Of a stretch of DNA of 64,000 bases, positions 1 to 64,000 are shown piece by piece. The notes beneath the pieces were generated by a model, which made no database searches, was not told the DNA's origin, and saw only the letters and a list, made by a program, of their open reading frames with translations. The translations under genes and the position numbers were made by a program. Each line of letters starts with the position of its first letter. Position 1 is the stretch's first letter. Source of the stretch: Spartobacteria bacterium LR76 (GTDB lineage: Bacteria > Verrucomicrobiota > Verrucomicrobiia > Chthoniobacterales > Terrimicrobiaceae); NCBI GenBank assembly GCA_003054655.1, contig QAYZ01000013.1, positions 124,001 through 188,000 on the forward strand. Direction: 5' to 3'.

Positions 1-210
1 GTTTGATTCCGCTCCGCGAGATCAGGTACTTCCCGAATACCAGCTCGTTCTTCAAAGCGCGCACCGTCTTCATGATGACCGCCAGCACGGCCTCGCTCGT
101 CGTGTCGACATAAGGCTGCAGCACGGTCGCCCAAGCCACCGAGCCAGCCGCCTCAAACCTCCCCCAGACGTTCGGGCGACAGTCGTCACTAAAAAGGACG
201 ATCGCCAGCG
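1..210 (-). pseudogene. Truncated second copy of the gene at 2617-3180 (3' part only, runs off the left edge)
   Basis: Bases 1-210 align without gaps to 2664-2873, with about 17 mismatches (about 92% identity). Read on the minus strand in the frame of the intact gene, the copy still encodes the same C-terminal stretch, for example WGRFEAAGSVAWATVLQPYV. Identity stops abruptly at about 211 and the frame meets a stop at about 236, so the signal peptide and first half are missing. The 3' end lies outside the window. Several changes are synonymous, but some alter the protein (E to V, I to N). It looks like the remnant of a segmental duplication, not an active gene. Confidence 0.7.
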
Positions 211-414
211 GTCGTTCCGGGCATCGTGCAACTCCTTAACAGTCTCGCCAGTTCCTTTTTTTGCGGAACACACCTCTTTCAACAGATAGAAGGTCCAGGG
301 GGTTGGCAGATCACGAATTTTTATGGGAGATCTGCCTCCGCCTCCCCCATGGCTGCACCAGCGAAAAAGCCCATGGTAGTATTGCGAAGGGGGGGGACAA
401 CCCCTCATCCCCCT

Positions 415-2397
415 ATGAATACCATAAGACTGCTCTCGCTTTGCCTATTGGCCGGCGGGGCCCTCAATGCTGCCACATATTATTGCGACCCTGCGACCGG
501 CGACATGGCAAATCCAGGCACCTCCGCCAGCCCGTGGAGTACTCTGGAGGCGGTGTTTGCCGCCAACAAAACATTCGTCGCGGGCGATATTATCAATCTC
601 CGCACCGGTCATCACGGCTCTCCCTCGATCAAGGGAATCAACTCTGGCGATGTCACGATCCAGGCGGAGAGCGGACACACGCCGACAGTCAGGAAAATAA
701 CCGCTTCCTATAATGCCGCTTCTCATTGGGTGATTTCCGGCCTCACGGTCAGCCCGGAAACGGCTGGCGTGAGTGAAGGAGGCCGATATGTCTATTTCCT
801 CCCTGGTTGTCACTATATGACGGTGAAAAACTGTCTCATTTACTCGGCGTCGAACATTACCGGGTGGACCGCGACAGATTGGGCCAGCAAGGCTGGCGCT
901 GGCATCGTATCGTACGCAGACCATACGGTGATCCTGGACAACACGCTGAGAAATGTGGGCGGCGGGATCGCGCTGTTGCGGACATCTTCGGCAACCGTCC
1001 AGGCATCCGACTCTCAGGTGTCCGGCAATCTCATTGAGAACTTTTGCGGTGATGCGATGGTCGGCTGTTCGGATAATTCCATATTCGATTACAACACCGT
1101 CAAAAACTGCTATCACAGCGGCGGCTCCACCCATCGGGACGGCTTTCAAAGCTGGTCGCTTGGCGAAGACAATGTCGCGGGCAATGGCGTCGTCACTGGC
1201 GTCACATTGCGGGGCAATATCTTCATCAGCCAGACGGACCCCGACCAGCCACTGAGCACGGAAGACGGGGGAACCATGCATGGCATCGGCTGCTTTGACG
1301 GGATGTACGACAATTGGGTCGTAGAGAACAATCTGGTCGTGAATGGCAACGATTACGGGATTTCCTTCGTGGGCGCTCGCAACTGCCGCATCGTGAATAA
1401 CACCGTCCTGGTCAACCCGCTGAAGCGCGCCACGACTCCCTTCCCCTATTCAAAGATCTATCTTTCCGCGCACAAGGCTGGCGGGCCTTATGCGAATGTC
1501 TACTCGTCGGATAACATCATTCGCAACAACCTGGCTGCCGAGATCAATCAATGGCATGTCACGAACACCACCTTGGATCATAATATCGTCACCTCGTCTT
1601 ACGATACGGGTTATTTTGTGAACTACAGTGGGTTTAATTTCTATACGGTGGCCGGGAGTCCGCTCATCGATGCCGGCAGCGCCACGCTGGCTCCGGCAGT
1701 AGACATCGACGGTTTCCCCCGGCCTCAAGGGGCGGGCTTCGACATTGGTGCCTATGAATTTGTGAATCTCCTCTTCAGCGACAGCTTCGAGGCCTATACG
1801 ACCGGCGCAAACATCGGAGGTCAGCCAGTCGGCACGACCGCCTGGGCTGCGAACGGGACGGGCGCTGGAGGCACTGCGACGATCTCTGCCGCCCAGGCGT
1901 ACAATGATGGCGGAACCCAATCGCTCTATCTTCTTCAGACCGCCATGGGTGTCCGCCCTCGCGCGACAGTCAACCTGATCGCCGGAGGCTTCATCACCTC
2001 CCCCCTCACCAAGGGGTCGGTCTTCTTCGCGGCGTGCGAAGATCCCAACAATGGAGCGGGGTCGAATTTTTTCACGGTCAATATCGGCACGGTCAACCTT
2101 TCCCGAAGCACTCAGGGAGGCGTCGGGAAATTTACGCTTTCAGTCAACGGGGGAAAATCCACCGGCATTGGCTTCACCGGCGCCGGCTATACCTATACGC
2201 CAGGCGTATGGAACATGTTTGAGGTGGACTTTGACAATACCGCCAAGACCGCATCGCTCTACATTAATGGCGCGTTGGCGGGGACCGTATCGGACACGCT
2301 TGCCGATTTTTCGCTCTCCTCGATCACGCTGGGCCTTTATTCCAGCGGCTCCACCAATGACAAGGTCTATTTTGATGCGCTGGAGGTGGCTCCATGA
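415..2397 (+). CDS. Secreted right-handed beta-helix protein with C-terminal LamG-like domain
   Basis: About 660 aa. I chose the ATG at 415 because it gives a clear signal peptide (MNTIRLLSLCLLAGGALNA, then ATYYCDP); the in-frame sequence before it has no such feature. Residues about 25-440 carry the Asn/Gly-rich short-strand pattern of parallel beta-helix (PbH1) proteins such as pectate lyase-like or alginate-lyase-like enzymes, with repeats like NNLVVNGNDYGISFVG and RIVNNTVLV. The last 200 residues (from LLFSDSFEAY) resemble a concanavalin A/LamG-like sandwich and end in KVYFDALEVAP. Probably an extracellular polysaccharide-binding or -degrading protein; no catalytic residues can be assigned. 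No PEP-CTERM or autotransporter anchor is seen. The gene lies exactly between a partial and a full copy of another gene. Confidence 0.75.
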   Translation: MNTIRLLSLCLLAGGALNAATYYCDPATGDMANPGTSASPWSTLEAVFAANKTFVAGDIINLRTGHHGSPSIKGINSGDVTIQAESGHTPTVRKITASYNAASHWVISGLTVSPETAGVSEGGRYVYFLPGCHYMTVKNCLIYSASNITGWTATDWASKAGAGIVSYADHTVILDNTLRNVGGGIALLRTSSATVQASDSQVSGNLIENFCGDAMVGCSDNSIFDYNTVKNCYHSGGSTHRDGFQSWSLGEDNVAGNGVVTGVTLRGNIFISQTDPDQPLSTEDGGTMHGIGCFDGMYDNWVVENNLVVNGNDYGISFVGARNCRIVNNTVLVNPLKRATTPFPYSKIYLSAHKAGGPYANVYSSDNIIRNNLAAEINQWHVTNTTLDHNIVTSSYDTGYFVNYSGFNFYTVAGSPLIDAGSATLAPAVDIDGFPRPQGAGFDIGAYEFVNLLFSDSFEAYTTGANIGGQPVGTTAWAANGTGAGGTATISAAQAYNDGGTQSLYLLQTAMGVRPRATVNLIAGGFITSPLTKGSVFFAACEDPNNGAGSNFFTVNIGTVNLSRSTQGGVGKFTLSVNGGKSTGIGFTGAGYTYTPGVWNMFEVDFDNTAKTASLYINGALAGTVSDTLADFSLSSITLGLYSSGSTNDKVYFDALEVAP

Positions 2398-2462
2398 CGC
2401 GGCGGTGACGGAGTTGTTTTGGTGTCTCCCTGGTAATCGGGCAAGGGGATACCTGCCTGTCA

Positions 2463-2505
2463 CTCGTCAGGCCTTCCGGGGGGCATTTGATCGACTCCTG
2501 ACGAG
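2463..2505 (+). terminator. 9-bp perfect hairpin downstream of the beta-helix gene
   Basis: CTCGTCAGG (2463-2471) and CCTGACGAG (2497-2505) are perfect inverted repeats with a 25-nt spacer, 66 bp after the stop codon. The following bases (CTTGTATTT) are only moderately T-rich, so it may act as a 3' stabiliser or a weak terminator. The rest of 2398-2616 shows no other feature. Confidence 0.3.
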
Positions 2506-2616
2506 CTTGTATTTCCCGCTCCCCCACCCCCGCCGCGAGAGCATCACACGCTTTCGCGGCCCGGCGCAGCGGGCAGCCCGGCCTCTCTTTGCGGCTGCGC
2601 CAGCTACTCCGGCGTC

Positions 2617-3180
2617 CTATTTTTTCTCGACCGCCAGCGGCCATTGACCGCCCTGGCCGACGAGTTTGATTCCGCTCCGCGAGATCAGGTACTTCCCGAA
2701 AACCAGCTCGTTCTTCAAAGCGCGCACCGGCTCCATGATGACCGCCAGCTCGGCCTCGCTCGTCGTGTCGACATAAGGCTGCAGCACGGTCGCCCAAGCC
2801 ACCGAGCCAGCCGCGTCAAACCTCCCCCATACGATGGGACGGTAGCTGTCATCAAAAAGAACGATCACCAGCGGCAGCCCTCCCATATTGTATCCGTGGC
2901 GCTGAAATATCCCCACGATGTATTGCTCGCCCGACAGACTCACCATCTCGCGAGCCGCCAGATACAACTGGTCCGCCCCCTCCGGCTTCAAGCGCCCGAG
3001 AGCATCGAGGAGATCGGTCGCCTTGACCCAGGCCAGCCGGTCATAGATCTCCACCTCGCTGACATCGCGCAGGAGATCCACTGGCGCAATGATCGGCTTG
3101 TTCACGGCATCCTCCGCGAAAGCAGCCTGCCCGGCGGAAAGAATGGTCACCAGGACCAGCAGGAGGGAGCGCATTGCCAT
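2617..3180 (-). CDS. Secreted hypothetical protein (intact copy)
   Basis: 187 aa from the ATG at 3180 (MAMRSLLLVLVTILSAGQAAFA, then EDAVNK), a clear signal peptide; a second ATG two codons later is equally possible. The mature part is a small mixed alpha/beta domain of about 165 residues with no motif I recognise. Conserved-looking core features are QYIVGIFQRHGYN, WGRFDAAGSVAWATVLQPYV and FGKYLISRSGIKLVGQGGQW. No membrane segment follows the signal peptide. The 3' half (2664-2873) is duplicated at the left window edge. Function unknown; probably periplasmic or secreted. Confidence 0.65.
   Translation of the reverse strand: MAMRSLLLVLVTILSAGQAAFAEDAVNKPIIAPVDLLRDVSEVEIYDRLAWVKATDLLDALGRLKPEGADQLYLAAREMVSLSGEQYIVGIFQRHGYNMGGLPLVIVLFDDSYRPIVWGRFDAAGSVAWATVLQPYVDTTSEAELAVIMEPVRALKNELVFGKYLISRSGIKLVGQGGQWPLAVEKK
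2664..2873. repeat. Direct repeat partner of bases 1-210
   Basis: This segment, inside the gene at 2617-3180, is repeated at 1-210 in the same orientation at about 92% identity without gaps. The repeats bracket 211-2663, which contains the beta-helix gene. The sharp right-hand boundary at 2873/210 shows where homology ends; the left boundary lies outside the window. Confidence 0.8.
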
Positions 3181-3385
3181 AGGCAGACGATGGTACAAGG
3201 CCCACCGCGCTGGAACCAGCATGCTTTTGCCCCCGCCAAGGCGAGAGCGCTTCGAGAAAGCGGCCAGGTGTCGCCCGCAAGCCGCGCCCCCGAGATCCGC
3301 CAGCCATGAAGGAGCGCGTATCGACTGGTCCCTCCCCGAGACGCCAGGGCGCAGCCGAGCGACTCATCGCCTGTCACCCGGCACC

Positions 3386-3407
3386 GGCTCCGCCCTTTTG
3401 CGGAGCC
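3386..3407 (-). other. Hairpin 3' of the PEP-CTERM gene
   Basis: GGCTCCGC (3386-3393) and GCGGAGCC (3400-3407) form a perfect 8-bp stem with a 6-nt loop, 26 bp beyond the stop at 3433. There is no T-run on the minus strand after it, so it is not a standard Rho-independent terminator. Nothing else is visible in the gap 3181-3432. Confidence 0.3.
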
Positions 3408-3432
3408 AGTCCCGCAACCAGAGACCCGCAGG

Positions 3433-5841
3433 CTACGCCCGGCGGCGACGGAGCCAGAGCGCCGTCACGCCGAGGCCCACGAGCAGAAACGTCGCAGGCT
3501 CGGGCACGACCTGGAGCGATGTGCCGACGATCTCGCCGGAGCCGAGGTAGGTCGCGCCCTCGTCGGAGTAAAAGGCGACCTGCGAGAGATCACCCACCGC
3601 CGAGCCGCTCAGGATCGTGAGTGTCGTCGATGCGCCCTGGTAATTGTAGATCGCCAGCGTGCCGTCGATCTCCAGCGAGGCAAAGGTCAGCCCGGCGGCG
3701 AAGTTGTTAAAATCCACCACTGCCGCATCCGACACCACCCACGCGCCCATGGTCTCCTGGATGGCGCTCGCGCCGATGACGACGCGGCCGCTGCCCTGGT
3801 TCAGCGCGGCGGAGTTGGCAATACCCTCCGACTGGCCGAGCTGGAGATTGCCGCCATCGATCGTGATCTGGCCCACCGAGCCGAGCGACGCCACGCTGCC
3901 CGCCGTGGCGAGCGTGCCGCTGGTGATCGAGACATCGCCGGTCATCGTATTCGCACCATAGAGGGGATTGAGCACCGTGGTGCCGGGTCCGCTCTGCACG
4001 AGGTTCATGCTCCCGGTGAGGGTGGTGTAAAACTCGTAGGTCGTGTTGGACGACGAACCCGCCGCGAAGTTTTGCTGGAAGGCGATGGATGCCGTGCCCG
4101 CGCCGCCATTGAAGACCCGCGCCCCGATATCCGCACCGCTCGTGCCGGGTCCCGCCCCGATCACGATCTGGCCGGTCGAGCCGAGCTCCTGCGCGACCTG
4201 CACCGCGGCATCCGTGGAGGCCTGGTGATCGCTGCTGTTGAAGCCCTTGAGCTGAAGCAGGGAACTGCTGCCCAGGGCGAGCGTCGCATGATCGCCCGAG
4301 TCCTGCCCCACCGTCACCACGCTGGTGCCTTTTTCGACCGCTCCGGCGGCCAGGGTGACCGTGCCGGAGTTGATCGTGGTCGCGCCCGAGTAGTAGTTGT
4401 CCCCGATCATGACGAGATTTCCCGCGCCGGTCTTGGTCACGCCGCCCTGGGCGTTGGCGTCGTCGGCATTCTTCGAGACATTGGCATCGCTGAGGTTGCC
4501 TGCTCCACCGAGGGCCGTGACATAGAGGGTGGACGAGACTTTGAAGGTCGCATCTCCACCGAGGAAGAGATCCGCGCCGTAGGCCGAGCCGTTGTTGCCA
4601 TTGCCCGAGCTGACTCCCCCCGTCACCGTGTTGCCGGAGAAGCCGCCGTCCTCCACGGTCACGGTCGCTCCCCCCATGACAAACACTGCGCCGCCCGCGC
4701 CGAGGCCGCCTCCGCCCGAGCTGTTATTGCCCGTGTCGCCGCTCGACGCCGCGCTCGCTGCGCCAAAGCCGCCCGTACCGGCCGAGCCGCTACCATACGC
4801 TCCGCCGCCGCCGCCGAAACCGCCATTGCCGCCGCTCTGGGACGATGCGCCGCCGCCTCCGCCAAAACCGCCATTGCCGCCCGATTCGCTATACCCTCCC
4901 GCACCGGAGCCGCCGCCTCCGCCGAAGCCGCCATTGCCGCCGCTGTTTGGCGGATTGTCATTGGCATAGTGCCCATAGCCTCCAGCCACACCGCCGCCTC
5001 CACCCGTCCCGGGATAGGTAAAACTCGGGCTGCCGCCACCACCTCCGCCGCCGCCATCCGCGCCGCCAGAGCCGCCGTTGCCATCACCGCCGCTGCCGCC
5101 GCCTCCGGCAGAGAGGCTCGTGCTGTTGACCGCGCTGACATTGACAAAGGCTCCCGCCGATCCGTTGTTTCCCGTGCCGCCCGCGCCGTCGGCTCCATTG
5201 CCAAATCCGCCGCCACCACCGCCCGCGCCATCGCCGCCGCCCCCGGAGGCATTGCCTCCCATGCCGCCGCCGCCGCTGAGAAACTGGTCGCCCAGAGTGA
5301 AGCCCACCGATCCGCCCACGGCCTTGTTATTGGAGAATGTCACCCCTTTGAGCGTCACCGCCGGCGCGCTGAGTCCCTGCGCAGCGAGCGCCCCCGTACC
5401 CGACGAATCCGCCCCGCCATAGTACGACCCGCTGCCGACAAAGATCGCTCCACCCAACCCCGCACCACCGCCGCCGCCCAGGCTGCCGTTGCCGCCGGTG
5501 GCGTTGCCATTGGCGATGGTCAGGTTGCTGATCGATACCGTGCCGCCGGCAATGAAGAACGCCCGGTCGGAGTTGTTCATGTCGATGGAAAAATACCCGC
5601 CATCGATCGTCACATTCGCGTTCACCACCATCTGGCTCGTCGCGGAGATATTCGCCGTGAGCGTGATCGTGTTTTGCAGCGCGGGATTGGACGCGTTGTT
5701 TAGATAAACCTGATGGAGCGCCGTCTCCAGCTCTGCCGCCGTGGCGACGCTAAAGGAGGTCTGTTGCGCCTGGAGTGACCTGCCAGCAAGGGCGCAGAAG
5801 CCCGAGATGGCAACGACAAGGAGCTGCCGGGTGGTTTTCAT
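3433..5841 (-). CDS. Giant glycine-rich PEP-CTERM protein with autotransporter-type beta-strand repeat
   Basis: 802 aa. Residues 1-25 form a signal peptide (MKTTRQLLVVAISGFCALAG, then a QAQQ cleavage region). A beta-helix-like section follows (about 30-120), then about 270 residues dominated by runs such as GGGGGFGNGADGAGG and repeated NGGFGGGGG blocks. Next is an autotransporter-associated repeat (KTGAGNLVMIGDNYYSGATT, about 475-495) and further beta-strand repeats. The end is a full PEP-CTERM signal: VPEPATFLLVGLGVTALWL followed by RRRRA. Such proteins are sorted by exosortase (no exosortase gene in the window) and probably reach the surface or the matrix. The Gly-rich codons raise local GC and create long spurious frames on the other strand. 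Confidence 0.85.
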   Translation of the reverse strand: MKTTRQLLVVAISGFCALAGRSLQAQQTSFSVATAAELETALHQVYLNNASNPALQNTITLTANISATSQMVVNANVTIDGGYFSIDMNNSDRAFFIAGGTVSISNLTIANGNATGGNGSLGGGGGAGLGGAIFVGSGSYYGGADSSGTGALAAQGLSAPAVTLKGVTFSNNKAVGGSVGFTLGDQFLSGGGGMGGNASGGGGDGAGGGGGGFGNGADGAGGTGNNGSAGAFVNVSAVNSTSLSAGGGGSGGDGNGGSGGADGGGGGGGGSPSFTYPGTGGGGGVAGGYGHYANDNPPNSGGNGGFGGGGGSGAGGYSESGGNGGFGGGGGASSQSGGNGGFGGGGGAYGSGSAGTGGFGAASAASSGDTGNNSSGGGGLGAGGAVFVMGGATVTVEDGGFSGNTVTGGVSSGNGNNGSAYGADLFLGGDATFKVSSTLYVTALGGAGNLSDANVSKNADDANAQGGVTKTGAGNLVMIGDNYYSGATTINSGTVTLAAGAVEKGTSVVTVGQDSGDHATLALGSSSLLQLKGFNSSDHQASTDAAVQVAQELGSTGQIVIGAGPGTSGADIGARVFNGGAGTASIAFQQNFAAGSSSNTTYEFYTTLTGSMNLVQSGPGTTVLNPLYGANTMTGDVSITSGTLATAGSVASLGSVGQITIDGGNLQLGQSEGIANSAALNQGSGRVVIGASAIQETMGAWVVSDAAVVDFNNFAAGLTFASLEIDGTLAIYNYQGASTTLTILSGSAVGDLSQVAFYSDEGATYLGSGEIVGTSLQVVPEPATFLLVGLGVTALWLRRRRA

Positions 5842-5966
5842 TAGTCTGTGGAGTGACCGCCCTCCGCCTTAGCAATGGGAACCGTCAAATACACGGAAAA
5901 AGCAGGTTATCTCGTAAATATCAGGGAGCCGCCCCTACCCCACTTCCGGGAGGCGGCAGGAGCGTA

Positions 5967-5995
5967 TTGACAGAATAGGATAATCGTCCTAGTTC
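5967..5995 (+). promoter_or_regulatory. Promoter with embedded TetR-type operator
   Basis: TTGACA (5967-5972) is a perfect -35 box. The palindrome TAGGATAATCGTCCTA (5976-5991; arms TAGGA/TCCTA, 6-bp spacer) fills the spacer and reaches a weak -10 (TAGTTC, 5990-5995). A repressor here would block RNA polymerase. The TetR start codon is at 6009, so the 5' leader would be very short, and no Shine-Dalgarno is visible. Confidence 0.6.
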
Positions 5996-6008
5996 TAACC
6001 CGCAACGC

Positions 6009-6599
6009 ATGAAGCCGACATCCACGCGCGACCGGATCATTGAGGAGGCCGACCGGCTTTTCTATGAGCGGGGCTACGAGCACACGGCCTTTGCCGACAT
6101 CGCGGAGGCGGTGGGCATTTCGCGGGGCAATGTGACGTTTCACTATCAGACAAAGGACGCCATCCTCGATGCCGTGATCGACCGGCGGCTGGCGCGCACC
6201 GCCGCGCTGCTGGAGCGCTGGGAGGCGGGCGGCGAAGGCCCGGCGGACCGCATCAAGAGTTTCATCGACATCCTCATCGCGAATCGCGCAAAGATCATGC
6301 TCCACGGCTGCCCGGTCGGCACGCTCTGCGCGGAGCTGGCCAAGCTGGAGCACCACGCGCTCAGCCACGCCAGCGCGCTCTTCACGCTCTTCAAGGACTG
6401 GCTCGGCAGCCAATTCGCCGCCCTCGGGTTGAAAAAAGAGGCCGACGCGCTCGCCCTCCACCTCCTCGCCCGCAGCCAGGGCATTGCCACGCTGGCCAGC
6501 GCCCTTCGCGACGAGGCCTTCCTCCGCGAGGAGGTGCGCCTCCTGCACGCGTGGCTCGATGGTACTGCCTCTCCCTCTTCGCGCCGGAGGCGCGCCTGA
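6009..6599 (+). CDS. TetR/AcrR family transcriptional regulator
   Basis: 196 aa. The N-terminal HTH covers about residues 8-55 (RDRIIEEADRLFYERGYEHT, then ADIAEAVGISRGNVTFHYQTKD), the classic TetR_N pattern with the F-Y-x-K/T-K-x-x-I/L ending. The rest is the helical ligand-binding and dimerisation domain, with one cysteine in a HGCPVGTLCAEL stretch as in YcdC/LfrR-like subgroups. Only 13 bp separate it from the operator palindrome, so autorepression is likely. Co-directional with the YciI-like gene 23 bp downstream, which is probably co-transcribed and may handle the same effector. The ligand is unknown. Confidence 0.9.
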   Translation: MKPTSTRDRIIEEADRLFYERGYEHTAFADIAEAVGISRGNVTFHYQTKDAILDAVIDRRLARTAALLERWEAGGEGPADRIKSFIDILIANRAKIMLHGCPVGTLCAELAKLEHHALSHASALFTLFKDWLGSQFAALGLKKEADALALHLLARSQGIATLASALRDEAFLREEVRLLHAWLDGTASPSSRRRRA

Positions 6600-6622
6600 G
6601 CTTTCCGTAAATCCACAACCGC

Positions 6623-6910
6623 ATGTTCATCGCCTTCCTGAGATTCACCGAAGCCCGCAGCCGAGCCAGTCAATACATGGAGGAGCACAAGCGCTGGCTG
6701 CAGGCCGGCTTTGCCGACGGCGCGTTCCTCCTCGCGGGCAGCATCGAGCCGGGCCAGGGCGGAGCGATCCTCGCCCACCAGATTTCGCGGGAGGAACTCG
6801 AGACGCGCCTCTCCGCAGACCCGTTCGTGGCCGAGGGCATCGTGCAGACCGAGATCGTCGAGATCGACCCCGCCCGCGCCGACCCGCGCCTGGAGTTCCT
6901 CGTCTCCTGA
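6623..6910 (+). CDS. YciI-like (YCII-related) protein
   Basis: 95 aa, the normal length for the family. It shows the ferredoxin-like YCII pattern: MFIAFLRFT, EHKRWLQAGFADGAFLLAGS, GGAILAH and DPFVAEGIVQTEIVEIDP. In YciI proteins a conserved His/Asp pair sits in a putative active site; here EEH at about 20-22 and DPF at about 67 fit. These are small dimeric proteins, some of them hydrolases or dehalogenase-like enzymes; the substrate is unknown. Follows the TetR gene by 23 bp. Confidence 0.8.
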   Translation: MFIAFLRFTEARSRASQYMEEHKRWLQAGFADGAFLLAGSIEPGQGGAILAHQISREELETRLSADPFVAEGIVQTEIVEIDPARADPRLEFLVS

Positions 6911-6932
6911 TTCGCGCCAGCCTGCGCCGATC

Positions 6933-7919
6933 TTAAAATCCCCCGCCCAGCGAAAACGACAGCAGGGTCTCCGAGAGATTCTGCGCGCCCGAGATCATCG
7001 TGCCGAGGCCGTGCCGCAGGCGGAAGGCCCCGAGGATGGAATCCGTCAGCGCAAAGGTCGACTCCATGCCCACGTACAGGCGCCCGCTCTCCGGCGAGGC
7101 CGCGCCGCGATCCTCGTAGGAGGCCCGCAGTTTCAGCGCCGCGTCGGGAAGCAGCTTTTGCTCCGCCTGGGCGTACACCGCTCGATAGGTCGTGCTGTCC
7201 AGTTCATCCGTATCGTAAGTCTCCGTCTCCGCCGCCCCCACGGTCACGCGGGTCTGCGCCGCCGCGCGAATGGTGATCGACGCATCGACCCCGGCGAGCG
7301 ATTGCCCCGAGGTCGCCGTGTCCTGAGTGCTGATGCTCGGCGCGACCCGCAGCCGCACGGGGACGAAGGGCAGCTCCTGCGCCAGCTCCAGCCGGGCGTA
7401 GCGCGTATTGAGCATCGCGCCCGCAGCATCCGTCTGCGCAGCCACGCCGCCTGTCACGCCGTAGGTGAGACCGGCGGGCGTCCTGCCCTTCGTCCGCCAC
7501 TCCGCGCGATTGATCGTCGACGTTCCCCGGTCCGCGAAGCGATTCACCGTCTCCAGCGACAATTCGTTGGAAACCATGCGCGTCACATCGAGGTCAAAGG
7601 CCACGCGATTCGAGCAGCCGAGATTGCCCTGCAAATACGAGTCGCCCCACACATTCTCCACCCGCATCTCGCCCGTGTAGCGGACCGAGACCCAGTCCAC
7701 CTCGACCGGGTGGAATTCATAGCTCACCGGCTGCGAAAACGACTTCGACACCTCCCCGCCCGCCGCATGCACCGCGAAGGATTCACGCGGCTCATCAAAC
7801 GTCACCTCCCGCGTCTGCGGCGAGGCCGTGGGCAGCTCGATCCACTGCGCCGCCAGCTCCACCTCCGCCCCCCGCACCGTCGCGGCAGCGAGCAGCAGGA
7901 TGGAAAGCAGCCGTTTCAT
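6933..7919 (-). CDS. Secreted beta-barrel-like hypothetical protein
   Basis: 328 aa from the ATG at 7919, which gives a signal peptide (MKRLLSILLLAAATVRGA, then EVELAAQ). The mature protein consists of alternating hydrophobic/polar strands separated by turns, for example RYARLELAQELPFVPVRLRV, TTYRAVYAQAEQKL and GAFRLRHGLGTM. It ends in LLSFSLGGGF, with a C-terminal Phe as in outer-membrane beta-barrels. I infer an outer-membrane protein of about 12-16 strands; no specific family is recognised. Convergent with the YciI-like gene (22 bp gap). Confidence 0.65.
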   Translation of the reverse strand: MKRLLSILLLAAATVRGAEVELAAQWIELPTASPQTREVTFDEPRESFAVHAAGGEVSKSFSQPVSYEFHPVEVDWVSVRYTGEMRVENVWGDSYLQGNLGCSNRVAFDLDVTRMVSNELSLETVNRFADRGTSTINRAEWRTKGRTPAGLTYGVTGGVAAQTDAAGAMLNTRYARLELAQELPFVPVRLRVAPSISTQDTATSGQSLAGVDASITIRAAAQTRVTVGAAETETYDTDELDSTTYRAVYAQAEQKLLPDAALKLRASYEDRGAASPESGRLYVGMESTFALTDSILGAFRLRHGLGTMISGAQNLSETLLSFSLGGGF

Positions 7920-8035
7920 GCCAGCGACCAAACACCCCCTGCCCCCGCCTGTCAACCCCTGCGGGCCTTCACCATTGGCCAGCAACAGGAAAGAGGTTCT
8001 CATTCGTCAATCTCCCCGCGAAGTCATCCGGGCAC

Positions 8036-8071
8036 AAAAAAAAGGGCGACCTTTTCAGGCCGCCCTTTTTT
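8036..8071 (-). terminator. Rho-independent terminator of rpsL-rpsG
   Basis: AAAAAAGGGCG and CGCCCTTTTTT flank a 12-nt loop just beyond the rpsG stop at 8095. A/T tracts lie on both sides, so it could also stop transcription from the other strand. It shows that the ribosomal protein operon ends here. Confidence 0.8.
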
Positions 8072-8094
8072 AAAACCAACTGGAGATTGGAGAA

Positions 8095-8568
8095 CTACCA
8101 GCGGAAGTGAGCGAACGCACGGTTGGCCTGGGCCATCTTGTGCATGTCGTCGCGCTTCTTGATCGCGTTGCCTTGACCGGCTGCAGCGTCCTTGAGCTCG
8201 TAAGCGAGAGCATTTTCCATCGGAACACCCTTGCGGTTGTTCGCGAACGTAACCAACCAGCGCATGGCGAGGGCGATCTGACGATCGGCGGGCACTTCCA
8301 TCGGCACCTGGTAGGTGGCACCACCCACGCGGCGGCTCTTCACCTCGAGGCGCGGCTTGGCATTTTCGATGGCCTTGTGCAGTGTCTCGAGCGGGTCGAC
8401 CGTATCGGTTCCCTCGCGGGACTTGTCGATCGCGGTGTAGACGATGCGCTCGGCGATGCTCTTCTTGCCGCAGTTCATGACTGCGCTGATGAGACGGGCT
8501 ACGACCGGACTGGCGTAGCGGGCGTCCTTCTTGACTTCCTTGTGAATGACTCGGCGACGACGTGACAT
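8095..8568 (-). CDS. rpsG: 30S ribosomal protein S7
   Basis: 157 aa, the usual length. S7 binds the 3' major domain of 16S rRNA and nucleates head assembly of the small subunit. Characteristic stretches are MSRRRRVIHKEV, VARLISAVMNCGKKSIAERI, SRRVGGATYQVPMEV and RWLVTFANNRKG. It starts 6 bp after the rpsL stop, so the two are co-translated. In most bacteria fusA and tuf follow; here a strong terminator does. Confidence 0.98.
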   Translation of the reverse strand: MSRRRRVIHKEVKKDARYASPVVARLISAVMNCGKKSIAERIVYTAIDKSREGTDTVDPLETLHKAIENAKPRLEVKSRRVGGATYQVPMEVPADRQIALAMRWLVTFANNRKGVPMENALAYELKDAAAGQGNAIKKRDDMHKMAQANRAFAHFRW

Positions 8569-8574
8569 GGCGTG

Positions 8575-8988
8575 CTATTTCTTCTTGCCCTTCGCACCCT
8601 TGGCGTCTTCCTGGCCGGGTTTCGGGCGCTTGGCTCCGTACTTGGAACGTCCACGACGGCGACCGTCAACCCCGAGGCTGTCGAGCGTACCGCGAACGAT
8701 GTGATAACGAACACCCGGCAGATCCTTCACACGTCCACCACGGACGAGAACGATCGAGTGTTCCTGAAGATTGTGTCCCTCGCCCGGAATGTAGGCGATG
8801 ACTTCCTGCCCGTTCGTCAAACGAACCTTGGCGACCTTGCGGAGGGCGGAATTGGGCTTCTTGGGCGTGCGGGTCATCACCTGCACGCAAACGCCGCGAC
8901 GCTGCGGGCACTTCACGAGCGCCGGCGACTTCGACTTCACAGTCACCTTGCTGCGTCCTTTGCGGACCAATTGATTAATAGTGGGCAT
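8575..8988 (-). CDS. rpsL: 30S ribosomal protein S12
   Basis: 137 aa, slightly longer than the usual 124 because of a Lys-rich tail ([15 protein letters not shown]). Decoding-centre protein. Recognised by [55 protein letters not shown] and [13 protein letters not shown]. The loop lysine of the TPKKPNSA segment is present, the streptomycin-sensitive form. First gene of a two-gene operon with rpsG; a promoter candidate lies about 95 bp upstream, and GAGGAAA in the leader may be the Shine-Dalgarno. Confidence 0.98.
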
Positions 8989-9081
8989 TGAGTAATCCGG
9001 TTTCCTCGGGTGAAACTCTGTGAGACGAAGAGCTGGCCGGTGCCAAGCCTCTTTTCTCCTCGGTTTGACGAGGGAGGGTAG

Positions 9082-9109
9082 ATACTAGGCAGGGAACACG
9101 GGGACGCAA
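9082..9109 (-). promoter_or_regulatory. Candidate promoter of rpsL-rpsG
   Basis: Read on the minus strand: TTGCGT (9109-9104), a 16-bp spacer, then TAGTAT (9087-9082). Both boxes match consensus at 4 of 6 positions. The start would lie about 85 bp before rpsL. Found by eye only. Confidence 0.4.
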
Positions 9110-9173
9110 GGAAAAAGTTGACGAACTTCTCCCGCCACCGTTCCGCTCTTTCGCTGGATGCGTAAGATCCTGA

Positions 9174-9200
9174 CCAGTCCGGCTTTATCTACCGGACTGG
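9174..9200 (-). terminator. Hairpin after the PEPCK gene
   Basis: CCAGTCCGG (9174-9182) and CCGGACTGG (9192-9200) form a perfect 9-bp stem with a 9-nt loop, 16 bp beyond the PEPCK stop. No T-run follows on the minus strand, so termination efficiency is uncertain. Confidence 0.45.
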
Positions 9201-9216
9201 CGGATCTATTGCAATC

Positions 9217-11070
9217 CTACAGACGGCAGATCAGCAGCTCGCGCTCGTAGACCATCTCCTTCGGCAGGTGGTCGTGCAGGTCGAGGAAGAGCTCTTCCTG
9301 GCCCAGCACTTCCTGCCGCCAGGCACCGCGATCGACGGCCTGAAGCTCCTCAAACTTCTCCTTCGGGAACTTCAGCCCCTCCCAGTCGAGGTCATCATAG
9401 CGAGGCTGCCAGCCGAGCGGGGTCTCCTTGGCAATGCCGCGACCGCGGGCGCGGTCGACGACCCAGCGCAGGACGCGCATGTTTTCGCCAAAGCCGGGCC
9501 AGAGGAACTTGCCGTCCTTGTCCTTGCGGAACCAGTTCACGTGAAAAACACGCGGCGTCTCGTTGAGCGTGCGCTGCATCTTGATCCAGTGGCGGAAGTA
9601 ATCGCCCATATGATACCCACAGAATGGCAGCATCGCCATCGGGTCGCGGCGCACCTTGCCGATCGTCCCGGCGGCCGCCGCCGTCATCTCGGAGCCCATC
9701 GTCGCCCCGATATAGACACCGGCGCTCCAGTTGAAGGCCTGAAAGATGAGCGGCATCGTGGTGGCGCGGCGTCCGCCAAAGATAATGGCGCTGATCGGTA
9801 CGCCCTCGGGATCTTCCCACGCGGGATCGATCGACGGGCACTGCGAGGCCGGGGCGGTGAAGCGCGCATTCGGGTGCGCCGCCTTCGTTCCCTTCTTGGC
9901 CCCGATGGCTGGCGTCCACTTCTTCCCCTGCCAGTCGAGGCAGGACTTCGGCGGCTCGTCGGTCATTCCCTCCCACCACACTCCGCCATCCGGCGTGAGC
10001 GCGACGTTGGTAAAGATCGTGTTCTTGGACAGCGACGCCATGGCGTTGGGATTCGTCTTGGCGGAGGTTCCCGGCGCTACGCCGAAGAAGCCTGCTTCCG
10101 GATTGATCGCCCGCAGGTGACCATGGGCATCCGGCTTCAGCCAGGCAATATCATCGCCGACCGTCCAGACCTTCCAACCCTGATCCTGGAAATGCTTCGG
10201 CGGGATGAGCATGGCAAAGTTCGTCTTGCCGCAGGCGCTCGGGAAAGCCGCCGCCACATAGGTCTTTTCCCCAGTCGGCGCCTCCACGCCGAGAATGAGC
10301 ATGTGCTCGGCCATCCAGCCTTCGTCGCGGGCCATGTTGGAGGCAATGCGCAGGGCGAAGCACTTCTTGCCCAGCAGCGCGTTGCCGCCGTAACCCGAGC
10401 CGTAGCTCCAGATCTCGCGGGTTTCCGGGAAATGGACGATGTACTTCTCCTTATTACACGGCCACGTCACATCGGCCTGGCCGGGCGCGAGCGGAGCGCC
10501 GACCGAGTGGACACACGGCACGACACGCTTGTTATTGGCGTCGATCTCGCGGAAGACCTCCAGCCCGATGCGCGCCATGATGCGCATATTGACGACCACG
10601 TACGGGGAATCGGTCAATTCCACGCCGATCTGCGACATGGGCGAGCCGATCGGCCCCATCGAGAAGGGCAGCACATACATCGTGCGCCCCTTCATGCATC
10701 CATCGAAAAGCCCCTTCAGCGTGCGGCGCATCTCAAAGGGGTTCACCCAGTTGTTCGTCGGCCCGGCATTGTCCTTGGACAGCGAGCAGATGAATGTGCG
10801 GTCCTCCACGCGGGCCACATCGGTCGGGTCGGACTTCGCGTAAAAGCAGCCCGGCCATTTCTCCTGGTTCAGGCGGGTGAAGGTTCCGGCCTCAACGAGC
10901 TGGTCGCAGAGCGCATCGTACTCTTCCTGTGAGCCATCCACCCAGTGAATGGCGTCGGGTTTTGTCAATGCAGCGATCTTGTCGATCCACTTGAGGAGGT
11001 GTTTGTTTTTGGCGAGGGGGCGGGAGCCGGCCCGTACAGCAGCCTTCCCTGGTTTCCGTGGGTTTTTCAT
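9217..11070 (-). CDS. pckG: Phosphoenolpyruvate carboxykinase (GTP)
   Basis: 617 aa from the ATG at 11070. Converts oxaloacetate + GTP to PEP + CO2 + GDP, the first committed step of gluconeogenesis, in the cytosol. GTP-type hallmarks: substrate-binding [20 protein letters not shown] (about 222-241), P-loop with the reactive Cys in [12 protein letters not shown] (277-288; Cys280), metal-binding GDDIAWLK (about 305-312) and EGMTDEPP further on. The family is about 600 aa, so it is full length. Monocistronic by position: hairpin behind, about 170 bp free ahead. Fits a heterotroph that makes sugars and glycogen from organic acids. Confidence 0.97.
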
Positions 11071-11240
11071 CTCTGTGAGGTTCCCCGCAAATAAGCGAGA
11101 GCGCACGCAGATTGCAAACCTCAAATACCCTCCGCCAAAAACGCCTCATTCCCGGAACAACCCAGGTCTCGCCTAACCTAAGCAATCAGTTGCATTAGCC
11201 AGACAAGCCCGCCCGTTCGCCGTGTCACCGGGCGCGATCC

Positions 11241-11837
11241 TTAGTACATCCCGATGAATGAAGCCTCCCGGGGATAAGCGGTCGCGCACACTTTAGACAG
11301 CCGGCAAAAGAGAGTCGCCAGCCGCAGGGCCTCCTCCCGCGTGCGGGATTTCCAGCTCGGCAGCCTCACCCGACGCCCCAGGTTATCCTCTCCGAACGAC
11401 GCTCCATGCAGATCATAGACGACAAACGCATGCCCTGACCCATCTCTGCGGTAATACACGATCACCTGGGAGCGCCTGCCCGGCTGCCATCCCAGCCGCA
11501 TTTCCTCCGCCCTCATGCAGGCGTAGACCAGACAGCCATTCGGAAACGACGGCGTCTGCCCGGGTTCCATCGCACGCGTCGCGCCTACCGGCCTGCGGCC
11601 TCCATCCATCGACCAGATGCCGCCCCGCCAGCCCTCGTAGGTCACCAGGCCGCCGCGATACGGAAAGAGATATTGATAGATATTCCCATTGCGCACAATG
11701 CCGCGTGACTTCCCAAAAATGGGAGTGGCTTGATAGGCTTGAAAAGCAGGATCTGCACAGCCGGACCACAATACCCCCACCACTATCGCTAACACCACTC
11801 GTTCAAGCACCACGAATCGCGAGTACCGGCGACACAT
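11241..11837 (-). CDS. Putative lipoprotein of unknown function
   Basis: 198 aa from the ATG at 11837. The N-terminus is a hydrophobic stretch ending in VVGVLWSGC, a plausible but imperfect lipobox (Trp at -3). The body contains WRGGIWSMDGGRRP, CLVYACMRAEEMRLGW, VYYRRDGSGHAFVVYDL and repeated aromatic residues. A Cys (CLVYAC) and a His (GSGHAF) recall transglutaminase-like or papain-like cysteine peptidases that process peptides, but a full triad cannot be assigned. Stands alone between pckG and the alkA operon. Confidence 0.5.
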   Translation of the reverse strand: MCRRYSRFVVLERVVLAIVVGVLWSGCADPAFQAYQATPIFGKSRGIVRNGNIYQYLFPYRGGLVTYEGWRGGIWSMDGGRRPVGATRAMEPGQTPSFPNGCLVYACMRAEEMRLGWQPGRRSQVIVYYRRDGSGHAFVVYDLHGASFGEDNLGRRVRLPSWKSRTREEALRLATLFCRLSKVCATAYPREASFIGMY

Positions 11838-12134
11838 AGCACTCAAGAGAAGTTACTCAGCCTTTTTCTTTGTCAAGGGAGCCGCCAAAATTAAGCTTAA
11901 AAAACCTTAGATAATCCCCCTTGCAAATTCCACAGAACTCTAATCATCACCGATCCGCCTTTCGCACCAAGCCCCCGCAAGGAACACTCGGCTGAATAGC
12001 TTGTCCTTTTCAGCCAACGGCTTGCGCGCTCACCGCCCCCGGCTCAGATCCCCGCAACCCAGCCTGCCCGCCCCATCGCCCGGCGGGCGACCCGTCCACG
12101 CCGGGGTACGCAGATTTTTTCTCAAACCGGCGCG
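11838..12134. other. Intergenic region, no gene seen
   Basis: About 300 bp with lower GC near 11850-11950. The only structure noticed is a 7-bp inverted repeat GGCTGAA (11990-11996) / TTCAGCC (12009-12015). No open frame with codon bias typical of the window. It probably holds the promoter of the gene at 11241-11837 and the 3' end of the alkA operon. Confidence 0.5.
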
Positions 12135-12785
12135 TTAAATCGCCGGAGCACCGCCCTGGCCCGCAGCCTTCATCACGCGCCACAGATACAGCGTGACCAC
12201 GGTGCGATACGGCTGCCAGCGCTTGCCGTATTCCCTCAGCGCCCTGGGCTTCACCGGCTCCGCCAGCCCGTAGGCTCGGGTGAATCCCTGCCGCACGCCG
12301 AGGTCGTCCACCGGCAGGACGTCGGGACGCCCGAGCTTGAAAATGAGCAGCATCTCGACCGTCCACTGCCCGACGCCCCGCACTGCCGTAAGCCGCTCGA
12401 TGATCTCCTCATCGGTGAGCTTATGGATCTTTGCCGTCGTCGGCACCGTGCCGTCGATCACCTTGGCCGCGAGGTCGCGCAACGCCGCGATCTTGGCCCA
12501 CGAAAACCCCGCCGCACGAATCTCCTCGTCCGTCACCTCCGCGAGATCCTTCGCCGCCGGGAACTTCTTCCCCGGGAACAACTTCACAAAGCGCCCGAGG
12601 ATCACATCCGCCACGCGCCCGCTGAGCTGCTGGTTCGCAATCGCCCGCGCCAGCGACTCAAACAGGCTCTGCCGCCGCTCCTCCGCCCCGATCGACAACC
12701 GCCCATATTCGCGGATCAACCCGCGCATCACCGGATCAGCCTTGGCGAGGTATTTCTCAGCGGCGGGAAAGTCGAAAGTATTCAT
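12135..12785 (-). CDS. DNA-3-methyladenine glycosylase II (AlkA/HhH-GPD family)
   Basis: 216 aa. Removes alkylated purines from DNA in base-excision repair. The HhH-GPD core is clear: SLARAIANQQLSGRVADVI, helix-hairpin-helix RLTAVRGVGQWTVEMLLIF (about 130-148), then LPVDDLGVRQG with the catalytic Asp of the GPD motif. It lacks the N-terminal Ada-like domain of E. coli AlkA, as many short AlkA2/MAG-like enzymes do. The ATG overlaps the stop of the upstream membrane protein by 4 bp, so it is translationally coupled as the last gene of a three-gene operon. Confidence 0.9.
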   Translation of the reverse strand: MNTFDFPAAEKYLAKADPVMRGLIREYGRLSIGAEERRQSLFESLARAIANQQLSGRVADVILGRFVKLFPGKKFPAAKDLAEVTDEEIRAAGFSWAKIAALRDLAAKVIDGTVPTTAKIHKLTDEEIIERLTAVRGVGQWTVEMLLIFKLGRPDVLPVDDLGVRQGFTRAYGLAEPVKPRALREYGKRWQPYRTVVTLYLWRVMKAAGQGGAPAI

Positions 12786-13489
12786 CGTTTTCTGAAGTAA
12801 CGAATAATTCGACCGATCGCGGCGATAAGCCAGACGATCAAACAGACCGCCGTAACCGGCAAGCTCAGGACGGTCAGCAACAGAAGGATAAAGTAGCTCG
12901 CGTCGTGCACGCTACGATCCGCATCCCGCAGCCCTCCCATGATTTCAAAAACCACATGATGCAGGTTGAGCTGGACAAGGCTCGTGACGATAAGACCGAT
13001 CGGTAAAAGCAAGACGAAGGGAGACATCCACCCGAGACGGACAACCCGTGAAAGAAAGACCCCATACAGCGACAATCTCCACAATGCCACCAGGGCAAGA
13101 AACGCCAGATTGATCTCGTTACCAGTACGCATCCCGAAAACTTTCTCGACGGGAATGGCGTAAAAGATGGCTGGCAACGCAGTGTAAGTCACAAAGGTCA
13201 GAAACCTAAAATAGGATGGCGCGCCCGCCTTGATCGCCGCCACAGTGAGCCAAAGAACCGCAGCGAGAACAAAGACATAGATAACAGAACCCACCCCGAG
13301 GTGCTGGAGCAGCCGCGCTCGATCGTCGTCCCAATAGCGTCCCATGCCGACGATCCAGGTTACCACCAGACCAAGCGCCAGATCCCTGCCGCCAAACGCT
13401 GCAATGTCGCTGGAATCAAAGCGAAACGTCACCACCCGACCCATCCGGCGCATGGCCGCGATCCATTCGGAAACTTGCATTTGCATCAT
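12782..13489 (-). CDS. Multi-pass membrane protein of unknown function
   Basis: 235 aa from the ATG at 13489; a frame extension exists, but this start gives an exact overlap with the stop of the radical SAM gene. After a soluble start (MGRVVTFRFDSSDIAAFGG) there are about five or six transmembrane helices, e.g. LGVGSVIYVFVLAAVLWLTV, FVLLLPIGLIVTSLV and FILLLLTVLSLPVTAVCLIV. It carries MGRYWDDDRARLLQHLG between helices, recalling Yip1-like bacterial membrane proteins. The end KR tail overlaps alkA by 4 bp. Position between radical SAM and DNA repair genes gives no clear function. Confidence 0.7.
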   Translation of the reverse strand: MMQMQVSEWIAAMRRMGRVVTFRFDSSDIAAFGGRDLALGLVVTWIVGMGRYWDDDRARLLQHLGVGSVIYVFVLAAVLWLTVAAIKAGAPSYFRFLTFVTYTALPAIFYAIPVEKVFGMRTGNEINLAFLALVALWRLSLYGVFLSRVVRLGWMSPFVLLLPIGLIVTSLVQLNLHHVVFEIMGGLRDADRSVHDASYFILLLLTVLSLPVTAVCLIVWLIAAIGRIIRYFRKR

Positions 13490-14802
13490 TGTCTTCTGTG
13501 TCGCAGGCACGCCCGCAGGTTGGCTTTTCGCTGCGCCGTACGCGCGGGGGTGTATACTTCCGACATCAGCCAGCGGAAGCCTTCTTCCAGTTGCCGCTCG
13601 GACATACGGGCGGGCCTGAAATTAAGATCAAACAATGTGTACTTCCGCCAGTTTACAGGCCGGTGCAGACGCCCCTCCCGATCGAGCGCACGGTGAAGGT
13701 CCGTACCAGGAAAAGGTGTGAGCAGCGTGATCTGCATCTCGGAGAGGCCCAATCCGTCGGAAAACTCCAACGTCCTTTCGAAGATGGATTCATCATCGTG
13801 ATCGAAACCGAGAATGAAGCATCCGTTTACCGAAATGCCTGCATCCTGGATACGAGCAATTTTCTCTCGGTAGAGGTCGAACTGCCTGAGCTTCCAGTCG
13901 CGCCGTTCCACTCCGCCAAGACTTATCGGGCTCGCAGATTCCAGGCCAATCAACAACTGCGCACAGCCGGAGTCCGCGAGGTCATCCAGCAAAGCCGGGT
14001 CATCCGCCACGGAAATGTCGGTTTCGGTGAACCAATGAATCGAATAAGAGCCCAGGAGTTTGACAAGCTCCCGCGACCACGCCTTGTCGACGAATGTATT
14101 GTCGTCGGCGAGCTCCAGAAAGGGCTTGGGCCATATCTCCATGATGGCATCGAGATCCCGGCGGATATGGGCGAGGGACTTCTTACGGTAATCGCTCAGC
14201 AGTCGCGAGGCGGCGCAGAAGTGGCAATGCCACGGGCAACCGCGGGCCGTCTGAATGGTCAACCGGTTGTATCTTTCAATATCCAGCAGATCGTAGCGAG
14301 GCAAAGGCGGGTCGGAGAGAGCATTGGACGCACGAGCTGCATGGTACGTCTTTTGGAGAGCCCCTCGTCGCAGATCATCCAGCAGCGTTTGCCAGACCGG
14401 CTCACCCTGCCCCACAACGACAGCATCCACATGCCTCGATGCTTCCTCGGGCATGGCGGTCGCATGCAGCCCGCCCAACACCACTCGCACCCCCTCCGAC
14501 CTTAGCCTCTCCGCCAGATCGTAAGCATCCTCGATGCGGGCTGTGAGAGAGGATATCGCCACCAGGTCAAAATTCTCTTTCGCGATCTCCGTTGCCGCCA
14601 CCTCACAGGGCACATCATCCATCTCGCGATAAACGACTTCCGTTCCCTCTGGACACAGGCCGGCCAGTGTCAAAAGCCCGAGACTCGGAAGCGAAGCGAT
14701 GACACGGCTGCGCTCGACAAAACCCGGCAGCGTAAGCCCGAGTTCCAACAAGGCGGGATCGTGTACCCGCACTCCACTCATCGCGAGAAACAGAATTTTC
14801 AT
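13486..14802 (-). CDS. B12-binding-domain radical SAM protein
   Basis: 438 aa from the ATG at 14802. The N-terminal 140 residues form a cobalamin-binding-like Rossmann domain (DLVAISSLTARIEDAYDLAE, VVLGGLHATAMPEEA, DAVVVGQGE). The radical SAM core begins at about 180 with GCPWHCHFCAAS, the CxxxCxxC cluster motif (about Cys189, 193, 196), followed by ADDNTFVD and GCAQLLIGLES. The family includes methyltransferases and ring-forming enzymes acting on lipids or secondary metabolites (e.g. hopanoid methylases); the substrate here is unknown. First gene of an operon with a membrane protein and AlkA, all with 4-bp overlaps. Confidence 0.85.
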   Translation of the reverse strand: MKILFLAMSGVRVHDPALLELGLTLPGFVERSRVIASLPSLGLLTLAGLCPEGTEVVYREMDDVPCEVAATEIAKENFDLVAISSLTARIEDAYDLAERLRSEGVRVVLGGLHATAMPEEASRHVDAVVVGQGEPVWQTLLDDLRRGALQKTYHAARASNALSDPPLPRYDLLDIERYNRLTIQTARGCPWHCHFCAASRLLSDYRKKSLAHIRRDLDAIMEIWPKPFLELADDNTFVDKAWSRELVKLLGSYSIHWFTETDISVADDPALLDDLADSGCAQLLIGLESASPISLGGVERRDWKLRQFDLYREKIARIQDAGISVNGCFILGFDHDDESIFERTLEFSDGLGLSEMQITLLTPFPGTDLHRALDREGRLHRPVNWRKYTLFDLNFRPARMSERQLEEGFRWLMSEVYTPARTAQRKANLRACLRHRRQ

Positions 14803-14890
14803 CACGAATCTCAGTGCCGCTACGACTCAGACCTACTGAGCCAAATGGCTTCCCAGGGCTGGCACCACGATTTCCCGTCTCATTCCCGAG

Positions 14891-15673
14891 TTAATTTCCA
14901 AGGAGCCTTTCCCGATAGTCGTAGAGTCGCGCAAACTGGCCATCGTCCAGAACTCCAACATAGGTCGCACCAGGTTCAAAAATGGCTTCCGGTATGGTCG
15001 TCGGCACACATCCTACTCCCACCTTATAGCTGAAATTCCCATCAGCCCAGGGGTCAGCGTATCCACTTTTCAGTGATGTCTTTTTCCCGCCCAGATTCAA
15101 ATACCCGTCTCCATCACGATCGACTCCAAACAGCAAAGGAGCCCCCCATGGCGACAGCACCTCTTTATCGCTCACCCGAATACGTCCTCTTTTCCGCTCG
15201 TAGGAATAATAGAACAGCTCCGGATATGTCTTCAGATAGGCAATAAATCCGCTCGGATCGATCTGCTCATCCCCTCCCACCCACGTGATGCTTTCGCGAT
15301 GGTCTCGCACATATTTTTGCAAAAGGTGACTGAGCAACTGGGAGCCTTGAAACCACTCCTCCCTCATCGAGTCATCGGCGCTTCTCTTTTTTAAAGTCGA
15401 ATACTCCGGGTAGTACAATGAATATCCCATCATCGGAAGAGCCAGCACCAGAGCAAGGATCGAAACCCCTCTTCCTGATCGCCGAAACAGGAGAATCACG
15501 GCGTAAATGCCAACTCCCCAAGCCAAAAGTACCGCAGGCCAATAAAGCAACTGCAGAAATAGATACCCCCAGTCGGGGGCCCAGCCATAATTGACCTTGA
15601 AGCTCTGGGTGGAAGCATTCCATCCAAAGTAAATCAAACTAAGCAATGCGGCGGGGATCAGCGAGGCTCGCAT
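14891..15673 (-). CDS. Membrane-anchored hypothetical protein
   Basis: 260 aa. Three predicted transmembrane helices in the first 100 residues (SLIPAALLSLIYFGW, LQLLYWPAVLLAWGVGIYAV, SILALVLALPMMGYSLYY), then a soluble domain of about 160 residues, probably periplasmic. That domain contains LSPWGAPLLFGVDRDGDGYL, whose DxDGDG loop looks like a calcium-binding turn, and GYADPWADGNFSY; the layout recalls the C-terminal fold of major pseudopilins. No known function. Starts 30 bp from a perfect 12-bp inverted repeat. Confidence 0.6.
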   Translation of the reverse strand: MRASLIPAALLSLIYFGWNASTQSFKVNYGWAPDWGYLFLQLLYWPAVLLAWGVGIYAVILLFRRSGRGVSILALVLALPMMGYSLYYPEYSTLKKRSADDSMREEWFQGSQLLSHLLQKYVRDHRESITWVGGDEQIDPSGFIAYLKTYPELFYYSYERKRGRIRVSDKEVLSPWGAPLLFGVDRDGDGYLNLGGKKTSLKSGYADPWADGNFSYKVGVGCVPTTIPEAIFEPGATYVGVLDDGQFARLYDYRERLLGN

Positions 15674-15703
15674 GGTCGATCTCGAACGATATTCCCGCTA
15701 TCA

Positions 15704-15733
15704 GGAAAAGGTCTTAATCCAAAGACCTTTTCC
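15704..15733 (-). terminator. Perfect 12-bp inverted repeat between glmS and the next gene
   Basis: GGAAAAGGTCTT (15704-15715) and AAGACCTTTTCC (15722-15733) with a 6-nt loop, 21 bp after the glmS stop. The stem itself ends in T-rich sequence, so it may serve as the glmS terminator. It also sits just upstream of the gene starting at 15673 and could be an operator. Confidence 0.45.
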
Positions 15734-15754
15734 CTCGCCATAATGACTCGCCAC

Positions 15755-17602
15755 CTACTCCACCGTCACGCTCTTGGCGAGGTTGCGCGGCTTGTCGACG
15801 TCGCAGCCGAGTTCGGCGGCGATGTGGTAGGCGAGCAACTGGAGCGGGATCGAGGCGAGGATCGGGGTGAGGTAATCGGGCGACTGCGGGATTCGGATGA
15901 CATCGTCGGCCACCTTGTCGAGGTGGTCGGCGCCTTCCGTGCCGATGGCGATCACCGGACCCTTGCGAGCCTTGACCTCCTCGATATTGCTCACGTTCTT
16001 CTCAAAGACCGCGTCTCGCGGCGCGATGAAGACCGACGGCGTCACCTCGTTGACCAGGGCGATCACCCCATGCTTCAGCTCGGCGCTCGGGTAGCCCGAG
16101 GCGGCGATGTAGCTGATTTCCTTGAGCTTGAGCGCACCCTCCAGGGCGATCGGGTAGTTCGCCTGACGTCCCATGAAGAGGAAGTTTGGCGCTTTCGCGT
16201 ATTTCTTCGCGATGGCGGCCACCTGGGCGTCGAGTTCCAAAGTCTGCGCAACGAGAGTTGGAAGGCGCTCGAGGTTGGCGAGAATTTCCAGCCCCTCGGC
16301 ATAGCTAAGGTAACGAATGCGACCCAGCAGGGTCGCCAGCAGCGTCATGATGGTGAGCTGGGAGGTGAAGGACTTCGTCGCCGCCACGCCGATCTCCGGC
16401 CCGGCGTGCATATAGACGCCGCCATCGCTTTCGCGGGCAATCGTGCTTCCGACGCTGTTGCAGATGCCGAGCGTACGGTGGCCCTTGCGCTGACTCTCCC
16501 GCAGAGCCGCCAGCGTATCCGCCGTCTCGCCGCTCTGGCTGATGACAAAAACCAGCGTGTCGCGGTCGGTCGGCAGGTTGCGATAGCGCAGCTCGCTGGC
16601 AAACTCGCACTCCACCGGGATGTGTGCGAGCGACTCGATAAGGTACTCGCCCACCATCGCCGCGTGAAACGCCGTGCCGCAGCCGCAAAGAATGATGCGC
16701 TCGACGGAACGCAGGTCGGCGTTCGTCATGTTCAGGCCGCCCAGCTTGGCCGTCGCCTCCTCGGGCGAAAGACGCCCGCGCATCGCGTCGCGCACGGAGT
16801 TGGGCTGCTCGTAGATCTCCTTGAGCATGTAGTGGGGGTACGTCCCCTTGTCGACATCCTCGGCGGAGAACTCGACCTTGCTCACCTGGAAGCTCACGTC
16901 CGACCCGGCCAGCGTGGAGATATCAAACCCATCCTCGCGCAGAGCCACGATCTCGTAGTCGTTCAGGTACACCGCCTCGCGGGTATGCGCCACGATCGCG
17001 CTCACGTCGCTGGCGAGGAAATGCTCGCCCTTGCCGATGCCGACGACCAGCGGACTCCCCCGCCGCGCCCCCACCAGCACGCCGGGCAACGCCGTGTGCA
17101 GGACCCCGATGCCATACGTACCGATCACCTGCCGCAGGGCTTCGCGCACTGCGGTGACGAGTCCCGCCTGGCTGATGTCGCCATTGCGCTCAAAGGCATC
17201 GCCGATGAGATGCGCCAGCACCTCGGTATCCGTCTGGGATTTGAAAACATGGCCCCGCTCCTCAAGCTGTTCGCGGAGGGTCTGGTAATTCTCGATCACG
17301 CCATTGTGCACGATGACGAGCTTGCCGCTCTGGTCGTAGTGCGGATGGGCGTTCTCATTGGTCACCCCGCCATGCGTGGCCCAGCGCGTGTGGCTGATGC
17401 CGATGCGGCCATGCACCGGCGACTCGCCGATGACCCGGGCGAGTTCCGCGATGCGGCCCACCGATTTGCGGACCTCGATGCCATGACCGTTGAGCGTTGC
17501 CACCCCGGCGGAATCGTATCCACGGTACTCCAACCTGCGCAGGCCGTCCAAAAGAACGGGCACCGCCTCAGCCTTGCCAACGTATCCAACAATTCCGCAC
17601 AT
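15755..17602 (-). CDS. glmS: Glutamine-fructose-6-phosphate aminotransferase (isomerizing)
   Basis: 615 aa, full length. Makes glucosamine-6-phosphate from fructose-6-phosphate and glutamine, the entry to UDP-GlcNAc, peptidoglycan and LPS. N-terminal Ntn-type glutaminase: MCGIVGYVG (the Cys becomes the nucleophile), RLEYRGYDSAGVA, HTRWATHG. Two SIS domains follow from about 290: CGCGTAFHA, SQSGETADTLAALRES, GVAATKSFTSQ, and later LKEISYIAASGYPSAELKHG. Ends in the family signature NLAKSVTVE. Divergent from glgC, with 67 bp between the start codons, so the two promoters must be close or overlapping. Confidence 0.98.
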   Translation of the reverse strand: MCGIVGYVGKAEAVPVLLDGLRRLEYRGYDSAGVATLNGHGIEVRKSVGRIAELARVIGESPVHGRIGISHTRWATHGGVTNENAHPHYDQSGKLVIVHNGVIENYQTLREQLEERGHVFKSQTDTEVLAHLIGDAFERNGDISQAGLVTAVREALRQVIGTYGIGVLHTALPGVLVGARRGSPLVVGIGKGEHFLASDVSAIVAHTREAVYLNDYEIVALREDGFDISTLAGSDVSFQVSKVEFSAEDVDKGTYPHYMLKEIYEQPNSVRDAMRGRLSPEEATAKLGGLNMTNADLRSVERIILCGCGTAFHAAMVGEYLIESLAHIPVECEFASELRYRNLPTDRDTLVFVISQSGETADTLAALRESQRKGHRTLGICNSVGSTIARESDGGVYMHAGPEIGVAATKSFTSQLTIMTLLATLLGRIRYLSYAEGLEILANLERLPTLVAQTLELDAQVAAIAKKYAKAPNFLFMGRQANYPIALEGALKLKEISYIAASGYPSAELKHGVIALVNEVTPSVFIAPRDAVFEKNVSNIEEVKARKGPVIAIGTEGADHLDKVADDVIRIPQSPDYLTPILASIPLQLLAYHIAAELGCDVDKPRNLAKSVTVE

Positions 17603-17669
17603 AACTTTTTAGGATCGTGACAAGAGCCACACAGCCGGGCAAGATGCAATTCCCGTTTCCTCTCTCGCG

Positions 17670-18968
17670 ATGAGCGCACGACCCATCCTTCTCCCTCTTA
17701 ATCGCACCCTGGCCATCATCATGGGCGGCGGTGCCGGCACCCGACTCTTCCCTCTCACCAAGGAGCGCGCCAAGCCCGCGGTCCCGCTCGGTGGCAAGTA
17801 CCGCCTGGTCGACATCCCGATCAGCAACTGCCTGAACTCCGGCCTGCGCAGCATCTACGTGCTCACGCAGTTCAACAGCATGTCGCTGCACCGGCACATC
17901 AACGCGAGCTACAAGTTTGACAACTTCACGCCCAGCTTCGTCGAGATCCTCGCCGCCCAGCAGACCCCGGAGGGTTCCCGCTGGTACCAGGGCACGGCCG
18001 ACGCCGTACGGCAAAACATGCGCTACTTCCTCGAGCGCCAGGCCGATTACCTCGTGATCCTCAGCGGCGACCAGCTCTACCGCATGGATTACCGCGACGT
18101 GCTCCGCCAGCACATCGAGACCAAGGCCGACATCACGCTCGCCACCATCCCGGTGAACCGCACCGATGCCTCCGGCTTCGGCATCATGCACACCGACGAG
18201 CAGCGCCGCGTCATCGAGTTCGTCGAGAAACCCAAGGATCCCGCCGTCCTCGACAGCCTGCGCATCCCGCCGGACCTCCTCCGCTCCATCGGCCATCCCG
18301 AGACTGAGGAGCTCTTCCAGGCCTCCATGGGTATCTACGTCTTCAGCCGCAAGGTCCTCATCGAGTGCCTCGACAACGACCTCGTCGACTTCGGCAAGCA
18401 CGTCATCCCCGCCGCCATCGAGAAGTATCAGGTCAACGCCTACATCTTTCAGGGCTATTGGGAGGACATCGGAACGATCAAGGCGTTCTTCGATGCCAAC
18501 CTCAACCTCGCCGAGACGAGCCCCTCGTTCAGCTTCAACATCCCGGGCGCTCCGGTTTACACGCATCCCCGCTTCCTGCCGGCCAGCGTGATCAGCAATA
18601 CCAAGATCGACCAGGCCATGATCTCCGACGGGTGCGTCATCACCGACTCGACCATCGACCGCGCCATCATCGGCATCCGGTCGATCATCAATCCCGGCTG
18701 CAAGCTCAAGAATGTCATCGTCATGGGCGCGGACTACTACGAGTCCGACCTCTCGGAGTCCCCGGCCAACGGCCATCCCCGCATCGGCATCGGCCAGGGC
18801 ACCCATATCGAGAATGCCATCATCGACAAGAACGCCCGCATCGGCGACAACGTCGTCATCTCCCCCGCTGGAAAGACGGCGGATTACGACGGCGATGGCT
18901 TCTACATCCGCGATGGCATCGTGGTCGTGCCGAAAAACAGTGTCATTCCGTCGGGAACTTGGTTATAG
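17670..18968 (+). CDS. glgC: Glucose-1-phosphate adenylyltransferase
   Basis: 432 aa. Makes ADP-glucose from glucose-1-phosphate and ATP for glycogen synthesis. Nucleotidyltransferase signature GGGAGTRLFPLTKERAKPAV (about 19-38), then GGKYRLVDIPISNCLNSG, YQGTADAVRQN and SGDQLYRMDY. The C-terminal left-handed beta-helix starts near 300 (SVISNTKIDQAMISDGCVI, IGIRSIINPG, DKNARIGDNVVI). Length and N-terminus fit the typical allosteric GlgC/plant-type enzyme. A GH57 branching-type enzyme at 33126-34706 would act later in the same pathway. Confidence 0.97.
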   Translation: MSARPILLPLNRTLAIIMGGGAGTRLFPLTKERAKPAVPLGGKYRLVDIPISNCLNSGLRSIYVLTQFNSMSLHRHINASYKFDNFTPSFVEILAAQQTPEGSRWYQGTADAVRQNMRYFLERQADYLVILSGDQLYRMDYRDVLRQHIETKADITLATIPVNRTDASGFGIMHTDEQRRVIEFVEKPKDPAVLDSLRIPPDLLRSIGHPETEELFQASMGIYVFSRKVLIECLDNDLVDFGKHVIPAAIEKYQVNAYIFQGYWEDIGTIKAFFDANLNLAETSPSFSFNIPGAPVYTHPRFLPASVISNTKIDQAMISDGCVITDSTIDRAIIGIRSIINPGCKLKNVIVMGADYYESDLSESPANGHPRIGIGQGTHIENAIIDKNARIGDNVVISPAGKTADYDGDGFYIRDGIVVVPKNSVIPSGTWL

Positions 18969-18984
18969 CAGGCGCCCGTACGCT

Positions 18985-19566
18985 ATGATTTCTCGTTCCT
19001 GCGCGGCCGCGCTGATGGCCATCATTTGTTCAGTCCTCACGGGCTGCTTTTACGACCATCCGCTCACCGACACGCCATCCAAGGACATAAACACCTGGCT
19101 CCTAGGCGTTTGGGAACACACCAACGACAAGGGCGACCTCGATCGCGCCACGATCCTTCCCCTCACCGGCTCGCGCTATACCGTCTGGTACGAGAGCGAG
19201 CCAAAGTCCGGGCCGAAGAAAAAGTGGCGCTTCGAGGGGTGGATCTCCCGCGTGGGTCCCAGCGTTTTTCTCACGCTGCGCTGCGATGAAGGTCCGGGCG
19301 ACATCCCGCAGGGGAGCTACTTTTTTCTCCACTATCAGGTGATCACGCAGAACCACATCGCGACCCGCATCCCGCAGCTCGACGCCGCGCCCGACGCCTC
19401 CAGCTACGAACTGCGCACCAATCTCCGCAAGAAGCTGAAGGAGAAGACTCTCTACAAGGCGGAACCCGCCGCCATCTGGAAGCGCGTCTCCGAGGTCTAT
19501 TGGGACCCCAACAGCCAGGAACCCCAGGTGTTCCAGCCCCTCCGCTTCCCGGAAAGCGCCCAGTAG
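18985..19566 (+). CDS. Putative lipoprotein
   Basis: 193 aa from the ATG at 18985, 16 bp after glgC. Signal peptide with lipobox: MISRSCAAALMAIICSVLTGC, Cys at about 21, then FYDHPLTD. The mature domain (about 170 aa) has LLGVWEHTNDKGDLDRATI, SRYTVWYESEPK and WISRVGPSVFLTLRCDE, the beta-strand pattern of small lipocalin-like proteins with a W-x-x-x opening. No known family identified. Possibly co-transcribed with glgC. Confidence 0.7.
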   Translation: MISRSCAAALMAIICSVLTGCFYDHPLTDTPSKDINTWLLGVWEHTNDKGDLDRATILPLTGSRYTVWYESEPKSGPKKKWRFEGWISRVGPSVFLTLRCDEGPGDIPQGSYFFLHYQVITQNHIATRIPQLDAAPDASSYELRTNLRKKLKEKTLYKAEPAAIWKRVSEVYWDPNSQEPQVFQPLRFPESAQ

Positions 19567-19574
19567 CAGATTTT

Positions 19575-19711
19575 TTTCTGAGAAATCTCAGAAAGTTTGA
19601 ACATCACGCCTCCATGGGGGTCAAACTCTATGGTTAAGGCAGCAATTCGGGCCACCGCGGTTCAGTTTCCTTTGTTCTGAGCATTCATCGCGAGTGGCCC
19701 GAATCTTTTTT
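19575..19711 (+). ncRNA. Candidate structured RNA between the lipoprotein and phoB-like genes
   Basis: Three hairpins stand in a row. TTTCTGAG/CTCAGAAA has a 4-nt loop (19575-19594). GTTTGA (19595-19600) pairs with TCAAAC (19621-19626) around a C-rich/G-rich inner hairpin. A long stem with T-run covers 19645-19711. The density of structure and the distance from both genes suggest a small RNA or a regulated leader of the response-regulator operon. Not matched to any RNA family I know. Confidence 0.35.
19645..19711 (+). terminator. Long-stem Rho-independent terminator
   Basis: ATTCGGGCCAC plus CGCG (19645-19659) pairs with CGCG, a bulged A, then GTGGCCCGAAT (19689-19704): 15 base pairs with a 29-nt loop, followed by CTTTTTT (19705-19711). 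It lies 80 nt after the lipoprotein stop and 50 nt before the regulator start. Confidence 0.65.
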
Positions 19712-19761
19712 CCGCATCGGCTTGCCAGCCGGGGGGGCCACCAGCTATCACCCCAGTCTGC

Positions 19762-20454
19762 ATGCAGGATACGGTTCTAGTCGTCGAAGATGAGTCCGAT
19801 GTCGTGGATTTGCTGCGCTATAATTTATCGCGCGCCGGGTTTGGCGTCATGATCGCCAACGACGGAGTCGAAGGCCTGGAGATGGCCCGCAAGAACCGGC
19901 CCGACATCATCGTCCTCGACCTGATGCTCCCTCGCATGGACGGCCTCGCCGTCTGCAAAGCCCTCAAGCGCGAACCCGAAACCGAGCAGATGCCCATCGT
20001 AATGCTCACCGCCAAGAGCGAACCCAACGAGCGCGTGGGCGGTCTGGAACTCGGAGCGGACGATTACGTCACCAAGCCCTTCAGCCCGAGGGAACTGGTC
20101 CTGCGCGTCCAGGCTTTGCTCCGCCGTCTGCGCTCCAGCCGGAGCAACGACCTCGTCACCATCGACGCCTTTGAGGTCGACAAGAATGCCTTTGAGATCC
20201 GCCTCGACGGGAAGCGCCTCGACCTCACCACGACCGAGTTCAAGCTCCTGGCCCTGCTCATCGACCGCCGCGGCCGCATCCAGAGCCGCGAATCCCTTCT
20301 CTTTGATGTCTGGGGTTACCAGAATGCCATCGACACCCGCACGGTCGATACCCACATGCGCCGCCTCCGCGAGAAGCTGGGCGACCACGCCTCCCGTCTC
20401 GAGACGGTGCGCGGCGAGGGGTATCGCTTCAACGTGCAGGCCTCCGGCGAATGA
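19762..20454 (+). CDS. PhoB/OmpR-family response regulator
   Basis: 230 aa. Receiver domain 1-120: acidic pocket VVEDESD, phospho-acceptor Asp53 in IIVLDLMLP, switch Thr83 (MLTAK) and Lys105 (DDYVTKPF). Winged-helix output domain about 135-228: LTTTEFKLLALLIDRRGRI, DTRTVDTHMRRLREKL and VRGEGYRF. Closest in pattern to PhoB. Its stop overlaps the start of the histidine kinase gene by 4 bp. Phosphate sensing is plausible (a Na/Pi symporter lies 10 kb away), but no Pho box was recognised, so the signal is unproven. Confidence 0.92.
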   Translation: MQDTVLVVEDESDVVDLLRYNLSRAGFGVMIANDGVEGLEMARKNRPDIIVLDLMLPRMDGLAVCKALKREPETEQMPIVMLTAKSEPNERVGGLELGADDYVTKPFSPRELVLRVQALLRRLRSSRSNDLVTIDAFEVDKNAFEIRLDGKRLDLTTTEFKLLALLIDRRGRIQSRESLLFDVWGYQNAIDTRTVDTHMRRLREKLGDHASRLETVRGEGYRFNVQASGE

Positions 20455-21734
20455 TCTGGGCCATCGTCGGCGGAGCCGTCGGCATCCTGCTGGCCAGCTA
20501 CGTCTACTTTCAGATCATCGCCCCGTTCAACGAGGTGCGGGAGTCCCTCCGGCGCCTCGCCGCCTACGACTTTCGCCCCGTGCTGCTCCGCTCCCGGCTG
20601 GGGATTTTCCGCGAGATCGCCGCGCATGTGCGCCGCATCTCCGAGCTGCTCCAGCAGCTCGACCGGCAGGTGGCCGATGAGGGTTTCAGCCTGCGCGCCA
20701 TTCTCTCCAGCATGGTGGAGGGCGTGCTCATCGTCGATCGCTCCCTGCGCGTCCGCCTCTGCAATGACCCGCTCCAGCGCATGTTTGACCTGCGCCAGTC
20801 GCCGGTGAATCGCACGGTGATGGAGGTCTTTCGCAGCCACCATCTGCAAAACGCCATCGAGCAGACGCTCGCCTCCGGAGAGAGCCGCCAGATTTCCATC
20901 ACGTTCGGAGGGAACACCCACTTCGACATCCATGTCGGCGGCCTCACCGCGCGCGGTCACGGTCGTCCGCCGGGTGCCGTCATCGTCTTTCACGATGTCA
21001 CCAAGGTGCGCAACCTCGAGTCCGTCCGGCGCGAATTCGTCGCCAATGTCTCGCACGAGTTCCGCACTCCGCTCGCCATCATCAACGGCTACATCGAGAC
21101 CCTGCTCGACGGCGCTCTCGACGACAGGCCCATGGCCGAAAAGTCCCTCAAGGTCATGTACAAGAACGGTCAGCGCCTCACGCTGCTGATCGAGGACCTG
21201 ATGACGATTTCCAAGATGGAGCACCGCTCCGCCATGCTGGAGTTTCGCCCACTCGATCTCCGCGAGGTCTTCAAAAAAATCCTCCACCGCCTCCAATCCG
21301 CCGTCGCCGAGCGCAACGCCCAGGTCACCATCGACTGCCCCGAGGCGGTTTCCTACCTCGAGGGCGACGCCCGCCATCTCGACCAGGTCTTTGCCAACCT
21401 GCTGGAAAACGCCCTGCGCTACGGCACCGCCGACCAGGTGCTGGTCGCCATTTCCGTGATCCGCGAGGGCGATGACGTCATCATCTCCTTCCAGGACAAC
21501 GGCCCCGGCATCCCGCTCGAGGACCAGCCGCATATCTTCGAGCGCTTCTACCGCGTGCACAAAGATCGCTCCCGCGTGGCCGGAGGCACCGGCCTCGGAC
21601 TCTCGATCGTCAAGCACGTCATCCTGGCCCATGGCGGAGAGGTCTCCATCGAGAGCGTCCCCGGGCAGGGCGCCACATTCAAGGTCCGCCTCCCCGTCGC
21701 CCAGGCCTCCACAGAGACTCATTCCTCGACTTGA
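20451..21734 (+). CDS. PhoR-like sensor histidine kinase
   Basis: 427 aa. A single N-terminal membrane helix (MIWAIVGGAVGILLASYVYF) is followed by a short cytoplasmic linker, a PAS domain (about 80-185: ILSSMVEGVLIVDRSLRVRL) and the kinase core. H-box NVSHEFRTPLAIING has the phosphorylated His at about 203. N box is LLENALRYG, G1 box is DNGPGIP, F box is IFERFYRVHKDRSR and G2 box is GGTGLGLSIVKH. With no sizeable periplasmic sensor it resembles PhoR, which senses through partner proteins. Coupled to the regulator by an ATGA overlap. Confidence 0.92.
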   Translation: MIWAIVGGAVGILLASYVYFQIIAPFNEVRESLRRLAAYDFRPVLLRSRLGIFREIAAHVRRISELLQQLDRQVADEGFSLRAILSSMVEGVLIVDRSLRVRLCNDPLQRMFDLRQSPVNRTVMEVFRSHHLQNAIEQTLASGESRQISITFGGNTHFDIHVGGLTARGHGRPPGAVIVFHDVTKVRNLESVRREFVANVSHEFRTPLAIINGYIETLLDGALDDRPMAEKSLKVMYKNGQRLTLLIEDLMTISKMEHRSAMLEFRPLDLREVFKKILHRLQSAVAERNAQVTIDCPEAVSYLEGDARHLDQVFANLLENALRYGTADQVLVAISVIREGDDVIISFQDNGPGIPLEDQPHIFERFYRVHKDRSRVAGGTGLGLSIVKHVILAHGGEVSIESVPGQGATFKVRLPVAQASTETHSST

Positions 21735-21790
21735 TCCGCACGCCTTTTCCAGCAACTTTACCTTTGCCAGAGGGTTTTACCTTTATCGCC

Positions 21791-22501
21791 ATGAAACTCC
21801 GTCCCGTCATCCTCGCGCTGATCGGCACGATCCTTGCCACCCACGCATCACGCGCCCAGATGGAAGGTGCCAGCCCGTCGCCCGCCCCCGCTCCCGCCAT
21901 GTCGGACCAGAAGCCGCCAGGCCCTCCGCCAGATGCACCGCGACCAGGCGGAAAAAACCAGGACCAACCCCGCGAATTCCCCCGCGAGCGCATGATGAAG
22001 CGCTTCCTCGACAAGCTGACCGAGGACGAGCGCATGCGCTTTGAGAACGTGCGCGAAAAAGCCCTGCAGGACCCGAAGATCCAGGAACTGCGCAAGAAGG
22101 CAGACGACGCACGTGACGAGTTTCTCAACGCCGTCCGCCAAAAGATGCAGCAGATCGATCCCGGCCTGGACGAGATCGTAAAGAAAAACGGCTTCGACAA
22201 AGGCCCGGGCCCTCGCCCTCCTCGCGGACCCGAGGGAGCCGGAATGGAAAATCTCTCGCCTCAGGAACGCCAGCGTCTCGACACAGCGCGCGACAAGGCC
22301 AAGGCAGATCCCGCCGTGACAAAGGCCCGCGAGGCCATGCAGTCGGCAGCCACGCCGGAGGATCGCCGCGCTGCGGCGGAGGCTTTCCGCAAGACCATGC
22401 ACGACGCCATGGTCAAGCAGGACCCCACCATCACCGAGATCCTGATCAAGCTCCAGCCTCCGAAACCGCCGGAAGTCGGCGGCCCGGAGATGATGCAGTA
22501 G
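21791..22501 (+). CDS. Secreted Pro- and charge-rich hypothetical protein
   Basis: 236 aa from the ATG at 21791, giving a signal peptide (MKLRPVILALIGTILATHASRAQ). Next comes a Pro-rich linker (SPSPAPAPAM, KPPGPPPDAPRPGG). The remainder is mostly charged helix in which the pattern LTEDERMRFENVREKALQDP recurs in a second half (LSPQERQRLDTARDKAKADP), so the protein carries two related helical units. This Spy/CpxP-like or heavy-metal-resistance-like layout suggests a periplasmic helical chaperone-type protein, but this is inference. 57 bp after the kinase gene and probably in its operon. Confidence 0.6.
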   Translation: MKLRPVILALIGTILATHASRAQMEGASPSPAPAPAMSDQKPPGPPPDAPRPGGKNQDQPREFPRERMMKRFLDKLTEDERMRFENVREKALQDPKIQELRKKADDARDEFLNAVRQKMQQIDPGLDEIVKKNGFDKGPGPRPPRGPEGAGMENLSPQERQRLDTARDKAKADPAVTKAREAMQSAATPEDRRAAAEAFRKTMHDAMVKQDPTITEILIKLQPPKPPEVGGPEMMQ

Positions 22502-22507
22502 CCGTCC

Positions 22508-22723
22508 CTAGCGGACGACGTTCTTGTAATCGCTGACCGCCGTCTCGGTGGTCACGGCACCTTTTTTGGGGGCCGGGGTCGGGAGGCCGTTGCGAACCAT
22601 CTGGGTGTACGGTCCATTGACCGGCTGCGGCGAGTAAAGATCGCGACGATTTTCCAGGGTGGTGCAGGATGTCGTGAGAATGAGGGCGCCCACCGCGCCA
22701 GACAGGTAGAGGGCAGATTTCAC
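22508..22723 (-). CDS. Small putative lipoprotein
   Basis: 71 aa with a GTG start. Signal peptide and lipobox: MKSALYLSGAVGALILTTSC, mature protein from Cys20 (CTTLENRRDLYSPQPVNGPY). The remaining 50 residues are polar, with no recognised domain. Convergent with the previous gene (6 bp between stops). Confidence 0.65.
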   Translation of the reverse strand: MKSALYLSGAVGALILTTSCTTLENRRDLYSPQPVNGPYTQMVRNGLPTPAPKKGAVTTETAVSDYKNVVR

Positions 22724-22835
22724 TCGGCAGAGTAAACGCGTTCCACGCCCGTGCTGTCAATCCGCGAGCCTGTCACGCCACACCATTTCCGGGTTGCGCT
22801 CCGGGCAACGCTCTCCCATCGTTCTGCCCGGTTTT

Positions 22836-23774
22836 ATGCTCGCCTATTACGTCCACGACCTGAGCCCTTTCCTGATCCGCTTCACCGACGCCATCGCGAT
22901 CCGGTGGTATGGCCTGGCTTATGTCGCAGCATTCTTCGTCGGGATCCTCATCGTCAAGTCACTCTCCCGCCGCGGGTACTGCGACATCCCGGAGGCAAAG
23001 GTGGCCGACTTCATCCTCGGAGGCGCGATCTTTGGCGTGCTCCTCGGCGGTCGGCTCGGCTACATGCTTTTTTACAACTGGGATGGCCTCATCCACGATC
23101 CCGTCTCGATCTTCCGCGTATGGGATGGCGGCATGTCCGCCCATGGCGGCATGATCGGCCTCACGCTGTACACCGGGTGGTACTCGTGGCGCTCGCGGAT
23201 CTCCTGGCGCAATATCGCCGATAGCGTCGTCGTCGCCGCTCCGCTCGGCCTCTTCCTTGGCCGCCTGGCCAACTTCATCAACGGCGAACTCTACGGGCGG
23301 GTGACCAATGTTCCCTGGGCCGTCCAGTTCCCCAAGGAACTCTACACCGCCCCGCCGGAAACCGTCGCCCTCGCCTTGCAGGAGAGCACATCGATCAACC
23401 CGGCGTGGAACTCCGTCGATGCCATCATCGAGGCCTCGCGCGACTCCGAGCCGCTCCGCGCCGCCCTCGCAGGCATCCTCTCGCCCCGGCATCCCTCCCA
23501 GTTCTACGAGGCCTTCCTGGAGGGCGCGCTGCTCTTCGCCGTGCTCTGGCTGCTGCGCACCAGGGTCCGGCTCCCCAATGGCGTGCTGACGGCGATTTTT
23601 TTCTTCGGCTACGCGCTTCTGCGCAGCATCGCGGAATTTTTTCGGGAGCCCGACGCCCCGCTCACCGGCTCCCTTACTCGCGGGCAGTTCCTTTCGATCT
23701 TCCTGATCCTCATCGGCCTCGGGTTTCTGGTGGCGGCGATGATCAAGCCGTCCTATCCTCGAGGACAGAGCTAG
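22836..23774 (+). CDS. lgt: Prolipoprotein diacylglyceryl transferase
   Basis: 312 aa from the ATG at 22836. An integral inner-membrane enzyme that moves diacylglycerol from phosphatidylglycerol to the lipobox Cys of prolipoproteins. Family marks: RWYGLAYVAAFFVG, WDGGMSAHGGMIG (His103, as in the E. coli enzyme), GRLANFINGELYGRVT (Arg143, Asn146, Gly154 match the E. coli numbering) and RHPSQFYEAFLEG. A loop insertion of about 30 residues after KELYTAPPE makes it slightly longer than usual. Supports the several lipoprotein genes in the window. Confidence 0.96.
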   Translation: MLAYYVHDLSPFLIRFTDAIAIRWYGLAYVAAFFVGILIVKSLSRRGYCDIPEAKVADFILGGAIFGVLLGGRLGYMLFYNWDGLIHDPVSIFRVWDGGMSAHGGMIGLTLYTGWYSWRSRISWRNIADSVVVAAPLGLFLGRLANFINGELYGRVTNVPWAVQFPKELYTAPPETVALALQESTSINPAWNSVDAIIEASRDSEPLRAALAGILSPRHPSQFYEAFLEGALLFAVLWLLRTRVRLPNGVLTAIFFFGYALLRSIAEFFREPDAPLTGSLTRGQFLSIFLILIGLGFLVAAMIKPSYPRGQS

Positions 23775-23792
23775 GTCTTCGCTCGCTGATCC

Positions 23793-26449
23793 ATGGTCGC
23801 CATCGAATATCGCAAAGGGCTGCATCTGCCCGCTGCCGGTCTCTGGCTGGACCCATGGACTCCCCGGGACCGCGCCTTTGTCTCCCACGCCCACAGCGAC
23901 CACACCGGCCGGCACCGCCATCTCATCTGCACCGCTCCCACCGCCCGCCTGATGCAGGCCCGCATGGGCGGCGACATCGGGCAGATGGACATCCTGCCGT
24001 TCACCGAGCGGCGCGTCTTCGGCCCCTGGGCGGCAACGCTCTTCCCGGCCGGGCACGTGCTCGGTTCGGCCCAGTTTTTTACGAGGACGACCAGGGGTCG
24101 CTGCTCTACACGGGGGATTTCAAGCTCCGCAAGGGCCTGTCGTCGGAGGTCTTCCAGGCTCCGCAGGCCGATACCCTCGTGATGGAGACCACCTACGGCC
24201 TCCCGCACTACATCTTTCCTCCCGCCGAGACGGTCATCGCCGACGTGCTGAAGTTCTGCACCGAGGCGCTGGAGGATGAGGAGACGCCCGTCCTGCTCGG
24301 CTACGCGCTCGGCAAGGCCCAGGAAATCCTCGCCGCTCTGCACAGCGCCGGGCTCCCCATCATGCTGCACGGATCGGTCCATACCGTCGCACAGGTTTAC
24401 GAGGAGTTTGGCATCACCTTTCCCGCCTACGAGAAGTACGATCCGGAGAAAGTCTCCGGCCACGTCCTGATCTGTCCGCCGAGCGCAAACGGCTCGCGCC
24501 AGCTCACCCGCATCAAAAAGCGCCGCGTGGCCGTCCTCACGGGCTGGGCGCTCGACGCCGCCTCCCGCTATCGCCTCCAGGTCGACGCCGCCTTTCCGCT
24601 CTCCGATCACGCCGGTTACGACGACCTCATCCAGCTCGTGGAGACCGTCCAGCCCCGCCGCGTCCTCACGCTACACGGCTTTGCCCAGGAGTTTGCCCGC
24701 GACCTGCGCGCCCGCGGCCTCGACGCCTGGGCGCTCACGGGCGCGAACCAACTGGAGTTTTCCATCGTGGAATCCCGCCGCCGCAAGGCTCCCCAGGCCG
24801 TTCCCTTGCGCGACCGCCCGACTCAGGGCTTCGAGCGCTTTTGCTCCGTCTGCGAGAGAATCCGCCAGTCCACGGGCAAGCTCCGCAAGGTGCGCTTCCT
24901 CGCCACCTATCTCCGCGCCCTGCCTGCCGATGAACTCCCCCATGCCGCGACCTGGCTGACCGGGCGCGCCTTCCCGGCACACGAGGAAAAGCCGATCCAT
25001 GTCGGCTGGTCGATCATCCACCGCGCTCTCAGCGCCGCCAGCCAGCTCTCCATGGCGGAGCTGCGCGCCATCTCCCGCCGCCACAATGACGCGGGCCTCA
25101 CCGCCACCGAGGCCCTGGCCCATCACCCGGCCGAGGGAAATCCCGCCATCGGCGAAATCCACAGCCTGCTCCTCGATCTGCACGCCGCACGCGGCCCGAT
25201 CGCCAAGACCGAGATCCTCACCGGGGCCTTTCGCCGCATGCCGCCCACCATGGGAGGCTATCTCGTGCGCATCCTCACCGGCGACCTCCGCATCGGGCTG
25301 AAGGAAGGGCTGGTTGAAGAAGCCGTCGCCACGGCCTTCGAGGTCGATGCCGCCGATGTGCGCGAGGCCGCCATGCTGCTCGGCGACATCGGCCGCGCCG
25401 CCACGCTCGCCAGCGAGAAGCGGCTCGAGCAGGCGGAACTGACCATCTTCCAGCCCATCAAGTGCATGCTCGCCAGCCCCGAGCCGGATGCCGCAGCCAT
25501 CTGGGAGCGCCTCGGCGGCAGCGGCCGCGTCTGGCTGGAGGACAAGCTCGACGGCATCCGCGCCCAGATCCACGTCACCCCGGAGCGCGTCGAGATCTAC
25601 ACGCGCGACCTCAAGCGTATCACCGACACCTTTCCCGAGGTCGCCGCCGCCGCCGCCCGGCTGCGCCGCGAGGCTGTCTTCGACGGCGAGATCCTCGCCT
25701 GGGAAAATGGCACGCCGCTCAGTTTCTTCGAACTCCAGAAGCGCCTCGGCCGCCGCGAGGCCGATCTCTTCCTCGGCGGCGAGATTCCCGTCGCCTACAT
25801 GATCTTTGACCTGCTCCAGCTCGACGGCAGATCGCTCCTGAAAAAACCTCTTACCGAACGCCGCAGCCTGCTCCAGAGACTCCCGCTCACCGACGGCATC
25901 CTCGCCGCCGAGGTCCACACCGCGCGCTCCGCCGGGGAGATCGAGGAGACCTTCCGCGCCGCTCGCGCCCGCGGTAATGAAGGCCTCATGGCCAAGGACC
26001 CCACGAGCATCTACTCCCCGGGTCGGCGCGGCCTCTCCTGGCTGAAGCTCAAAAAGGAATTTGCCACCCTCGACGTCATCGTCGTCGCCGTCGAGTACGG
26101 CCACGGGCGGCGCAGCAATGTCCTGAGCGACTACACCTTTGCCGTGCGCGACGAGGCCTCCGGCCAGCTCCTGCCCATCGGCAAAGCCTACTCCGGCCTC
26201 ACCGATACCGAGATCGAGGAGCTCACCGAGATTTTCCTCACCCAGATGGTCTCACGCACCGGCAACCGCCTGGAGGTCGATCCCCGCATCGTCATCGAGG
26301 TCGCCTTCGACGCCATCCAGCCGAGCGACCGCCACGCCAGCGGCCTCGCCCTGCGCTTTCCCCGCATCAAGCGCCTCCGCCCCGACAAAACCGTCGCCGA
26401 CATCGACACCCTCGCCACCGCCCGCCGGCTGGCCGGGTTGACCGCGTAG
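23793..26449 (+). CDS. Ligase-associated MBL-fold exonuclease fused to ATP-dependent DNA ligase; one frameshift
   Basis: About 885 aa if the frame is restored. Residues 1-94 are read from the ATG at 23793 and hold the metallo-beta-lactamase motif SHAHSDH (31-37) and GHVLGSAQ. At the T6 run 24075-24080 the frame must move by -1, after which FYEDDQGSLLYTGDFKLRKG continues the beta-CASP-type exonuclease to about 340. The ligase follows: motif I EDKLDGIRAQIH with the nucleotide-accepting Lys at about 585, FDGEILAW, EGLMAKDP and WLKLKKEF. Separate exonuclease and ligase genes normally sit beside an Lhr-type helicase in a DNA repair cluster; here both are one gene. As it stands the gene is broken: the upstream frame stops soon after 24182. 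A missing T in the data or a real mutation are both possible. Confidence 0.8.
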
Positions 26450-26455
26450 ATCTGA

Positions 26456-26986
26456 TCAAGTCTCCGAAAGATACTCCCGCATCTCGTAAAGCTGCGGATC
26501 GCGGGACGGCAGGCCCCGCCGGATGCGGGCGAGTGTTTTTTCCACTCCCATCGCCCCCTCCTCGCCCCCGGCGAAATCCTCCAGGTTGTCCCCGTACTCC
26601 TGCTCCAGCTTCTCCGGGTCCTCGCCGCGCTCCAGCCGCATGATCATTTCCCGCATGCCCTCGGGCACCTTCTGCCCGGTCGCCTCGGCCATCTGCCGCA
26701 TCATGCGCCCGAGCTGGCGCGGATCGGGATTGTCGGGGTTGAGCGTCGACATCTCGCGCTCCATCCGGGCCAGCACCTGCTCCATCCCGGCATCCATCAT
26801 CTCGGGGCCGGGTTCAGTCGACTGGTCCTTGGCCTTTCCCGTCACCGCAAACTGCGAAACCATCCGCTCCATGCGCGCCGCCGGATCATCCGGGCAGCGC
26901 GGCACCGCCTCCCGCAGGCTCAGGCTGCGGGCGAGGAAGCTGTATATGCGATTCGTATCCGGAGAGTAGAATTCGTATATCGGCAT
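26456..26986 (-). CDS. FmdB-like protein without the zinc-ribbon cysteines
   Basis: 176 aa. The start MPIYEFYSPDTNRIYSFLA copies the FmdB family opening (MPIYEY...), but the CxxC pairs that bind zinc are gone; only one Cys remains (VPRCPDDP). The rest is helical and charged (RQLGRMMRQMAEATGQKVPE, MIMRLERGEDPEKLEQEYGD). Probably a small cytoplasmic or regulatory protein. Convergent with the ligase gene (6 bp apart). Confidence 0.6.
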   Translation of the reverse strand: MPIYEFYSPDTNRIYSFLARSLSLREAVPRCPDDPAARMERMVSQFAVTGKAKDQSTEPGPEMMDAGMEQVLARMEREMSTLNPDNPDPRQLGRMMRQMAEATGQKVPEGMREMIMRLERGEDPEKLEQEYGDNLEDFAGGEEGAMGVEKTLARIRRGLPSRDPQLYEMREYLSET

Positions 26987-26993
26987 GTTCCGT

Positions 26994-27019
26994 GGATTTT
27001 ACCAAATGGTAGGAAATCC
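26994..27019. other. Nested palindrome upstream of the carboxypeptidase operon
   Basis: GGATTT (26994-26999) and AAATCC (27014-27019) enclose TACC/GGTA around AAAT. It sits 7 bp before the start of the FmdB-like gene (minus strand) and about 110 bp before the D,D-carboxypeptidase gene, so it could be an operator for either. Confidence 0.3.
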
Positions 27020-27128
27020 CGCGAGATTATCAACGGCGGATGGCTCGGAAGCTGCTTCCCGAGCGGTCCAAGGAGAAATGGCATTGAACTCTTGAGGTTG
27101 GACGATAGGCTGCACCGGATATTTGCTT

Positions 27129-28049
27129 ATGAAGATTTTGCGCCTCGCTCCGCTGTGCGCCCTGCTGCTTTCCGTCGGCTCTCTGTTCGCCGCTCAGAGC
27201 TATATCATCGTCGACAACCAGACAGGCCGCATCCTCGCCGGAGACAATCGTGACGAAAAACGCCAGGTCGCCAGCCTCACCAAGGTGGCGACAGGCATGG
27301 TCGTGCTCGATTGGGCCCAGTTGACCAAAGCCGACCTCACCCAGATGGCCACCGTCTCGGCCCGGGCGCTTTCCTCCGGCGGCATCAATCCCGTGGGCCT
27401 CCAGGAAGGCGACCAGCTCAGCCTGCGCGACCTCCTGTACTGTGCCCTCATGGCCTCCGACAACGTCGCCGCCACCGTGCTGGCCGAGCATGTCGGCTCC
27501 CGCCTCCCCAACACCCAGGGGCTGCCGCCGATCGACAACTTTGTCTCGCACATGAACGCCCTCGCCCGCACGCTGGGCATGAACCACACCCGCTTCCTCA
27601 ACCCCAGCGGGCTGGACAGCAACCCCGAGTCGCTCCCCTTCTCGACCGCCGCCGACATGGCCCGCCTCACCCGCTACGCCTACAGCGAAGCCGACTTCCC
27701 CTTCTTCGTCTCGCAGCAGAGCCGCGTCGTCCACGTCTTCCGCGCCGGCGTCGACAACCCCTTCGAACTCCGCAACACCAACGAGCTCCTCGGCCAGGAG
27801 AACATCGACGGTGTGAAAACCGGTCGCACCTCCAAGGCCGGGGAATGCCTCATCCTCTCCTCCGAACGCCGCCCCGAGGTGCAGCGCGAAGGAAACACCG
27901 TTCAAGTCACCCCCCGCCGAATCATCGTCGTGCTTCTGGGCTCCACCAATCGCTTCGGAGAAGGATTGGCCCTGATCAAGCAAGGCTGGGCCGCCTACGA
28001 CCAGTGGGCCGCGCAAGGCCGCAAGATCAAAAGCTCCCAGACACTTTAG
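27129..28049 (+). CDS. D-alanyl-D-alanine carboxypeptidase (peptidase S11, DacA-like)
   Basis: 306 aa from the ATG at 27129 with a signal peptide (MKILRLAPLCALLLSVGSLF, then AAQSYIIVDN). Trims the terminal D-Ala from peptidoglycan pentapeptides in the periplasm. All three penicillin-binding motifs are present: SxxK as SLTK (Ser49-Lys52), SDN (110-112) and KTG (230-232). It is shorter than E. coli DacA and lacks the C-terminal beta domain and amphipathic anchor. Five bp before pfk, so co-transcribed. Confidence 0.93.
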   Translation: MKILRLAPLCALLLSVGSLFAAQSYIIVDNQTGRILAGDNRDEKRQVASLTKVATGMVVLDWAQLTKADLTQMATVSARALSSGGINPVGLQEGDQLSLRDLLYCALMASDNVAATVLAEHVGSRLPNTQGLPPIDNFVSHMNALARTLGMNHTRFLNPSGLDSNPESLPFSTAADMARLTRYAYSEADFPFFVSQQSRVVHVFRAGVDNPFELRNTNELLGQENIDGVKTGRTSKAGECLILSSERRPEVQREGNTVQVTPRRIIVVLLGSTNRFGEGLALIKQGWAAYDQWAAQGRKIKSSQTL

Positions 28050-28054
28050 ACAAT

Positions 28055-29131
28055 ATGCCGAAAACAAGAATAGGTGTTCTGACCAGTGGCGGGGATTGCC
28101 CCGGTCTTAATGCAGTAATCCGGGGCGTCTGCAGGGCAGCGGACAAGCTGGATTGGGAAGTAATTGGATTCCGCGACGGATACGAGGGGCTCCTCCCTCC
28201 CGGCGACTATTTCACGCTGGACCGTCGCAATACCTCGGGAATCATGCACCTCGGTGGCACGATCCTCGGAACGACCAACCGCGGCCATTTCGTCGCCAAG
28301 GTCGGAGCCGGTGACAAGGCCGCCATCCCGCAGGAAATCATCGACCAGGCCAAGCAGACCTTTCACAACCTCGGCCTCACCGCCCTCGTCTGCATCGGCG
28401 GCGACGGCTCGCTCTCGACTGCGCTCCAGCTTTTCGAGAACGACATCCCGGTCATCGGCGTCCCCAAGACGATCGACAACGACCTGGAGGCCACGGCGAT
28501 GACCTTTGGCTTCGACTCCGCGGTGGCCTGCGTGGCCGACGCGCTCGACCGCCTGCACACCACGGCCACCAGCCACAAGCGCGTCATGGTCCTGGAAGTC
28601 ATGGGCCGCAACGCGGGCTGGATCGCCCTCCACGGCGGCCTCGCCGGTGGTGCCGATGTCATCCTCATTCCCGAGATTCCCTTCTCCGTTGAGAAAGTGG
28701 CGGAGGAAGTCCTGCGCCGCGAAAAGGAAGGTGCCAAGAGCACGATGATCGTCGTGGCCGAAGGCGCGGCTCCGGATGGCAAGCCCCTCCGTCATGCCGT
28801 GGCCAGCGGGGAACACCGCCTCGGCGGCGTCGGCGACATCGTCGGCAAGGAAATCGCAGACCGCACCGACAAGGAAGTGCGCACCTGCATCCTGGGCCAC
28901 CTCCAGCGCGGCGGCGCTCCCACCACCCTCGACCGCATCCTCGGCACCCGCTTCGGCGTGAAGGCCGTGCAGCTCATCGAGGAGAAGAAGTTTGGCACCA
29001 TGGTGAGCTACCAGAATTACCTCACCCTCGACGTGCCGATCTCGCATGCCGTGCACAAGCTGCGCCGCGTGACCGAAGACAGCCAGCTCGTCTCGGCCGC
29101 TCGCGCCGTGGGCATTTCCTTCGGTGACTAG
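28055..29131 (+). CDS. pfkA: 6-phosphofructokinase (group III)
   Basis: 358 aa. Phosphorylates fructose-6-phosphate in glycolysis. SGGDCPGLNAVIRG at the N-terminus, nucleotide motif IGGDGS (Gly118, the position that is Gly in ATP-dependent and Asp in pyrophosphate-dependent enzymes), active-site PKTIDND (137-143, catalytic Asp141) and MGRNAGWIA. Lys138 replaces the Gly of E. coli PfkA, a combination (Gly + Lys) known from actinobacterial ATP-PFKs, so ATP use is likely but pyrophosphate is not excluded. Between dacA-like and apt genes with 5-bp and 4-bp gaps. Confidence 0.92.
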   Translation: MPKTRIGVLTSGGDCPGLNAVIRGVCRAADKLDWEVIGFRDGYEGLLPPGDYFTLDRRNTSGIMHLGGTILGTTNRGHFVAKVGAGDKAAIPQEIIDQAKQTFHNLGLTALVCIGGDGSLSTALQLFENDIPVIGVPKTIDNDLEATAMTFGFDSAVACVADALDRLHTTATSHKRVMVLEVMGRNAGWIALHGGLAGGADVILIPEIPFSVEKVAEEVLRREKEGAKSTMIVVAEGAAPDGKPLRHAVASGEHRLGGVGDIVGKEIADRTDKEVRTCILGHLQRGGAPTTLDRILGTRFGVKAVQLIEEKKFGTMVSYQNYLTLDVPISHAVHKLRRVTEDSQLVSAARAVGISFGD

Positions 29132-29135
29132 CACC

Positions 29136-29657
29136 ATGGCTGTTGACGAACTTCGCGCGGCCATCCGCGACATTCAGGATTTCCCGCAACCGGGCATCGT
29201 CTTCAAGGACATCACTCCGATCCTTGCCGACGGCCGCCTCCTGCGCCTTGCCATCGACCGCTTCGTGGCCGACTGCGAGGGACAGGGAATCGAGAAGATC
29301 GCCGGCATCGACGCACGCGGATTCCTCTTCGGTGCCACCGTCGCAGACCGGCTCGGCCTCGGCTTCGTCCCCATTCGCAAGAAGGGAAAGCTGCCCTGGA
29401 AGACCGCCAGTCTGTCCTATAAACTCGAGTACGCGGAAGCCGCCATCGAAGTTCATCTCGATGCCTTTCGCCCGGGCGAACGTGTCGCCCTCATCGACGA
29501 TCTCCTGGCCACAGGAGGCACCGCCGCAGCCGCGGCGAAGCTCGTCGAGCAGGCCGGCGGCAACGTCGTCCAAGCCCAGTTCCTCATCGAGCTGGGATTC
29601 CTGAAAGGCCGCGAAGTCCTTGCCCCTCACACGGTCAAGTCCCTCGTGGTTTTCTAA
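29136..29657 (+). CDS. apt: Adenine phosphoribosyltransferase
   Basis: 173 aa from the ATG at 29136, 4 bp after the pfk stop (an upstream GTG at 29124 inside pfk is less likely). Salvages adenine to AMP using PRPP. Pattern: IRDIQDFPQPGIVFKDITPI, ARGFLFGATVADRLG, IRKKGKLPW, and the PRPP loop VALIDDLLATGGTAAAA. Length is typical. Third and last gene of the operon; a terminator follows. Confidence 0.95.
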   Translation: MAVDELRAAIRDIQDFPQPGIVFKDITPILADGRLLRLAIDRFVADCEGQGIEKIAGIDARGFLFGATVADRLGLGFVPIRKKGKLPWKTASLSYKLEYAEAAIEVHLDAFRPGERVALIDDLLATGGTAAAAAKLVEQAGGNVVQAQFLIELGFLKGREVLAPHTVKSLVVF

Positions 29658-29690
29658 AACACACACTCCCGCACAATCACACAAAGCAGG

Positions 29691-29720
29691 AAGGCATCCA
29701 CTCCGGTGGATGCCTTTTCT
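29691..29720 (+). terminator. Rho-independent terminator after apt
   Basis: AAGGCATCCA (29691-29700), 6-nt loop, TGGATGCCTT (29707-29716), then TTCT. A 10-bp stem with T-run 34 bp after the stop; marks the end of the dacA-pfk-apt operon. Confidence 0.8.
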
Positions 29721-29738
29721 GTTTATCGGAGCATTCGC

Positions 29739-31277
29739 CTAGCCGCCATTCGCATCGAGGCGGGTGATGAGCTTTGAGAGCCGGTGGAGCGTCCATACCG
29801 CGATCCGGAAATCCTCATGGGCCGCTGTCGCATCGAGCGTCTCCAGAGCCTCGGTATGTCCATTGGAGACCTGATTAAGGAACTCTCCCTTCCACTTCGA
29901 CCGCTCCTCCACTTGCGCGAGCTTCGCCGCGTCCCGCGATGAGGCGGCATCGACCACGTCCTTCAGCAACTCGGCCAGCGTCTCGTCGAGCTTTCCCGCC
30001 GCGTCGGGTTTCAACCCCCGGCAAAAATGACGCACCGCCTCCTCCGTGTGACGGATCAGGCTCAGCTCAGCCCGCAGTCCGTGCAGCAATGCTGCCTGCT
30101 TTTCATTCAACACCGAGCGGGCGCTCAACTGAACGGCGAAAGTTTCAATCGCCAGCGAAAGGGTCTGAAACGCCGGGTCCGGATTCTCCCCATCACTCTC
30201 CTCGATCGGCTTCACCGGGATGTGGCTGAGCAGCCGGATCAACTCCTTGCTCATGAGGTCGAGCGCCGTCGATGGATCGTTCAGCGCCTGGGGCAGGATG
30301 TACATCGGTCGCGACGGATCGTCTGCCGCAGATTTATCCGGCCAGATTTTTTCCAATAGCCCGCGCCAGACGCCCATGAATGGGGTCATCACCGCGGCAG
30401 GCACCAGGTTGGAGAGCAGGAACACCACCGCCAGTTGCACGTCGATCGACCGATGGAGCGACCGCACCAGCGCCCCCACCAGAGGCACTCCGCACTGCTC
30501 GATCAGGAAGAGTCCAAACATCAGCACGCCGCTGACCACGCAGAATAGATCCTCCAACCGTACGAGGCGGAGCAAGGGGCGGTTCAAGCCAGCCGCCAGA
30601 AAAAGTCTCAGCCCGATGGCTCCGAGATTCGTGCCAAAAATAAGCAGCATGGCCGGCTCCAGGTCGATCAACCCACTGGCCGCAAAGGTGATGACCAGCA
30701 TCACCGCGCCGCTGTTCGACTGCAGGACGGCGGCGGCGACAATACCCGCCAAAAAGGCCATGACGGGATTGGACACCGCGTGCTCCAGGGCGCCGCGAAA
30801 GACATCCGCCTCCTTCAGCGGAGCCGCGCCCGCGCTCATCTGCTCCAACCCGTACAGGATGAGTCCCAGCCCGAGCAGCGCCCCCGCCACTGTCTGCGGC
30901 AGCCTCTTCCGCAGCATGCCCATCGCGATGCCGGCCGCTCCGACCACCAGGCCGACGATGGCGCTGATATTCAGCGTCGCGACAAAGGCCAGCGCCGTCA
31001 GCCCGACATTGCACCAGATGATGATCAACCCCGCGGCGACTGACGAGATCAGCCCGCTGCCGACCATGCTCACCAGGATGAACGTCACCGCCGTGGCGCT
31101 CTGCATGAGCGCTCCCGCCGCGAGGCCCACCCCCACCCGCGCCAGGGGCGAGTGGATGGACGACCTCATGACGTCCCGGAAGCTGGAGCTGCACAGCAGC
31201 CGCAGATTGTCCCCCACCAGCCGCAGGCCGAGGAAAAACAACCCCAGGCCCAGAATCAGCGAAGTGACGGGGGACAT
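29739..31277 (-). CDS. Na+/phosphate symporter family protein with PhoU-like domain
   Basis: 512 aa. Eight to nine transmembrane helices in the first 330 residues, including the two inverted-repeat motifs of NptA/SLC34-type transporters: MQSATAVTFILVSMVGSG and LQSNSGAVMLVITFAASG (the QSxS loops that form the phosphate path). From about 340 a cytoplasmic PhoU-like helical domain (LNDPSTALDLMSKELIRLL, LLKDVVDAASSRDAAKL). Likely low-affinity phosphate uptake or export across the inner membrane. Convergent with apt. Confidence 0.85.
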   Translation of the reverse strand: MSPVTSLILGLGLFFLGLRLVGDNLRLLCSSSFRDVMRSSIHSPLARVGVGLAAGALMQSATAVTFILVSMVGSGLISSVAAGLIIIWCNVGLTALAFVATLNISAIVGLVVGAAGIAMGMLRKRLPQTVAGALLGLGLILYGLEQMSAGAAPLKEADVFRGALEHAVSNPVMAFLAGIVAAAVLQSNSGAVMLVITFAASGLIDLEPAMLLIFGTNLGAIGLRLFLAAGLNRPLLRLVRLEDLFCVVSGVLMFGLFLIEQCGVPLVGALVRSLHRSIDVQLAVVFLLSNLVPAAVMTPFMGVWRGLLEKIWPDKSAADDPSRPMYILPQALNDPSTALDLMSKELIRLLSHIPVKPIEESDGENPDPAFQTLSLAIETFAVQLSARSVLNEKQAALLHGLRAELSLIRHTEEAVRHFCRGLKPDAAGKLDETLAELLKDVVDAASSRDAAKLAQVEERSKWKGEFLNQVSNGHTEALETLDATAAHEDFRIAVWTLHRLSKLITRLDANGG

Positions 31278-31339
31278 GCTTCCCTCCTACCGTCGTTTCG
31301 CTGGGTGCCGGGCCGTCATGATCATGCGAATGCCCCTGC

Positions 31340-32395
31340 TCAGCCCGCCGCCTCGTCACCGAGACGTTTGCCGGGTTGCAGGTAATTCACCGCGTAATCC
31401 CGCACCGCATCCTCCAGCGTGGTCGTCGGCGCGGAGAACCCCGCCTCGCGCACCTTCGAGATGTCGGCGCAGGTGTAGTATTGATACTGGTGCCGGATGC
31501 TCTCGGGCATCTCGATGAACTCGATCTGCGGCGGGAGGCCGAGGGCGGCAAAGAGCGAGCTGGCGAGGTCCACCCAGGTGCGGGCGACACCCGCTCCCAC
31601 GTTGAACAACCCTCCGGCATCCTCGTTTTCCGCGAGGTGCAGGGTCATGGCCACGGCATCCTTCACGTAGACGAAATCGCGCATCTGGCAGCCGTCTGCG
31701 TACTCCGGCTTGTAGCTCTTGAAGAGGCGGATCTTGCCGGTTGAGACGATCTGCTCGTAGGCCTTGCACACGAGGCTGCGCATGTCGCCCTTGTGGTACT
31801 CATTCGGGCCAAAGACGTTGAAGTACTTGATGCCGACGATCTCGGAGAGGATCTCCTCGCGCTGCGCCCAGAGGTCAAAGAGATGCTTCGAGTACCCGTA
31901 GAGATTGAGCGGGCGGAAGGGCCGCAGGTTCTCCGTGCGATCATCCATCCCGGCCGATCCATCACCATACGTCGCGGCGGACGAGGCGTAGACAAACCTC
32001 GTGCCCGAGGCCAGCGCCCAACGGCACAGCGCCTTGGTGTAGCCAAAGTTGTTGTCCATCACGTAGGCGGAGTCGGTCACCGTCGTCGACGAGCACGCGC
32101 CCAGGTGGAAGCAGGCGGAGAATTTGCCAAAGGAGTCCGGATCTTTCGTGATGCCGTCGAGGAAGCGATCCGCCGGGACATAATCCTCAAAGGCGAGCGG
32201 CGCGAGGTTGCGCCATTTCTCATCCTCGCCGAGGAAATCCGTCACGACGATCTGCTCGATGCCGCGTTGATTGAGCGCATGGACAATCGCGCTGCCGATG
32301 AATCCCCCGGCGCCGGTTACGAGCACGCGCGCCTTGGGATGCAGGAGAGAAAGCTCCTTCTTCTTTTGTTTCTGAGACTTCAGGGTCGAGGTCAT
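31340..32395 (-). CDS. hldD: ADP-L-glycero-D-manno-heptose 6-epimerase
   Basis: 351 aa from the ATG at 32395, which overlaps the stop of the TPR gene by 4 bp. Converts ADP-D,D-heptose to ADP-L,D-heptose for the LPS inner core. Extended SDR fold: VTGAGGFIGSAIVHALN (NADP-binding, about 23-39), catalytic YGYSKHLFDLW, HLGACSSTTVTD, NVFGPNEYHKG and CQMRDFVYVKDAV. Full length. It implies a heptose-containing LPS and therefore a Gram-negative envelope. Confidence 0.94.
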   Translation of the reverse strand: MTSTLKSQKQKKKELSLLHPKARVLVTGAGGFIGSAIVHALNQRGIEQIVVTDFLGEDEKWRNLAPLAFEDYVPADRFLDGITKDPDSFGKFSACFHLGACSSTTVTDSAYVMDNNFGYTKALCRWALASGTRFVYASSAATYGDGSAGMDDRTENLRPFRPLNLYGYSKHLFDLWAQREEILSEIVGIKYFNVFGPNEYHKGDMRSLVCKAYEQIVSTGKIRLFKSYKPEYADGCQMRDFVYVKDAVAMTLHLAENEDAGGLFNVGAGVARTWVDLASSLFAALGLPPQIEFIEMPESIRHQYQYYTCADISKVREAGFSAPTTTLEDAVRDYAVNYLQPGKRLGDEAAG

Positions 32396-33033
32396 TTGGT
32401 CTGCCACCCGAGATCCTGGAAGGTCTCGGTGTAAATACTGGTCTTTTCGGGGAAGAGTTCCTTCGCCGCCGCGAGGTTCTCCGAAGCCTTGCGGGAATCC
32501 TTGCTGGTGATGGCGAGCGCGGCCTGGGTGAAGTACCACGCCGGCTCCTGGCCGGGGTATTTCATGCGGGAGGCCAGCTTTTCCGCCTCGGCCTTCTGGC
32601 CGGTCTGCAACAGGCAGAGCGCCACCTTGAACTGGAGCAGTTCGTTGTCCGGAGCGCCGCGCAGCATGCGTTCAAAGTGATCGAGCGCCTGCGGGTACTG
32701 CTTTTGCAGGAAAAGCACCTCGCCCACGTTGAACTGCGCGGGGAAGAACGTGTAGTCGATGTCCAGCGCCTTGTCGAAGGCCGCCTTCGCATTCGCGTAC
32801 TCCTTCTTCTTGGTATAGACCGCTCCGAGCAGATTTTGCAGGAAGGCCGAGTCGGGCTGGGTCTTCTCGACCTGCTTGAGCTTTTCGAGCGCCTGGTCGT
32901 ATTTGCCCGCCTGAAACTCGGAGATGGCGGTATCGACAAGCTGCTGGGGGGAGGGATCTTCGGCAATCGCAGAGCCAAGGGACAACACGCAGGCCAGCGT
33001 CGCGATGCATGCGATGGGTGGGAGATTTTTCAA
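32392..33033 (-). CDS. Secreted TPR protein
   Basis: 213 aa assuming a TTG start at 33033, which puts a signal peptide at the N-terminus (KNLPPIACIATLACVLSLG, then SAIAEDPS); no ATG fits and no strong Shine-Dalgarno is seen. The mature protein is a chain of TPR units: FQAGKYDQALEKLKQVEKTQ, LLGAVYTKKKEYANAKAAFD, LFLQKQYPQALDHFERMLRG and LCLLQTGQKAEAEKLAS. Likely a periplasmic or outer-membrane scaffold. Translationally coupled to hldD by an ATGA overlap, suggesting a link to LPS or envelope assembly. Confidence 0.7.
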   Translation of the reverse strand: MKNLPPIACIATLACVLSLGSAIAEDPSPQQLVDTAISEFQAGKYDQALEKLKQVEKTQPDSAFLQNLLGAVYTKKKEYANAKAAFDKALDIDYTFFPAQFNVGEVLFLQKQYPQALDHFERMLRGAPDNELLQFKVALCLLQTGQKAEAEKLASRMKYPGQEPAWYFTQAALAITSKDSRKASENLAAAKELFPEKTSIYTETFQDLGWQTK

Positions 33034-33125
33034 GACAGCGCAAAGTTGAACCCATCGCAGCCCGCCCGGCAACAGCAAATCACTCTTGTCCCCGGCTTCT
33101 CGCACAGATAGCTTCCCGCGCTGGA

Positions 33126-34706
33126 ATGCATCCGGGATCACTCGCGCTTCTCCTACATGCGCACCTGCCGTTTGTGAGACATCCCGAACACGAGGAGTTT
33201 CACGAAGAGGACTGGCTCTTTGAGGCCGTCGTCGAGACCTATGTCCCTCTCCTGAAGGTTTTTAGGAAACTCGTGGCCGACAAGATCCCCTTCCGGCTCA
33301 CGCTGACCATGACGCCGACCGTGTGCGCAATGTTGCGAGACCCGCTGCTCCAGGACCGGACGGAACGCTACATCGCCCGGGGCGTGGAGCTGTCGCGCCT
33401 GGAGATCGAGCGCACCGCCGCCGAGGGTCAGCTCAATGAACTGGCGAGGTTTTACCATGCGCGTTTCCTCGAGGTGCAGAGCTTTTACCTGCGCGACATC
33501 GGGCGCGATATCGTGGCCGCCTTTGCGGAATTGCAGCGCGACGGCGTGATCGAGATCATCACCTGCGCCGCCACCCATGGGTTCCTCCCTCTCATGGAGA
33601 GCTACCCGGAGGCCATGAGGGCGCAGATTTTCATCGGGCGCGATTACCACCGGGAGTGCTTCGGCGTCGATCCCGTGGGCATCTGGCTGCCCGAGTGCGG
33701 CTACATCCCGGGCATCGATCAGGTCCTCAAGGAGGCCAACATCCGCTGGTTCGTCGTCGATGCCCACGGCCTCATGTACGGCGAACCCCGCCCGCGCTTT
33801 GCCATTTTCTCGCCCTACTACACGGTGGCGGGGCCGGCCGTGTTTGCCCGCGACCGGGAATCCAGCCGCCAGGTCTGGAGCTCACGCGAGGGCTACCCCG
33901 GCGACCCGGCCTACCGGGATTTTTACCGCGACATCGGCAAGGATCTCCCCGAGGAGTACCTGCACCGCGTCTACCCGGAGGTGGGCCACCGGCGCTTCAC
34001 CGGCATCAAGTACCACCGCATCACCGGCAGCGAGCACAAGGACCTCTACCGGCGCGACTGGGCCATGGGCGCGGCGGATTCCCACGCCGGGCACTTCGTC
34101 CAGAGCCGGGTCGACCAGATGAATCACCTCCGGTCCATCCTCCCGGTCGATCCCATCATCCTGAGCCCCTTCGATGCCGAGCTCTTCGGCCATTGGTGGT
34201 ATGAGGGGCCGGAGTTCCTCGATCTCGTCCTGCGCAAGGCCGTCTACGACCAGCAGGCCTTCACCCTCGCCACCCCGAGCCAGTATCTGGCCGATCATCC
34301 CACGCTCCAGATCGTCGCCCCCTCGCCTTCAAGCTGGGGCAACAAGGGGTACTGGGAGGTCTGGCTCGACCAGGTGAACTCCTGGATCTACCCGCACCTC
34401 CACGCCGCCGCCCGCCGCATGACGGAGAGCGCCCGCAAGTACGCCCGGACGAAATCCAAGGTCCGCGAGCGCATCCTCGCCCAGATGGCCCGGGAGCTCC
34501 TCCTCGCGCAATCCAGCGATTGGGCGTTCCTGATGAAAACCGGAACCGCCCGCGAGTACGCCGAGAAACGAACCAAGGATCACATCCTGCGATTCACCCG
34601 GCTCTACGAGACCCTCGGCGAAAAAGCTCCCGATCAATCCCTGCTGGCGGCCTGCGAATCCCGGGATAATATTTTCCCCAATATCAACTGGCGCTACTAC
34701 GCTTGA
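33126..34706 (+). CDS. Glycoside hydrolase family 57, 1,4-alpha-glucan branching enzyme type
   Basis: 526 aa from the ATG at 33126. The GH57 (beta/alpha)7 barrel begins LALLLHAHLPFVRHPEHEE. The nucleophile Glu190 lies in GIWLPECGY and the acid/base Asp350 in LSPFDAELFGHWWYEGP, the same motifs as in Thermus and Thermococcus branching enzymes. The C-terminal DUF1957-type helical part (SSWGNKGYWEVWLDQVNSWI, RMTESARKYAR) supports branching over amylase activity. Cytoplasmic (no signal peptide). Probably introduces alpha-1,6 branches into glycogen made through GlgC. The next gene starts inside its stop codon. Confidence 0.88.
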   Translation: MHPGSLALLLHAHLPFVRHPEHEEFHEEDWLFEAVVETYVPLLKVFRKLVADKIPFRLTLTMTPTVCAMLRDPLLQDRTERYIARGVELSRLEIERTAAEGQLNELARFYHARFLEVQSFYLRDIGRDIVAAFAELQRDGVIEIITCAATHGFLPLMESYPEAMRAQIFIGRDYHRECFGVDPVGIWLPECGYIPGIDQVLKEANIRWFVVDAHGLMYGEPRPRFAIFSPYYTVAGPAVFARDRESSRQVWSSREGYPGDPAYRDFYRDIGKDLPEEYLHRVYPEVGHRRFTGIKYHRITGSEHKDLYRRDWAMGAADSHAGHFVQSRVDQMNHLRSILPVDPIILSPFDAELFGHWWYEGPEFLDLVLRKAVYDQQAFTLATPSQYLADHPTLQIVAPSPSSWGNKGYWEVWLDQVNSWIYPHLHAAARRMTESARKYARTKSKVRERILAQMARELLLAQSSDWAFLMKTGTAREYAEKRTKDHILRFTRLYETLGEKAPDQSLLAACESRDNIFPNINWRYYA

Positions 34707-36217
34707 AGCATCTCCTTCTCCCGGCCCTCGTCGCTCTCGGCCTCGCCGCCGCGCAGGCCGACGACCAAAAATTCACCTTCGCCCTGCCCGAGCATGAAGG
34801 GTTGATCAGCCTTGGCGTCTTTGATGCCAAGGGCAATCTCGTCCGCCAGCTCGCCTCCGAGGCCAGGGAGCAGGACTTCACCATCGGCCTCAACGGCCTC
34901 ATCGCCTCCTGGGATGGCAAGGACGACGCCGGAAACCCGCAGCCCGCCGGGAAGTACTTCATCCGGGGCTACGTCGTCACCGACAAGGTGAAATCGGAGG
35001 GCATCGCCTACCATTTCAACGACTGGGTGACAGACGACACCTCGCCGCGCATCGCCCGCATCAGCGACTTTGCCCAGACCCCGGACAGCTTCGCCCTCCT
35101 GGGAAATCTGGCCGATGAGCAGCCCTTTGCCGCCCGGTATGCCCGCGAGGGCGGCCTTCTCTGGCAGACTCTCCTCGACCCGCAGGCCGACGGACCGGAG
35201 AGCATTTTCCAGCCCGAGCGCATCCTGCGCCCTTCCGGGATCTTTGCCTCCTCCCGCATCGCTGCCACCGCCTCGACCGTCATCGTCGCCCGCGAGGGTG
35301 TCCTGAGTGCATTTCCGCTCCCGGGCGAATCCCGGACCATCTCCGCAGCGCCCGCCGCCCTCGCGATTGAGGACGACGCCCTCCTTTCCGCCGAGGGCAA
35401 ATCTCTCGTCCGCCGCTCCCTGCCCGCCCTCGAGTCCGTCGCCGCCAGCGAGGCTCCGGAGGAGTTTCAGTCCCTCGCCGTCAGCCCGAAGCACCAGCTC
35501 CTCGGCGGCACGTCGAAGCAGCTCGGCGTGTGGAAACTCGAGAACGAACGCTGGCAGAAACTCGACGTCCCCTTCCGCGTCACCAGCGTCTCCTTCGGCA
35601 AGGACAGCACCATCTGGCTGACCGGGCAGGAGATTGACTCGGGCCGGGAGGCCGTCGGCCAGTTCGCCCTGGACGGGACATTCCTGAGGAAATACTACGA
35701 TGGCTTCGCCGTGCGCCGCATCCAGGCCTCCGCCGACAGTGAGGAAATCGCCATCCTCGAGGCCGGCGACACAGGCGTCACCCGGTTCCGGGTTCTCCGG
35801 CAGGAGAAGAAGGCGGAAAACGGCGAGGTCGCGTGGAAGATCCTCCTCGAGAAATCCATCACGCCCTGCGCGGGATTTGGCATCGTCGATGGCCGACTCG
35901 TCGCCAACGCAGGCAGCACTCCGCAGCAGGATACCGTGGAAACGCGCGTCTCACCTGCCGGTCTTTCCCCCGTCGGTCGCCGGGTCAACGTCAAAGCCAT
36001 AAGCCACCACGGAGCCATCTGGCTTGAAATCAACAACCTGCGCACCCTCCGGGTGGGCGATTTCTCCGCCGCCGCCCCCCGCCTCGTCGCCCGCAAGGTC
36101 GCAGACTCCAGCCAGCTCCAGCTTTTCGCAGGCGATGGCTCCGTGGTTGCCGAGTTTCTCGTCAGCGGATTGGATCAAATTGAGCCTTTTGATGCCGGGG
36201 AAATTGATCTTCCCTGA
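34703..36217 (+). CDS. Secreted protein with FlgD-type Ig-like domain
   Basis: 504 aa. TTG start overlapping the branching enzyme stop (TTGA). Signal peptide KHLLLPALVALGLAAAQA, then DDQKFTF. Residues about 30-95 form a FlgD-like Ig fold (LGVFDAKGNLVRQLASEARE, WDGKDDAGNPQPAGKYFIRG). The remainder is beta-rich and propeller-like with repeated strands (LAVSPKHQLLGGTSKQLGVW, VTSVSFGKDSTIWLTG). Probably extracellular or periplasmic; no enzyme motif. Coupling to a glycogen enzyme is unexplained. Confidence 0.65.
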   Translation: MKHLLLPALVALGLAAAQADDQKFTFALPEHEGLISLGVFDAKGNLVRQLASEAREQDFTIGLNGLIASWDGKDDAGNPQPAGKYFIRGYVVTDKVKSEGIAYHFNDWVTDDTSPRIARISDFAQTPDSFALLGNLADEQPFAARYAREGGLLWQTLLDPQADGPESIFQPERILRPSGIFASSRIAATASTVIVAREGVLSAFPLPGESRTISAAPAALAIEDDALLSAEGKSLVRRSLPALESVAASEAPEEFQSLAVSPKHQLLGGTSKQLGVWKLENERWQKLDVPFRVTSVSFGKDSTIWLTGQEIDSGREAVGQFALDGTFLRKYYDGFAVRRIQASADSEEIAILEAGDTGVTRFRVLRQEKKAENGEVAWKILLEKSITPCAGFGIVDGRLVANAGSTPQQDTVETRVSPAGLSPVGRRVNVKAISHHGAIWLEINNLRTLRVGDFSAAAPRLVARKVADSSQLQLFAGDGSVVAEFLVSGLDQIEPFDAGEIDLP

Positions 36218-36248
36218 AAGAAGATGCAGATTTGCGCCGCTTAACACC

Positions 36249-36779
36249 ATGACCAGCCTCCGACGTATCCTTTCCCTGTGCCTCGCCGCCGCCTTCCTGG
36301 CCTGCGGATCGGTGCACGCCGTCGAGGAGATCAAGGTGCCCTTCAACTTCACCTGGGGCGAATCCTCCCAGCGTCTCGAGGACAGCATGAAGCGCGTCCA
36401 GGCCACCGTGGTCGAGCGCAAGCAGGTGCAGGGCCGCCTCTGCCTCGTCGTCGAGGGCATCCCGCAGAAGCTCCTCCAGCGCGCCCTGTTTTACTTCGAT
36501 AACGACTCGCTCAACGAGATCGAGCTGCACTACGGCGACCCCAACTGGGACTCGACCCAGTACGGCAACTTCTTCGACCAGACCCGGCGCAACATCGAGG
36601 GCAAGTACGGCATCGGCCGCGTCGTCGCCCGCCAGAAGACCCGCGAATCCGACGTCCTCCAGACTCTCATCGGCTACCAGTGGACGCAGAATGCCACCTC
36701 GCTCTCGCTCTACTACTACACCGCCGAGCGCGACGCGAACAGCTATCGCCTCCTCAGCCTCCACTACCGGGGCTACTAA
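36249..36779 (+). CDS. Secreted hypothetical protein
   Basis: 176 aa from the ATG at 36249. Signal peptide MTSLRRILSLCLAAAFLACG, then SVHAVEEIK. Mature domain of about 150 residues: FNFTWGESSQRLEDSMKRVQ, RLCLVVEGIP, ALFYFDNDSLNEIELHYGDP and SLSLYYYTAERD. The pattern of two strands plus a helix recalls small periplasmic PepSY/BLIP-like folds. Function unknown. Follows the previous gene by 31 bp on the same strand; convergent with ftsY. Confidence 0.6.
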   Translation: MTSLRRILSLCLAAAFLACGSVHAVEEIKVPFNFTWGESSQRLEDSMKRVQATVVERKQVQGRLCLVVEGIPQKLLQRALFYFDNDSLNEIELHYGDPNWDSTQYGNFFDQTRRNIEGKYGIGRVVARQKTRESDVLQTLIGYQWTQNATSLSLYYYTAERDANSYRLLSLHYRGY

Positions 36780-36787
36780 CGGCAGGC

Positions 36788-37636
36788 TTAAAGGATCGTA
36801 TTGACGAAGGTCTCGCGGTCAAAGGCCGCGAAGTCCTCGGGCTTTTCCCCGGTGCCAATAAATCGCGTCGGGATGCCGAGCTCGTGCTGGATCGCAACGG
36901 CGGCACCGCCTTTTCCGCTGCCGTCGAGCTTGGTCAGGATGATGCCCGTCAGGCCGACGGCTTCATGAAATTCCTTCGCCTGCACGATGGCGTTTGAGCC
37001 CGTGGTGGCGTCGACCACGAGCAGACACTCGCGAGGGGCGGTGGGATCATGTTTCCCGATGGTGCGCTTCACCTTGGAGAGTTCCTGCATGAGGTTGCTC
37101 TTGGTGTGCAGGCGACCGGCGGTGTCGCAGATCAGGTAGGGGATTTTGCGCCGATGGGCGCTGTTCCAGGCGTCGAAGCAAAGCGCAGCAGAGTCTCCGC
37201 CGTACTGGCCCTTGAGCACCTCGATGTCGAGCCGCTTGCCCCAGGCTTCGAGCTGCTCGATGGCGGCAGCGCGAAACGTATCCGCCGCGACGAGGAGGCA
37301 ACCGAACCCGCCAGAGGTGAACCAGCGTGCGAGCTTGGCCGACGAGGTGGTCTTGCCCGTGCCATTGACTCCCACCACCAGCACCACGCTCGGGCGATCC
37401 GGCAGGGGCATCGGCGGAGGACCGGCGGGAGGCAGCACCTTGAGGATTTCCTCGCGGCACACCTCCGCCGCCGTCTGGGCATTCACGTCGAGGCCGCGCT
37501 TGCGCACCGCCTCGAGGAGGTGCGTCGTCATGGAGACGCCGAGGTCTGCGCGCAGGAGCGCTTCTTCCAGGGCATCCCAGTCCGCCGGCCCGGCGCTGTA
37601 CTGGGCGACAAACTTCTGAAGGAACTTCAGCGGCAT
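36788..37636 (-). CDS. ftsY: Signal recognition particle receptor FtsY
   Basis: 282 aa. SRP-type GTPase that docks ribosome-nascent chains at the membrane. N domain 1-75 (helical, [20 protein letters not shown]), G domain from about 80: P-loop GVNGTGKTT (89-97), [19 protein letters not shown]3 [13 protein letters not shown] and [12 protein letters not shown]. Lacks the acidic A domain, as in many bacteria. Its start overlaps the nusB stop by one base (TGATG), so translation is coupled. Confidence 0.96.
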
Positions 37637-38055
37637 CAGTTCGCGGCTGTACGGGCGGGACGAGCGAGGCTGGATCGCACCTGGTCGAGCACGCCATTGA
37701 CGAAGCGGCCCGATTCCTCGGTGCTGTATTTTTTCGCGATCTCGATGCCTTCGTTGATCGACACCACGGGCGGCGTATCCGGGCAGTGCAGCATCTCGTA
37801 GATGGCCACGCGCAGGATGTTGCGATCGACGGCGGAGATGCGGTTCAGCTCGTAGTTCTGCGCGCTCTTGCGGATGGTTTCGTCGATGCCCTCCTGCTCT
37901 TTCATCGTCCCGGCCACCAGCTCACCGGTGAATCGGCGCGCCGCCGGACTCAGCCCGCGAAATTTGTAGAAGCTTTCCAGGTCGCACTCTCCGTTGACTT
38001 CGCGGAGATAGAGATATTGCACAGCCGCTTCGCGGCCTTCACGTCGGACACCCAT
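37636..38055 (-). CDS. nusB: Transcription antitermination factor NusB
   Basis: 139 aa, the normal length. All-helical NusB fold: RREGREAAVQYLYLREVN, RRFTGELVAGTM, LNRISAVDRNILRVAIYEML, PVVSINEGIEIAKKYSTEES and RFVNGVLDQVR. Works with NusE/S10 at boxA of rRNA transcripts. 12 bp after ribH; ribH-nusB linkage is common in bacteria. Confidence 0.97.
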   Translation of the reverse strand: MGVRREGREAAVQYLYLREVNGECDLESFYKFRGLSPAARRFTGELVAGTMKEQEGIDETIRKSAQNYELNRISAVDRNILRVAIYEMLHCPDTPPVVSINEGIEIAKKYSTEESGRFVNGVLDQVRSSLARPARTAAN

Positions 38056-38067
38056 GGGAATGAAAAA

Positions 38068-38550
38068 TTAAAGTTTGGAGACGATTTCGCGGACCGTGCG
38101 GGCCGAGGAGACGGCGGCACGGGCGGCCTCGATGCCGCGATTGAGTTCGAGTTCCAGGCAACGCTGGCGGGCCTGTTCTTCGTTCTGGAGGAGGAGCACC
38201 TCGTTGATCACGGGTACGGAATAGTCGAGGGAGATTCTCTGGAGGGAATCCGTCACCGCACGACCGATCAGGTCGGCATGGGCCGTGGCACCCTGAAGCA
38301 CCACCCCGAGAGCCAGGATGGCGTTGTACTTCTTCTTTTCCGCCACCAGCTTGACCAGCAGGGGAATCTCAAACGCACCCGGCGCCCACACCAGCGTGGC
38401 GGTACAGCCGGGTTCGAGTTCATTAAGCTCCTGGTGGGCGTGCGTCACCAGCCCCTGCACGTACTCCTGATTGTACTGGCTGGCGACCAGGGCAAAGGAA
38501 AACGTGGCTTTCCCCACCATGCGGGGGCGAATCGGTTGAGCGGATGACAT
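38068..38550 (-). CDS. ribH: 6,7-dimethyl-8-ribityllumazine synthase
   Basis: 160 aa. Penultimate step of riboflavin synthesis: condenses the 5-amino-6-ribitylaminouracil with 3,4-dihydroxy-2-butanone phosphate. Marks: LVASQYNQEYVQGLV, WAPGAFEIPLLVKLV, ALGVVLQGATAHADLI (with the catalytic His) and VPVINEVLLLQNEEQA. Forms icosahedral 60-mers or pentamers. 54 bp after ribBA in the same operon. Confidence 0.96.
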   Translation of the reverse strand: MSSAQPIRPRMVGKATFSFALVASQYNQEYVQGLVTHAHQELNELEPGCTATLVWAPGAFEIPLLVKLVAEKKKYNAILALGVVLQGATAHADLIGRAVTDSLQRISLDYSVPVINEVLLLQNEEQARQRCLELELNRGIEAARAAVSSARTVREIVSKL

Positions 38551-38604
38551 GTGTGCTAAATGGTTTGTGAAAAGTGCGGCGGCCTCAAGCGGATTATCAC
38601 CCCG

Positions 38605-39807
38605 TTACAGGAGGTGGCCCAGCTTGATCTTCTTGGTCGCCAGGTACTTTTCGTTGTGCGGATTGGCCACGGATCGAATCGGCACCTGCTGGACGATCTC
38701 AAGGCCGTACCCATCCAACCCCACCACCTTGCGAGGGTTGTTGGTGAGAAGACGGATTTTTTTTACCCCGAGATCCACGAGGATCTGGGCGCCGAGGCCG
38801 TAATCGCGCAGGTCGGCCGGGAATCCGAGCTTCTCATTCGCCTCGACGGTGTCGAGTCCCTGCTCCTGGAGCTTGTAGGCGTGAATCTTCGGCCCGAGGC
38901 CGATGCCTCGCCCTTCCTGGCGCATGTACACGAGCACCCCGGACCCCGCATCCTCGATCTGCTGCAGGGCCGTGTGCAACTGCGTGCCGCAATCGCACCG
39001 CTGGGAGCCAAAGACGTCGCCCGTCAGGCACTCGCTATGCACCCGGACAAGCGTCGGCTCCTCGGCGGAAATCTGCCCTTTGACCAGGGCGAGGTGGTGG
39101 CCGTTGTCCACCTTGGACCGATAAAGATAGAGGTCGAAATCGCCGAAGTCCGTCGGCATGAAAACCGTCTGCTCGCGCTCGACCAGCTTCTCCTGCTTGC
39201 GGCGGTAGGCGATCAGGTCCTCGATGGAGCAGATCAGCAGCTTGTGCTCCTCCTTGAATTTCAGGAGATCCGGCAGGCGCGCCATGCTGCCGTCTTCATT
39301 CATGATCTCGCAGATCACGCCCGAGGGATCGAGACCCGCCAGACGGGCGAGGTCGACCGCCGCCTCCGTATGCCCGGCACGCTGGAGCACGCCTCCCGGG
39401 CGGGCCTGCAGCGGGAAAATGTGACCGGGCTGCACGAGGTCATTAGGCACGCTCTCGTCGCTCGCCAGCAGGCGGGCGGTGTGAGCGCGGTCCTGGGCGC
39501 TGATACCGGTCGTCACGCCTTTGGCGGCATCGACCGACACGGTGAAATCCGTCTTATAAAGCTCGCGATTGTGGGCGACCATGCGCTGGAGGCCGAGCTT
39601 CTTGGCCCGCTCCTCGGTGATCGGGGCGCAAACCAGCCCGCGGGCGAAGCGCACCATGAAATTGATCGCCTCGGGCGTCGCATGAGACGCGGCGATGACG
39701 AGGTCGCCCTCGTTTTCCCGATCGGCATCGTCGGTCACGATGACCATTCCGCCCTTTTGGATTTCGGCGATGGCGTCGGGGATGGAGTCAAAAGTCACTT
39801 TGCTCAT
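38605..39807 (-). CDS. ribBA: Bifunctional 3,4-dihydroxy-2-butanone-4-phosphate synthase / GTP cyclohydrolase II
   Basis: 400 aa from the ATG at 39807. N-terminal RibB domain (1-205): [20 protein letters not shown] and [21 protein letters not shown]-terminal RibA domain: zinc ligands in [17 protein letters not shown] and catalytic [12 protein letters not shown], ending KIKLGHLL. Both activities look intact. Heads the ribBA-ribH-nusB-ftsY operon. No FMN riboswitch was found upstream; a large inverted repeat lies there instead. Confidence 0.96.
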
Positions 39808-39850
39808 GGAAGACTCTCTATTCTGTACCCTGGAGCGGGTTAAGTAAAGA

Positions 39851-39979
39851 TGTGGCCGCAGATCGGTGAGCGCCGGGGGTCGATATGGTGCGGCGGCTGC
39901 GACGAGGCTGTATGGATACATACTGCCCAAGCGACCGCCGCGCCATATCGGCCCTCGCCGCCGCCGAGCAACGGCCACA
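39851..39979. repeat. 129-bp imperfect inverted repeat between nrdA and ribBA
   Basis: The arms run from about 39851-39900 and 39931-39979. The outer ends match as TGTGGCCG/CGGCCACA and the inner parts as CGATATGGTGCGGCGG versus the complement CGATATGGCGCGGCGG. They leave a central 30-bp spacer that itself contains a GTATGGATACATAC-like palindrome. Arms are about 50 bp with perhaps 70-75% complementarity. Could be a MITE-like relic, a large hairpin in the ribBA leader RNA, or a protein-binding site. No flanking target duplication was recognised. Confidence 0.55.
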
Positions 39980-40035
39980 GATTGACTTCATCCGCTCTGT
40001 GGCGAAACTCGAAAGCTCGAATATCCAAAAGGCAT

Positions 40036-40070
40036 GCGGGGCGAAGGATCGAGTGATCCCTTCGCCCCGC
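40036..40070 (-). terminator. Terminator of the nrdBA operon
   Basis: GCGGGGCGAAGGATC (40036-40050), loop GAGT, GATCCCTTCGCCCCGC (40055-40070): 15 pairs with one bulged base, 33 bp after the nrdA stop. On the minus strand a TTTT follows 5 nt beyond the stem, so the U-tract is short. Confidence 0.65.
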
Positions 40071-40102
40071 TGGCTGCCTAACCAAATTGTTAAATTTTTC
40101 CG

Positions 40103-43100
40103 TTACTGGCAGGCCTCGCAGATCTCGCCATTTCGCATGGCTTCGATCGAGCAGACCATTTTTTCCTCGGCGGTGTATTCCTTGCGGCCCGCCACTCCGG
40201 TCACATCCTTCTTCACCTGCAACGTCGCTTTCTCGATATTGGATGCCTGGAGTGTACGCAAGTAATACGTGGTTTTCAATCCCACATGCCACGCCCTGCG
40301 GTACATGTGGCTCAGGGTCTTCATGTCCGGCGCGGCCAGGAACAGGTTCACCGACTGGGATTGGTCGATCCACTTCTGGCGACGAGCCGCCGCGTCGATG
40401 ATGTAGTTGAAGCCCACCGAAAAGACCGTGAGGTGCTTCTGCTTGAGATGCTCGGGGATACCGGCAATGTCCTTCAGCTCACCGTCGAAGTACTTGAGCT
40501 GATCGACCATGTCCTCACTCCACAACCCTTCGCGCTTGAGGTCAAGAACGAGCTCGCGGTTCAGCACCGAGAAGTCGCCCGAGAGGTTCGATTTTGCGTA
40601 GAGGTTCTTGTAGTTGGGCTCGATGCACGGCGTGGTGCCGGTGATGTTCGAGATCGTCGCCGTCGGGGCGATGGCGATGACATTTGAGTTGCGCATGCCC
40701 TGTTTGGCGATTTTCTCGCGGACGGGCTTCCAGTCGAGACGACCGCCGCGCGGTACGTCGATCTTCACCCCGCGCTCCTGCTCGAGGAGTTCGATGGTGT
40801 CCTGCGGCAACAGACCGCGATCCCACTTCGATCCGCGATAGCTGGAGTACGTGCCACGCTCGGCGGCGAGGTCGCTCGACGCGCTGTAGGCGTAGTACGC
40901 GATGGCCTCCATGAACTCGTCGTTGAACTCGACGGCTTCATTGCTGGCAAAGCTGACGTTGCGCTTGAAGAGCGCGTTCTGCAGTCCCATCACGCCCAGG
41001 CCGATCGGGCGGTGGCGCATGTTGGAGCGCTTCGCGGCCTCGGTCGGGTAGAAGTTGATGTCGATCACGTTGTCGAGAGCCCGCACCGCGACCGTGATGG
41101 TCTCGCGCAGCATCTCGAGGTCGAGCTCGCCGTTGTCCTTGATGTGGGTATCGAGAATGACGGAGCCCAGGTTGCAGACGGCGGTCTCCTCTTCGCTCGT
41201 GTTGAGCGTGATCTCGGTGCAGAGATTCGACGAGTGGATGACGCCGACATGATCCTGCGGCGAGCGCACGTTGCACGGGTCCTTGAAGGTGATCCAGGGA
41301 TGCCCGGTCTCGAAGAGCGCCTTGAGCATGTCCTTCCACAGATCAATCGCAGGAACCTCGCGCCCGAAGATTTTGCCTTCCTTCGCAAGCTGCTCGTAGT
41401 GCGCGTAGCGCTCCTCAAACTTCTGGCCATAGCTCTCGTGGAGATCCGGCACCTCGTTGGCGCGGAAGAGCGTCCAGTTCTCGCGGGACTCCATGCGCTT
41501 CATGAACAGGTCGGGCACCCAGTTGGCCGTATTCAGGTCATGCGTACGGCGACGCTCGTCACCCGTGTTGATGCGGAGCTGGAGGAAGTCGTGAATGTCG
41601 TTGTGCCACGACTCCAGGTACGCGCAGCCGGAACCGCGGCGCTTGCCGCCCTGGTTCACCGCCACGAGCTGGTCGTTGTGCAGCTTGAGGAACGGGATCA
41701 CGCCCTGGCTCTCGCCGTTCGTGCCCTTGATGTAGCCGCCGGTGCCTCGCACCGATGTCCAGGAACCACCGAGGCCGCCCGCCCACTTGGAGAGGAAAGC
41801 ATTCTCGGCGATGCCGCGGATCATGATGCTCTCGATGTTGTCGTCGACCTTGTACAGGTAGCAACTGGAGAGCTGGCTGTGCGGCGTGCCGGAGTTGAAA
41901 AGCGTCGGCGTGCTGGAGCAGAAACGACGGGACTTGTACAGGTTGTACAGGCGCACCACCCAGTCCTCGCGGTCCTTCTCCTCCTGGATGAAGAGACCCA
42001 TCGCCACGCGCATCCAGAAGAACTGCGGCGTCTCAAGGCGCCGGGCCGGCTTGCGCGTCTTGTCGACGATCAGATAACGGTCGTACAGGGTCTGGATGCC
42101 GAGATACTCAAAGTCGAGGTCGGCGGAGGGATCGAGCGCGTCGGCCAGCTTGTCGAGGTTGTACTGGAGGAGCTTCGGACTCAGGCGCTCGATGGTCACG
42201 CCATGGCGCAGGTAGCTCTTGAAGGCCTTGCGGTGAGCTTCCTTCAGCCCCTCCATGCCGTCGCGGGTGATGCTCCAGTCGAGCACCTCCTCGTAGATGT
42301 AGGAGAGGAGGATGCGACCGGCGAATTTCGTAAAGTCGGCGTCCTTCTCGATGAGCGACTTGGCATTGAGAATGATCGTGCTGCGCAGTCCCTCCTCCGT
42401 GATCTCCGTGCCGATGGAACGGCGGAGTTCGCGCTCGATGCGGGCCTCGTCGTAGTCGAGGGTGAGGCCGATCATGGCAAACTGGATGCGGCGCTTGAGT
42501 TCGCTGCCGTCCCAGAAGACATTCTGCCCGTCCTTCTTTTTAACGACGATGAGGGATTCCTGCTGGGCTTCGTCGCCCGGGGTCTGGACCTCGTCCTCGC
42601 GGAGCTTGCTGCGATGGGCGCGGTAAAGGATATAGCTCTCGGCCACCTTGTAGTAGCCCTGGCGCATCAGCTCCTCCTGGACCATATCCTGTACATCCTC
42701 GATATGGATGAACGCCTGGTCGCCACGGCGGATGCGATTCGTGATCCCGCGGGCCACCCTGCCCGCAGCCTCGGCGTCTTCCTTGGCCGAGAGAAACGCC
42801 TTGCGGCAGGCGATTTCGATCTTCGCTTCATTCCACGGAACGACTGCGCCATTGCGGCGGATCAGGCGCACGGAAATCGGCTCGGCGTCCTCATCGCCCT
42901 GCCGGTCGGAGGGTCGGGCGGCCGAGCGCTTAAAGACAAGGCTCTTGGCCACGTCGTGAGCGTCGTTCTCGATGAGCGCTTTCTCGATGAGCAGCGAAAG
43001 ATCGTACTCGGAGAGGCGGAGGGCATGGCCCTCGCGGATGTGGTCGAGCAGACGGGTCGAGACGGAATGCGCCACGTTGGCCACGAACGCGCGGTTCTGC

Positions 43101-43354
43101 TCGTTGAAAATATCCTTCTCCTCACGGGAGATGAGCAGGTCCGTGAGGGCGGAGCCGATCTCATCGGCGACGTCGGCGAGATTGAAGAGCTTTTCCTCCC
43201 CGGAATGACGCGTCACCGTGATCTCCGGCAGGGCCTCGCTAAAGAGCGAGTCGCCGAGCACAGTGCGCCAGGCAAAGCCGGGCTTCTGGTCGGTGGGGGT
43301 GGAGGCGAGACGTTTGAGAATGAGGTCTTCTTCGAGCGAGATGTGGCGGATCAT
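40103..43354 (-). CDS. nrdA: Ribonucleoside-diphosphate reductase alpha subunit, multi-ATP-cone form
   Basis: 1083 aa, longer than typical NrdA (about 760) and close to the chlamydial form. Reduces ribonucleoside diphosphates. The N-terminal 350 residues hold up to three ATP-cone-like modules: a degenerate one (residues 45-150, ending DVAKSLVFKRSA), a clear one (VRLIRRNGAVVPWNEAKIEI ... VAESYILYRAHR) and a third at VVKKKDGQNVFWDGSELKRR. Catalytic core: SSCYLYKVDDN and NLCTEI plus AVCNLGS supply the redox and radical cysteines; PTATISNITGTTPCIEPNY follows; the tail EICEACQ carries the thiol-exchange pair. Second gene after nrdB, 48 bp apart. Confidence 0.95.
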   Translation of the reverse strand: MIRHISLEEDLILKRLASTPTDQKPGFAWRTVLGDSLFSEALPEITVTRHSGEEKLFNLADVADEIGSALTDLLISREEKDIFNEQNRAFVANVAHSVSTRLLDHIREGHALRLSEYDLSLLIEKALIENDAHDVAKSLVFKRSAARPSDRQGDEDAEPISVRLIRRNGAVVPWNEAKIEIACRKAFLSAKEDAEAAGRVARGITNRIRRGDQAFIHIEDVQDMVQEELMRQGYYKVAESYILYRAHRSKLREDEVQTPGDEAQQESLIVVKKKDGQNVFWDGSELKRRIQFAMIGLTLDYDEARIERELRRSIGTEITEEGLRSTIILNAKSLIEKDADFTKFAGRILLSYIYEEVLDWSITRDGMEGLKEAHRKAFKSYLRHGVTIERLSPKLLQYNLDKLADALDPSADLDFEYLGIQTLYDRYLIVDKTRKPARRLETPQFFWMRVAMGLFIQEEKDREDWVVRLYNLYKSRRFCSSTPTLFNSGTPHSQLSSCYLYKVDDNIESIMIRGIAENAFLSKWAGGLGGSWTSVRGTGGYIKGTNGESQGVIPFLKLHNDQLVAVNQGGKRRGSGCAYLESWHNDIHDFLQLRINTGDERRRTHDLNTANWVPDLFMKRMESRENWTLFRANEVPDLHESYGQKFEERYAHYEQLAKEGKIFGREVPAIDLWKDMLKALFETGHPWITFKDPCNVRSPQDHVGVIHSSNLCTEITLNTSEEETAVCNLGSVILDTHIKDNGELDLEMLRETITVAVRALDNVIDINFYPTEAAKRSNMRHRPIGLGVMGLQNALFKRNVSFASNEAVEFNDEFMEAIAYYAYSASSDLAAERGTYSSYRGSKWDRGLLPQDTIELLEQERGVKIDVPRGGRLDWKPVREKIAKQGMRNSNVIAIAPTATISNITGTTPCIEPNYKNLYAKSNLSGDFSVLNRELVLDLKREGLWSEDMVDQLKYFDGELKDIAGIPEHLKQKHLTVFSVGFNYIIDAAARRQKWIDQSQSVNLFLAAPDMKTLSHMYRRAWHVGLKTTYYLRTLQASNIEKATLQVKKDVTGVAGRKEYTAEEKMVCSIEAMRNGEICEACQ

Positions 43355-43402
43355 GGCGCGTGATGAGGCGGTTGTCGGTCGGTGTTGTGGGGAGACGGCG
43401 GC

Positions 43403-44491
43403 TTACAACTCGTCGTCGGAAACGGGCGCAAGGGCGGATTTCTTCTGGTATTCCGTCACCTTGCCTTCGAAGAAGTTGGTCTCCTTCTTCAGGTCCATCA
43501 ACTCGGCCAGCCACGGGAGCGGGTTGTTGATCGGACCATTGAGAGGCTGCAATCCGACGCCTTCCAGGCGGCGGTCGCCGATGTAGTCGATGTACGTAAG
43601 GAATTCCTCCTTCGTCAGACCCACCGCCTGCACGGGCAGGCAATCGGCGATAAATTGTTTCTCCAGGCGCACGGCCTCGGCCATGGTCGCACGGAGGTCG
43701 TTGCGGAAGGCCTCCGTCCACACGTCCGGATTCTCGTCCACCAGCTCCATGAACAGCTTGCGCAGGAGCTCGATGTGGTTGGACTCATCGCGCATCGTGT
43801 AGCGGAACATCTGGCCGATGCCCGGGAACTTGTTCTGGCGGTAAAGCGCCAGGATCATGCCAAAGAGACCGTAGAACTGGGTGCCCTCCATGCACTGGCC
43901 GAAGAGGAACATGTTCTTGGCCAGCGCCTGCTTGTTCTCCGTGACGGTCAGGTCGACGTCGCGGCGGAGCTTGCGGCTGTTGTTGACGACAAAATCGGTC
44001 TTCTCCTTGATCGTGTCGATATCCTCAAACATCGACTCGCACTCGTGCGGGTTGATGCCCAGCGAGCTGATCATATAGACGAGGGAATCCGCGTGGATGT
44101 TCTCCTCATGAGCGTGGCGGCCCAGGACGAGCTTCAGCTCGGGCGCGGTCACCAGTTCGCGAATGACGTGGAGGATATTGTCTCCCACGATGCCCTCGGC
44201 CGCTGAGAAATACCCGATGCCCATCTTGATGATCCACCGCTCGATGTCGGCGATGCCGGTGTCGTCGCGCCACTGCTCGCAGTCCTTCTGCATCTGGATA
44301 TCTTCCGGCTCCCAGTGGTTGGCCTTCATCGTCTTGTACAGATCGTAGGCCCACTGGTAACGCAGCGGCAGGATGTTGAAGAACATCGTGTCCCGGCCAT
44401 TGATCACACGCTTGGCTGCGTAGGCGGCTTCCGCCTTATCGCGGTCGAGAACAAATTGACGGTCTCCAAGGGTAATCGTGGTCGTAGGCAT
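43403..44491 (-). CDS. nrdB: Ribonucleotide reductase beta subunit lacking the radical tyrosine (class Ic-like)
   Basis: 362 aa from the ATG at 44491. Metal ligands are complete: Glu99 (SAAEG), Glu130 and His133 (HEENIH), Glu202 (CMEG), Glu236 and His239 (RDESNH). The first ligand is Glu, as in Chlamydia, where E. coli has Asp84. The radical-bearing position (His133+4) is Leu137 in ENIHADSLVY; E. coli has Tyr122 and Chlamydia trachomatis Phe127. Radical-transfer residues Trp47 (YQWAY) and the C-terminal Tyr in VTEYQKK are kept. I infer a Mn/Fe or similar metal-based radical starter. A palindromic NrdR box lies about 160 bp upstream; nrdA follows. Confidence 0.93.
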   Translation of the reverse strand: MPTTTITLGDRQFVLDRDKAEAAYAAKRVINGRDTMFFNILPLRYQWAYDLYKTMKANHWEPEDIQMQKDCEQWRDDTGIADIERWIIKMGIGYFSAAEGIVGDNILHVIRELVTAPELKLVLGRHAHEENIHADSLVYMISSLGINPHECESMFEDIDTIKEKTDFVVNNSRKLRRDVDLTVTENKQALAKNMFLFGQCMEGTQFYGLFGMILALYRQNKFPGIGQMFRYTMRDESNHIELLRKLFMELVDENPDVWTEAFRNDLRATMAEAVRLEKQFIADCLPVQAVGLTKEEFLTYIDYIGDRRLEGVGLQPLNGPINNPLPWLAELMDLKKETNFFEGKVTEYQKKSALAPVSDDEL

Positions 44492-44624
44492 TCGGTAGTG
44501 CAGTAGGGTGTTGTGGTCCGGGGTCGGGGAAGCGCCGGACACGTCATTTCCAGCGGTAGACCCTGACATCCAGCGGTAACGCGCAACATGCCTTTTGCCT
44601 CCCGAGCCGTCAATAAAAAATCCC

Positions 44625-44668
44625 CTATATGGGGGAGGTAAAATAAAGACACCACAATATATTGTGGT
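44625..44668 (-). promoter_or_regulatory. NrdR box and possible second half-box upstream of nrdB
   Basis: ACCACAATATATTGTGGT (44651-44668) is a perfect 18-bp palindrome with the NrdR core C-W-A-T-A-T-A-T-W-G. A weaker match, CTATATGGGG (44625-44634), lies 30 bp away, close to the three-helical-turn spacing of paired NrdR boxes. This predicts repression of nrdBA by NrdR when dATP/ATP is high. The divergent M42 gene at 44816 could also be affected. The rest of 44492-44815 shows no gene. Confidence 0.75.
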
Positions 44669-44815
44669 TTGGCGAAATTTTCCCAGCACCCTCCTCTTCA
44701 CAAGAAATTCACATTTTCACGAAGGATTTTAAGGCTTTGAGAAAAGGCTATTTACGCAATTTTCGGCCCTTCTTCAGGCTTCCGTGGAACACCCAAATGT
44801 GAAAAATTCATTGCC

Positions 44816-45886
44816 ATGCGCCACGAATCTCTCGCCTTTTTAAAGGAGCTGCTGACCACCCCTTCCCCCTCAGGTTTTGAAACCAAAGGCCAGCGAGTGT
44901 GGGCTGACTACGTAGGCAAGTTCGCCAAAAAGGTGCATAGCGACCCCTACGGCAACGTCTATGCAGGCCTCAATGACTCGGGGAACCCGAAGATCGTGCT
45001 GGCGGGACACTCCGACGAGCTCGGCCTCATGGTTTCCTACATCGGCGAGGAGGGCTTCATCTATTTCAAGGGCATCGGCGGCGTCGACCGCGCCATGCTG
45101 CGCGGCCGCCCGGTCCTCATTCATGGCCCCAATGGGTCCGTACCCGGAGTGACCGGCCACCTCGCGATTCACATGCAGGAGCCGGATGACCGCAAGAAGG
45201 TGCCGGAGTTTCACGAGGTCTTCATCGACATCGGGGCTGGCAGCAAGGCCGAGGCCGAGGAACTCGTCCGCGTGGGCAACCCGATCACCATGGATCACGG
45301 CGTCGTCCAGCTCTTCGGCGAGCGCATCGCCGCCCGCGGCTGCGACAACCGCATCGGCACCTGGACCGCCGCCGAGGCCCTGCGCCTGCTGGCCGAAGAC
45401 GAGAGCAAACTCAACGCCAATGTCATCGCCCTCTCGACCATCCAGGAGGAGAACGGCCTCTACGGCGCGACCATGGCCGGGTATCGCATCCGCCCCGACA
45501 TCGCCATCGTCATCGACGTGACTCACGCCACCGACATTCCGATCTGCTCCAAGGCAAAACACGGCGACATCAGGCTCGGCAAGGGTCCCGTCATCAGCAT
45601 CGGCAGCTCCAACCACCCTGTCCTCGTGGAGCGCATGATCGCCGTCGCCAGGAAGGAAAGCATCCCCGTGCAGTACGAGGCAAACCCTCGCTATACCGGC
45701 ACGGATGCCGATGCCTTCTTCCTCCAGCGGGGCGGCATCCCGTCGATCTCCCTCGGCCTGCCCAACCGCTACATGCACTCCCCCGTGGAGGTCATCGACC
45801 TGGAGGATCTGGAGGCCATGGCCCAGCTCGTCGCGAGCTTCTGCGCCGATGTGCAGGCGGGAGAGACGTTCTCGGTGAAGATCTAA
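44816..45886 (+). CDS. M42 family metallopeptidase (glutamyl/deblocking aminopeptidase type)
   Basis: 356 aa. A cytosolic dinuclear-zinc aminopeptidase that forms dodecameric tetrahedra in this family. Ligands: GHSDELGLMV (His, first metal), GCDNRIG (bridging Asp with the catalytic Asp in HSDE), QEENGLYG (catalytic Glu plus ligand Glu), IDVTHATD (Asp ligand) and RYMHSPVEV (His ligand). Full length. Convergent with the L,D-transpeptidase-like gene; the two stop codons overlap by 4 bp. Confidence 0.93.
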   Translation: MRHESLAFLKELLTTPSPSGFETKGQRVWADYVGKFAKKVHSDPYGNVYAGLNDSGNPKIVLAGHSDELGLMVSYIGEEGFIYFKGIGGVDRAMLRGRPVLIHGPNGSVPGVTGHLAIHMQEPDDRKKVPEFHEVFIDIGAGSKAEAEELVRVGNPITMDHGVVQLFGERIAARGCDNRIGTWTAAEALRLLAEDESKLNANVIALSTIQEENGLYGATMAGYRIRPDIAIVIDVTHATDIPICSKAKHGDIRLGKGPVISIGSSNHPVLVERMIAVARKESIPVQYEANPRYTGTDADAFFLQRGGIPSISLGLPNRYMHSPVEVIDLEDLEAMAQLVASFCADVQAGETFSVKI

Positions 45887-46578
45887 CGTAGCTCCTGCAA
45901 ACGGGAGCGGAGCCGGGCATACAGGTCCCGCACCCAGGGACGCTCGTCTTCCGTCTGCATGTGCTCGTCGGGGACGATGAGCAATTCGGTACGGTCCAAC
46001 TCCGCCCGCGAAACCAGCAGGAAAATCTCCTCCACTCCGGGATCGCCCACGGCCAGGCACCCGATGGACATCGCGCCGCCATGCACCATGATGTCGCTGC
46101 CGAGATCCTGCGGCGGCACGCCCTCCTCCGCGCCGCGCACGATGTCCTCGGCATTGGGATAGTTGACCCGCAGGGAAAGGTGAAAGCGGCTGTTCGGGTT
46201 CAGCAGCTCGAAACGATAAAACCCCTCCGGCACCTGCCGGTCGCCCTCCCGGAGCTTCGGCCCCGGTCCGCCGCTGGCGGCGAGAACCGGCCAGGAGTGG
46301 ACAAGTCGATACTTACCGTCTTGCGGCACGAAAAGGTCGATACGGCGCTCGTTCTTGTACGCGATGAAAATCAGCCGCTCGGGAGGATACGCCACCCCCG
46401 CCTGTTTGCAGAAGGCCCGCACCCGCGGCTCCACCGTCGGCTCGATGGCGTGCAGTGCGTCGGCCAGCGTGCGCGGCTTCGCCGGCAGGACCGCCGCAGA
46501 TCGTTGCTGGCGCAGGAGCCACCACGTTCCAAACGCGAGAGCCCCAAGGAACGCAGCGACAACCAGCAGCCTTTTCAC
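45883..46578 (-). CDS. YafK-like L,D-transpeptidase-domain protein
   Basis: 231 aa with a GTG start that overlaps the upstream stop (GTGA). One membrane anchor (LLVVAAFLGALAFGTWWLL), then a periplasmic domain. The YkuD active site is present: IMVHGGAMSIGCLAVGD, with His and the catalytic Cys in SIGC, spaced as in E. coli YafK (DpaA). YafK releases the Braun lipoprotein from peptidoglycan rather than making cross-links, so this may be a hydrolase. YERLIFIAYKNERRIDLFVP-like strands precede the site. Last gene of the putative ceramide operon. Confidence 0.85.
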   Translation of the reverse strand: MKRLLVVAAFLGALAFGTWWLLRQQRSAAVLPAKPRTLADALHAIEPTVEPRVRAFCKQAGVAYPPERLIFIAYKNERRIDLFVPQDGKYRLVHSWPVLAASGGPGPKLREGDRQVPEGFYRFELLNPNSRFHLSLRVNYPNAEDIVRGAEEGVPPQDLGSDIMVHGGAMSIGCLAVGDPGVEEIFLLVSRAELDRTELLIVPDEHMQTEDERPWVRDLYARLRSRLQELR

Positions 46579-47546
46579 AACTGCCCGGTGCGCCGGTAGA
46601 AATCCGCCGTCTCCCGCATCGTCTCGACCAGCCCGCGCTTCGCCGACCAGCCCGACCATTGATCAAAGCGACCGCCATCGACCACCCAGCGCGGCGGCCA
46701 GATTTCCCGTGCGCGATCCCGCGTAAGGCTCGGCGTCTGTGCTCGCAGCGTCGGCACCGCGTCGACCACGGCGGAGAGCAGGCGTACGGCGGGTTGAGGA
46801 ACAGGCAATGTCAGGCCGGTCTTGCCCGGCAGCACGGCGGAGGCGATCAGCTGCCAGTCTGTGATCGGCTCGGGAGCAGCCACGTACAGGCTGCGATCCG
46901 GCAGCGAATCCGCCGCCAGCGCGAGAAAGATGGCCTCCACCAGATCCTGCACGGCGATGAAGCTGTAGCTCTTCGTATGCCACGCGGGCTTCAGGCGCAC
47001 CAATCCCGCACCCATCTTGAAAAGCGGCAGCGTCGCCTGGTCGCGCGGGCCGAGAATCATCGGCGGGCGCAAAATCGTGATGGGACGATGCGGAAACCTC
47101 TCCCGGATCGCCCGCTCCATCGCGAGCTTGGACTCGCCATACCACGTGATCGGCGCATCGGCGTCGTCCTCGCTCCGGGCGGCGCGGCTTTCCGGCGTCG
47201 GGCCTCCTGCGGATTGCGACGACAGGACCACGATCCGGCATGTCTCGGGCAGCGCCTCGATGACGCGCAGCTTCCAGTCGACGTTGGTCTCAAAATACTC
47301 CTGCCGGTCGCGGGCAAACAGCACCCCCGCCCCGAGAATGGCATGGTCGGGCGCGGCCTCGCCCCACGTCGCAGGATCAGCCCCGAGCGCGACGACATTT
47401 TCCGCCGCAACTCCCTCGCCGCTCAACTGGCTCCGCAGTTTCGCCTCGGAGCGCACCGGAGCAAAAACCCTCCCATAGCCGGGAAGCGCGCGCAAAAGGG
47501 CGTTGCGGCCGACAAAGCCGGTGGCTCCCGTCAGCAGGAGGTTCAT
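46575..47546 (-). CDS. NAD(P)-dependent epimerase/dehydratase; candidate ceramide reductase
   Basis: 323 aa. Extended SDR: LLTGATGFVGRNALLRALPG (1-22, cofactor loop), VVLSSQSAGG, catalytic WYGESKLAMERA (YxxxK) and TILRPPMILGPRD. Broad annotation would be NAD-dependent epimerase/dehydratase. In Caulobacter such a protein (CerR) reduces the 3-keto group during ceramide synthesis; the position here directly after an SPT-like and an acyltransferase-like gene suggests the same task. Overlaps the gene before it by 4 bp and the gene after by 4 bp. Substrate not shown by sequence. Confidence 0.75.
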   Translation of the reverse strand: MNLLLTGATGFVGRNALLRALPGYGRVFAPVRSEAKLRSQLSGEGVAAENVVALGADPATWGEAAPDHAILGAGVLFARDRQEYFETNVDWKLRVIEALPETCRIVVLSSQSAGGPTPESRAARSEDDADAPITWYGESKLAMERAIRERFPHRPITILRPPMILGPRDQATLPLFKMGAGLVRLKPAWHTKSYSFIAVQDLVEAIFLALAADSLPDRSLYVAAPEPITDWQLIASAVLPGKTGLTLPVPQPAVRLLSAVVDAVPTLRAQTPSLTRDRAREIWPPRWVVDGGRFDQWSGWSAKRGLVETMRETADFYRRTGQL

Positions 47547-48676
47547 CCGAGGGATTTCTCAAAAATCCGCCACTTGCGCAACGGAATCCCCCCAAGCATG
47601 AGGGAATTCTCTATGATCTCGGTGTTGTTTTCCTCGATCCAGCCGAGTTCGGCGTGGCTATAGCGGGCCTTGGCGCAGGCAAACTGCTCGCGCAGCAGCC
47701 AGCCGTGCAGGCCGGTCTTGTCGCGAAAGCGCGGCGAGATACCGTAGACCACCTGGCGGCCCGAGCGAATCGGGCGGGTCTTGAGCAGCCAGAGGAAATG
47801 AAGCGGTCTCAGCCAGCGCGGGGTCTTCTTGAGCTGAATGAGGACCTCGTTGATGTTCGGCAGCGACAGGCCGACTCCGGCATTTTCCCCATCGTGCTCG
47901 GCGATGAGAATCATCTCCGGGTCCGCGATGGCACGCAGATCGTCGGCGGCAAAAAGCAGGTCGTCCATCGAGATGGGGACAAAGCCCCAGTTGCGCTCAA
48001 GCGTGGAATTGTAAACCTCCAGCACGATCTTGAGCTCCTCCTCGAGCTCCTTGAGCCGGATGGGGCGGAGCTTGAGACGCGAGCGGCGCGTGAGGCGGTC
48101 GACGATCTTACTCAGGCGCTGCGGCACCTCGAGTTTGGCCAGGGGGAGATGGAAACCGAGCGAGGCACGCACCGAGTCGTAACCGGAATCCCTCACGAGC
48201 GCCTCGTAGTAGGCAGGATTCCAGGTCAGGCCGATGAAAGGCGGCACATCGAACCCCTCGACCAGCAGCCCGCACTCGTCGTTGATGCTCGGGTTGTACG
48301 GGCCGCGCACGGAATCGCATCCCCGCTCGCGCAGGACGGCGTCGACCTTTTTGAAGAGCTCCTTCGCGGTGGAAAAGTTGTTCTCGCAATCGAAGAATCC
48401 GAAGAATCCCGTGCGGTCTTTGTAATACGCGTTGTGCGAACGGTTGATGATCGCCGCGATACGTCCCACCGGCTTCCCATCGCGCCGGGCGATGAAGGGA
48501 ATGATCTCGCCGTGGCGTTTGCTGAAGGCGGATTTCTCCGAAAGATACTTGGCAACACTGCCGGGGAACGGGGGCACGAAGGCCGGATTTTCTCGATGAA
48601 GCAGTTCCGCGACATCCTCAAAAGCCTGCCGCTCCCTGCCCGTGCGACATGGAACGATCTCTATGCTCCCCGACAT
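47543..48676 (-). CDS. GNAT-fold acyltransferase-like protein; candidate bacterial ceramide synthase
   Basis: 377 aa. Two GNAT-like halves: residues 1-190 (IIPFIARRDGKPVGRIAAII, FFGFFDCENN, CDSVRGPYNPSINDECGLLV) and 200-377 (EVYNSTLERNWGFVPIS, MILIAEHDGENAGVGLSLPN, TEIIENSLMLGGIPLRKWRI). The N-P-S-x-N-D-E segment and Gly-rich loops are the likely acyl-CoA/ACP-binding region. The family is usually annotated as hypothetical. By position between SPT-like and CerR-like genes it would N-acylate the long-chain base, the step done in Caulobacter by the GNAT-fold bCerS. Starts 18 bp after the SPT stop. Confidence 0.7.
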   Translation of the reverse strand: MSGSIEIVPCRTGRERQAFEDVAELLHRENPAFVPPFPGSVAKYLSEKSAFSKRHGEIIPFIARRDGKPVGRIAAIINRSHNAYYKDRTGFFGFFDCENNFSTAKELFKKVDAVLRERGCDSVRGPYNPSINDECGLLVEGFDVPPFIGLTWNPAYYEALVRDSGYDSVRASLGFHLPLAKLEVPQRLSKIVDRLTRRSRLKLRPIRLKELEEELKIVLEVYNSTLERNWGFVPISMDDLLFAADDLRAIADPEMILIAEHDGENAGVGLSLPNINEVLIQLKKTPRWLRPLHFLWLLKTRPIRSGRQVVYGISPRFRDKTGLHGWLLREQFACAKARYSHAELGWIEENNTEIIENSLMLGGIPLRKWRIFEKSLG

Positions 48677-48694
48677 GAACCTGACGAAACGAGT

Positions 48695-50014
48695 CTACTT
48701 GGTGGCCTGATGGTATCCGTTCTGCCCCTCTGCGGCTCCTTCCGAGCCGTTTTCCGAGGCGTCGAGACGGAAATCGAAGACATTGCGGCGACGGCCGGGT
48801 TCCACATAGGCCGGATCGTCGAAGGTGCCAAGCTCCTTGGCCAGCTTCTCAAAGATCTCGAGCACGTGGTCGAGGTCGTCATCCGTATGGGTCGCCATGT
48901 AGCTCGTGCGCACGATGGCCTCGCCATAGCGCACCGCCGGATAGATGGCCGGAGTGGCAAAAACGCCTTCCTCAAAAAGGCGCTGCGTAAACATGAACGC
49001 CTTGGCCTCGCTGCCGATGAGGATCGGCACGATGGGCGTCTGCGTGGTGCCGATCTTGAAGCCGATGCGCTTGAAGCCCTCGTGCATCTTGTGCGTATTG
49101 CGCCAGAGCTGCTCCATGCGCTCGGGCTCCTGCTGCATGATCTCGAGCGCCTTGAGCACTCCGCCGGCAACAGCGGGAGCGAGCGAGGCCGTAAAGATCA
49201 GGCACCGGGCGCGATGCTTGAGAAACTCGACCATCTGGCGGTCGCCCGCGATGAAGCCGCCCATGGAACCAAGCGACTTTGAGAAAGTACCCATGACGAT
49301 GTCGACATCGTCGTTAAGGCCGAAATGATGCACCACGCCGCGGCCCTTCGGACCGAGCACACCAAGCGAGTGGGCCTCGTCGACATACACGCGGGCACCG
49401 TAGCTTTTGGCCACCTCGAGCTGGGGCGGCAGGTCGGCGATGTCTCCCGACATGCTGAACACACCGTCCATCACGACGAGCTTGCCCGCCTCGGGGGCCT
49501 GACGCTTCAGGCGATTACCCAGGGACGATGCGGAGTTGTGGCGATACGGCACCAGCTTGGCCGGGGCAAACTGACAGCCATCGATGATGCTGGCGTGATT
49601 CTCGCGGTCGCACAGAATCACGTCACCATCCTCGGTCAGTGACGCCAGGGCTCCCTGGTTCGCAAAAAATCCGGTCGAGAAAAGAAGGACCGCCTCGCGC
49701 TGGAGGAAATCGGCCAGCGCCTCTTCCAACTGGGAATGCAGGCGGATCGTGCCGTTCAGGAGCCGTGACCCGGTGCAGCCTGCACCGTAGGCGCGGGTGG
49801 CTTCACAAGCCGCCTCGATCACGCGCTCATCCTGAGCGAGGCCGAGGTAGTTGTTCGACCCGATCATGATCTTGCGCTCGCCTTCGCACATCACGTAATT
49901 GCCGTGCGTCTCGTCGATCTGGCGAAAGTACGGATAGAAGCCCTGTGCTTTCGCGTCGGCGCTATCCCTGTAGTCCCGGCATTTCTGAAATAAATCTCGC
50001 GCCAACGTACGCAT
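48695..50014 (-). CDS. Serine palmitoyltransferase-like alpha-oxoamine synthase
   Basis: 439 aa, PLP-dependent fold type I. Active-site residues His140 (ENHASIIDG), Asp212 and His215 (VDEAHSLGVLG) and the PLP Lys246 (GTFSKSLGSMGG) have exactly the spacing of Sphingomonas SPT (159, 231, 234, 265). GAGCTGSRLLNGTIRLHSQL, and the C-terminal part with EFLKHRARCLIFTASLAPA, VPILIGSE and YMATHTDDDLDHV, look like Bacteroides-type SPTs more than BioF or KBL. Condenses serine with a fatty acyl thioester to 3-ketosphinganine. A short non-conserved tail (residues 410-439) is extra. First gene of the operon. BioF/KBL activity cannot be excluded. Confidence 0.85.
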   Translation of the reverse strand: MRTLARDLFQKCRDYRDSADAKAQGFYPYFRQIDETHGNYVMCEGERKIMIGSNNYLGLAQDERVIEAACEATRAYGAGCTGSRLLNGTIRLHSQLEEALADFLQREAVLLFSTGFFANQGALASLTEDGDVILCDRENHASIIDGCQFAPAKLVPYRHNSASSLGNRLKRQAPEAGKLVVMDGVFSMSGDIADLPPQLEVAKSYGARVYVDEAHSLGVLGPKGRGVVHHFGLNDDVDIVMGTFSKSLGSMGGFIAGDRQMVEFLKHRARCLIFTASLAPAVAGGVLKALEIMQQEPERMEQLWRNTHKMHEGFKRIGFKIGTTQTPIVPILIGSEAKAFMFTQRLFEEGVFATPAIYPAVRYGEAIVRTSYMATHTDDDLDHVLEIFEKLAKELGTFDDPAYVEPGRRRNVFDFRLDASENGSEGAAEGQNGYHQATK

Positions 50015-50155
50015 GAAAAGGATTAGATAAAGTTACAGGATCAGGCTCTTTGTAAATCTTTTTCCATGGGAGCCAACTGGTGGCACCGCGAGGCAAAAGG
50101 CATCTCAGCGCCTATGGGAGAGGTACTTACAGCGTCCATAACGACTCTTCCAGCT

Positions 50156-50611
50156 TTATCGCACAGGAACCTGGAGAGGGGTGGGATTGGCCAGCATGAT
50201 CGATATGGCCACAAAATAGAGGGTCAGGCCTGCCAGCAGGAGCCAGCCGCCGACCGCCACGGCCCGGGTCTTGGCATTGCGTGTGGCCACCATTCGCCCG
50301 AGCGATGCTACCGGATCTTCGGAAAGATGCGCGGTCAGCCAATCAATCAACATCACCCGCCAGACCACCCAGCCCGCTCCGAGCAAGGCCACCGCCAGAC
50401 CCGCAATGACAAAAATCTGCGCCGCCACATTCGTCCCGGCGATCAGCCGACCGGAGAAGCCCGTCACTGTCACAATAATGCTCGCCATGCCGACGACCGA
50501 CTGGGCGCGTCCATACATGACGTCGAATTGCTTTTGAATGATATCAAAAGCCATCCGGGTATCGTTGTCCGCCAGCTTGAGGATGGCGGCGGCTTCTTCG
50601 ACGGGTGACAT
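50156..50611 (-). CDS. Small membrane protein of unknown function
   Basis: 151 aa from the ATG at 50611. A soluble helical start (SPVEEAAAILKLADNDTRMA, FDIIQKQFDVMYGRAQSV) is followed by three transmembrane helices (VVGMASIIVTVTGFSG, IFVIAGLAVALLGAGWVVWR, AVAVGGWLLLAGLTLYFVAI). The arrangement recalls Pycsar/CBASS-type small effectors with a cytoplasmic helix, but there is no cyclase gene next to it. Between an SDR gene and the SPT gene on the same strand. Confidence 0.6.
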   Translation of the reverse strand: MSPVEEAAAILKLADNDTRMAFDIIQKQFDVMYGRAQSVVGMASIIVTVTGFSGRLIAGTNVAAQIFVIAGLAVALLGAGWVVWRVMLIDWLTAHLSEDPVASLGRMVATRNAKTRAVAVGGWLLLAGLTLYFVAISIMLANPTPLQVPVR

Positions 50612-50679
50612 GGAGTTTCCCCATATAACCCGCCAAGAATCCGGGGCCAAGCCCCAACTTTGGCCGCAACAGGCGCGGC

Positions 50680-51474
50680 CTACAAAATCGACCGCACCAT
50701 CCCGCCTTCCGCCCGCACGGCTGCGCCATTCGTCGCCGCCGCCAGCGGGCTGGCCAGATAGGCCACCGTGGTCGCCACCTCATGCACGGTGGCGAAGCGC
50801 TGGATGAGCGAACTCGGCCGCACCGTCGCGAAGAAATCCTTCTCCACCTCGCCCACGGTCTTGCCTTCCTTGTCCGCCATGTCGGCGATGAATTTCTCCA
50901 CACCCTCCGAGCGCGTCGGGCCGGGCAGGACGGAGTTCACCGTCACCCCGGTGCCGATCGTCGTCTCGGCCAGGCCGCGAGCCAGCGCGATCTGCATCGT
51001 CTTGGTCACGCCATAGTGAATCATCTCCACCGGGATGTTCACCCCCGACTCGCTGGCGAGAAAGAGGATGCGGCCCCAGTTGGCCTTCTTCATCGCGGGC
51101 AGATAGTGACGGCAAAGACGCACGCCGCTCAGGAAATTTGTCTCGATGATCGAGAGCCAGTCCTCGTCGGTGATATCCTCAAAATTCTTCGGCCCGTAGA
51201 TGCCGAGATTATTGACCAGCACGTCGACTGTTGGGAATCGCTGGATCGTCTGCTCCGCAGCCCCCGCTGTCGCCAGATCGGCCGCAAGGGATTCCACGCG
51301 CGCCTGCGGGTATTTCTTCAGGATCGCGGCCGTCGCGGCGGCAACACGCTCCTCCGAGCGGCCATTGACGATCACCCGCGCCCCCTCGGCGGCAAACACC
51401 TCGGCTATCGCAAACCCGATTCCCGCCGTCGACCCCGTCACCAGCACCAGCTTGTCTTGAAGCAGCAAATCCAT
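50680..51474 (-). CDS. SDR family oxidoreductase
   Basis: 264 aa from the ATG at 51474. Classical SDR: cofactor loop LVTGSTAGIGFAIAEVFA (about 10-27), NNLGIYGP, catalytic Ser in FLASESGVN and HYGVTK (YxxxK), and VLPGPTRSEG. Close to 3-oxoacyl-reductase-like enzymes; the substrate is open. As it lies upstream of the SPT gene on the same strand it is an alternative candidate for 3-ketosphinganine reduction. Gaps of 68 and 141 bp separate it from the SPT operon, so it may have its own promoter. Confidence 0.85.
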   Translation of the reverse strand: MDLLLQDKLVLVTGSTAGIGFAIAEVFAAEGARVIVNGRSEERVAAATAAILKKYPQARVESLAADLATAGAAEQTIQRFPTVDVLVNNLGIYGPKNFEDITDEDWLSIIETNFLSGVRLCRHYLPAMKKANWGRILFLASESGVNIPVEMIHYGVTKTMQIALARGLAETTIGTGVTVNSVLPGPTRSEGVEKFIADMADKEGKTVGEVEKDFFATVRPSSLIQRFATVHEVATTVAYLASPLAAATNGAAVRAEGGMVRSIL

Positions 51475-51528
51475 GCCGGAACGTCTCACTGGTTCCCGCC
51501 GATGCCAAACGGAAATCTGCGGCGATCG

Positions 51529-52167
51529 CTATTCGCGGCGGCGACGCCAGAGAACGACGGCTGCCGCCAGTCCCATCCCCGCCAGGGCGAGCGTACCGGG
51601 CTCCGGCACCGCATTTACCTGGATGTTGTCGACATCCATCGTATCCACCACCGCCACCACCGTGGAAAAGCTGATACGGATCGACGCATTGGAGAGTCCA
51701 TCCAGTTCCCCGAAGGTGAACTTGTGGGAGATCACCGAGTAAGAAGTCGTCGGCTTGGGCAGATTGGAAGATACCCACTGCGAGCCGTTCCAGTAATCAA
51801 TGGTGAAGGTATCCTCGAGCTGGAACCCTGGATTGCTCTTCACCGCAAAAGAAATTTCCGGATTCACCAGATTCGTAAAATCCAGGTTGGAAAGCGTGAT
51901 GTGGCCGACCTCCACCACCGTCGCGAGGTTGAGAAAATGGAGCGACGCACCGGGCGCATAGCCGGACAGCGCGTTCAACTCCGTGCCCGTGCCCCAGCCC
52001 ACGTACTCCACACCCAGGCTCGCCACCACGACGGACAAACTGCCGGACGTCCCGGCGCTCCGGTTCAGAGTGGAATTCAGATCCCAATACCCCACAAGCG
52101 TTTCCGCGCGAGCGGAGATTGTGGCAACAAACAAGACAACGGCAGCAGCAAACAACCCCTTAACCAT
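51529..52167 (-). CDS. PEP-CTERM protein
   Basis: 212 aa from the ATG at 52167. Signal peptide VKGLFAAAVVLFVATISARA, mature from ETLVGYWDLN. The body is a beta-sandwich of about 160 residues with the pattern of choice-of-anchor or LamG-like domains (FTFGELDGLSNASIRISFST, MDVDNIQVNA). Ends VPEPGTLALAGMGLAAAVVL followed by WRRRRE, a complete PEP-CTERM exosortase signal. Surface or matrix protein. Divergent from the PerR-like gene. Confidence 0.85.
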   Translation of the reverse strand: MVKGLFAAAVVLFVATISARAETLVGYWDLNSTLNRSAGTSGSLSVVVASLGVEYVGWGTGTELNALSGYAPGASLHFLNLATVVEVGHITLSNLDFTNLVNPEISFAVKSNPGFQLEDTFTIDYWNGSQWVSSNLPKPTTSYSVISHKFTFGELDGLSNASIRISFSTVVAVVDTMDVDNIQVNAVPEPGTLALAGMGLAAAVVLWRRRRE

Positions 52168-52239
52168 AGGGCAGTCAATAAGACATCGAATTCCCAAAAC
52201 GCAACTATTGAGACTGACCCCCGTGAGATGGAGACTCAA

Positions 52240-52256
52240 TTTAGAATAATTCTTGA
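52240..52256 (+). promoter_or_regulatory. PerR/Fur-type box
   Basis: TTTAGAATAATTCTTGA contains the perfect palindrome AGAATAATTCT (52243-52253) and resembles the PerR/Fur consensus TTATAATNATTATAA. It lies about 33 bp before the regulator start; TAGAAT (52242-52247) could be a -10 element, so binding would block transcription (autorepression). Confidence 0.5.
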
Positions 52257-52285
52257 TTGAAAAAGCGACCGTCGTAAATTTTCCA

Positions 52286-52711
52286 ATGATGAAACCCGCT
52301 GGCAACGAGCGCTACGAGACGATCAGCCATAATGGCCATCGCCTGACGCCCCAACGCCGGGAGGTCTATGATGTGCTCCTTTCCGAGCGCGACCACCCCA
52401 CGGCGACGGAAGTCTTTCTGCGCGCAAAGGCCAGAATGCCAAGCATTTCCCTCGCGACAGTCTACAACTGCCTGGAGACGCTGGTTGATTGCGGCCTGGC
52501 CAAGCAGGTAAATGTCGAGCGGGAGGCTACCCGCTACTGCCCGAATGTGCAGGAACACGCGCATTTCGTCTGCGACCGCTGCAAGAAGGTCTTCGACGTC
52601 CCGTTCGCGCTGGGAGAAAAGCGCGAGCAGATGTGGGACCTGCCATCGGGCTTCACCGTGGAGCGCTGCGACATCACGCTCCGGGGAATCTGTACGAACT
52701 GCAACACCTGA
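52286..52711 (+). CDS. Fur-family regulator, PerR-like
   Basis: 141 aa from the ATG at 52286 (a second ATG follows at once). Winged helix: GHRLTPQRREVYDVLLS, HPTATEVFLRAKARMPSISL and TVYNCLETLVDCGL. Structural zinc site CDRCKK and CTNC. The regulatory metal site has the pattern HAHFVCDRCKKVFDVPF, with Asp where iron sensors usually have Glu, a PerR trait. Next to sufCBD, so it probably controls Fe-S cluster synthesis in response to peroxide or iron. It is 9 bp before sufC. Confidence 0.88.
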   Translation: MMKPAGNERYETISHNGHRLTPQRREVYDVLLSERDHPTATEVFLRAKARMPSISLATVYNCLETLVDCGLAKQVNVEREATRYCPNVQEHAHFVCDRCKKVFDVPFALGEKREQMWDLPSGFTVERCDITLRGICTNCNT

Positions 52712-52720
52712 ATTTCAACT

Positions 52721-53476
52721 ATGAGCCTCGAAATCAAAGACCTGCACGCCAACATCGGCGACCGTGAAATCCTCAAGGGACTGAACCTCACCATTCCGAA
52801 GGGCGAAGTCCACGCCATCATGGGAAAGAACGGATCGGGCAAAAGCACCCTCGCCAAGGTGATGGCCGGCCACCCCTCGTATGAAGTGACGGGCGGCGAC
52901 GTGCTCCTCGATGGCAGCAGCCTTTTCGGTCTCGAGCCCGACCAGCGCGCCCGCGCCGGGCTGTTCCTCGCTTTCCAGTACCCGATGGAGATTCCCGGCG
53001 TGACCATCGCCAACTTCATCCGCGCCGCCCTGCAGGCCCGCCTGCCCGAGGGCGAGGAACTCGAGGCCGTCGAGTATTACAAGAATCTCTACGCGCAGAT
53101 GGATGCGCTCAAGATGCCCCGCACCTTCACCTCCCGCTCGGTCAATGATGGCTTCTCCGGCGGCGAAAAGAAGCGCTGCGAGGTGCTCCAGCTCGCCATG
53201 CTCAAGCCCGCCTACGCCGTGCTCGATGAGACGGATAGCGGCCTCGACATCGACGCGCTCAAGATCGTGGCCGAGGGCGTGAATACGCTCCGCAGCCCCG
53301 ACACCGGTTTCCTCGTCATCACCCACTACCAGCGCCTGCTCAACTACATCGTGCCCGACGTGGTGCACGTAATGGTCGACGGACGCATCGTCCGCAGCGG
53401 CGGCAAGGATCTCGCCCTCAAGCTGGAAGCCGAGGGCTACGACTGGATCGAAAAGGAACTCCTCGCCACCGCCTAA
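52721..53476 (+). CDS. sufC: Fe-S cluster assembly ATPase SufC
   Basis: 251 aa. ABC-type ATPase of the SufBCD scaffold. Walker [10 protein letters not shown] (35-43), Q-loop [13 protein letters not shown], signature [11 protein letters not shown], Walker B/D-loop [16 protein letters not shown] and H-switch VITHYQRLL. The ETDSGLD loop is typical of SufC. Start 9 bp after the regulator stop. Confidence 0.97.
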
Positions 53477-53500
53477 CCCCAACCGCCAAGGCCTCATACC

Positions 53501-54913
53501 ATGAGCACTGATACCAAACCGGACATCGCCATCGACCGCTCGGTCGGTGACTTCAGCTACGATGTCAATTACGAGTACGATGCGGGCACCGGTCTTTCCG
53601 ACAAGACGATCGACTACATCGCCGACGTCAAAAACGACCCGGAGTGGATTCGCGAGTTCCGGCACGAGGCCTACCGCAAGTTCCTCGAGAAGCCGATGCC
53701 GACCAACTGGGCGAGCAAGGATCTCGACAACATCATCTTCAACAACATCCGCTACTACCTCTCGCAGGGCACCCAGCCGAAGCGCTCCTGGGACGATGTG
53801 CCGGATGAAATGAAGCAGACCTTTGAACGGCTCGGCATCCCGGAGCAGGAGCGGAAGTTCCTTGCGGGCGTCGAGGCGCAGTTCGACAGCGAGGCGGCTT
53901 ACTCAAACATCAAGGCCGCAGTGGGCGAGCAGGGCGTGATCTTCGTCGGCTCGACCGAGGGCCTGCACAAGCACCCGGAGATTTTCCGCAAGTGGTTCGG
54001 CAAGGTCATCCCGACCGGCGACAACAAATTCAGCGCGCTCAACAGCGCAGTCTTCTCCGGCGGCTCGTTCATCTACGTCCCGCCGGGCGTGAAGGTGAAG
54101 CACCCGCTGCAGGCCTACTTCCGCATCAACGCGGAGAGCTTCGGCCAGTTTGAGCGCACGCTCATCATCGCCGACGAGGGCAGCGAGGTGATGTACATGG
54201 AAGGCTGCACCGCGCCGAAGTTTGAGACCTCCACGCTCCACAGCGCGGTCGTCGAGCTCGTCGCCATGAAGGGCGCCAAGATCCAGTACGTGACCGTGCA
54301 GAACTGGAGCCCGAACGTCTTCAACCTCGTGACCAAGCGCGGTCTCGCCCACGAAGAGGCCGAGATCAAGTGGATCGATTGCAACATCGGCTCCCGCCTC
54401 ACGATGAAATATCCCGGCGTGGTGATGAAGGGCCGCAAGGCGCGCGGCGAGGTCATCTCGATCGCGCTCGCCAGCGACGGCCAGCACCAGGATACCGGCG
54501 CGAAGATGATTCACGCCGCCGACGAGACCACGAGCAACATCGTTTCGAAGTCGATCAGCGTCGGCACCGGCCGGGCCACCTATCGCGGCCTCGTTCACGT
54601 GCCAAAGCACCTCAAGGGTTGCAAAAACAACACCGAGTGCGACGCGCTCCTCATCAACTCGCACAGCCGTACGGACACCTATCCGTCGATCACCGTGCGC
54701 GGCCAGGGCAACTCCTGCCAGCACGAGGCCAGTGTGAGCCAGATCAGTGAAGAGCAGATTTTCTACATGCAGCAGCGTGGAATCTCCGAGGGCGCGGCCA
54801 TGAGCCTCGCGGTCAATGGATTCGTCAACGACCTCGTCCAGCAGTTCCCGATGGAATACTCGGTCGAGTTGAAGCGTTTGATCGACCTGGAGATGGAGGG
54901 ATCGGTAGGATGA
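53501..54913 (+). CDS. sufB: Fe-S cluster assembly protein SufB
   Basis: 470 aa. Scaffold subunit that binds the nascent cluster. Right-handed beta-helix core and conserved parts [54 protein letters not shown] and [15 protein letters not shown]. The cysteine accepting sulfur is likely the one in EGCTAPKF or GNSCQHEA. 24 bp after sufC; its end overlaps sufD by 4 bp. Confidence 0.97.
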
Positions 54914-56187
54914 GCACGACCTTGGACGACAATACGATCGAAACAACCACGCCAGCGTGGCTGGCCGAGCTTCAGGCTGCGGCGCTGAAGGACTACGAAA
55001 ACACGCCCGCGCCCACCCGCCGCGACGAGGCCTGGCGCTACTCCGACCTCTCCGCGCTCAACCTCGACGCCTTTGTCGAGGCGAAGCCCGTGGAAAGCGA
55101 AGGCCGCCTGATCAACTCCTCGCGCGGAGTGGAACAGACCGCCGCAAAGCTGGTCTTTGGCAACAACGCCCTGCTGCACGCCGACACCGCCAGCCTTCCA
55201 GCCGGGGTGGTAGTCGCCCCGCTCGATGTCGCCGCCCGCGATCATGCGGAGATCTTCCGCCGCTACTTCATGGCCCAGCCCGTCGAGCTCGGCTCCCACA
55301 AGTACGCCGCCCTGCACAAGGCGCGCGTCACCGGGGGCACTTTCATCTACGTGCCGGCCAATGTCGAGGTGGCCCTGCCCATCGAGGTGTTTCACTGGGT
55401 CGAAGGCGAAAACGCCTCGGTATTTCCTCACACCCTCATCATCTGCGGTGAGAACAGCAAGGTGACCGTGCTGGATTACTTCCAGAGTTCCGACAACCAG
55501 CGGGCCTTCGCCTGCGGCGTCAATGACCTGCATCTGGAGCGCGGAGCAAAGCTCAATTACGTCGCAGTCCAGAACTGGTCGCCCACCTCGCTCGCCTTTC
55601 ACATCAACTCGACCATCGTCGCCCGCGACGCCACGAGTTCTGCCCTCAGCCTGAACTTCGGCGGCGGCTTCGTGCGCGGGGAATCGCTCAGCCGTCTCGA
55701 TGGCGAGGGTTCCCGCAGCGAGATGCTCTCGATCAACCCGCTCGATGGCACCCGCATCGTCGACCAGCGCACCCTGCAGGATCACGCCGCGCCGGGCGCG
55801 GCGAGCGACCTGCTGTACCTCAATGCCCTCGACAATGCCTCCCGGTCGATCTTCGCCGGACTCATCAAGGTCGAGGAGGGAGCGCATCGCACCGATGCCT
55901 ACCAGAAGGTCCGCAACCTCATTCTCAGCAACGAGTCCGAGGCCAACTCCATGCCCGGCCTGGAGATCCTCGCCGACGACGTGCGCTGCACCCATGGCGC
56001 GACCTCGGGCGAGATCAATGAGGACGAGTTGTTCTACATGCAGGCTCGCGGCATTCGCAAAGAGGACGGCCGCCGCCTCATCGTGAACGGCTTCTTCCAG
56101 TCGCTCCTCGAGCGCCTTGAGTCCGCCCCGCTGCGCGAGTACCTCGGTCGCAAGGTCACCGAGCGCCTCGGGCTGCCGGTACAGTAA
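54910..56187 (+). CDS. sufD: Fe-S cluster assembly protein SufD
   Basis: 425 aa. Partner of Suf[20 protein letters not shown] at the N-terminus, [44 protein letters not shown]-like region [17 protein letters not shown] and [20 protein letters not shown]. Includes the His in CTHGAT that coordinates the cluster in E. coli SufD. Last gene of the cluster: no sufS, sufU or sufT is present before the terminator, so the cysteine desulfurase must be encoded elsewhere. Confidence 0.95.
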
Positions 56188-56204
56188 GAGAACCCTTTCT
56201 CGCC

Positions 56205-56234
56205 AAAAGGCCGGTGGAAACACCGGCCTTTTTT
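56205..56234 (+). terminator. Rho-independent terminator of the suf operon
   Basis: AAAAGGCCGGTG, GAAA tetraloop, CACCGGCCTTTTTT: a 12-bp perfect stem with T-run 17 bp after the sufD stop. One of the strongest terminators in the window; A-run on the other side makes it bidirectional. Confidence 0.9.
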
Positions 56235-56238
56235 GTGG

Positions 56239-56550
56239 TCAATGAAGGAGCCTGGGCGGAAAGGCCAGCGCCCAATACACCCACACACAGGGCACGAGGA
56301 CGAGCGAAGAAATCACCAGCATATAGCTCCAGCGCCTGGGGTGAATCTGGAAGACGAGTCCCGCCACCAAAGTCCATAGCGATGCCCCGCCAGTCACCGC
56401 CATCCAGAGATATTCTCCTGCGGCACGCGGCGGGAAATTCAGAACGATCAGGAGCATCGCGCCCAGCGCAGGCAGGGAAAGCACCAGGGCGGTGGCGGAA
56501 ACAATCAAACCGCCCAGCCGAAAAATGGCGGATTCCGTCCGGGGTTTCAT
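56239..56550 (-). CDS. Small membrane protein
   Basis: 103 aa with three transmembrane helices: LIVSATALVLSLPALGAMLL, YLWMAVTGGASLWTLVAGLV and YMLVISSLVLVPCVWVYWAL. No recognised family. Convergent with sufD across the shared terminator. Coding is supported by hydrophobic helix pattern and length rather than homology. Confidence 0.55.
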   Translation of the reverse strand: MKPRTESAIFRLGGLIVSATALVLSLPALGAMLLIVLNFPPRAAGEYLWMAVTGGASLWTLVAGLVFQIHPRRWSYMLVISSLVLVPCVWVYWALAFPPRLLH

Positions 56551-56598
56551 GGGATTCCCTGCTCTGAACCCGGCCTTACCGGAGCCGTCGGCGAAAAA

Positions 56599-56841
56599 CT
56601 ACTCCGCCTTGCGCGGCGACTTCACCGCCGCAGCGGCGGCGGCAGCCTGGGCGGCTTTGCGACGGGCGCGGGCGGCAATCACTCGGGCGATCACCTTTTC
56701 GCGATTGGCCTGGTAGGCCTCGCGTTTGCGGGCCTTCTCGGCTTCGCGAAATTCCTCGTCGGTCGCATAACGATTCCGCATGTATTCGCGGTAATAGTTG
56801 CGATGGTACTCGGCTTGTTTCTCGGGGTCGGCGTAAGGCAC
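56599..56841 (-). CDS. Small basic protein, phage-type N-terminus
   Basis: 80 aa with a GTG start at 56841; GAGG sits 3 nt before it. Sequence begins PYADPEKQAEYHRNYYREYM, a pattern frequent in small phage/mobile-element proteins next to HNH nucleases. The rest is highly charged helix with an Ala/Lys-rich tail (RARRKAAQAAAAAAAVK), likely nucleic-acid binding. A longer frame up to 56919 lacks a better start. Confidence 0.5.
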   Translation of the reverse strand: MPYADPEKQAEYHRNYYREYMRNRYATDEEFREAEKARKREAYQANREKVIARVIAARARRKAAQAAAAAAAVKSPRKAE

Positions 56842-56890
56842 GTGCCTCAAAATGCCTTGAAAGATTTTGGCACTCAAGCGCAAAGGCGCG

Positions 56891-59377
56891 TCACCGCCGT
56901 TTCGCCGCCTCCCTCTCACACTCCTGCACCGCCGCCTGGATCCACCATTTTTCGGTTTCCGACTCCGGTTTCCATTCCCTGAGCACCGCCAGCGCCTCGG
57001 CTGGCTTCTGTTTCAAAAGAGTCACCGCTTCCTCCCTTTCCCGGTCGGTGCCAGTCGCAAACCGCGCCGCGAAATGAGCGAACTGTTTCTCAACGGGCAT
57101 CGGGAAATCGCACTCCAAACGGGTCGGCCCCACTACTTCCAGATCGGGAGTGATAAACCGTACCTCCACGACATGCTTTCCCTGAAACACGTGACCCATC
57201 ACGCGTTCAGGAGATTTCAGCGATGTCCACTTCCCCTCATCGAGACGGAACTCGATCTCATTCCTTGAATCGGTCTCCAGCTTGAGACCGCCCCAGTCGT
57301 CGAGCTTGAGCGCCACCTTGTCGAGCGTCGGGTTTCGGTTCGGAATCATCACCCGGACGGGACGATCATAGTCCCGCTGAATCCACGTATTGCCTGCTTT
57401 GTCCACCCGGACCTCCCGTATGTGGCATCGACCCAGAAACGGATGCACCCGGCCATCACGAAAGACAGGCACGGTCTTCCCATTGCGAAAGACATAGAGC
57501 TGCTGCGTTCCCGCCACCCAGATGCGGCCAAGATTGTCCTCCGAGACATAAGGATCGTCGATGTCATGCGGTTCAAACCCCTCCGGCACCTTGCGCCCCG
57601 GAGGCGATCCGCTTCGATCCGGCCACACCTCCTCACCAGCCAGCGCTCTCGGTTCGAGCTGCCATGATTTTGCATCAACTAGGCGATAGGTCGTTTTCGG
57701 ATGATTGATCATCACGCACAAATCCCCCTCGGGTGAATAAAATGGCTGACTGAGAGCAACCCGGCCCGTTCGGCCTGCTATCTGTTCTGCCCCCCATCCC
57801 CTCCACTTCTTGCCATCCCAGAGTTTAAGCCACGAACCCGCAGTCTGATAGGCAACATACCCCTTGCCTCCCACGACAGGCTTGATGAACGACGAATTTC
57901 GAAACGCTGTTCCCAACTCTTCGCGGTACTTGACCAAAGCCGCCTTGAGGTCCGGCAAAACGTCCCAATCCTCCAGATTGGGACTCAGGATACCCACCAC
58001 TTCTGAGTCGTTATACCCAGGGATCACCCAGATGCGTTCACGGGCATCGAGGAGCACCTCGTAATCATGAGGGTAACGGAGTTCGCTCGGGAGCGGAACC
58101 TTCCGCCACTCCGCCCCGGTCCAGACACACAGCAAATCCCTCTCCTCGAAGAAGGTGAATACCCGGTCTTGCGAATCGATCGTCCAGGCGCTGCGTGCCG
58201 GGACGTCCATCACATCTGCCACAGGTTTCTCCTCCAGCAATTCCCTGGAATTCACGACAGCAAACTCCGGCGATCTGTCGTCCTTGGCGAAAATAAAGAA
58301 GCGATCATTTGCGATCGGCACGATCTCCCAGGCAGAACCCATCGCCCAACCGCGCCGCCAGTCGATCACCTCGGCTGTCGTCTTCCCAAAGGGGAAAAAG
58401 ATCGCACCATCCCTGGCCAGCAGAAAAGCTCCATCCGGGGTCTGGCAATACCTGCGGTCATCGGAATGCGCTTCGTAAGGCCAGCCTCCGGGAGGGAACT
58501 CCCTTTGCACCCACTCCCGATCCGCATTCAGTTCCCACACCCTCCTGCCGGTATGCGGCCAATCAAAAAGCAGCCATCCGCTCCCATAGGCCACCAGAGA
58601 GTTGAGATTGCCGAAACTCTTGCCAGCCGGGCCGTGAACCTCCTCCACGCGATAGGAATCGAGATTCATCACATACAGCCGGTTCCTTCCCACCAGCCAG
58701 ATGAAGTCATCGTCCTTTCTGACCACATCAAGAATATCGTCCTTTGGTTCGTCGATCATGGAAATCCCGACGAGCATTTCGCCATCCGCCTTCAACGGAA
58801 CAAATCGTCCGTCCTTTCCGTTGTCGCCCCAGATCCATCGACCACCCCGACTGTCCTCGAAGAAATGGAACGGATACCAGCCCGTATTTCGCGTCTCGCA
58901 AAACGGCTTGACGTCATAGGAAATCGCCCGCCCGGATTCCAGCTCCACTTTGACAACCCATTGACTATTCCTGCACAGCCAGATGCCCTCATTGGAATCC
59001 TCCACTACCTTGATCGACGTACGCGACTCCTCAGGCCAGTCAAAAGGAATCACCTTCTCGACCGCGAGATCCTTCAGGATCATGGCCGCCCACTTTCCTT
59101 TCTTCAGCTCCCACAGCACGACAACCCCTCCGTTTTTTAGCCCCAGGATTCCCTGAACGACCGCCGCCCCGCCAGGACCGGTCGGAGGCAGAGGAGTCCA
59201 TTGCTCTCCGTCGAGCACCGCCAGTTGGCTACACCTGGGTCCTCCGTAAACGTAGAGCCGCCCCGTGTTGTCCGGTGCCATTCCAAGAACCCGGAACGGC
59301 GCCGGCCCAACCGCTGCGCCCGCCCCGTAAAGGCCGAGTAAAAACAGTACGGCCGCCAGCGCGATGCGCCTCACCAT
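56891..59377 (-). CDS. Secreted propeller-like protein
   Basis: 828 aa. Signal peptide VRRIALAAVLFLLGLYGAGA. Repeated strand blocks with a Trp/Asp pattern (LGMAPDNTGRLYVYG, VVEDSNEGIWLCRNSQWV, FFEDSRGGRWIWGDNGKDGR, SEDNLGRIWVAGTQQLYVF, VRVDKAGNTWIQRDYD) resemble the two-component-regulator propeller repeats of sensor proteins. No kinase or DNA-binding domain follows; the C-terminus is helical (TGTDREREEAVTLLKQKPAE). Probably a periplasmic ligand-binding or scaffold protein. Overlaps the preceding DUF4139 gene by 7 bp. Confidence 0.65.
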   Translation of the reverse strand: MVRRIALAAVLFLLGLYGAGAAVGPAPFRVLGMAPDNTGRLYVYGGPRCSQLAVLDGEQWTPLPPTGPGGAAVVQGILGLKNGGVVVLWELKKGKWAAMILKDLAVEKVIPFDWPEESRTSIKVVEDSNEGIWLCRNSQWVVKVELESGRAISYDVKPFCETRNTGWYPFHFFEDSRGGRWIWGDNGKDGRFVPLKADGEMLVGISMIDEPKDDILDVVRKDDDFIWLVGRNRLYVMNLDSYRVEEVHGPAGKSFGNLNSLVAYGSGWLLFDWPHTGRRVWELNADREWVQREFPPGGWPYEAHSDDRRYCQTPDGAFLLARDGAIFFPFGKTTAEVIDWRRGWAMGSAWEIVPIANDRFFIFAKDDRSPEFAVVNSRELLEEKPVADVMDVPARSAWTIDSQDRVFTFFEERDLLCVWTGAEWRKVPLPSELRYPHDYEVLLDARERIWVIPGYNDSEVVGILSPNLEDWDVLPDLKAALVKYREELGTAFRNSSFIKPVVGGKGYVAYQTAGSWLKLWDGKKWRGWGAEQIAGRTGRVALSQPFYSPEGDLCVMINHPKTTYRLVDAKSWQLEPRALAGEEVWPDRSGSPPGRKVPEGFEPHDIDDPYVSEDNLGRIWVAGTQQLYVFRNGKTVPVFRDGRVHPFLGRCHIREVRVDKAGNTWIQRDYDRPVRVMIPNRNPTLDKVALKLDDWGGLKLETDSRNEIEFRLDEGKWTSLKSPERVMGHVFQGKHVVEVRFITPDLEVVGPTRLECDFPMPVEKQFAHFAARFATGTDREREEAVTLLKQKPAEALAVLREWKPESETEKWWIQAAVQECEREAAKRR

Positions 59378-60846
59378 GAATAATGAACAGTGTAGGTGAT
59401 CTTGCGCTCTTCGTCGGGCTTCAGCTCAACAAGGAACTCGATCTCGTCGGAGTTCAGCTTCTTGTAGGTTGTGCTCTTGTCCGTAATCTCCCAGTTCCTC
59501 CACCTTAGCAGGTGCTCGACCACCCGGATGGCCACCGGCTCGGTCTTGCGATTGCGCAGGGTGATTTCAAAGCTCTCGTTTGCCCAGTCGTTGGAGTTAT
59601 CAACCTTGAAGCTGGTCCGCTTGCGCTCGCCCACGAGGTCGAAGGCATCGCCCGTGTAGACGCGCACCGTTTCGTCCTTCGGCGTGTGGTCGATCTGGTT
59701 TTCGCCTGTGAACTCGAGCTGCTTCCCGTCGGCGCGATAAAAACGCACACGACCCTTGGGCAAGGGAATACCAAGGCCGTTTTCCTTCGTGTTCTTGAAC
59801 TCCCTCATCACCGATACCTTGCTGCTGCTCTCGGAGCCAAACTCCTCATTCTGCCGCAAAGAAGCTCGATTGTAGCTCCGCCAGCGACTCCAGTCGATCA
59901 CGGCACCGTCGTACACATAGATCACCTCGCTCTTCACACCGGTGGCACGAATGAACTCAACCTGCTTGGTCTCGCGGTCATGCAGAGTGGCGGGGCGCTC
60001 CAGCGAGTAGAGGTGATATTCGTCGAAGACCTTTTCTGTCACCGTCGGAGGCGGAATGCTCTCAAATGCGGTCGGGGTGGTGATAGGACTGCCATAGTTT
60101 ATAAATCCATCGGAAACAGGAACCTTGTTCACATCGCCCGCCATGAGCTTGATCTTTGCATCGACAAAGTCGCGGCCCGTCTGGTTGTCCATCGTCACCC
60201 AGCCCACAATGTCGAGATCGTTGCCCTTCTCGGGAGCCACGACATTATAGCTGGCCTGCCAGGTCATGCCGCGTGTGATGTAGCCGAGCTCGGCGTTCGT
60301 CTTCAGCGCCTTGGGCGCGTTGATGACCCAGGACAGACGCGGCTTGAGGATGGTGTCATCCCCGAGCGAAGGAAAGATCGGCTGGCCGGGCAGGCCGAAC
60401 TGGATTTTTCCCTCGACCTCGATGATGGGCTCGCCCGCGACCGACACAGCGTTTCGGCCTGGCTGGGCGGGCGGCTGGTAGCCGGAGCGGATGATCTTTC
60501 CTCGCACCACGCGATCGGGCTTCACCTGCTGCGGGATGGAAAATTCAATTTCCTTCCCCTCGAACAGCGACAGCAGCAGCCCCTGACTCAAAGGATCGTT
60601 GCGGTAGCTCTGCTCGAGGATCTGGAGCGGATTCCCCGCCGGGTCGCGCAGAATCACGGTATCCGGCTCGACCTGCATCGTCACTCCGTCAAAAACCACC
60701 TGGTTCTCGCCCTGTTTCAGGTCGAGCGCGATCTGATCGCGCACCACGGCGAAGTTCTGGTTATAGATGGTCAAACCAGGCTGCGCGGAGACCGCTGCCG
60801 CCAGCGACGCGCACCAGCCGGCGATCACAAGCAAGGGGGATTTCAT
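59371..60846 (-). CDS. DUF4139 domain protein (tandem copy 2)
   Basis: 491 aa. Signal peptide KSPLLVIAGWCASLAAAVSA, then QPGLTIYNQNFAVVRDQIAL. Family core: GENQVVFDGVTMQVEPDTVI, GKIQFGLPGQPIFPSLGDDT, MTWQASYNVVAPEKGNDLD and KPDEERKITYTVHYSW. Near-identical to the gene upstream except for two loops (about residues 120-145 and 245-270). Probably surface-exposed or periplasmic; function unknown. 5 bp after copy 1, so co-transcribed. Confidence 0.75.
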   Translation of the reverse strand: MKSPLLVIAGWCASLAAAVSAQPGLTIYNQNFAVVRDQIALDLKQGENQVVFDGVTMQVEPDTVILRDPAGNPLQILEQSYRNDPLSQGLLLSLFEGKEIEFSIPQQVKPDRVVRGKIIRSGYQPPAQPGRNAVSVAGEPIIEVEGKIQFGLPGQPIFPSLGDDTILKPRLSWVINAPKALKTNAELGYITRGMTWQASYNVVAPEKGNDLDIVGWVTMDNQTGRDFVDAKIKLMAGDVNKVPVSDGFINYGSPITTPTAFESIPPPTVTEKVFDEYHLYSLERPATLHDRETKQVEFIRATGVKSEVIYVYDGAVIDWSRWRSYNRASLRQNEEFGSESSSKVSVMREFKNTKENGLGIPLPKGRVRFYRADGKQLEFTGENQIDHTPKDETVRVYTGDAFDLVGERKRTSFKVDNSNDWANESFEITLRNRKTEPVAIRVVEHLLRWRNWEITDKSTTYKKLNSDEIEFLVELKPDEERKITYTVHYSW

Positions 60847-60851
60847 AGGAG

Positions 60852-62363
60852 TTACCAGGAGTAGTGAACGGTGTAGGTGATCTTGCGCTCTTCGTCGGGC
60901 TTCAGCTCGACGAGAAACTCGATCTCGTCGGAATTCAGCTTCTTGAATGGCATGCTCTTGTCCGTGATTTCCCAGTTGTTCCAGCGCATCAGGTGCTCGA
61001 CGACCCGAATCGTCACTGGCTCGGTCTTGCGGTTGCGCACGGTGATTTCGAAGCTCTCGTCCGCCCAGTCGTTGGAGTTATCCACCTTGAAGTTCGTCCG
61101 CTTGCGCTCGCCCACGAGATCGAAAGCATCGCCGGTATAGACGCGCACCGTCTCGTCCTTCGGCGTGTGGTCGATCTGGTTCTCGCCTGTGAACTCGAGC
61201 TGCTTCCCGTCCGCGCGGTAGAAACGCACGTTGCCCTTGGGCAAGGGAATACCCAGGCCGTTTTCCTTGGTATTCTTGAACTCCCGCATGACCGACACCT
61301 TGCTGCTGCTCTCGGAGCCAAACTCCTCGTTCTGCCGCAGAGAGCTGCGGTCGTAGCCGCGCCAGCGGTTCCAATCGATCACTGCGCCGTCGTAAACGTA
61401 GATAACTTCGCTCTTCACCCCGGAGGCCCGGATGAACTCGACCTGCTTCGTCTCGCGGTCGTGCAGGGTCACCGGGCGCTCCAGCGTGTAGAGGTGGTAT
61501 TCGTCGAAGGCTTTTTCGGTGACCTGCGTATCGCTACGAGGTCTTTCGCGAGCACCCGACATTGCAAAGAGCCGAGCTTGCGGCTCATCCGGAGTAAGCT
61601 TGCTCACATCGCCCGCCATCAGCTTGATCTTCGCATCCGCGAAGTCGCGCCCGGTCTGGTTGTCCATCGTCACCCAGCCCACAATGTCGAGATCGTTGCC
61701 TTTCTCGGGAGCCACGACGTTGTAGCTCGCCTCCCACGTCATGCCGCGCGTGATGTAGCCGAGTTCGGCCTCCGTCTTCAACGCCTTGGGCGCGTTGATG
61801 ACCCAGGAAAGACGCGGCTTGAGGATGGTGTCGTCCCCGAGCGATGGAAAGACCGGCCTGCCCGGCAGGCCAAACTGGATCTTGCCATCGACCTGGATGA
61901 TCGGCGCACCCGCTCCGCTCTCGCTGGACATGGCCATCTGGGTCATGGCGTACTGGTTGCCGTAGCGCCGCATGGCGAGGCTGTTGTGCGCAACATACCC
62001 GGAGCGAATGATCTTCCCGCGCACGATGCGGTCGGGCTTGGAAATCTCCCCGATGTAGAAATCAATCTCCTGCCCCTCGAAAAGCGACAGCAGCAGGGCC
62101 TGACTGACGGGATCATTGCGATAACTCTGCTCGAGGATTTGCAGCGGATTCCCCGCCGGGTCGCGCAGGATCACGGAGTCCGGCTCCACCTGCATCGTCG
62201 CTCCATCGAAAACGACCTGATTTTCGCCCTGCTTCAGGTCGAGCGAAATACTGTCGCGCACGACGGCGAAGTTCTGATTATAAATCGTAAGCGCCGGTTG
62301 CGCTGCCGTGGCGCAAGCCAGCAGCGCGAACAGCCCGAGGAGGGAGAAGAGGGGCGTTTTCAC
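60852..62363 (-). CDS. DUF4139 domain protein (tandem copy 1)
   Basis: 503 aa with a GTG start and signal peptide KTPLFSLLGLFALLACATAA. Same architecture as the downstream copy, with longer loops: a Met/Gly-rich insertion (RRYGNQYAMTQMAMSSESGA, about 125-150) and a different linker near 255 (SKLTPDEPQARLFAMSGARE). Core strands and C-terminus nearly unchanged. The pair likely arose by tandem duplication. Located 112 bp from the proS stop, behind its terminator. Confidence 0.75.
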   Translation of the reverse strand: MKTPLFSLLGLFALLACATAAQPALTIYNQNFAVVRDSISLDLKQGENQVVFDGATMQVEPDSVILRDPAGNPLQILEQSYRNDPVSQALLLSLFEGQEIDFYIGEISKPDRIVRGKIIRSGYVAHNSLAMRRYGNQYAMTQMAMSSESGAGAPIIQVDGKIQFGLPGRPVFPSLGDDTILKPRLSWVINAPKALKTEAELGYITRGMTWEASYNVVAPEKGNDLDIVGWVTMDNQTGRDFADAKIKLMAGDVSKLTPDEPQARLFAMSGARERPRSDTQVTEKAFDEYHLYTLERPVTLHDRETKQVEFIRASGVKSEVIYVYDGAVIDWNRWRGYDRSSLRQNEEFGSESSSKVSVMREFKNTKENGLGIPLPKGNVRFYRADGKQLEFTGENQIDHTPKDETVRVYTGDAFDLVGERKRTNFKVDNSNDWADESFEITVRNRKTEPVTIRVVEHLMRWNNWEITDKSMPFKKLNSDEIEFLVELKPDEERKITYTVHYSW

Positions 62364-62422
62364 GTCAACCGAGTTAACGCGAAACGCAAAGTTTTCTTAA
62401 GACAAAACTTAGGATCTCCCGA

Positions 62423-62461
62423 AAAAAGCAAAAAGGCCGCTCCGAGGTCTTCGAAGCGGCC
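62423..62461 (-). terminator. Rho-independent terminator of proS
   Basis: On the minus strand GGCCGCTTCGA pairs with TCGGAGCGGCC (62461-62435), one mismatch, followed by TTTTTGCTTTTTT. 13 bp after the proS stop. Confidence 0.8.
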
Positions 62462-62474
62462 CCGTTGAGAAGGC

Positions 62475-63989
62475 TTAGTAAGACTTGGCCCAGACGACCC
62501 GCTGTTTGCTGGGTTCGCCGGTGAAGATACAGGTGCCGGCCTCGGGGGAATCCGAGAACGGAATGCACCGGATCGTTACCTTGAGGTCGTTCTTGATCTG
62601 CTCCTCGACCGCCGCGCTGCCATTCCAATGCGCGAGGGCGAAGCCGCCGTGAATCTCCGGCTTGTCGGAGTTCGCCGGGGTGAAGAACTTGTAGAAGTCC
62701 TCCTTGCTCTCGATGACCTTCAGGTTGGCATCGCGGAAAGCCGTGGCGCGGGCGAGCAATTCGGCCTGGATTTCGTCGAGGATGCCGGTCACGCCGGAAA
62801 GCACGTCGCCATTGGGCAGAAACGCCTTTTCCTTGTGCGGACGGTCGCGGCGGGAGAGCGCCACCGTACCCTGCGCGAGGTCGCGCGGGCCGATCTCGAT
62901 GCGGATCGGGATGCCTTTCTTGATCCACTCCCAGTTCTTCACGCCGCCGCCGAGGTCGCGCGAGTCGATCTCCACCTGCACGGGCACGCCGTGGTAGCTG
63001 ACCTCGCGGAGCTGCGCGGCGAGCTTGTCCGCCGCCTCGAGCACGGCGGCGCGGGTGTCTTCCTTGGGTGTGATGGGAATGATCACGACATGGGCCGGAG
63101 CCACGCGTGGCGGGAGGATGAGGCCGTCGTCGTCGCCGTGCGCCATGATGAGTGTGCCGATGAGTCGGGTGCTCACGCCCCAGCTCGTCGTCCAGGCATG
63201 TTCCACCGCACCGCTGCGCGACTGGAATTGAATGCCGGAGGCCTTGGAGAAATTCTGCCCGAGGAAGTGCGAGGTGCCGGCCTGGATGGCCTTGCGATCC
63301 TGCACCATGGCCTCGATGCAATACGTCTGCACCGCGCCGGGGAAGCGCTCGCTCTCGCTCTTCTCACCCGTGATGACCGGGATGGCGAGGTAATCGCGCG
63401 CAAAGGTCTCGTAGACGCGCAGCATCTTCATCGTCTCCTCGACCGCTTCCTCGCTGGTCTCGTGGGCGGTGTGCCCCTCCTGCCAGAGAAACTCGGCGGT
63501 GCGGAGAAAGAGACGCGGGCGCATTTCCCAGCGGACGACGTTGGCCCACTGGTTGAGCAGGATCGGGAGGTCGCGCCAGGATTTCACCCAGCGGGCATAG
63601 GCCGCGCCGATGATCGTCTCGGAGGTCGGCCGCACGATGAGCGGTTCGCTGAGCTGGCCGGAGGGGACGAGCTTGCCGTCCTTGGCCTCGAGGCGGTGGT
63701 GCGTGACCACGGCGCATTCCTTGGCGAAACCCTCGACGTGCGCGGCTTCCTTCTCGAGATAGCTCAGCGGGATGAAGAGCGGGAAGTAGGCATTGCGGTG
63801 GCCCGTGGCCTTGAACATGCCATCGAGCACGGCCTGCATGCGCTCCCAAAGGGCGTAGCCCCAGGGCTTGATGACCATGCATCCGCGCACTTCGGAGTTT
63901 TCAGCGAGGTCGGCGGCGCGGATGACCTGCTGGTACCATTCGGGAAAATCCTCCTGGCGGGTGGGAGAGACGGCGGTTTTTTCGCTCAT
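62475..63989 (-). CDS. proS: Prolyl-tRNA synthetase, eukaryote/archaeal type
   Basis: 504 aa. Charges tRNA-Pro. Class II core: motif 1 region (GYALWERMQAVLDGMFKATG), motif 2 VVRWEMRPRLFLRTAEFLWQ followed by EGHTAHET, motif 3 GLILPPRVAPAHVV, and the C-terminal end in RVVWAKSY. The TSETIIGAAYARWVKSWRDL segment is diagnostic for the short ProRS without the bacterial editing insertion. Standard length for this type (about 480-510). Start MSEKTAVSPTRQEDFPEWY fits. Only 11 bp of upstream sequence is in the window. Confidence 0.97.
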   Translation of the reverse strand: MSEKTAVSPTRQEDFPEWYQQVIRAADLAENSEVRGCMVIKPWGYALWERMQAVLDGMFKATGHRNAYFPLFIPLSYLEKEAAHVEGFAKECAVVTHHRLEAKDGKLVPSGQLSEPLIVRPTSETIIGAAYARWVKSWRDLPILLNQWANVVRWEMRPRLFLRTAEFLWQEGHTAHETSEEAVEETMKMLRVYETFARDYLAIPVITGEKSESERFPGAVQTYCIEAMVQDRKAIQAGTSHFLGQNFSKASGIQFQSRSGAVEHAWTTSWGVSTRLIGTLIMAHGDDDGLILPPRVAPAHVVIIPITPKEDTRAAVLEAADKLAAQLREVSYHGVPVQVEIDSRDLGGGVKNWEWIKKGIPIRIEIGPRDLAQGTVALSRRDRPHKEKAFLPNGDVLSGVTGILDEIQAELLARATAFRDANLKVIESKEDFYKFFTPANSDKPEIHGGFALAHWNGSAAVEEQIKNDLKVTIRCIPFSDSPEAGTCIFTGEPSKQRVVWAKSY

Positions 63990-64000
63990 GCGAGTTGGTT

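Follow-up and report, generated by a model that had tools for sequence, protein, structure and literature searches.

Among the described routes to bacterial ceramides, that of Caulobacter crescentus uses SPT (spt, CC_1162), a GNAT-fold bacterial ceramide synthase (bcerS/aca, CC_1154) and an epimerase-like ceramide reductase (cerR/epi, CC_1164), and the locus described here holds the same three enzyme families, matched by way of their E. coli counterparts as reported in PMC9386255. Compared with C. crescentus, the genes form a single tight operon with a yafK gene added, CerR is apparently without a signal peptide, and no counterpart of AasR (acyl-ACP synthetase) was found in the genome beyond short partial matches (best 43.5 bits over about 72 residues). 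AasR also belongs to the rhodobacterial five-gene sphingolipid system, whose AcpR is not at the locus either; no AcpR/ACP gene is present among the four operon genes or their called neighbours. The E. coli yghO cluster consists of an SPT, an acyl carrier protein, an epimerase, a fatty acyl-AMP ligase and YghO, with identities to our proteins of 35.8% (SPT), 28.8% (bCerS) and 25.3% (CerR); unlike our operon it includes the carrier protein and acyl-AMP ligase, and has yghO on the opposite strand. The SPT-GNAT-reductase trios of Streptomyces sp. NBC_01001 and Rubrobacter radiotolerans match in both gene order and direction, but downstream of them are a condensation-domain protein and an LTA synthase family protein, and YafK is absent.

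Verrucomicrobiota have previously been listed as likely sphingolipid producers, and a literature search made mostly without subscription papers returned a single paper for Verrucomicrobiota with bacterial ceramides and otherwise nothing on verrucomicrobial sphingolipids that was on topic by title or the start of the abstract. Here we examine a 64-kb stretch of the Spartobacteria bacterium LR76 genome (the window). We consider it highly likely that the window carries a bacterial ceramide-backbone operon, with the YafK-family gene coupled to it as an accessory of the lineage that stands outside ceramide synthesis.

Operon layout and recurrence of the trio

The open reading frame listing of the window places four genes on the minus strand between 45883 and 50014 (Table 1), with an 18 bp gap between SPT and bCerS and 4-bp overlaps at both bCerS-CerR and CerR-YafK, in agreement with the coordinates and spacings of the preliminary description. 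An upstream ATG at 46659 would give a YafK of 258 aa, but the GTG start was preferred because the GTGA overlap is retained in three other genomes (G230, G245 and G246). Comparison within the genus gave dN/dS values of 0.008 to 0.175 across the four genes, which shows that they are under purifying selection and maintained, and excludes chance reading frames. A search of the minus strand between 45600 and 50800 gave no sigma-70-like promoter, a result that is weakly informative for this organism, and the 64-kb window contains no tRNA.

Table 1. Genes of the putative ceramide operon, in order of transcription, with window coordinates.
Feature	Protein	Length	Coordinates	Strand	Evidence
SPT-like alpha-oxoamine synthase (operon gene 1)	P0001	439 aa	48695..50014	-	NCBIfam, PDB relatives, tree
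Tandem-GNAT acyltransferase of the YghO/bCerS family, putative ceramide synthase	P0002	377 aa	47543..48676	-	YghO match, profile-profile, fold
CerR-like extended short-chain dehydrogenase, putative keto-ceramide reductase	P0003	323 aa	46575..47546	-	CerR profile
YafK/DpaA-family protein with N-terminal hydrophobic segment, GTG start	P0004	231 aa	45883..46578	-	NCBIfam, His/Cys

Loci across the order were surveyed using tblastn and a codon-usage gene caller; the caller missed the bCerS of one genome (G213), which tblastn finds. bCerS is adjacent at 23 of the 24 SPT loci examined and CerR lies within the cluster at 17 of them, while in one genome (G125) CerR is not adjacent and a 430-bit CerR is found on another contig. 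Beyond the trio, no common neighbour gene was seen across the order in the loci examined. Looking outward from bCerS in named genomes, the 80 matches listed of 532 relatives have SPT at 46 loci, CerR at 32 and both at 28, with no SPT in the examined stretch at the remaining 34; Caulobacter does not appear by name among these 80. The trio is of a known kind, since clusters of SPT, bCerS and CerR turn up repeatedly within the order and also in other phyla, the Streptomyces and Rubrobacter records included. The synteny survey that the preliminary description had proposed bears out the trio as a recurring unit of the order; yafK as its general partner is not borne out, and is seen beside the trio in one family only.

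The YafK-family gene and its distribution

P0004 belongs to the same family as E. coli YafK/DpaA (LdtF), a peptidoglycan-lipoprotein amidase, with which it has the conserved His and Cys in common, and it matches PDB 8ikr_A at 80 bits. The YkuD-type catalytic pair, His166 and Cys174, is invariant in all five aligned sequences. Against the NCBIfam model LdtF_DpaA_YafK it scores 88.5 bits (E 3.6e-25), and because this is far under the equivalog cut-off of 365 its substrate may differ from that of DpaA, so we describe it as a YafK family member and putative amidase rather than an established DpaA.

All three genomes of the window's genus have yafK directly after CerR, as does one of the two YafK-bearing genomes of the sister genus, which overturns the idea that the arrangement is confined to the window's own genus. 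In that sister-genus genome (G246) the order is SPT-bCerS-bCerS-CerR-YafK, and its YafK is only 49% identical, yet all four of these genomes, from two genera, share an identical GTGA overlap. The adjacency of yafK to the already known core trio is, as far as seen, limited to this one family.

The account of the fourth gene that we lean towards makes YafK a passenger that shares a transcript with the lipid genes in one lineage but has no functional tie to them, although the overlap retained despite the divergence of G246 YafK speaks against this account. YafK is present at none of the 80 bCerS loci among the matches listed (of 532), none of the trio genes occurs at the 10 YafK loci examined outside the family, where 16 genomes carry YafK, and in G221 YafK sits on a separate contig. 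Across the order YafK is found in 4/26 SPT-positive and 15/31 SPT-negative genomes (p 0.011 by Fisher's test, in the direction of exclusion, with kinship ignored), and at E<=1e-20 in 3/26 and 7/31, respectively (p 0.32). On the order-wide survey and the bCerS loci listed, we reject the idea that sphingolipid synthesis generally goes with YafK outside the one family.

The preliminary description had linked YafK, and with it the operon, to lipoprotein attachment. In that wording the link is not supported: E. coli YafK cleaves the bond between peptidoglycan and lipoprotein, which is detachment and the opposite of attachment, yafK stands beside the trio in one family as far as seen, and YafK does not follow the distribution of SPT across the order. 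Instead, the YafK-family protein would be an accessory of this lineage whose gene is coupled to the operon in translation; it is most probably an envelope amidase of the periplasm, expressed together with the genes for outer-membrane lipid synthesis. Some functional link between YafK and ceramide may exist. The specific form of it, in which the family's YafK-type amidase, translated from the operon's own transcript, loosens tethers between outer membrane and peptidoglycan during sphingolipid entry, or itself acts on an amide in the sphingolipid, seems to us unlikely. No literature linking YafK with sphingolipids was found in a search mostly without subscription papers.

The three enzymes and the proposed pathway

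The part of the earlier interpretation that stands is the ceramide operon, which is supported by the SPT tree, the YghO/bCerS relationship and the CerR profile rank. The window operon very probably builds ceramide, the sphingolipid backbone. In the pathway that we infer from homology, SPT would make 3-ketosphinganine from serine and a long-chain acyl thioester, with acyl-CoA the probable donor, the tandem GNAT bCerS would N-acylate 3-ketosphinganine, and CerR would reduce the keto group to give dihydroceramide, with the order of steps taken from the Caulobacter model.

P0002 matches E. coli YghO over its full length (residues 5-376), and profile-profile comparison with the YghO/bCerS family gave an E of 2.7e-84. 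Its predicted structure (pLDDT 92.2) matches tandem GNATs (Foldseek E 1.2e-12; Z 23.3, rmsd 3.2, 296 aligned). Membership of P0002 in the YghO/bCerS family is supported by sequence, profile and model, and E. coli YghO is the bridge to Caulobacter, since the published list in PMC9386255 places YghO beside CC_1154; the concern that the 377-aa protein might be unlike bCerS was not borne out. Family membership leaves the substrate unfixed, because a second bCerS-family gene in the genome does equally well on the family profile (268.6 versus 267.3 bits). A scan of viral contigs returned no relatives of P0002.

Using a CerR profile built from SPT-linked reductases of other phyla, P0003 ranks first of 20 matches in the genome (152.4 bits, with the next at 95.0), and profile-profile comparison with CerR gave an E of 1.3e-53. 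Its nucleotide-binding motif, read by eye, begins at residue 6, making a cleaved signal peptide unlikely, while Caulobacter CerR is reported to be periplasmic (PMC11087976). This difference would fit a eukaryote-like order in which 3-ketosphinganine is reduced first and then N-acylated, as would the direct reduction of 3-ketosphinganine reported for Bacteroides BT_0972 (PMC9278070). However, Caulobacter without cerR is reported to accumulate oxidised ceramide (PMC11087976), and we regard reduction before acylation as the less likely order, if one to be kept in mind.

For P0001 the top NCBIfam model is the Bacteroidota-type SPT, at 493.2 bits against a cut-off of 640; no curated SPT model cut-off is attained, and because the score is below this equivalog cut-off we call the protein SPT-like. 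The second model is the general BioF/Kbl-family one (418 bits). In the tree, P0001 falls within a 22-row set that holds all six known SPT rows (support 98/94), with all four BioF/Kbl rows outside and a BioF-like paralog from the same genome as P0001 across that split, in a topology that has several long branches, joins the BioF and C11-paralog branches, and leaves seven more distant verrucomicrobial SPT-like rows outside the SPT set. A grouping with BioF/KBL, which the preliminary description had weighed against its own reading, was thus not seen. Conserved residues are Lys246 (the PLP lysine), His140 (the stacking His), Asp212, His215 and Arg369, and His140-Lys246 aligns without gaps to the S. 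wittichii SPT, confirming the catalytic spacing earlier noted for Sphingomonas SPT. These residues are not diagnostic of SPT, as BioF and Kbl have them too.

It is also conceivable, though improbable, that the trio uses another amino acid to make a sphingolipid-like compound, either a 1-deoxyceramide from alanine or a capnine-type sulfonolipid from cysteate. The enzyme superfamily is the same, the PDB matches include a cysteate acyltransferase (237 bits), and bacterial 1-deoxyceramides and sulfono-1-deoxyceramides have been reported (PMC11334938), but the best solved relatives, Sphingobacterium-type SPTs, score much higher (401 bits) and SPT is the top NCBIfam model. That P0001 is a BioF/Kbl-type synthase in an operon unrelated to sphingolipids is very hard to credit, since the shared residues and the scores against the BioF (386 bits) and glycine C-acetyltransferase (381 bits) models are overridden by the 98/94 split, on which we reject this identity, and by the co-conserved bCerS and CerR neighbours.

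Implications for the order

If ceramide synthesis by the SPT-bCerS-CerR trio is correct, a compact set of genes would suffice for ceramide production in many members of this verrucomicrobial order, with consequences for the interpretation of environmental sphingolipid data and for tracing the spread of bacterial ceramide synthesis. Through its GTGA coupling, yafK gives a concrete hint that one lineage may adjust its outer-membrane sphingolipid and its outer-membrane tethering jointly.

Operon layout and the first enzyme

The four genes on the first line of the table very probably form a ceramide biosynthesis operon, with a serine palmitoyltransferase (SPT)-like synthase followed by a putative bacterial ceramide synthase (bCerS), a putative ceramide reductase (CerR) and a YafK-family protein. 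The ORF listing and junction sequences agreed with the preliminary description on the gene positions, the 18 bp gap between SPT and bCerS, and the 4 bp overlaps at bCerS-CerR and CerR-YafK. Because the GTGA overlap recurs in two genomes of the same genus (G230 and G245) and in the more distant G246, from a sister genus, the GTG at 46578 is the preferred start codon for yafK. Across three genomes of the window's genus, dN/dS was 0.008–0.031 for SPT, 0.041–0.063 for bCerS, 0.067–0.116 for CerR and 0.151–0.175 for YafK, indicating that all four are maintained genes.

Coordinates of the operon and of related features in the window and in fetched loci
Feature	Location	Coordinates	Strand	Description
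SPT, bCerS, CerR, YafK	window	45883-50014	minus	four ORFs
151-aa frame	window	50156-50611	minus, as SPT	upstream of SPT; no Pfam match; 97% identical and in the same place in G230 and G245
PEP-CTERM protein	window	51529-52095	minus	upstream of operon; C-terminal PEP-CTERM sorting motif
L042	G000:C12	7231-8346		second bCerS-family gene of the window's genome
L255	G246:C379	8693-10991		two bCerS-family genes in tandem, with SPT before them and CerR then YafK after
L178	titled Bdellovibrionales or Deltaproteobacteria	4776-8111		trio
L179	titled Bdellovibrionales or Deltaproteobacteria	79-3414		trio
L138	genus g124	113-11591		trio with preceding genes
L137	genus g124	8235-17986		trio with preceding genes

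The catalytic residues of the first enzyme are conserved, and these alone do not tell SPT from its relatives. No listed NCBIfam model reached its cut-off; the top one was the Bacteroidota-type SPT (493 bits, cut-off 640), ahead of the general BioF/Kbl family (418), another SPT (403), bioF (386) and glycine C-acetyltransferase (381). Against solved structures, Sphingobacterium-type SPT scored 401 bits, BioF/KBL 309–310, S. wittichii SPT 296 and cysteate acyltransferase 237. In a 33-row tree, which has several long branches and joins the known SPT rows by themselves only weakly (75/58), the window SPT and all six known SPT rows fell in a 22-row set (98/94 support). All four BioF/Kbl rows lay outside it, including a synthase on contig C11 of the window's genome that partners E. 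coli BioF, so the grouping with BioF/KBL named in advance as counting against an SPT was not found. Seven more distant verrucomicrobial SPT-like rows were likewise outside. At four loci of another verrucomicrobial family (L047, L049, L050 and L051), an SPT-like synthase outside the SPT set adjoins a bCerS-family gene and perhaps makes a different oxoamine product.

According to the available text of PMC9386255, the Rhodobacterial pathway has an acyl carrier protein and an acyl-ACP synthetase (AasR) dedicated to it. An AasR query gave only short partial matches in the window's genome (best 43.5 bits). We infer that the window SPT would use acyl-CoA or a housekeeping carrier.

The putative ceramide synthase and reductase

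The 377-aa bCerS had no matches in Pfam, NCBIfam or a single-sequence PDB search. E. coli YghO matched residues 5–376 at 28.8% identity (tblastn), and the E. coli record places yghO next to genes for SPT, an acyl carrier protein, an epimerase and a fatty acyl-AMP ligase. A profile of seven bCerS members from other phyla aligned with one of twelve verrucomicrobial members over 371 columns (probability 100%, E 2.7e-84). An AlphaFold model from 51 sequences (mean pLDDT 92.2, pTM 0.90) had tandem GNAT proteins as its best Foldseek matches (E 1.2e-12), and VIA-align superposed it on a tandem-GNAT glucosamine N-acetyltransferase (Z 23.3, rmsd 3.2, 296 aligned) and on N-myristoyltransferases (Z about 16), enzymes that use fatty acyl-CoA. 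The earlier proposal of a GNAT-fold protein related to bCerS is upheld by the YghO, profile and model matches, though the fold is no proof of substrate. In its available text, PMC9386255 lists yghO (ECD_02850) and Caulobacter CC_1154 together as the acyl-CoA N-acyltransferase 'aca'.

The genome's second bCerS-family gene (L042, about 51% identical) matches the family profile as well as the window protein does (268.6 against 267.3 bits), and the 15 kb stretch that contains it gave no SPT or CerR match. A tree of 99 rows placed the window bCerS in a well-supported set of nine, eight of them SPT-linked.

The third protein is an extended short-chain dehydrogenase by Pfam. With a CerR profile built from six reductases encoded beside SPT (E. 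coli, Klebsiella, Sphingomonas, Streptomyces, Rubrobacter and Aureispira), it was the top scorer among the genome's 20 matches (152.4 bits, the next 95.0), and two CerR family profiles aligned at E 1.3e-53. Caulobacter CerR is reported as periplasmic in the available part of PMC11087976, whereas a cleaved signal peptide is unlikely on the window CerR because its nucleotide-binding motif, located by eye, begins at residue 6.

Synteny of the trio

SPT at ≥63% identity was found in 25 of 57 genomes of the order, the window's own included, plus one partial copy. Among 24 fetched SPT loci of the order, excluding the window, bCerS adjoins SPT in 23, CerR lies within the cluster in 17 and YafK in one (G230); these counts are floors, as some contigs end near the genes. 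In one genome (G125) CerR is not adjacent to SPT, and a 430-bit CerR is on another contig.

In the best 80 of 532 bCerS-like loci from named genomes, counting neighbours at E≤1e-5 in the surrounding stretch, SPT occurred in 46, CerR in 32, both in 28 and YafK in none. By record title, the SPT-linked loci among these 80 belong to Verrucomicrobiota, Bdellovibrionota, Gemmatimonadota, Bacteroidota (including Mucilaginibacter), Elusimicrobiota, Planctomycetota, Acidobacteriota and Actinomycetota. Of the named records among the 80, those nearest to the window bCerS come from Spartobacteria, Terrimicrobiaceae and a Chthoniobacter MAG. L178 and L179 carry trios whose SPT is 68% identical to the window's and whose bCerS adjoin verrucomicrobial rows in the bCerS tree; horizontal transfer and MAG misbinning are alternative explanations. 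In one family (genus g124), an ABC exporter-type gene and glycosyltransferase-like genes precede the trio, which suggests a glycosylated sphingolipid and its export.

YafK and the novelty of the operon form

The fourth protein is a YafK/DpaA family member scoring far below the NCBIfam equivalog cut-off, with His166 and Cys174 invariant in all five aligned sequences. At E≤1e-20, YafK was found in 5 of 26 genomes of the family and directly follows CerR in four (G000, the window's own, with G230, G245 and G246); in the fifth, G221, it is on another contig. This coupling is kept across two genera, with the protein down to 49% identity. None of the trio genes occurred in ten fetched YafK loci outside the family (from 16 such genomes, some contigs being short). 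Across the order, in counts uncorrected for kinship, YafK occurred in 4/26 SPT-positive and 15/31 SPT-negative genomes (p 0.011), or 3/26 and 7/31 at E≤1e-20 (p 0.32). The survey and order-wide counts rule out YafK as a general partner of ceramide synthesis.

The suggested link of YafK to lipoprotein attachment found no support in that form, as E. coli YafK does the opposite and hydrolyses the peptidoglycan-lipoprotein bond in the available text of PMC11449479 and PMC13400389. A functional tie between the window's YafK and sphingolipids is a possibility. Two tandem bCerS-family genes stand between SPT and CerR at L255 of G246; they share 69.9% and 56.7% identity with the window bCerS and possibly serve two acyl chain lengths.

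As a kind of system the ceramide operon is already known, and likely producers already include Verrucomicrobiota, with 22 MAGs encoding Spt-like proteins in the available part of PMC11334938. As far as the literature searched shows, what is new is the yafK-ended form of the operon in one family, and the tandem bCerS-family pair inside the operon of G246.
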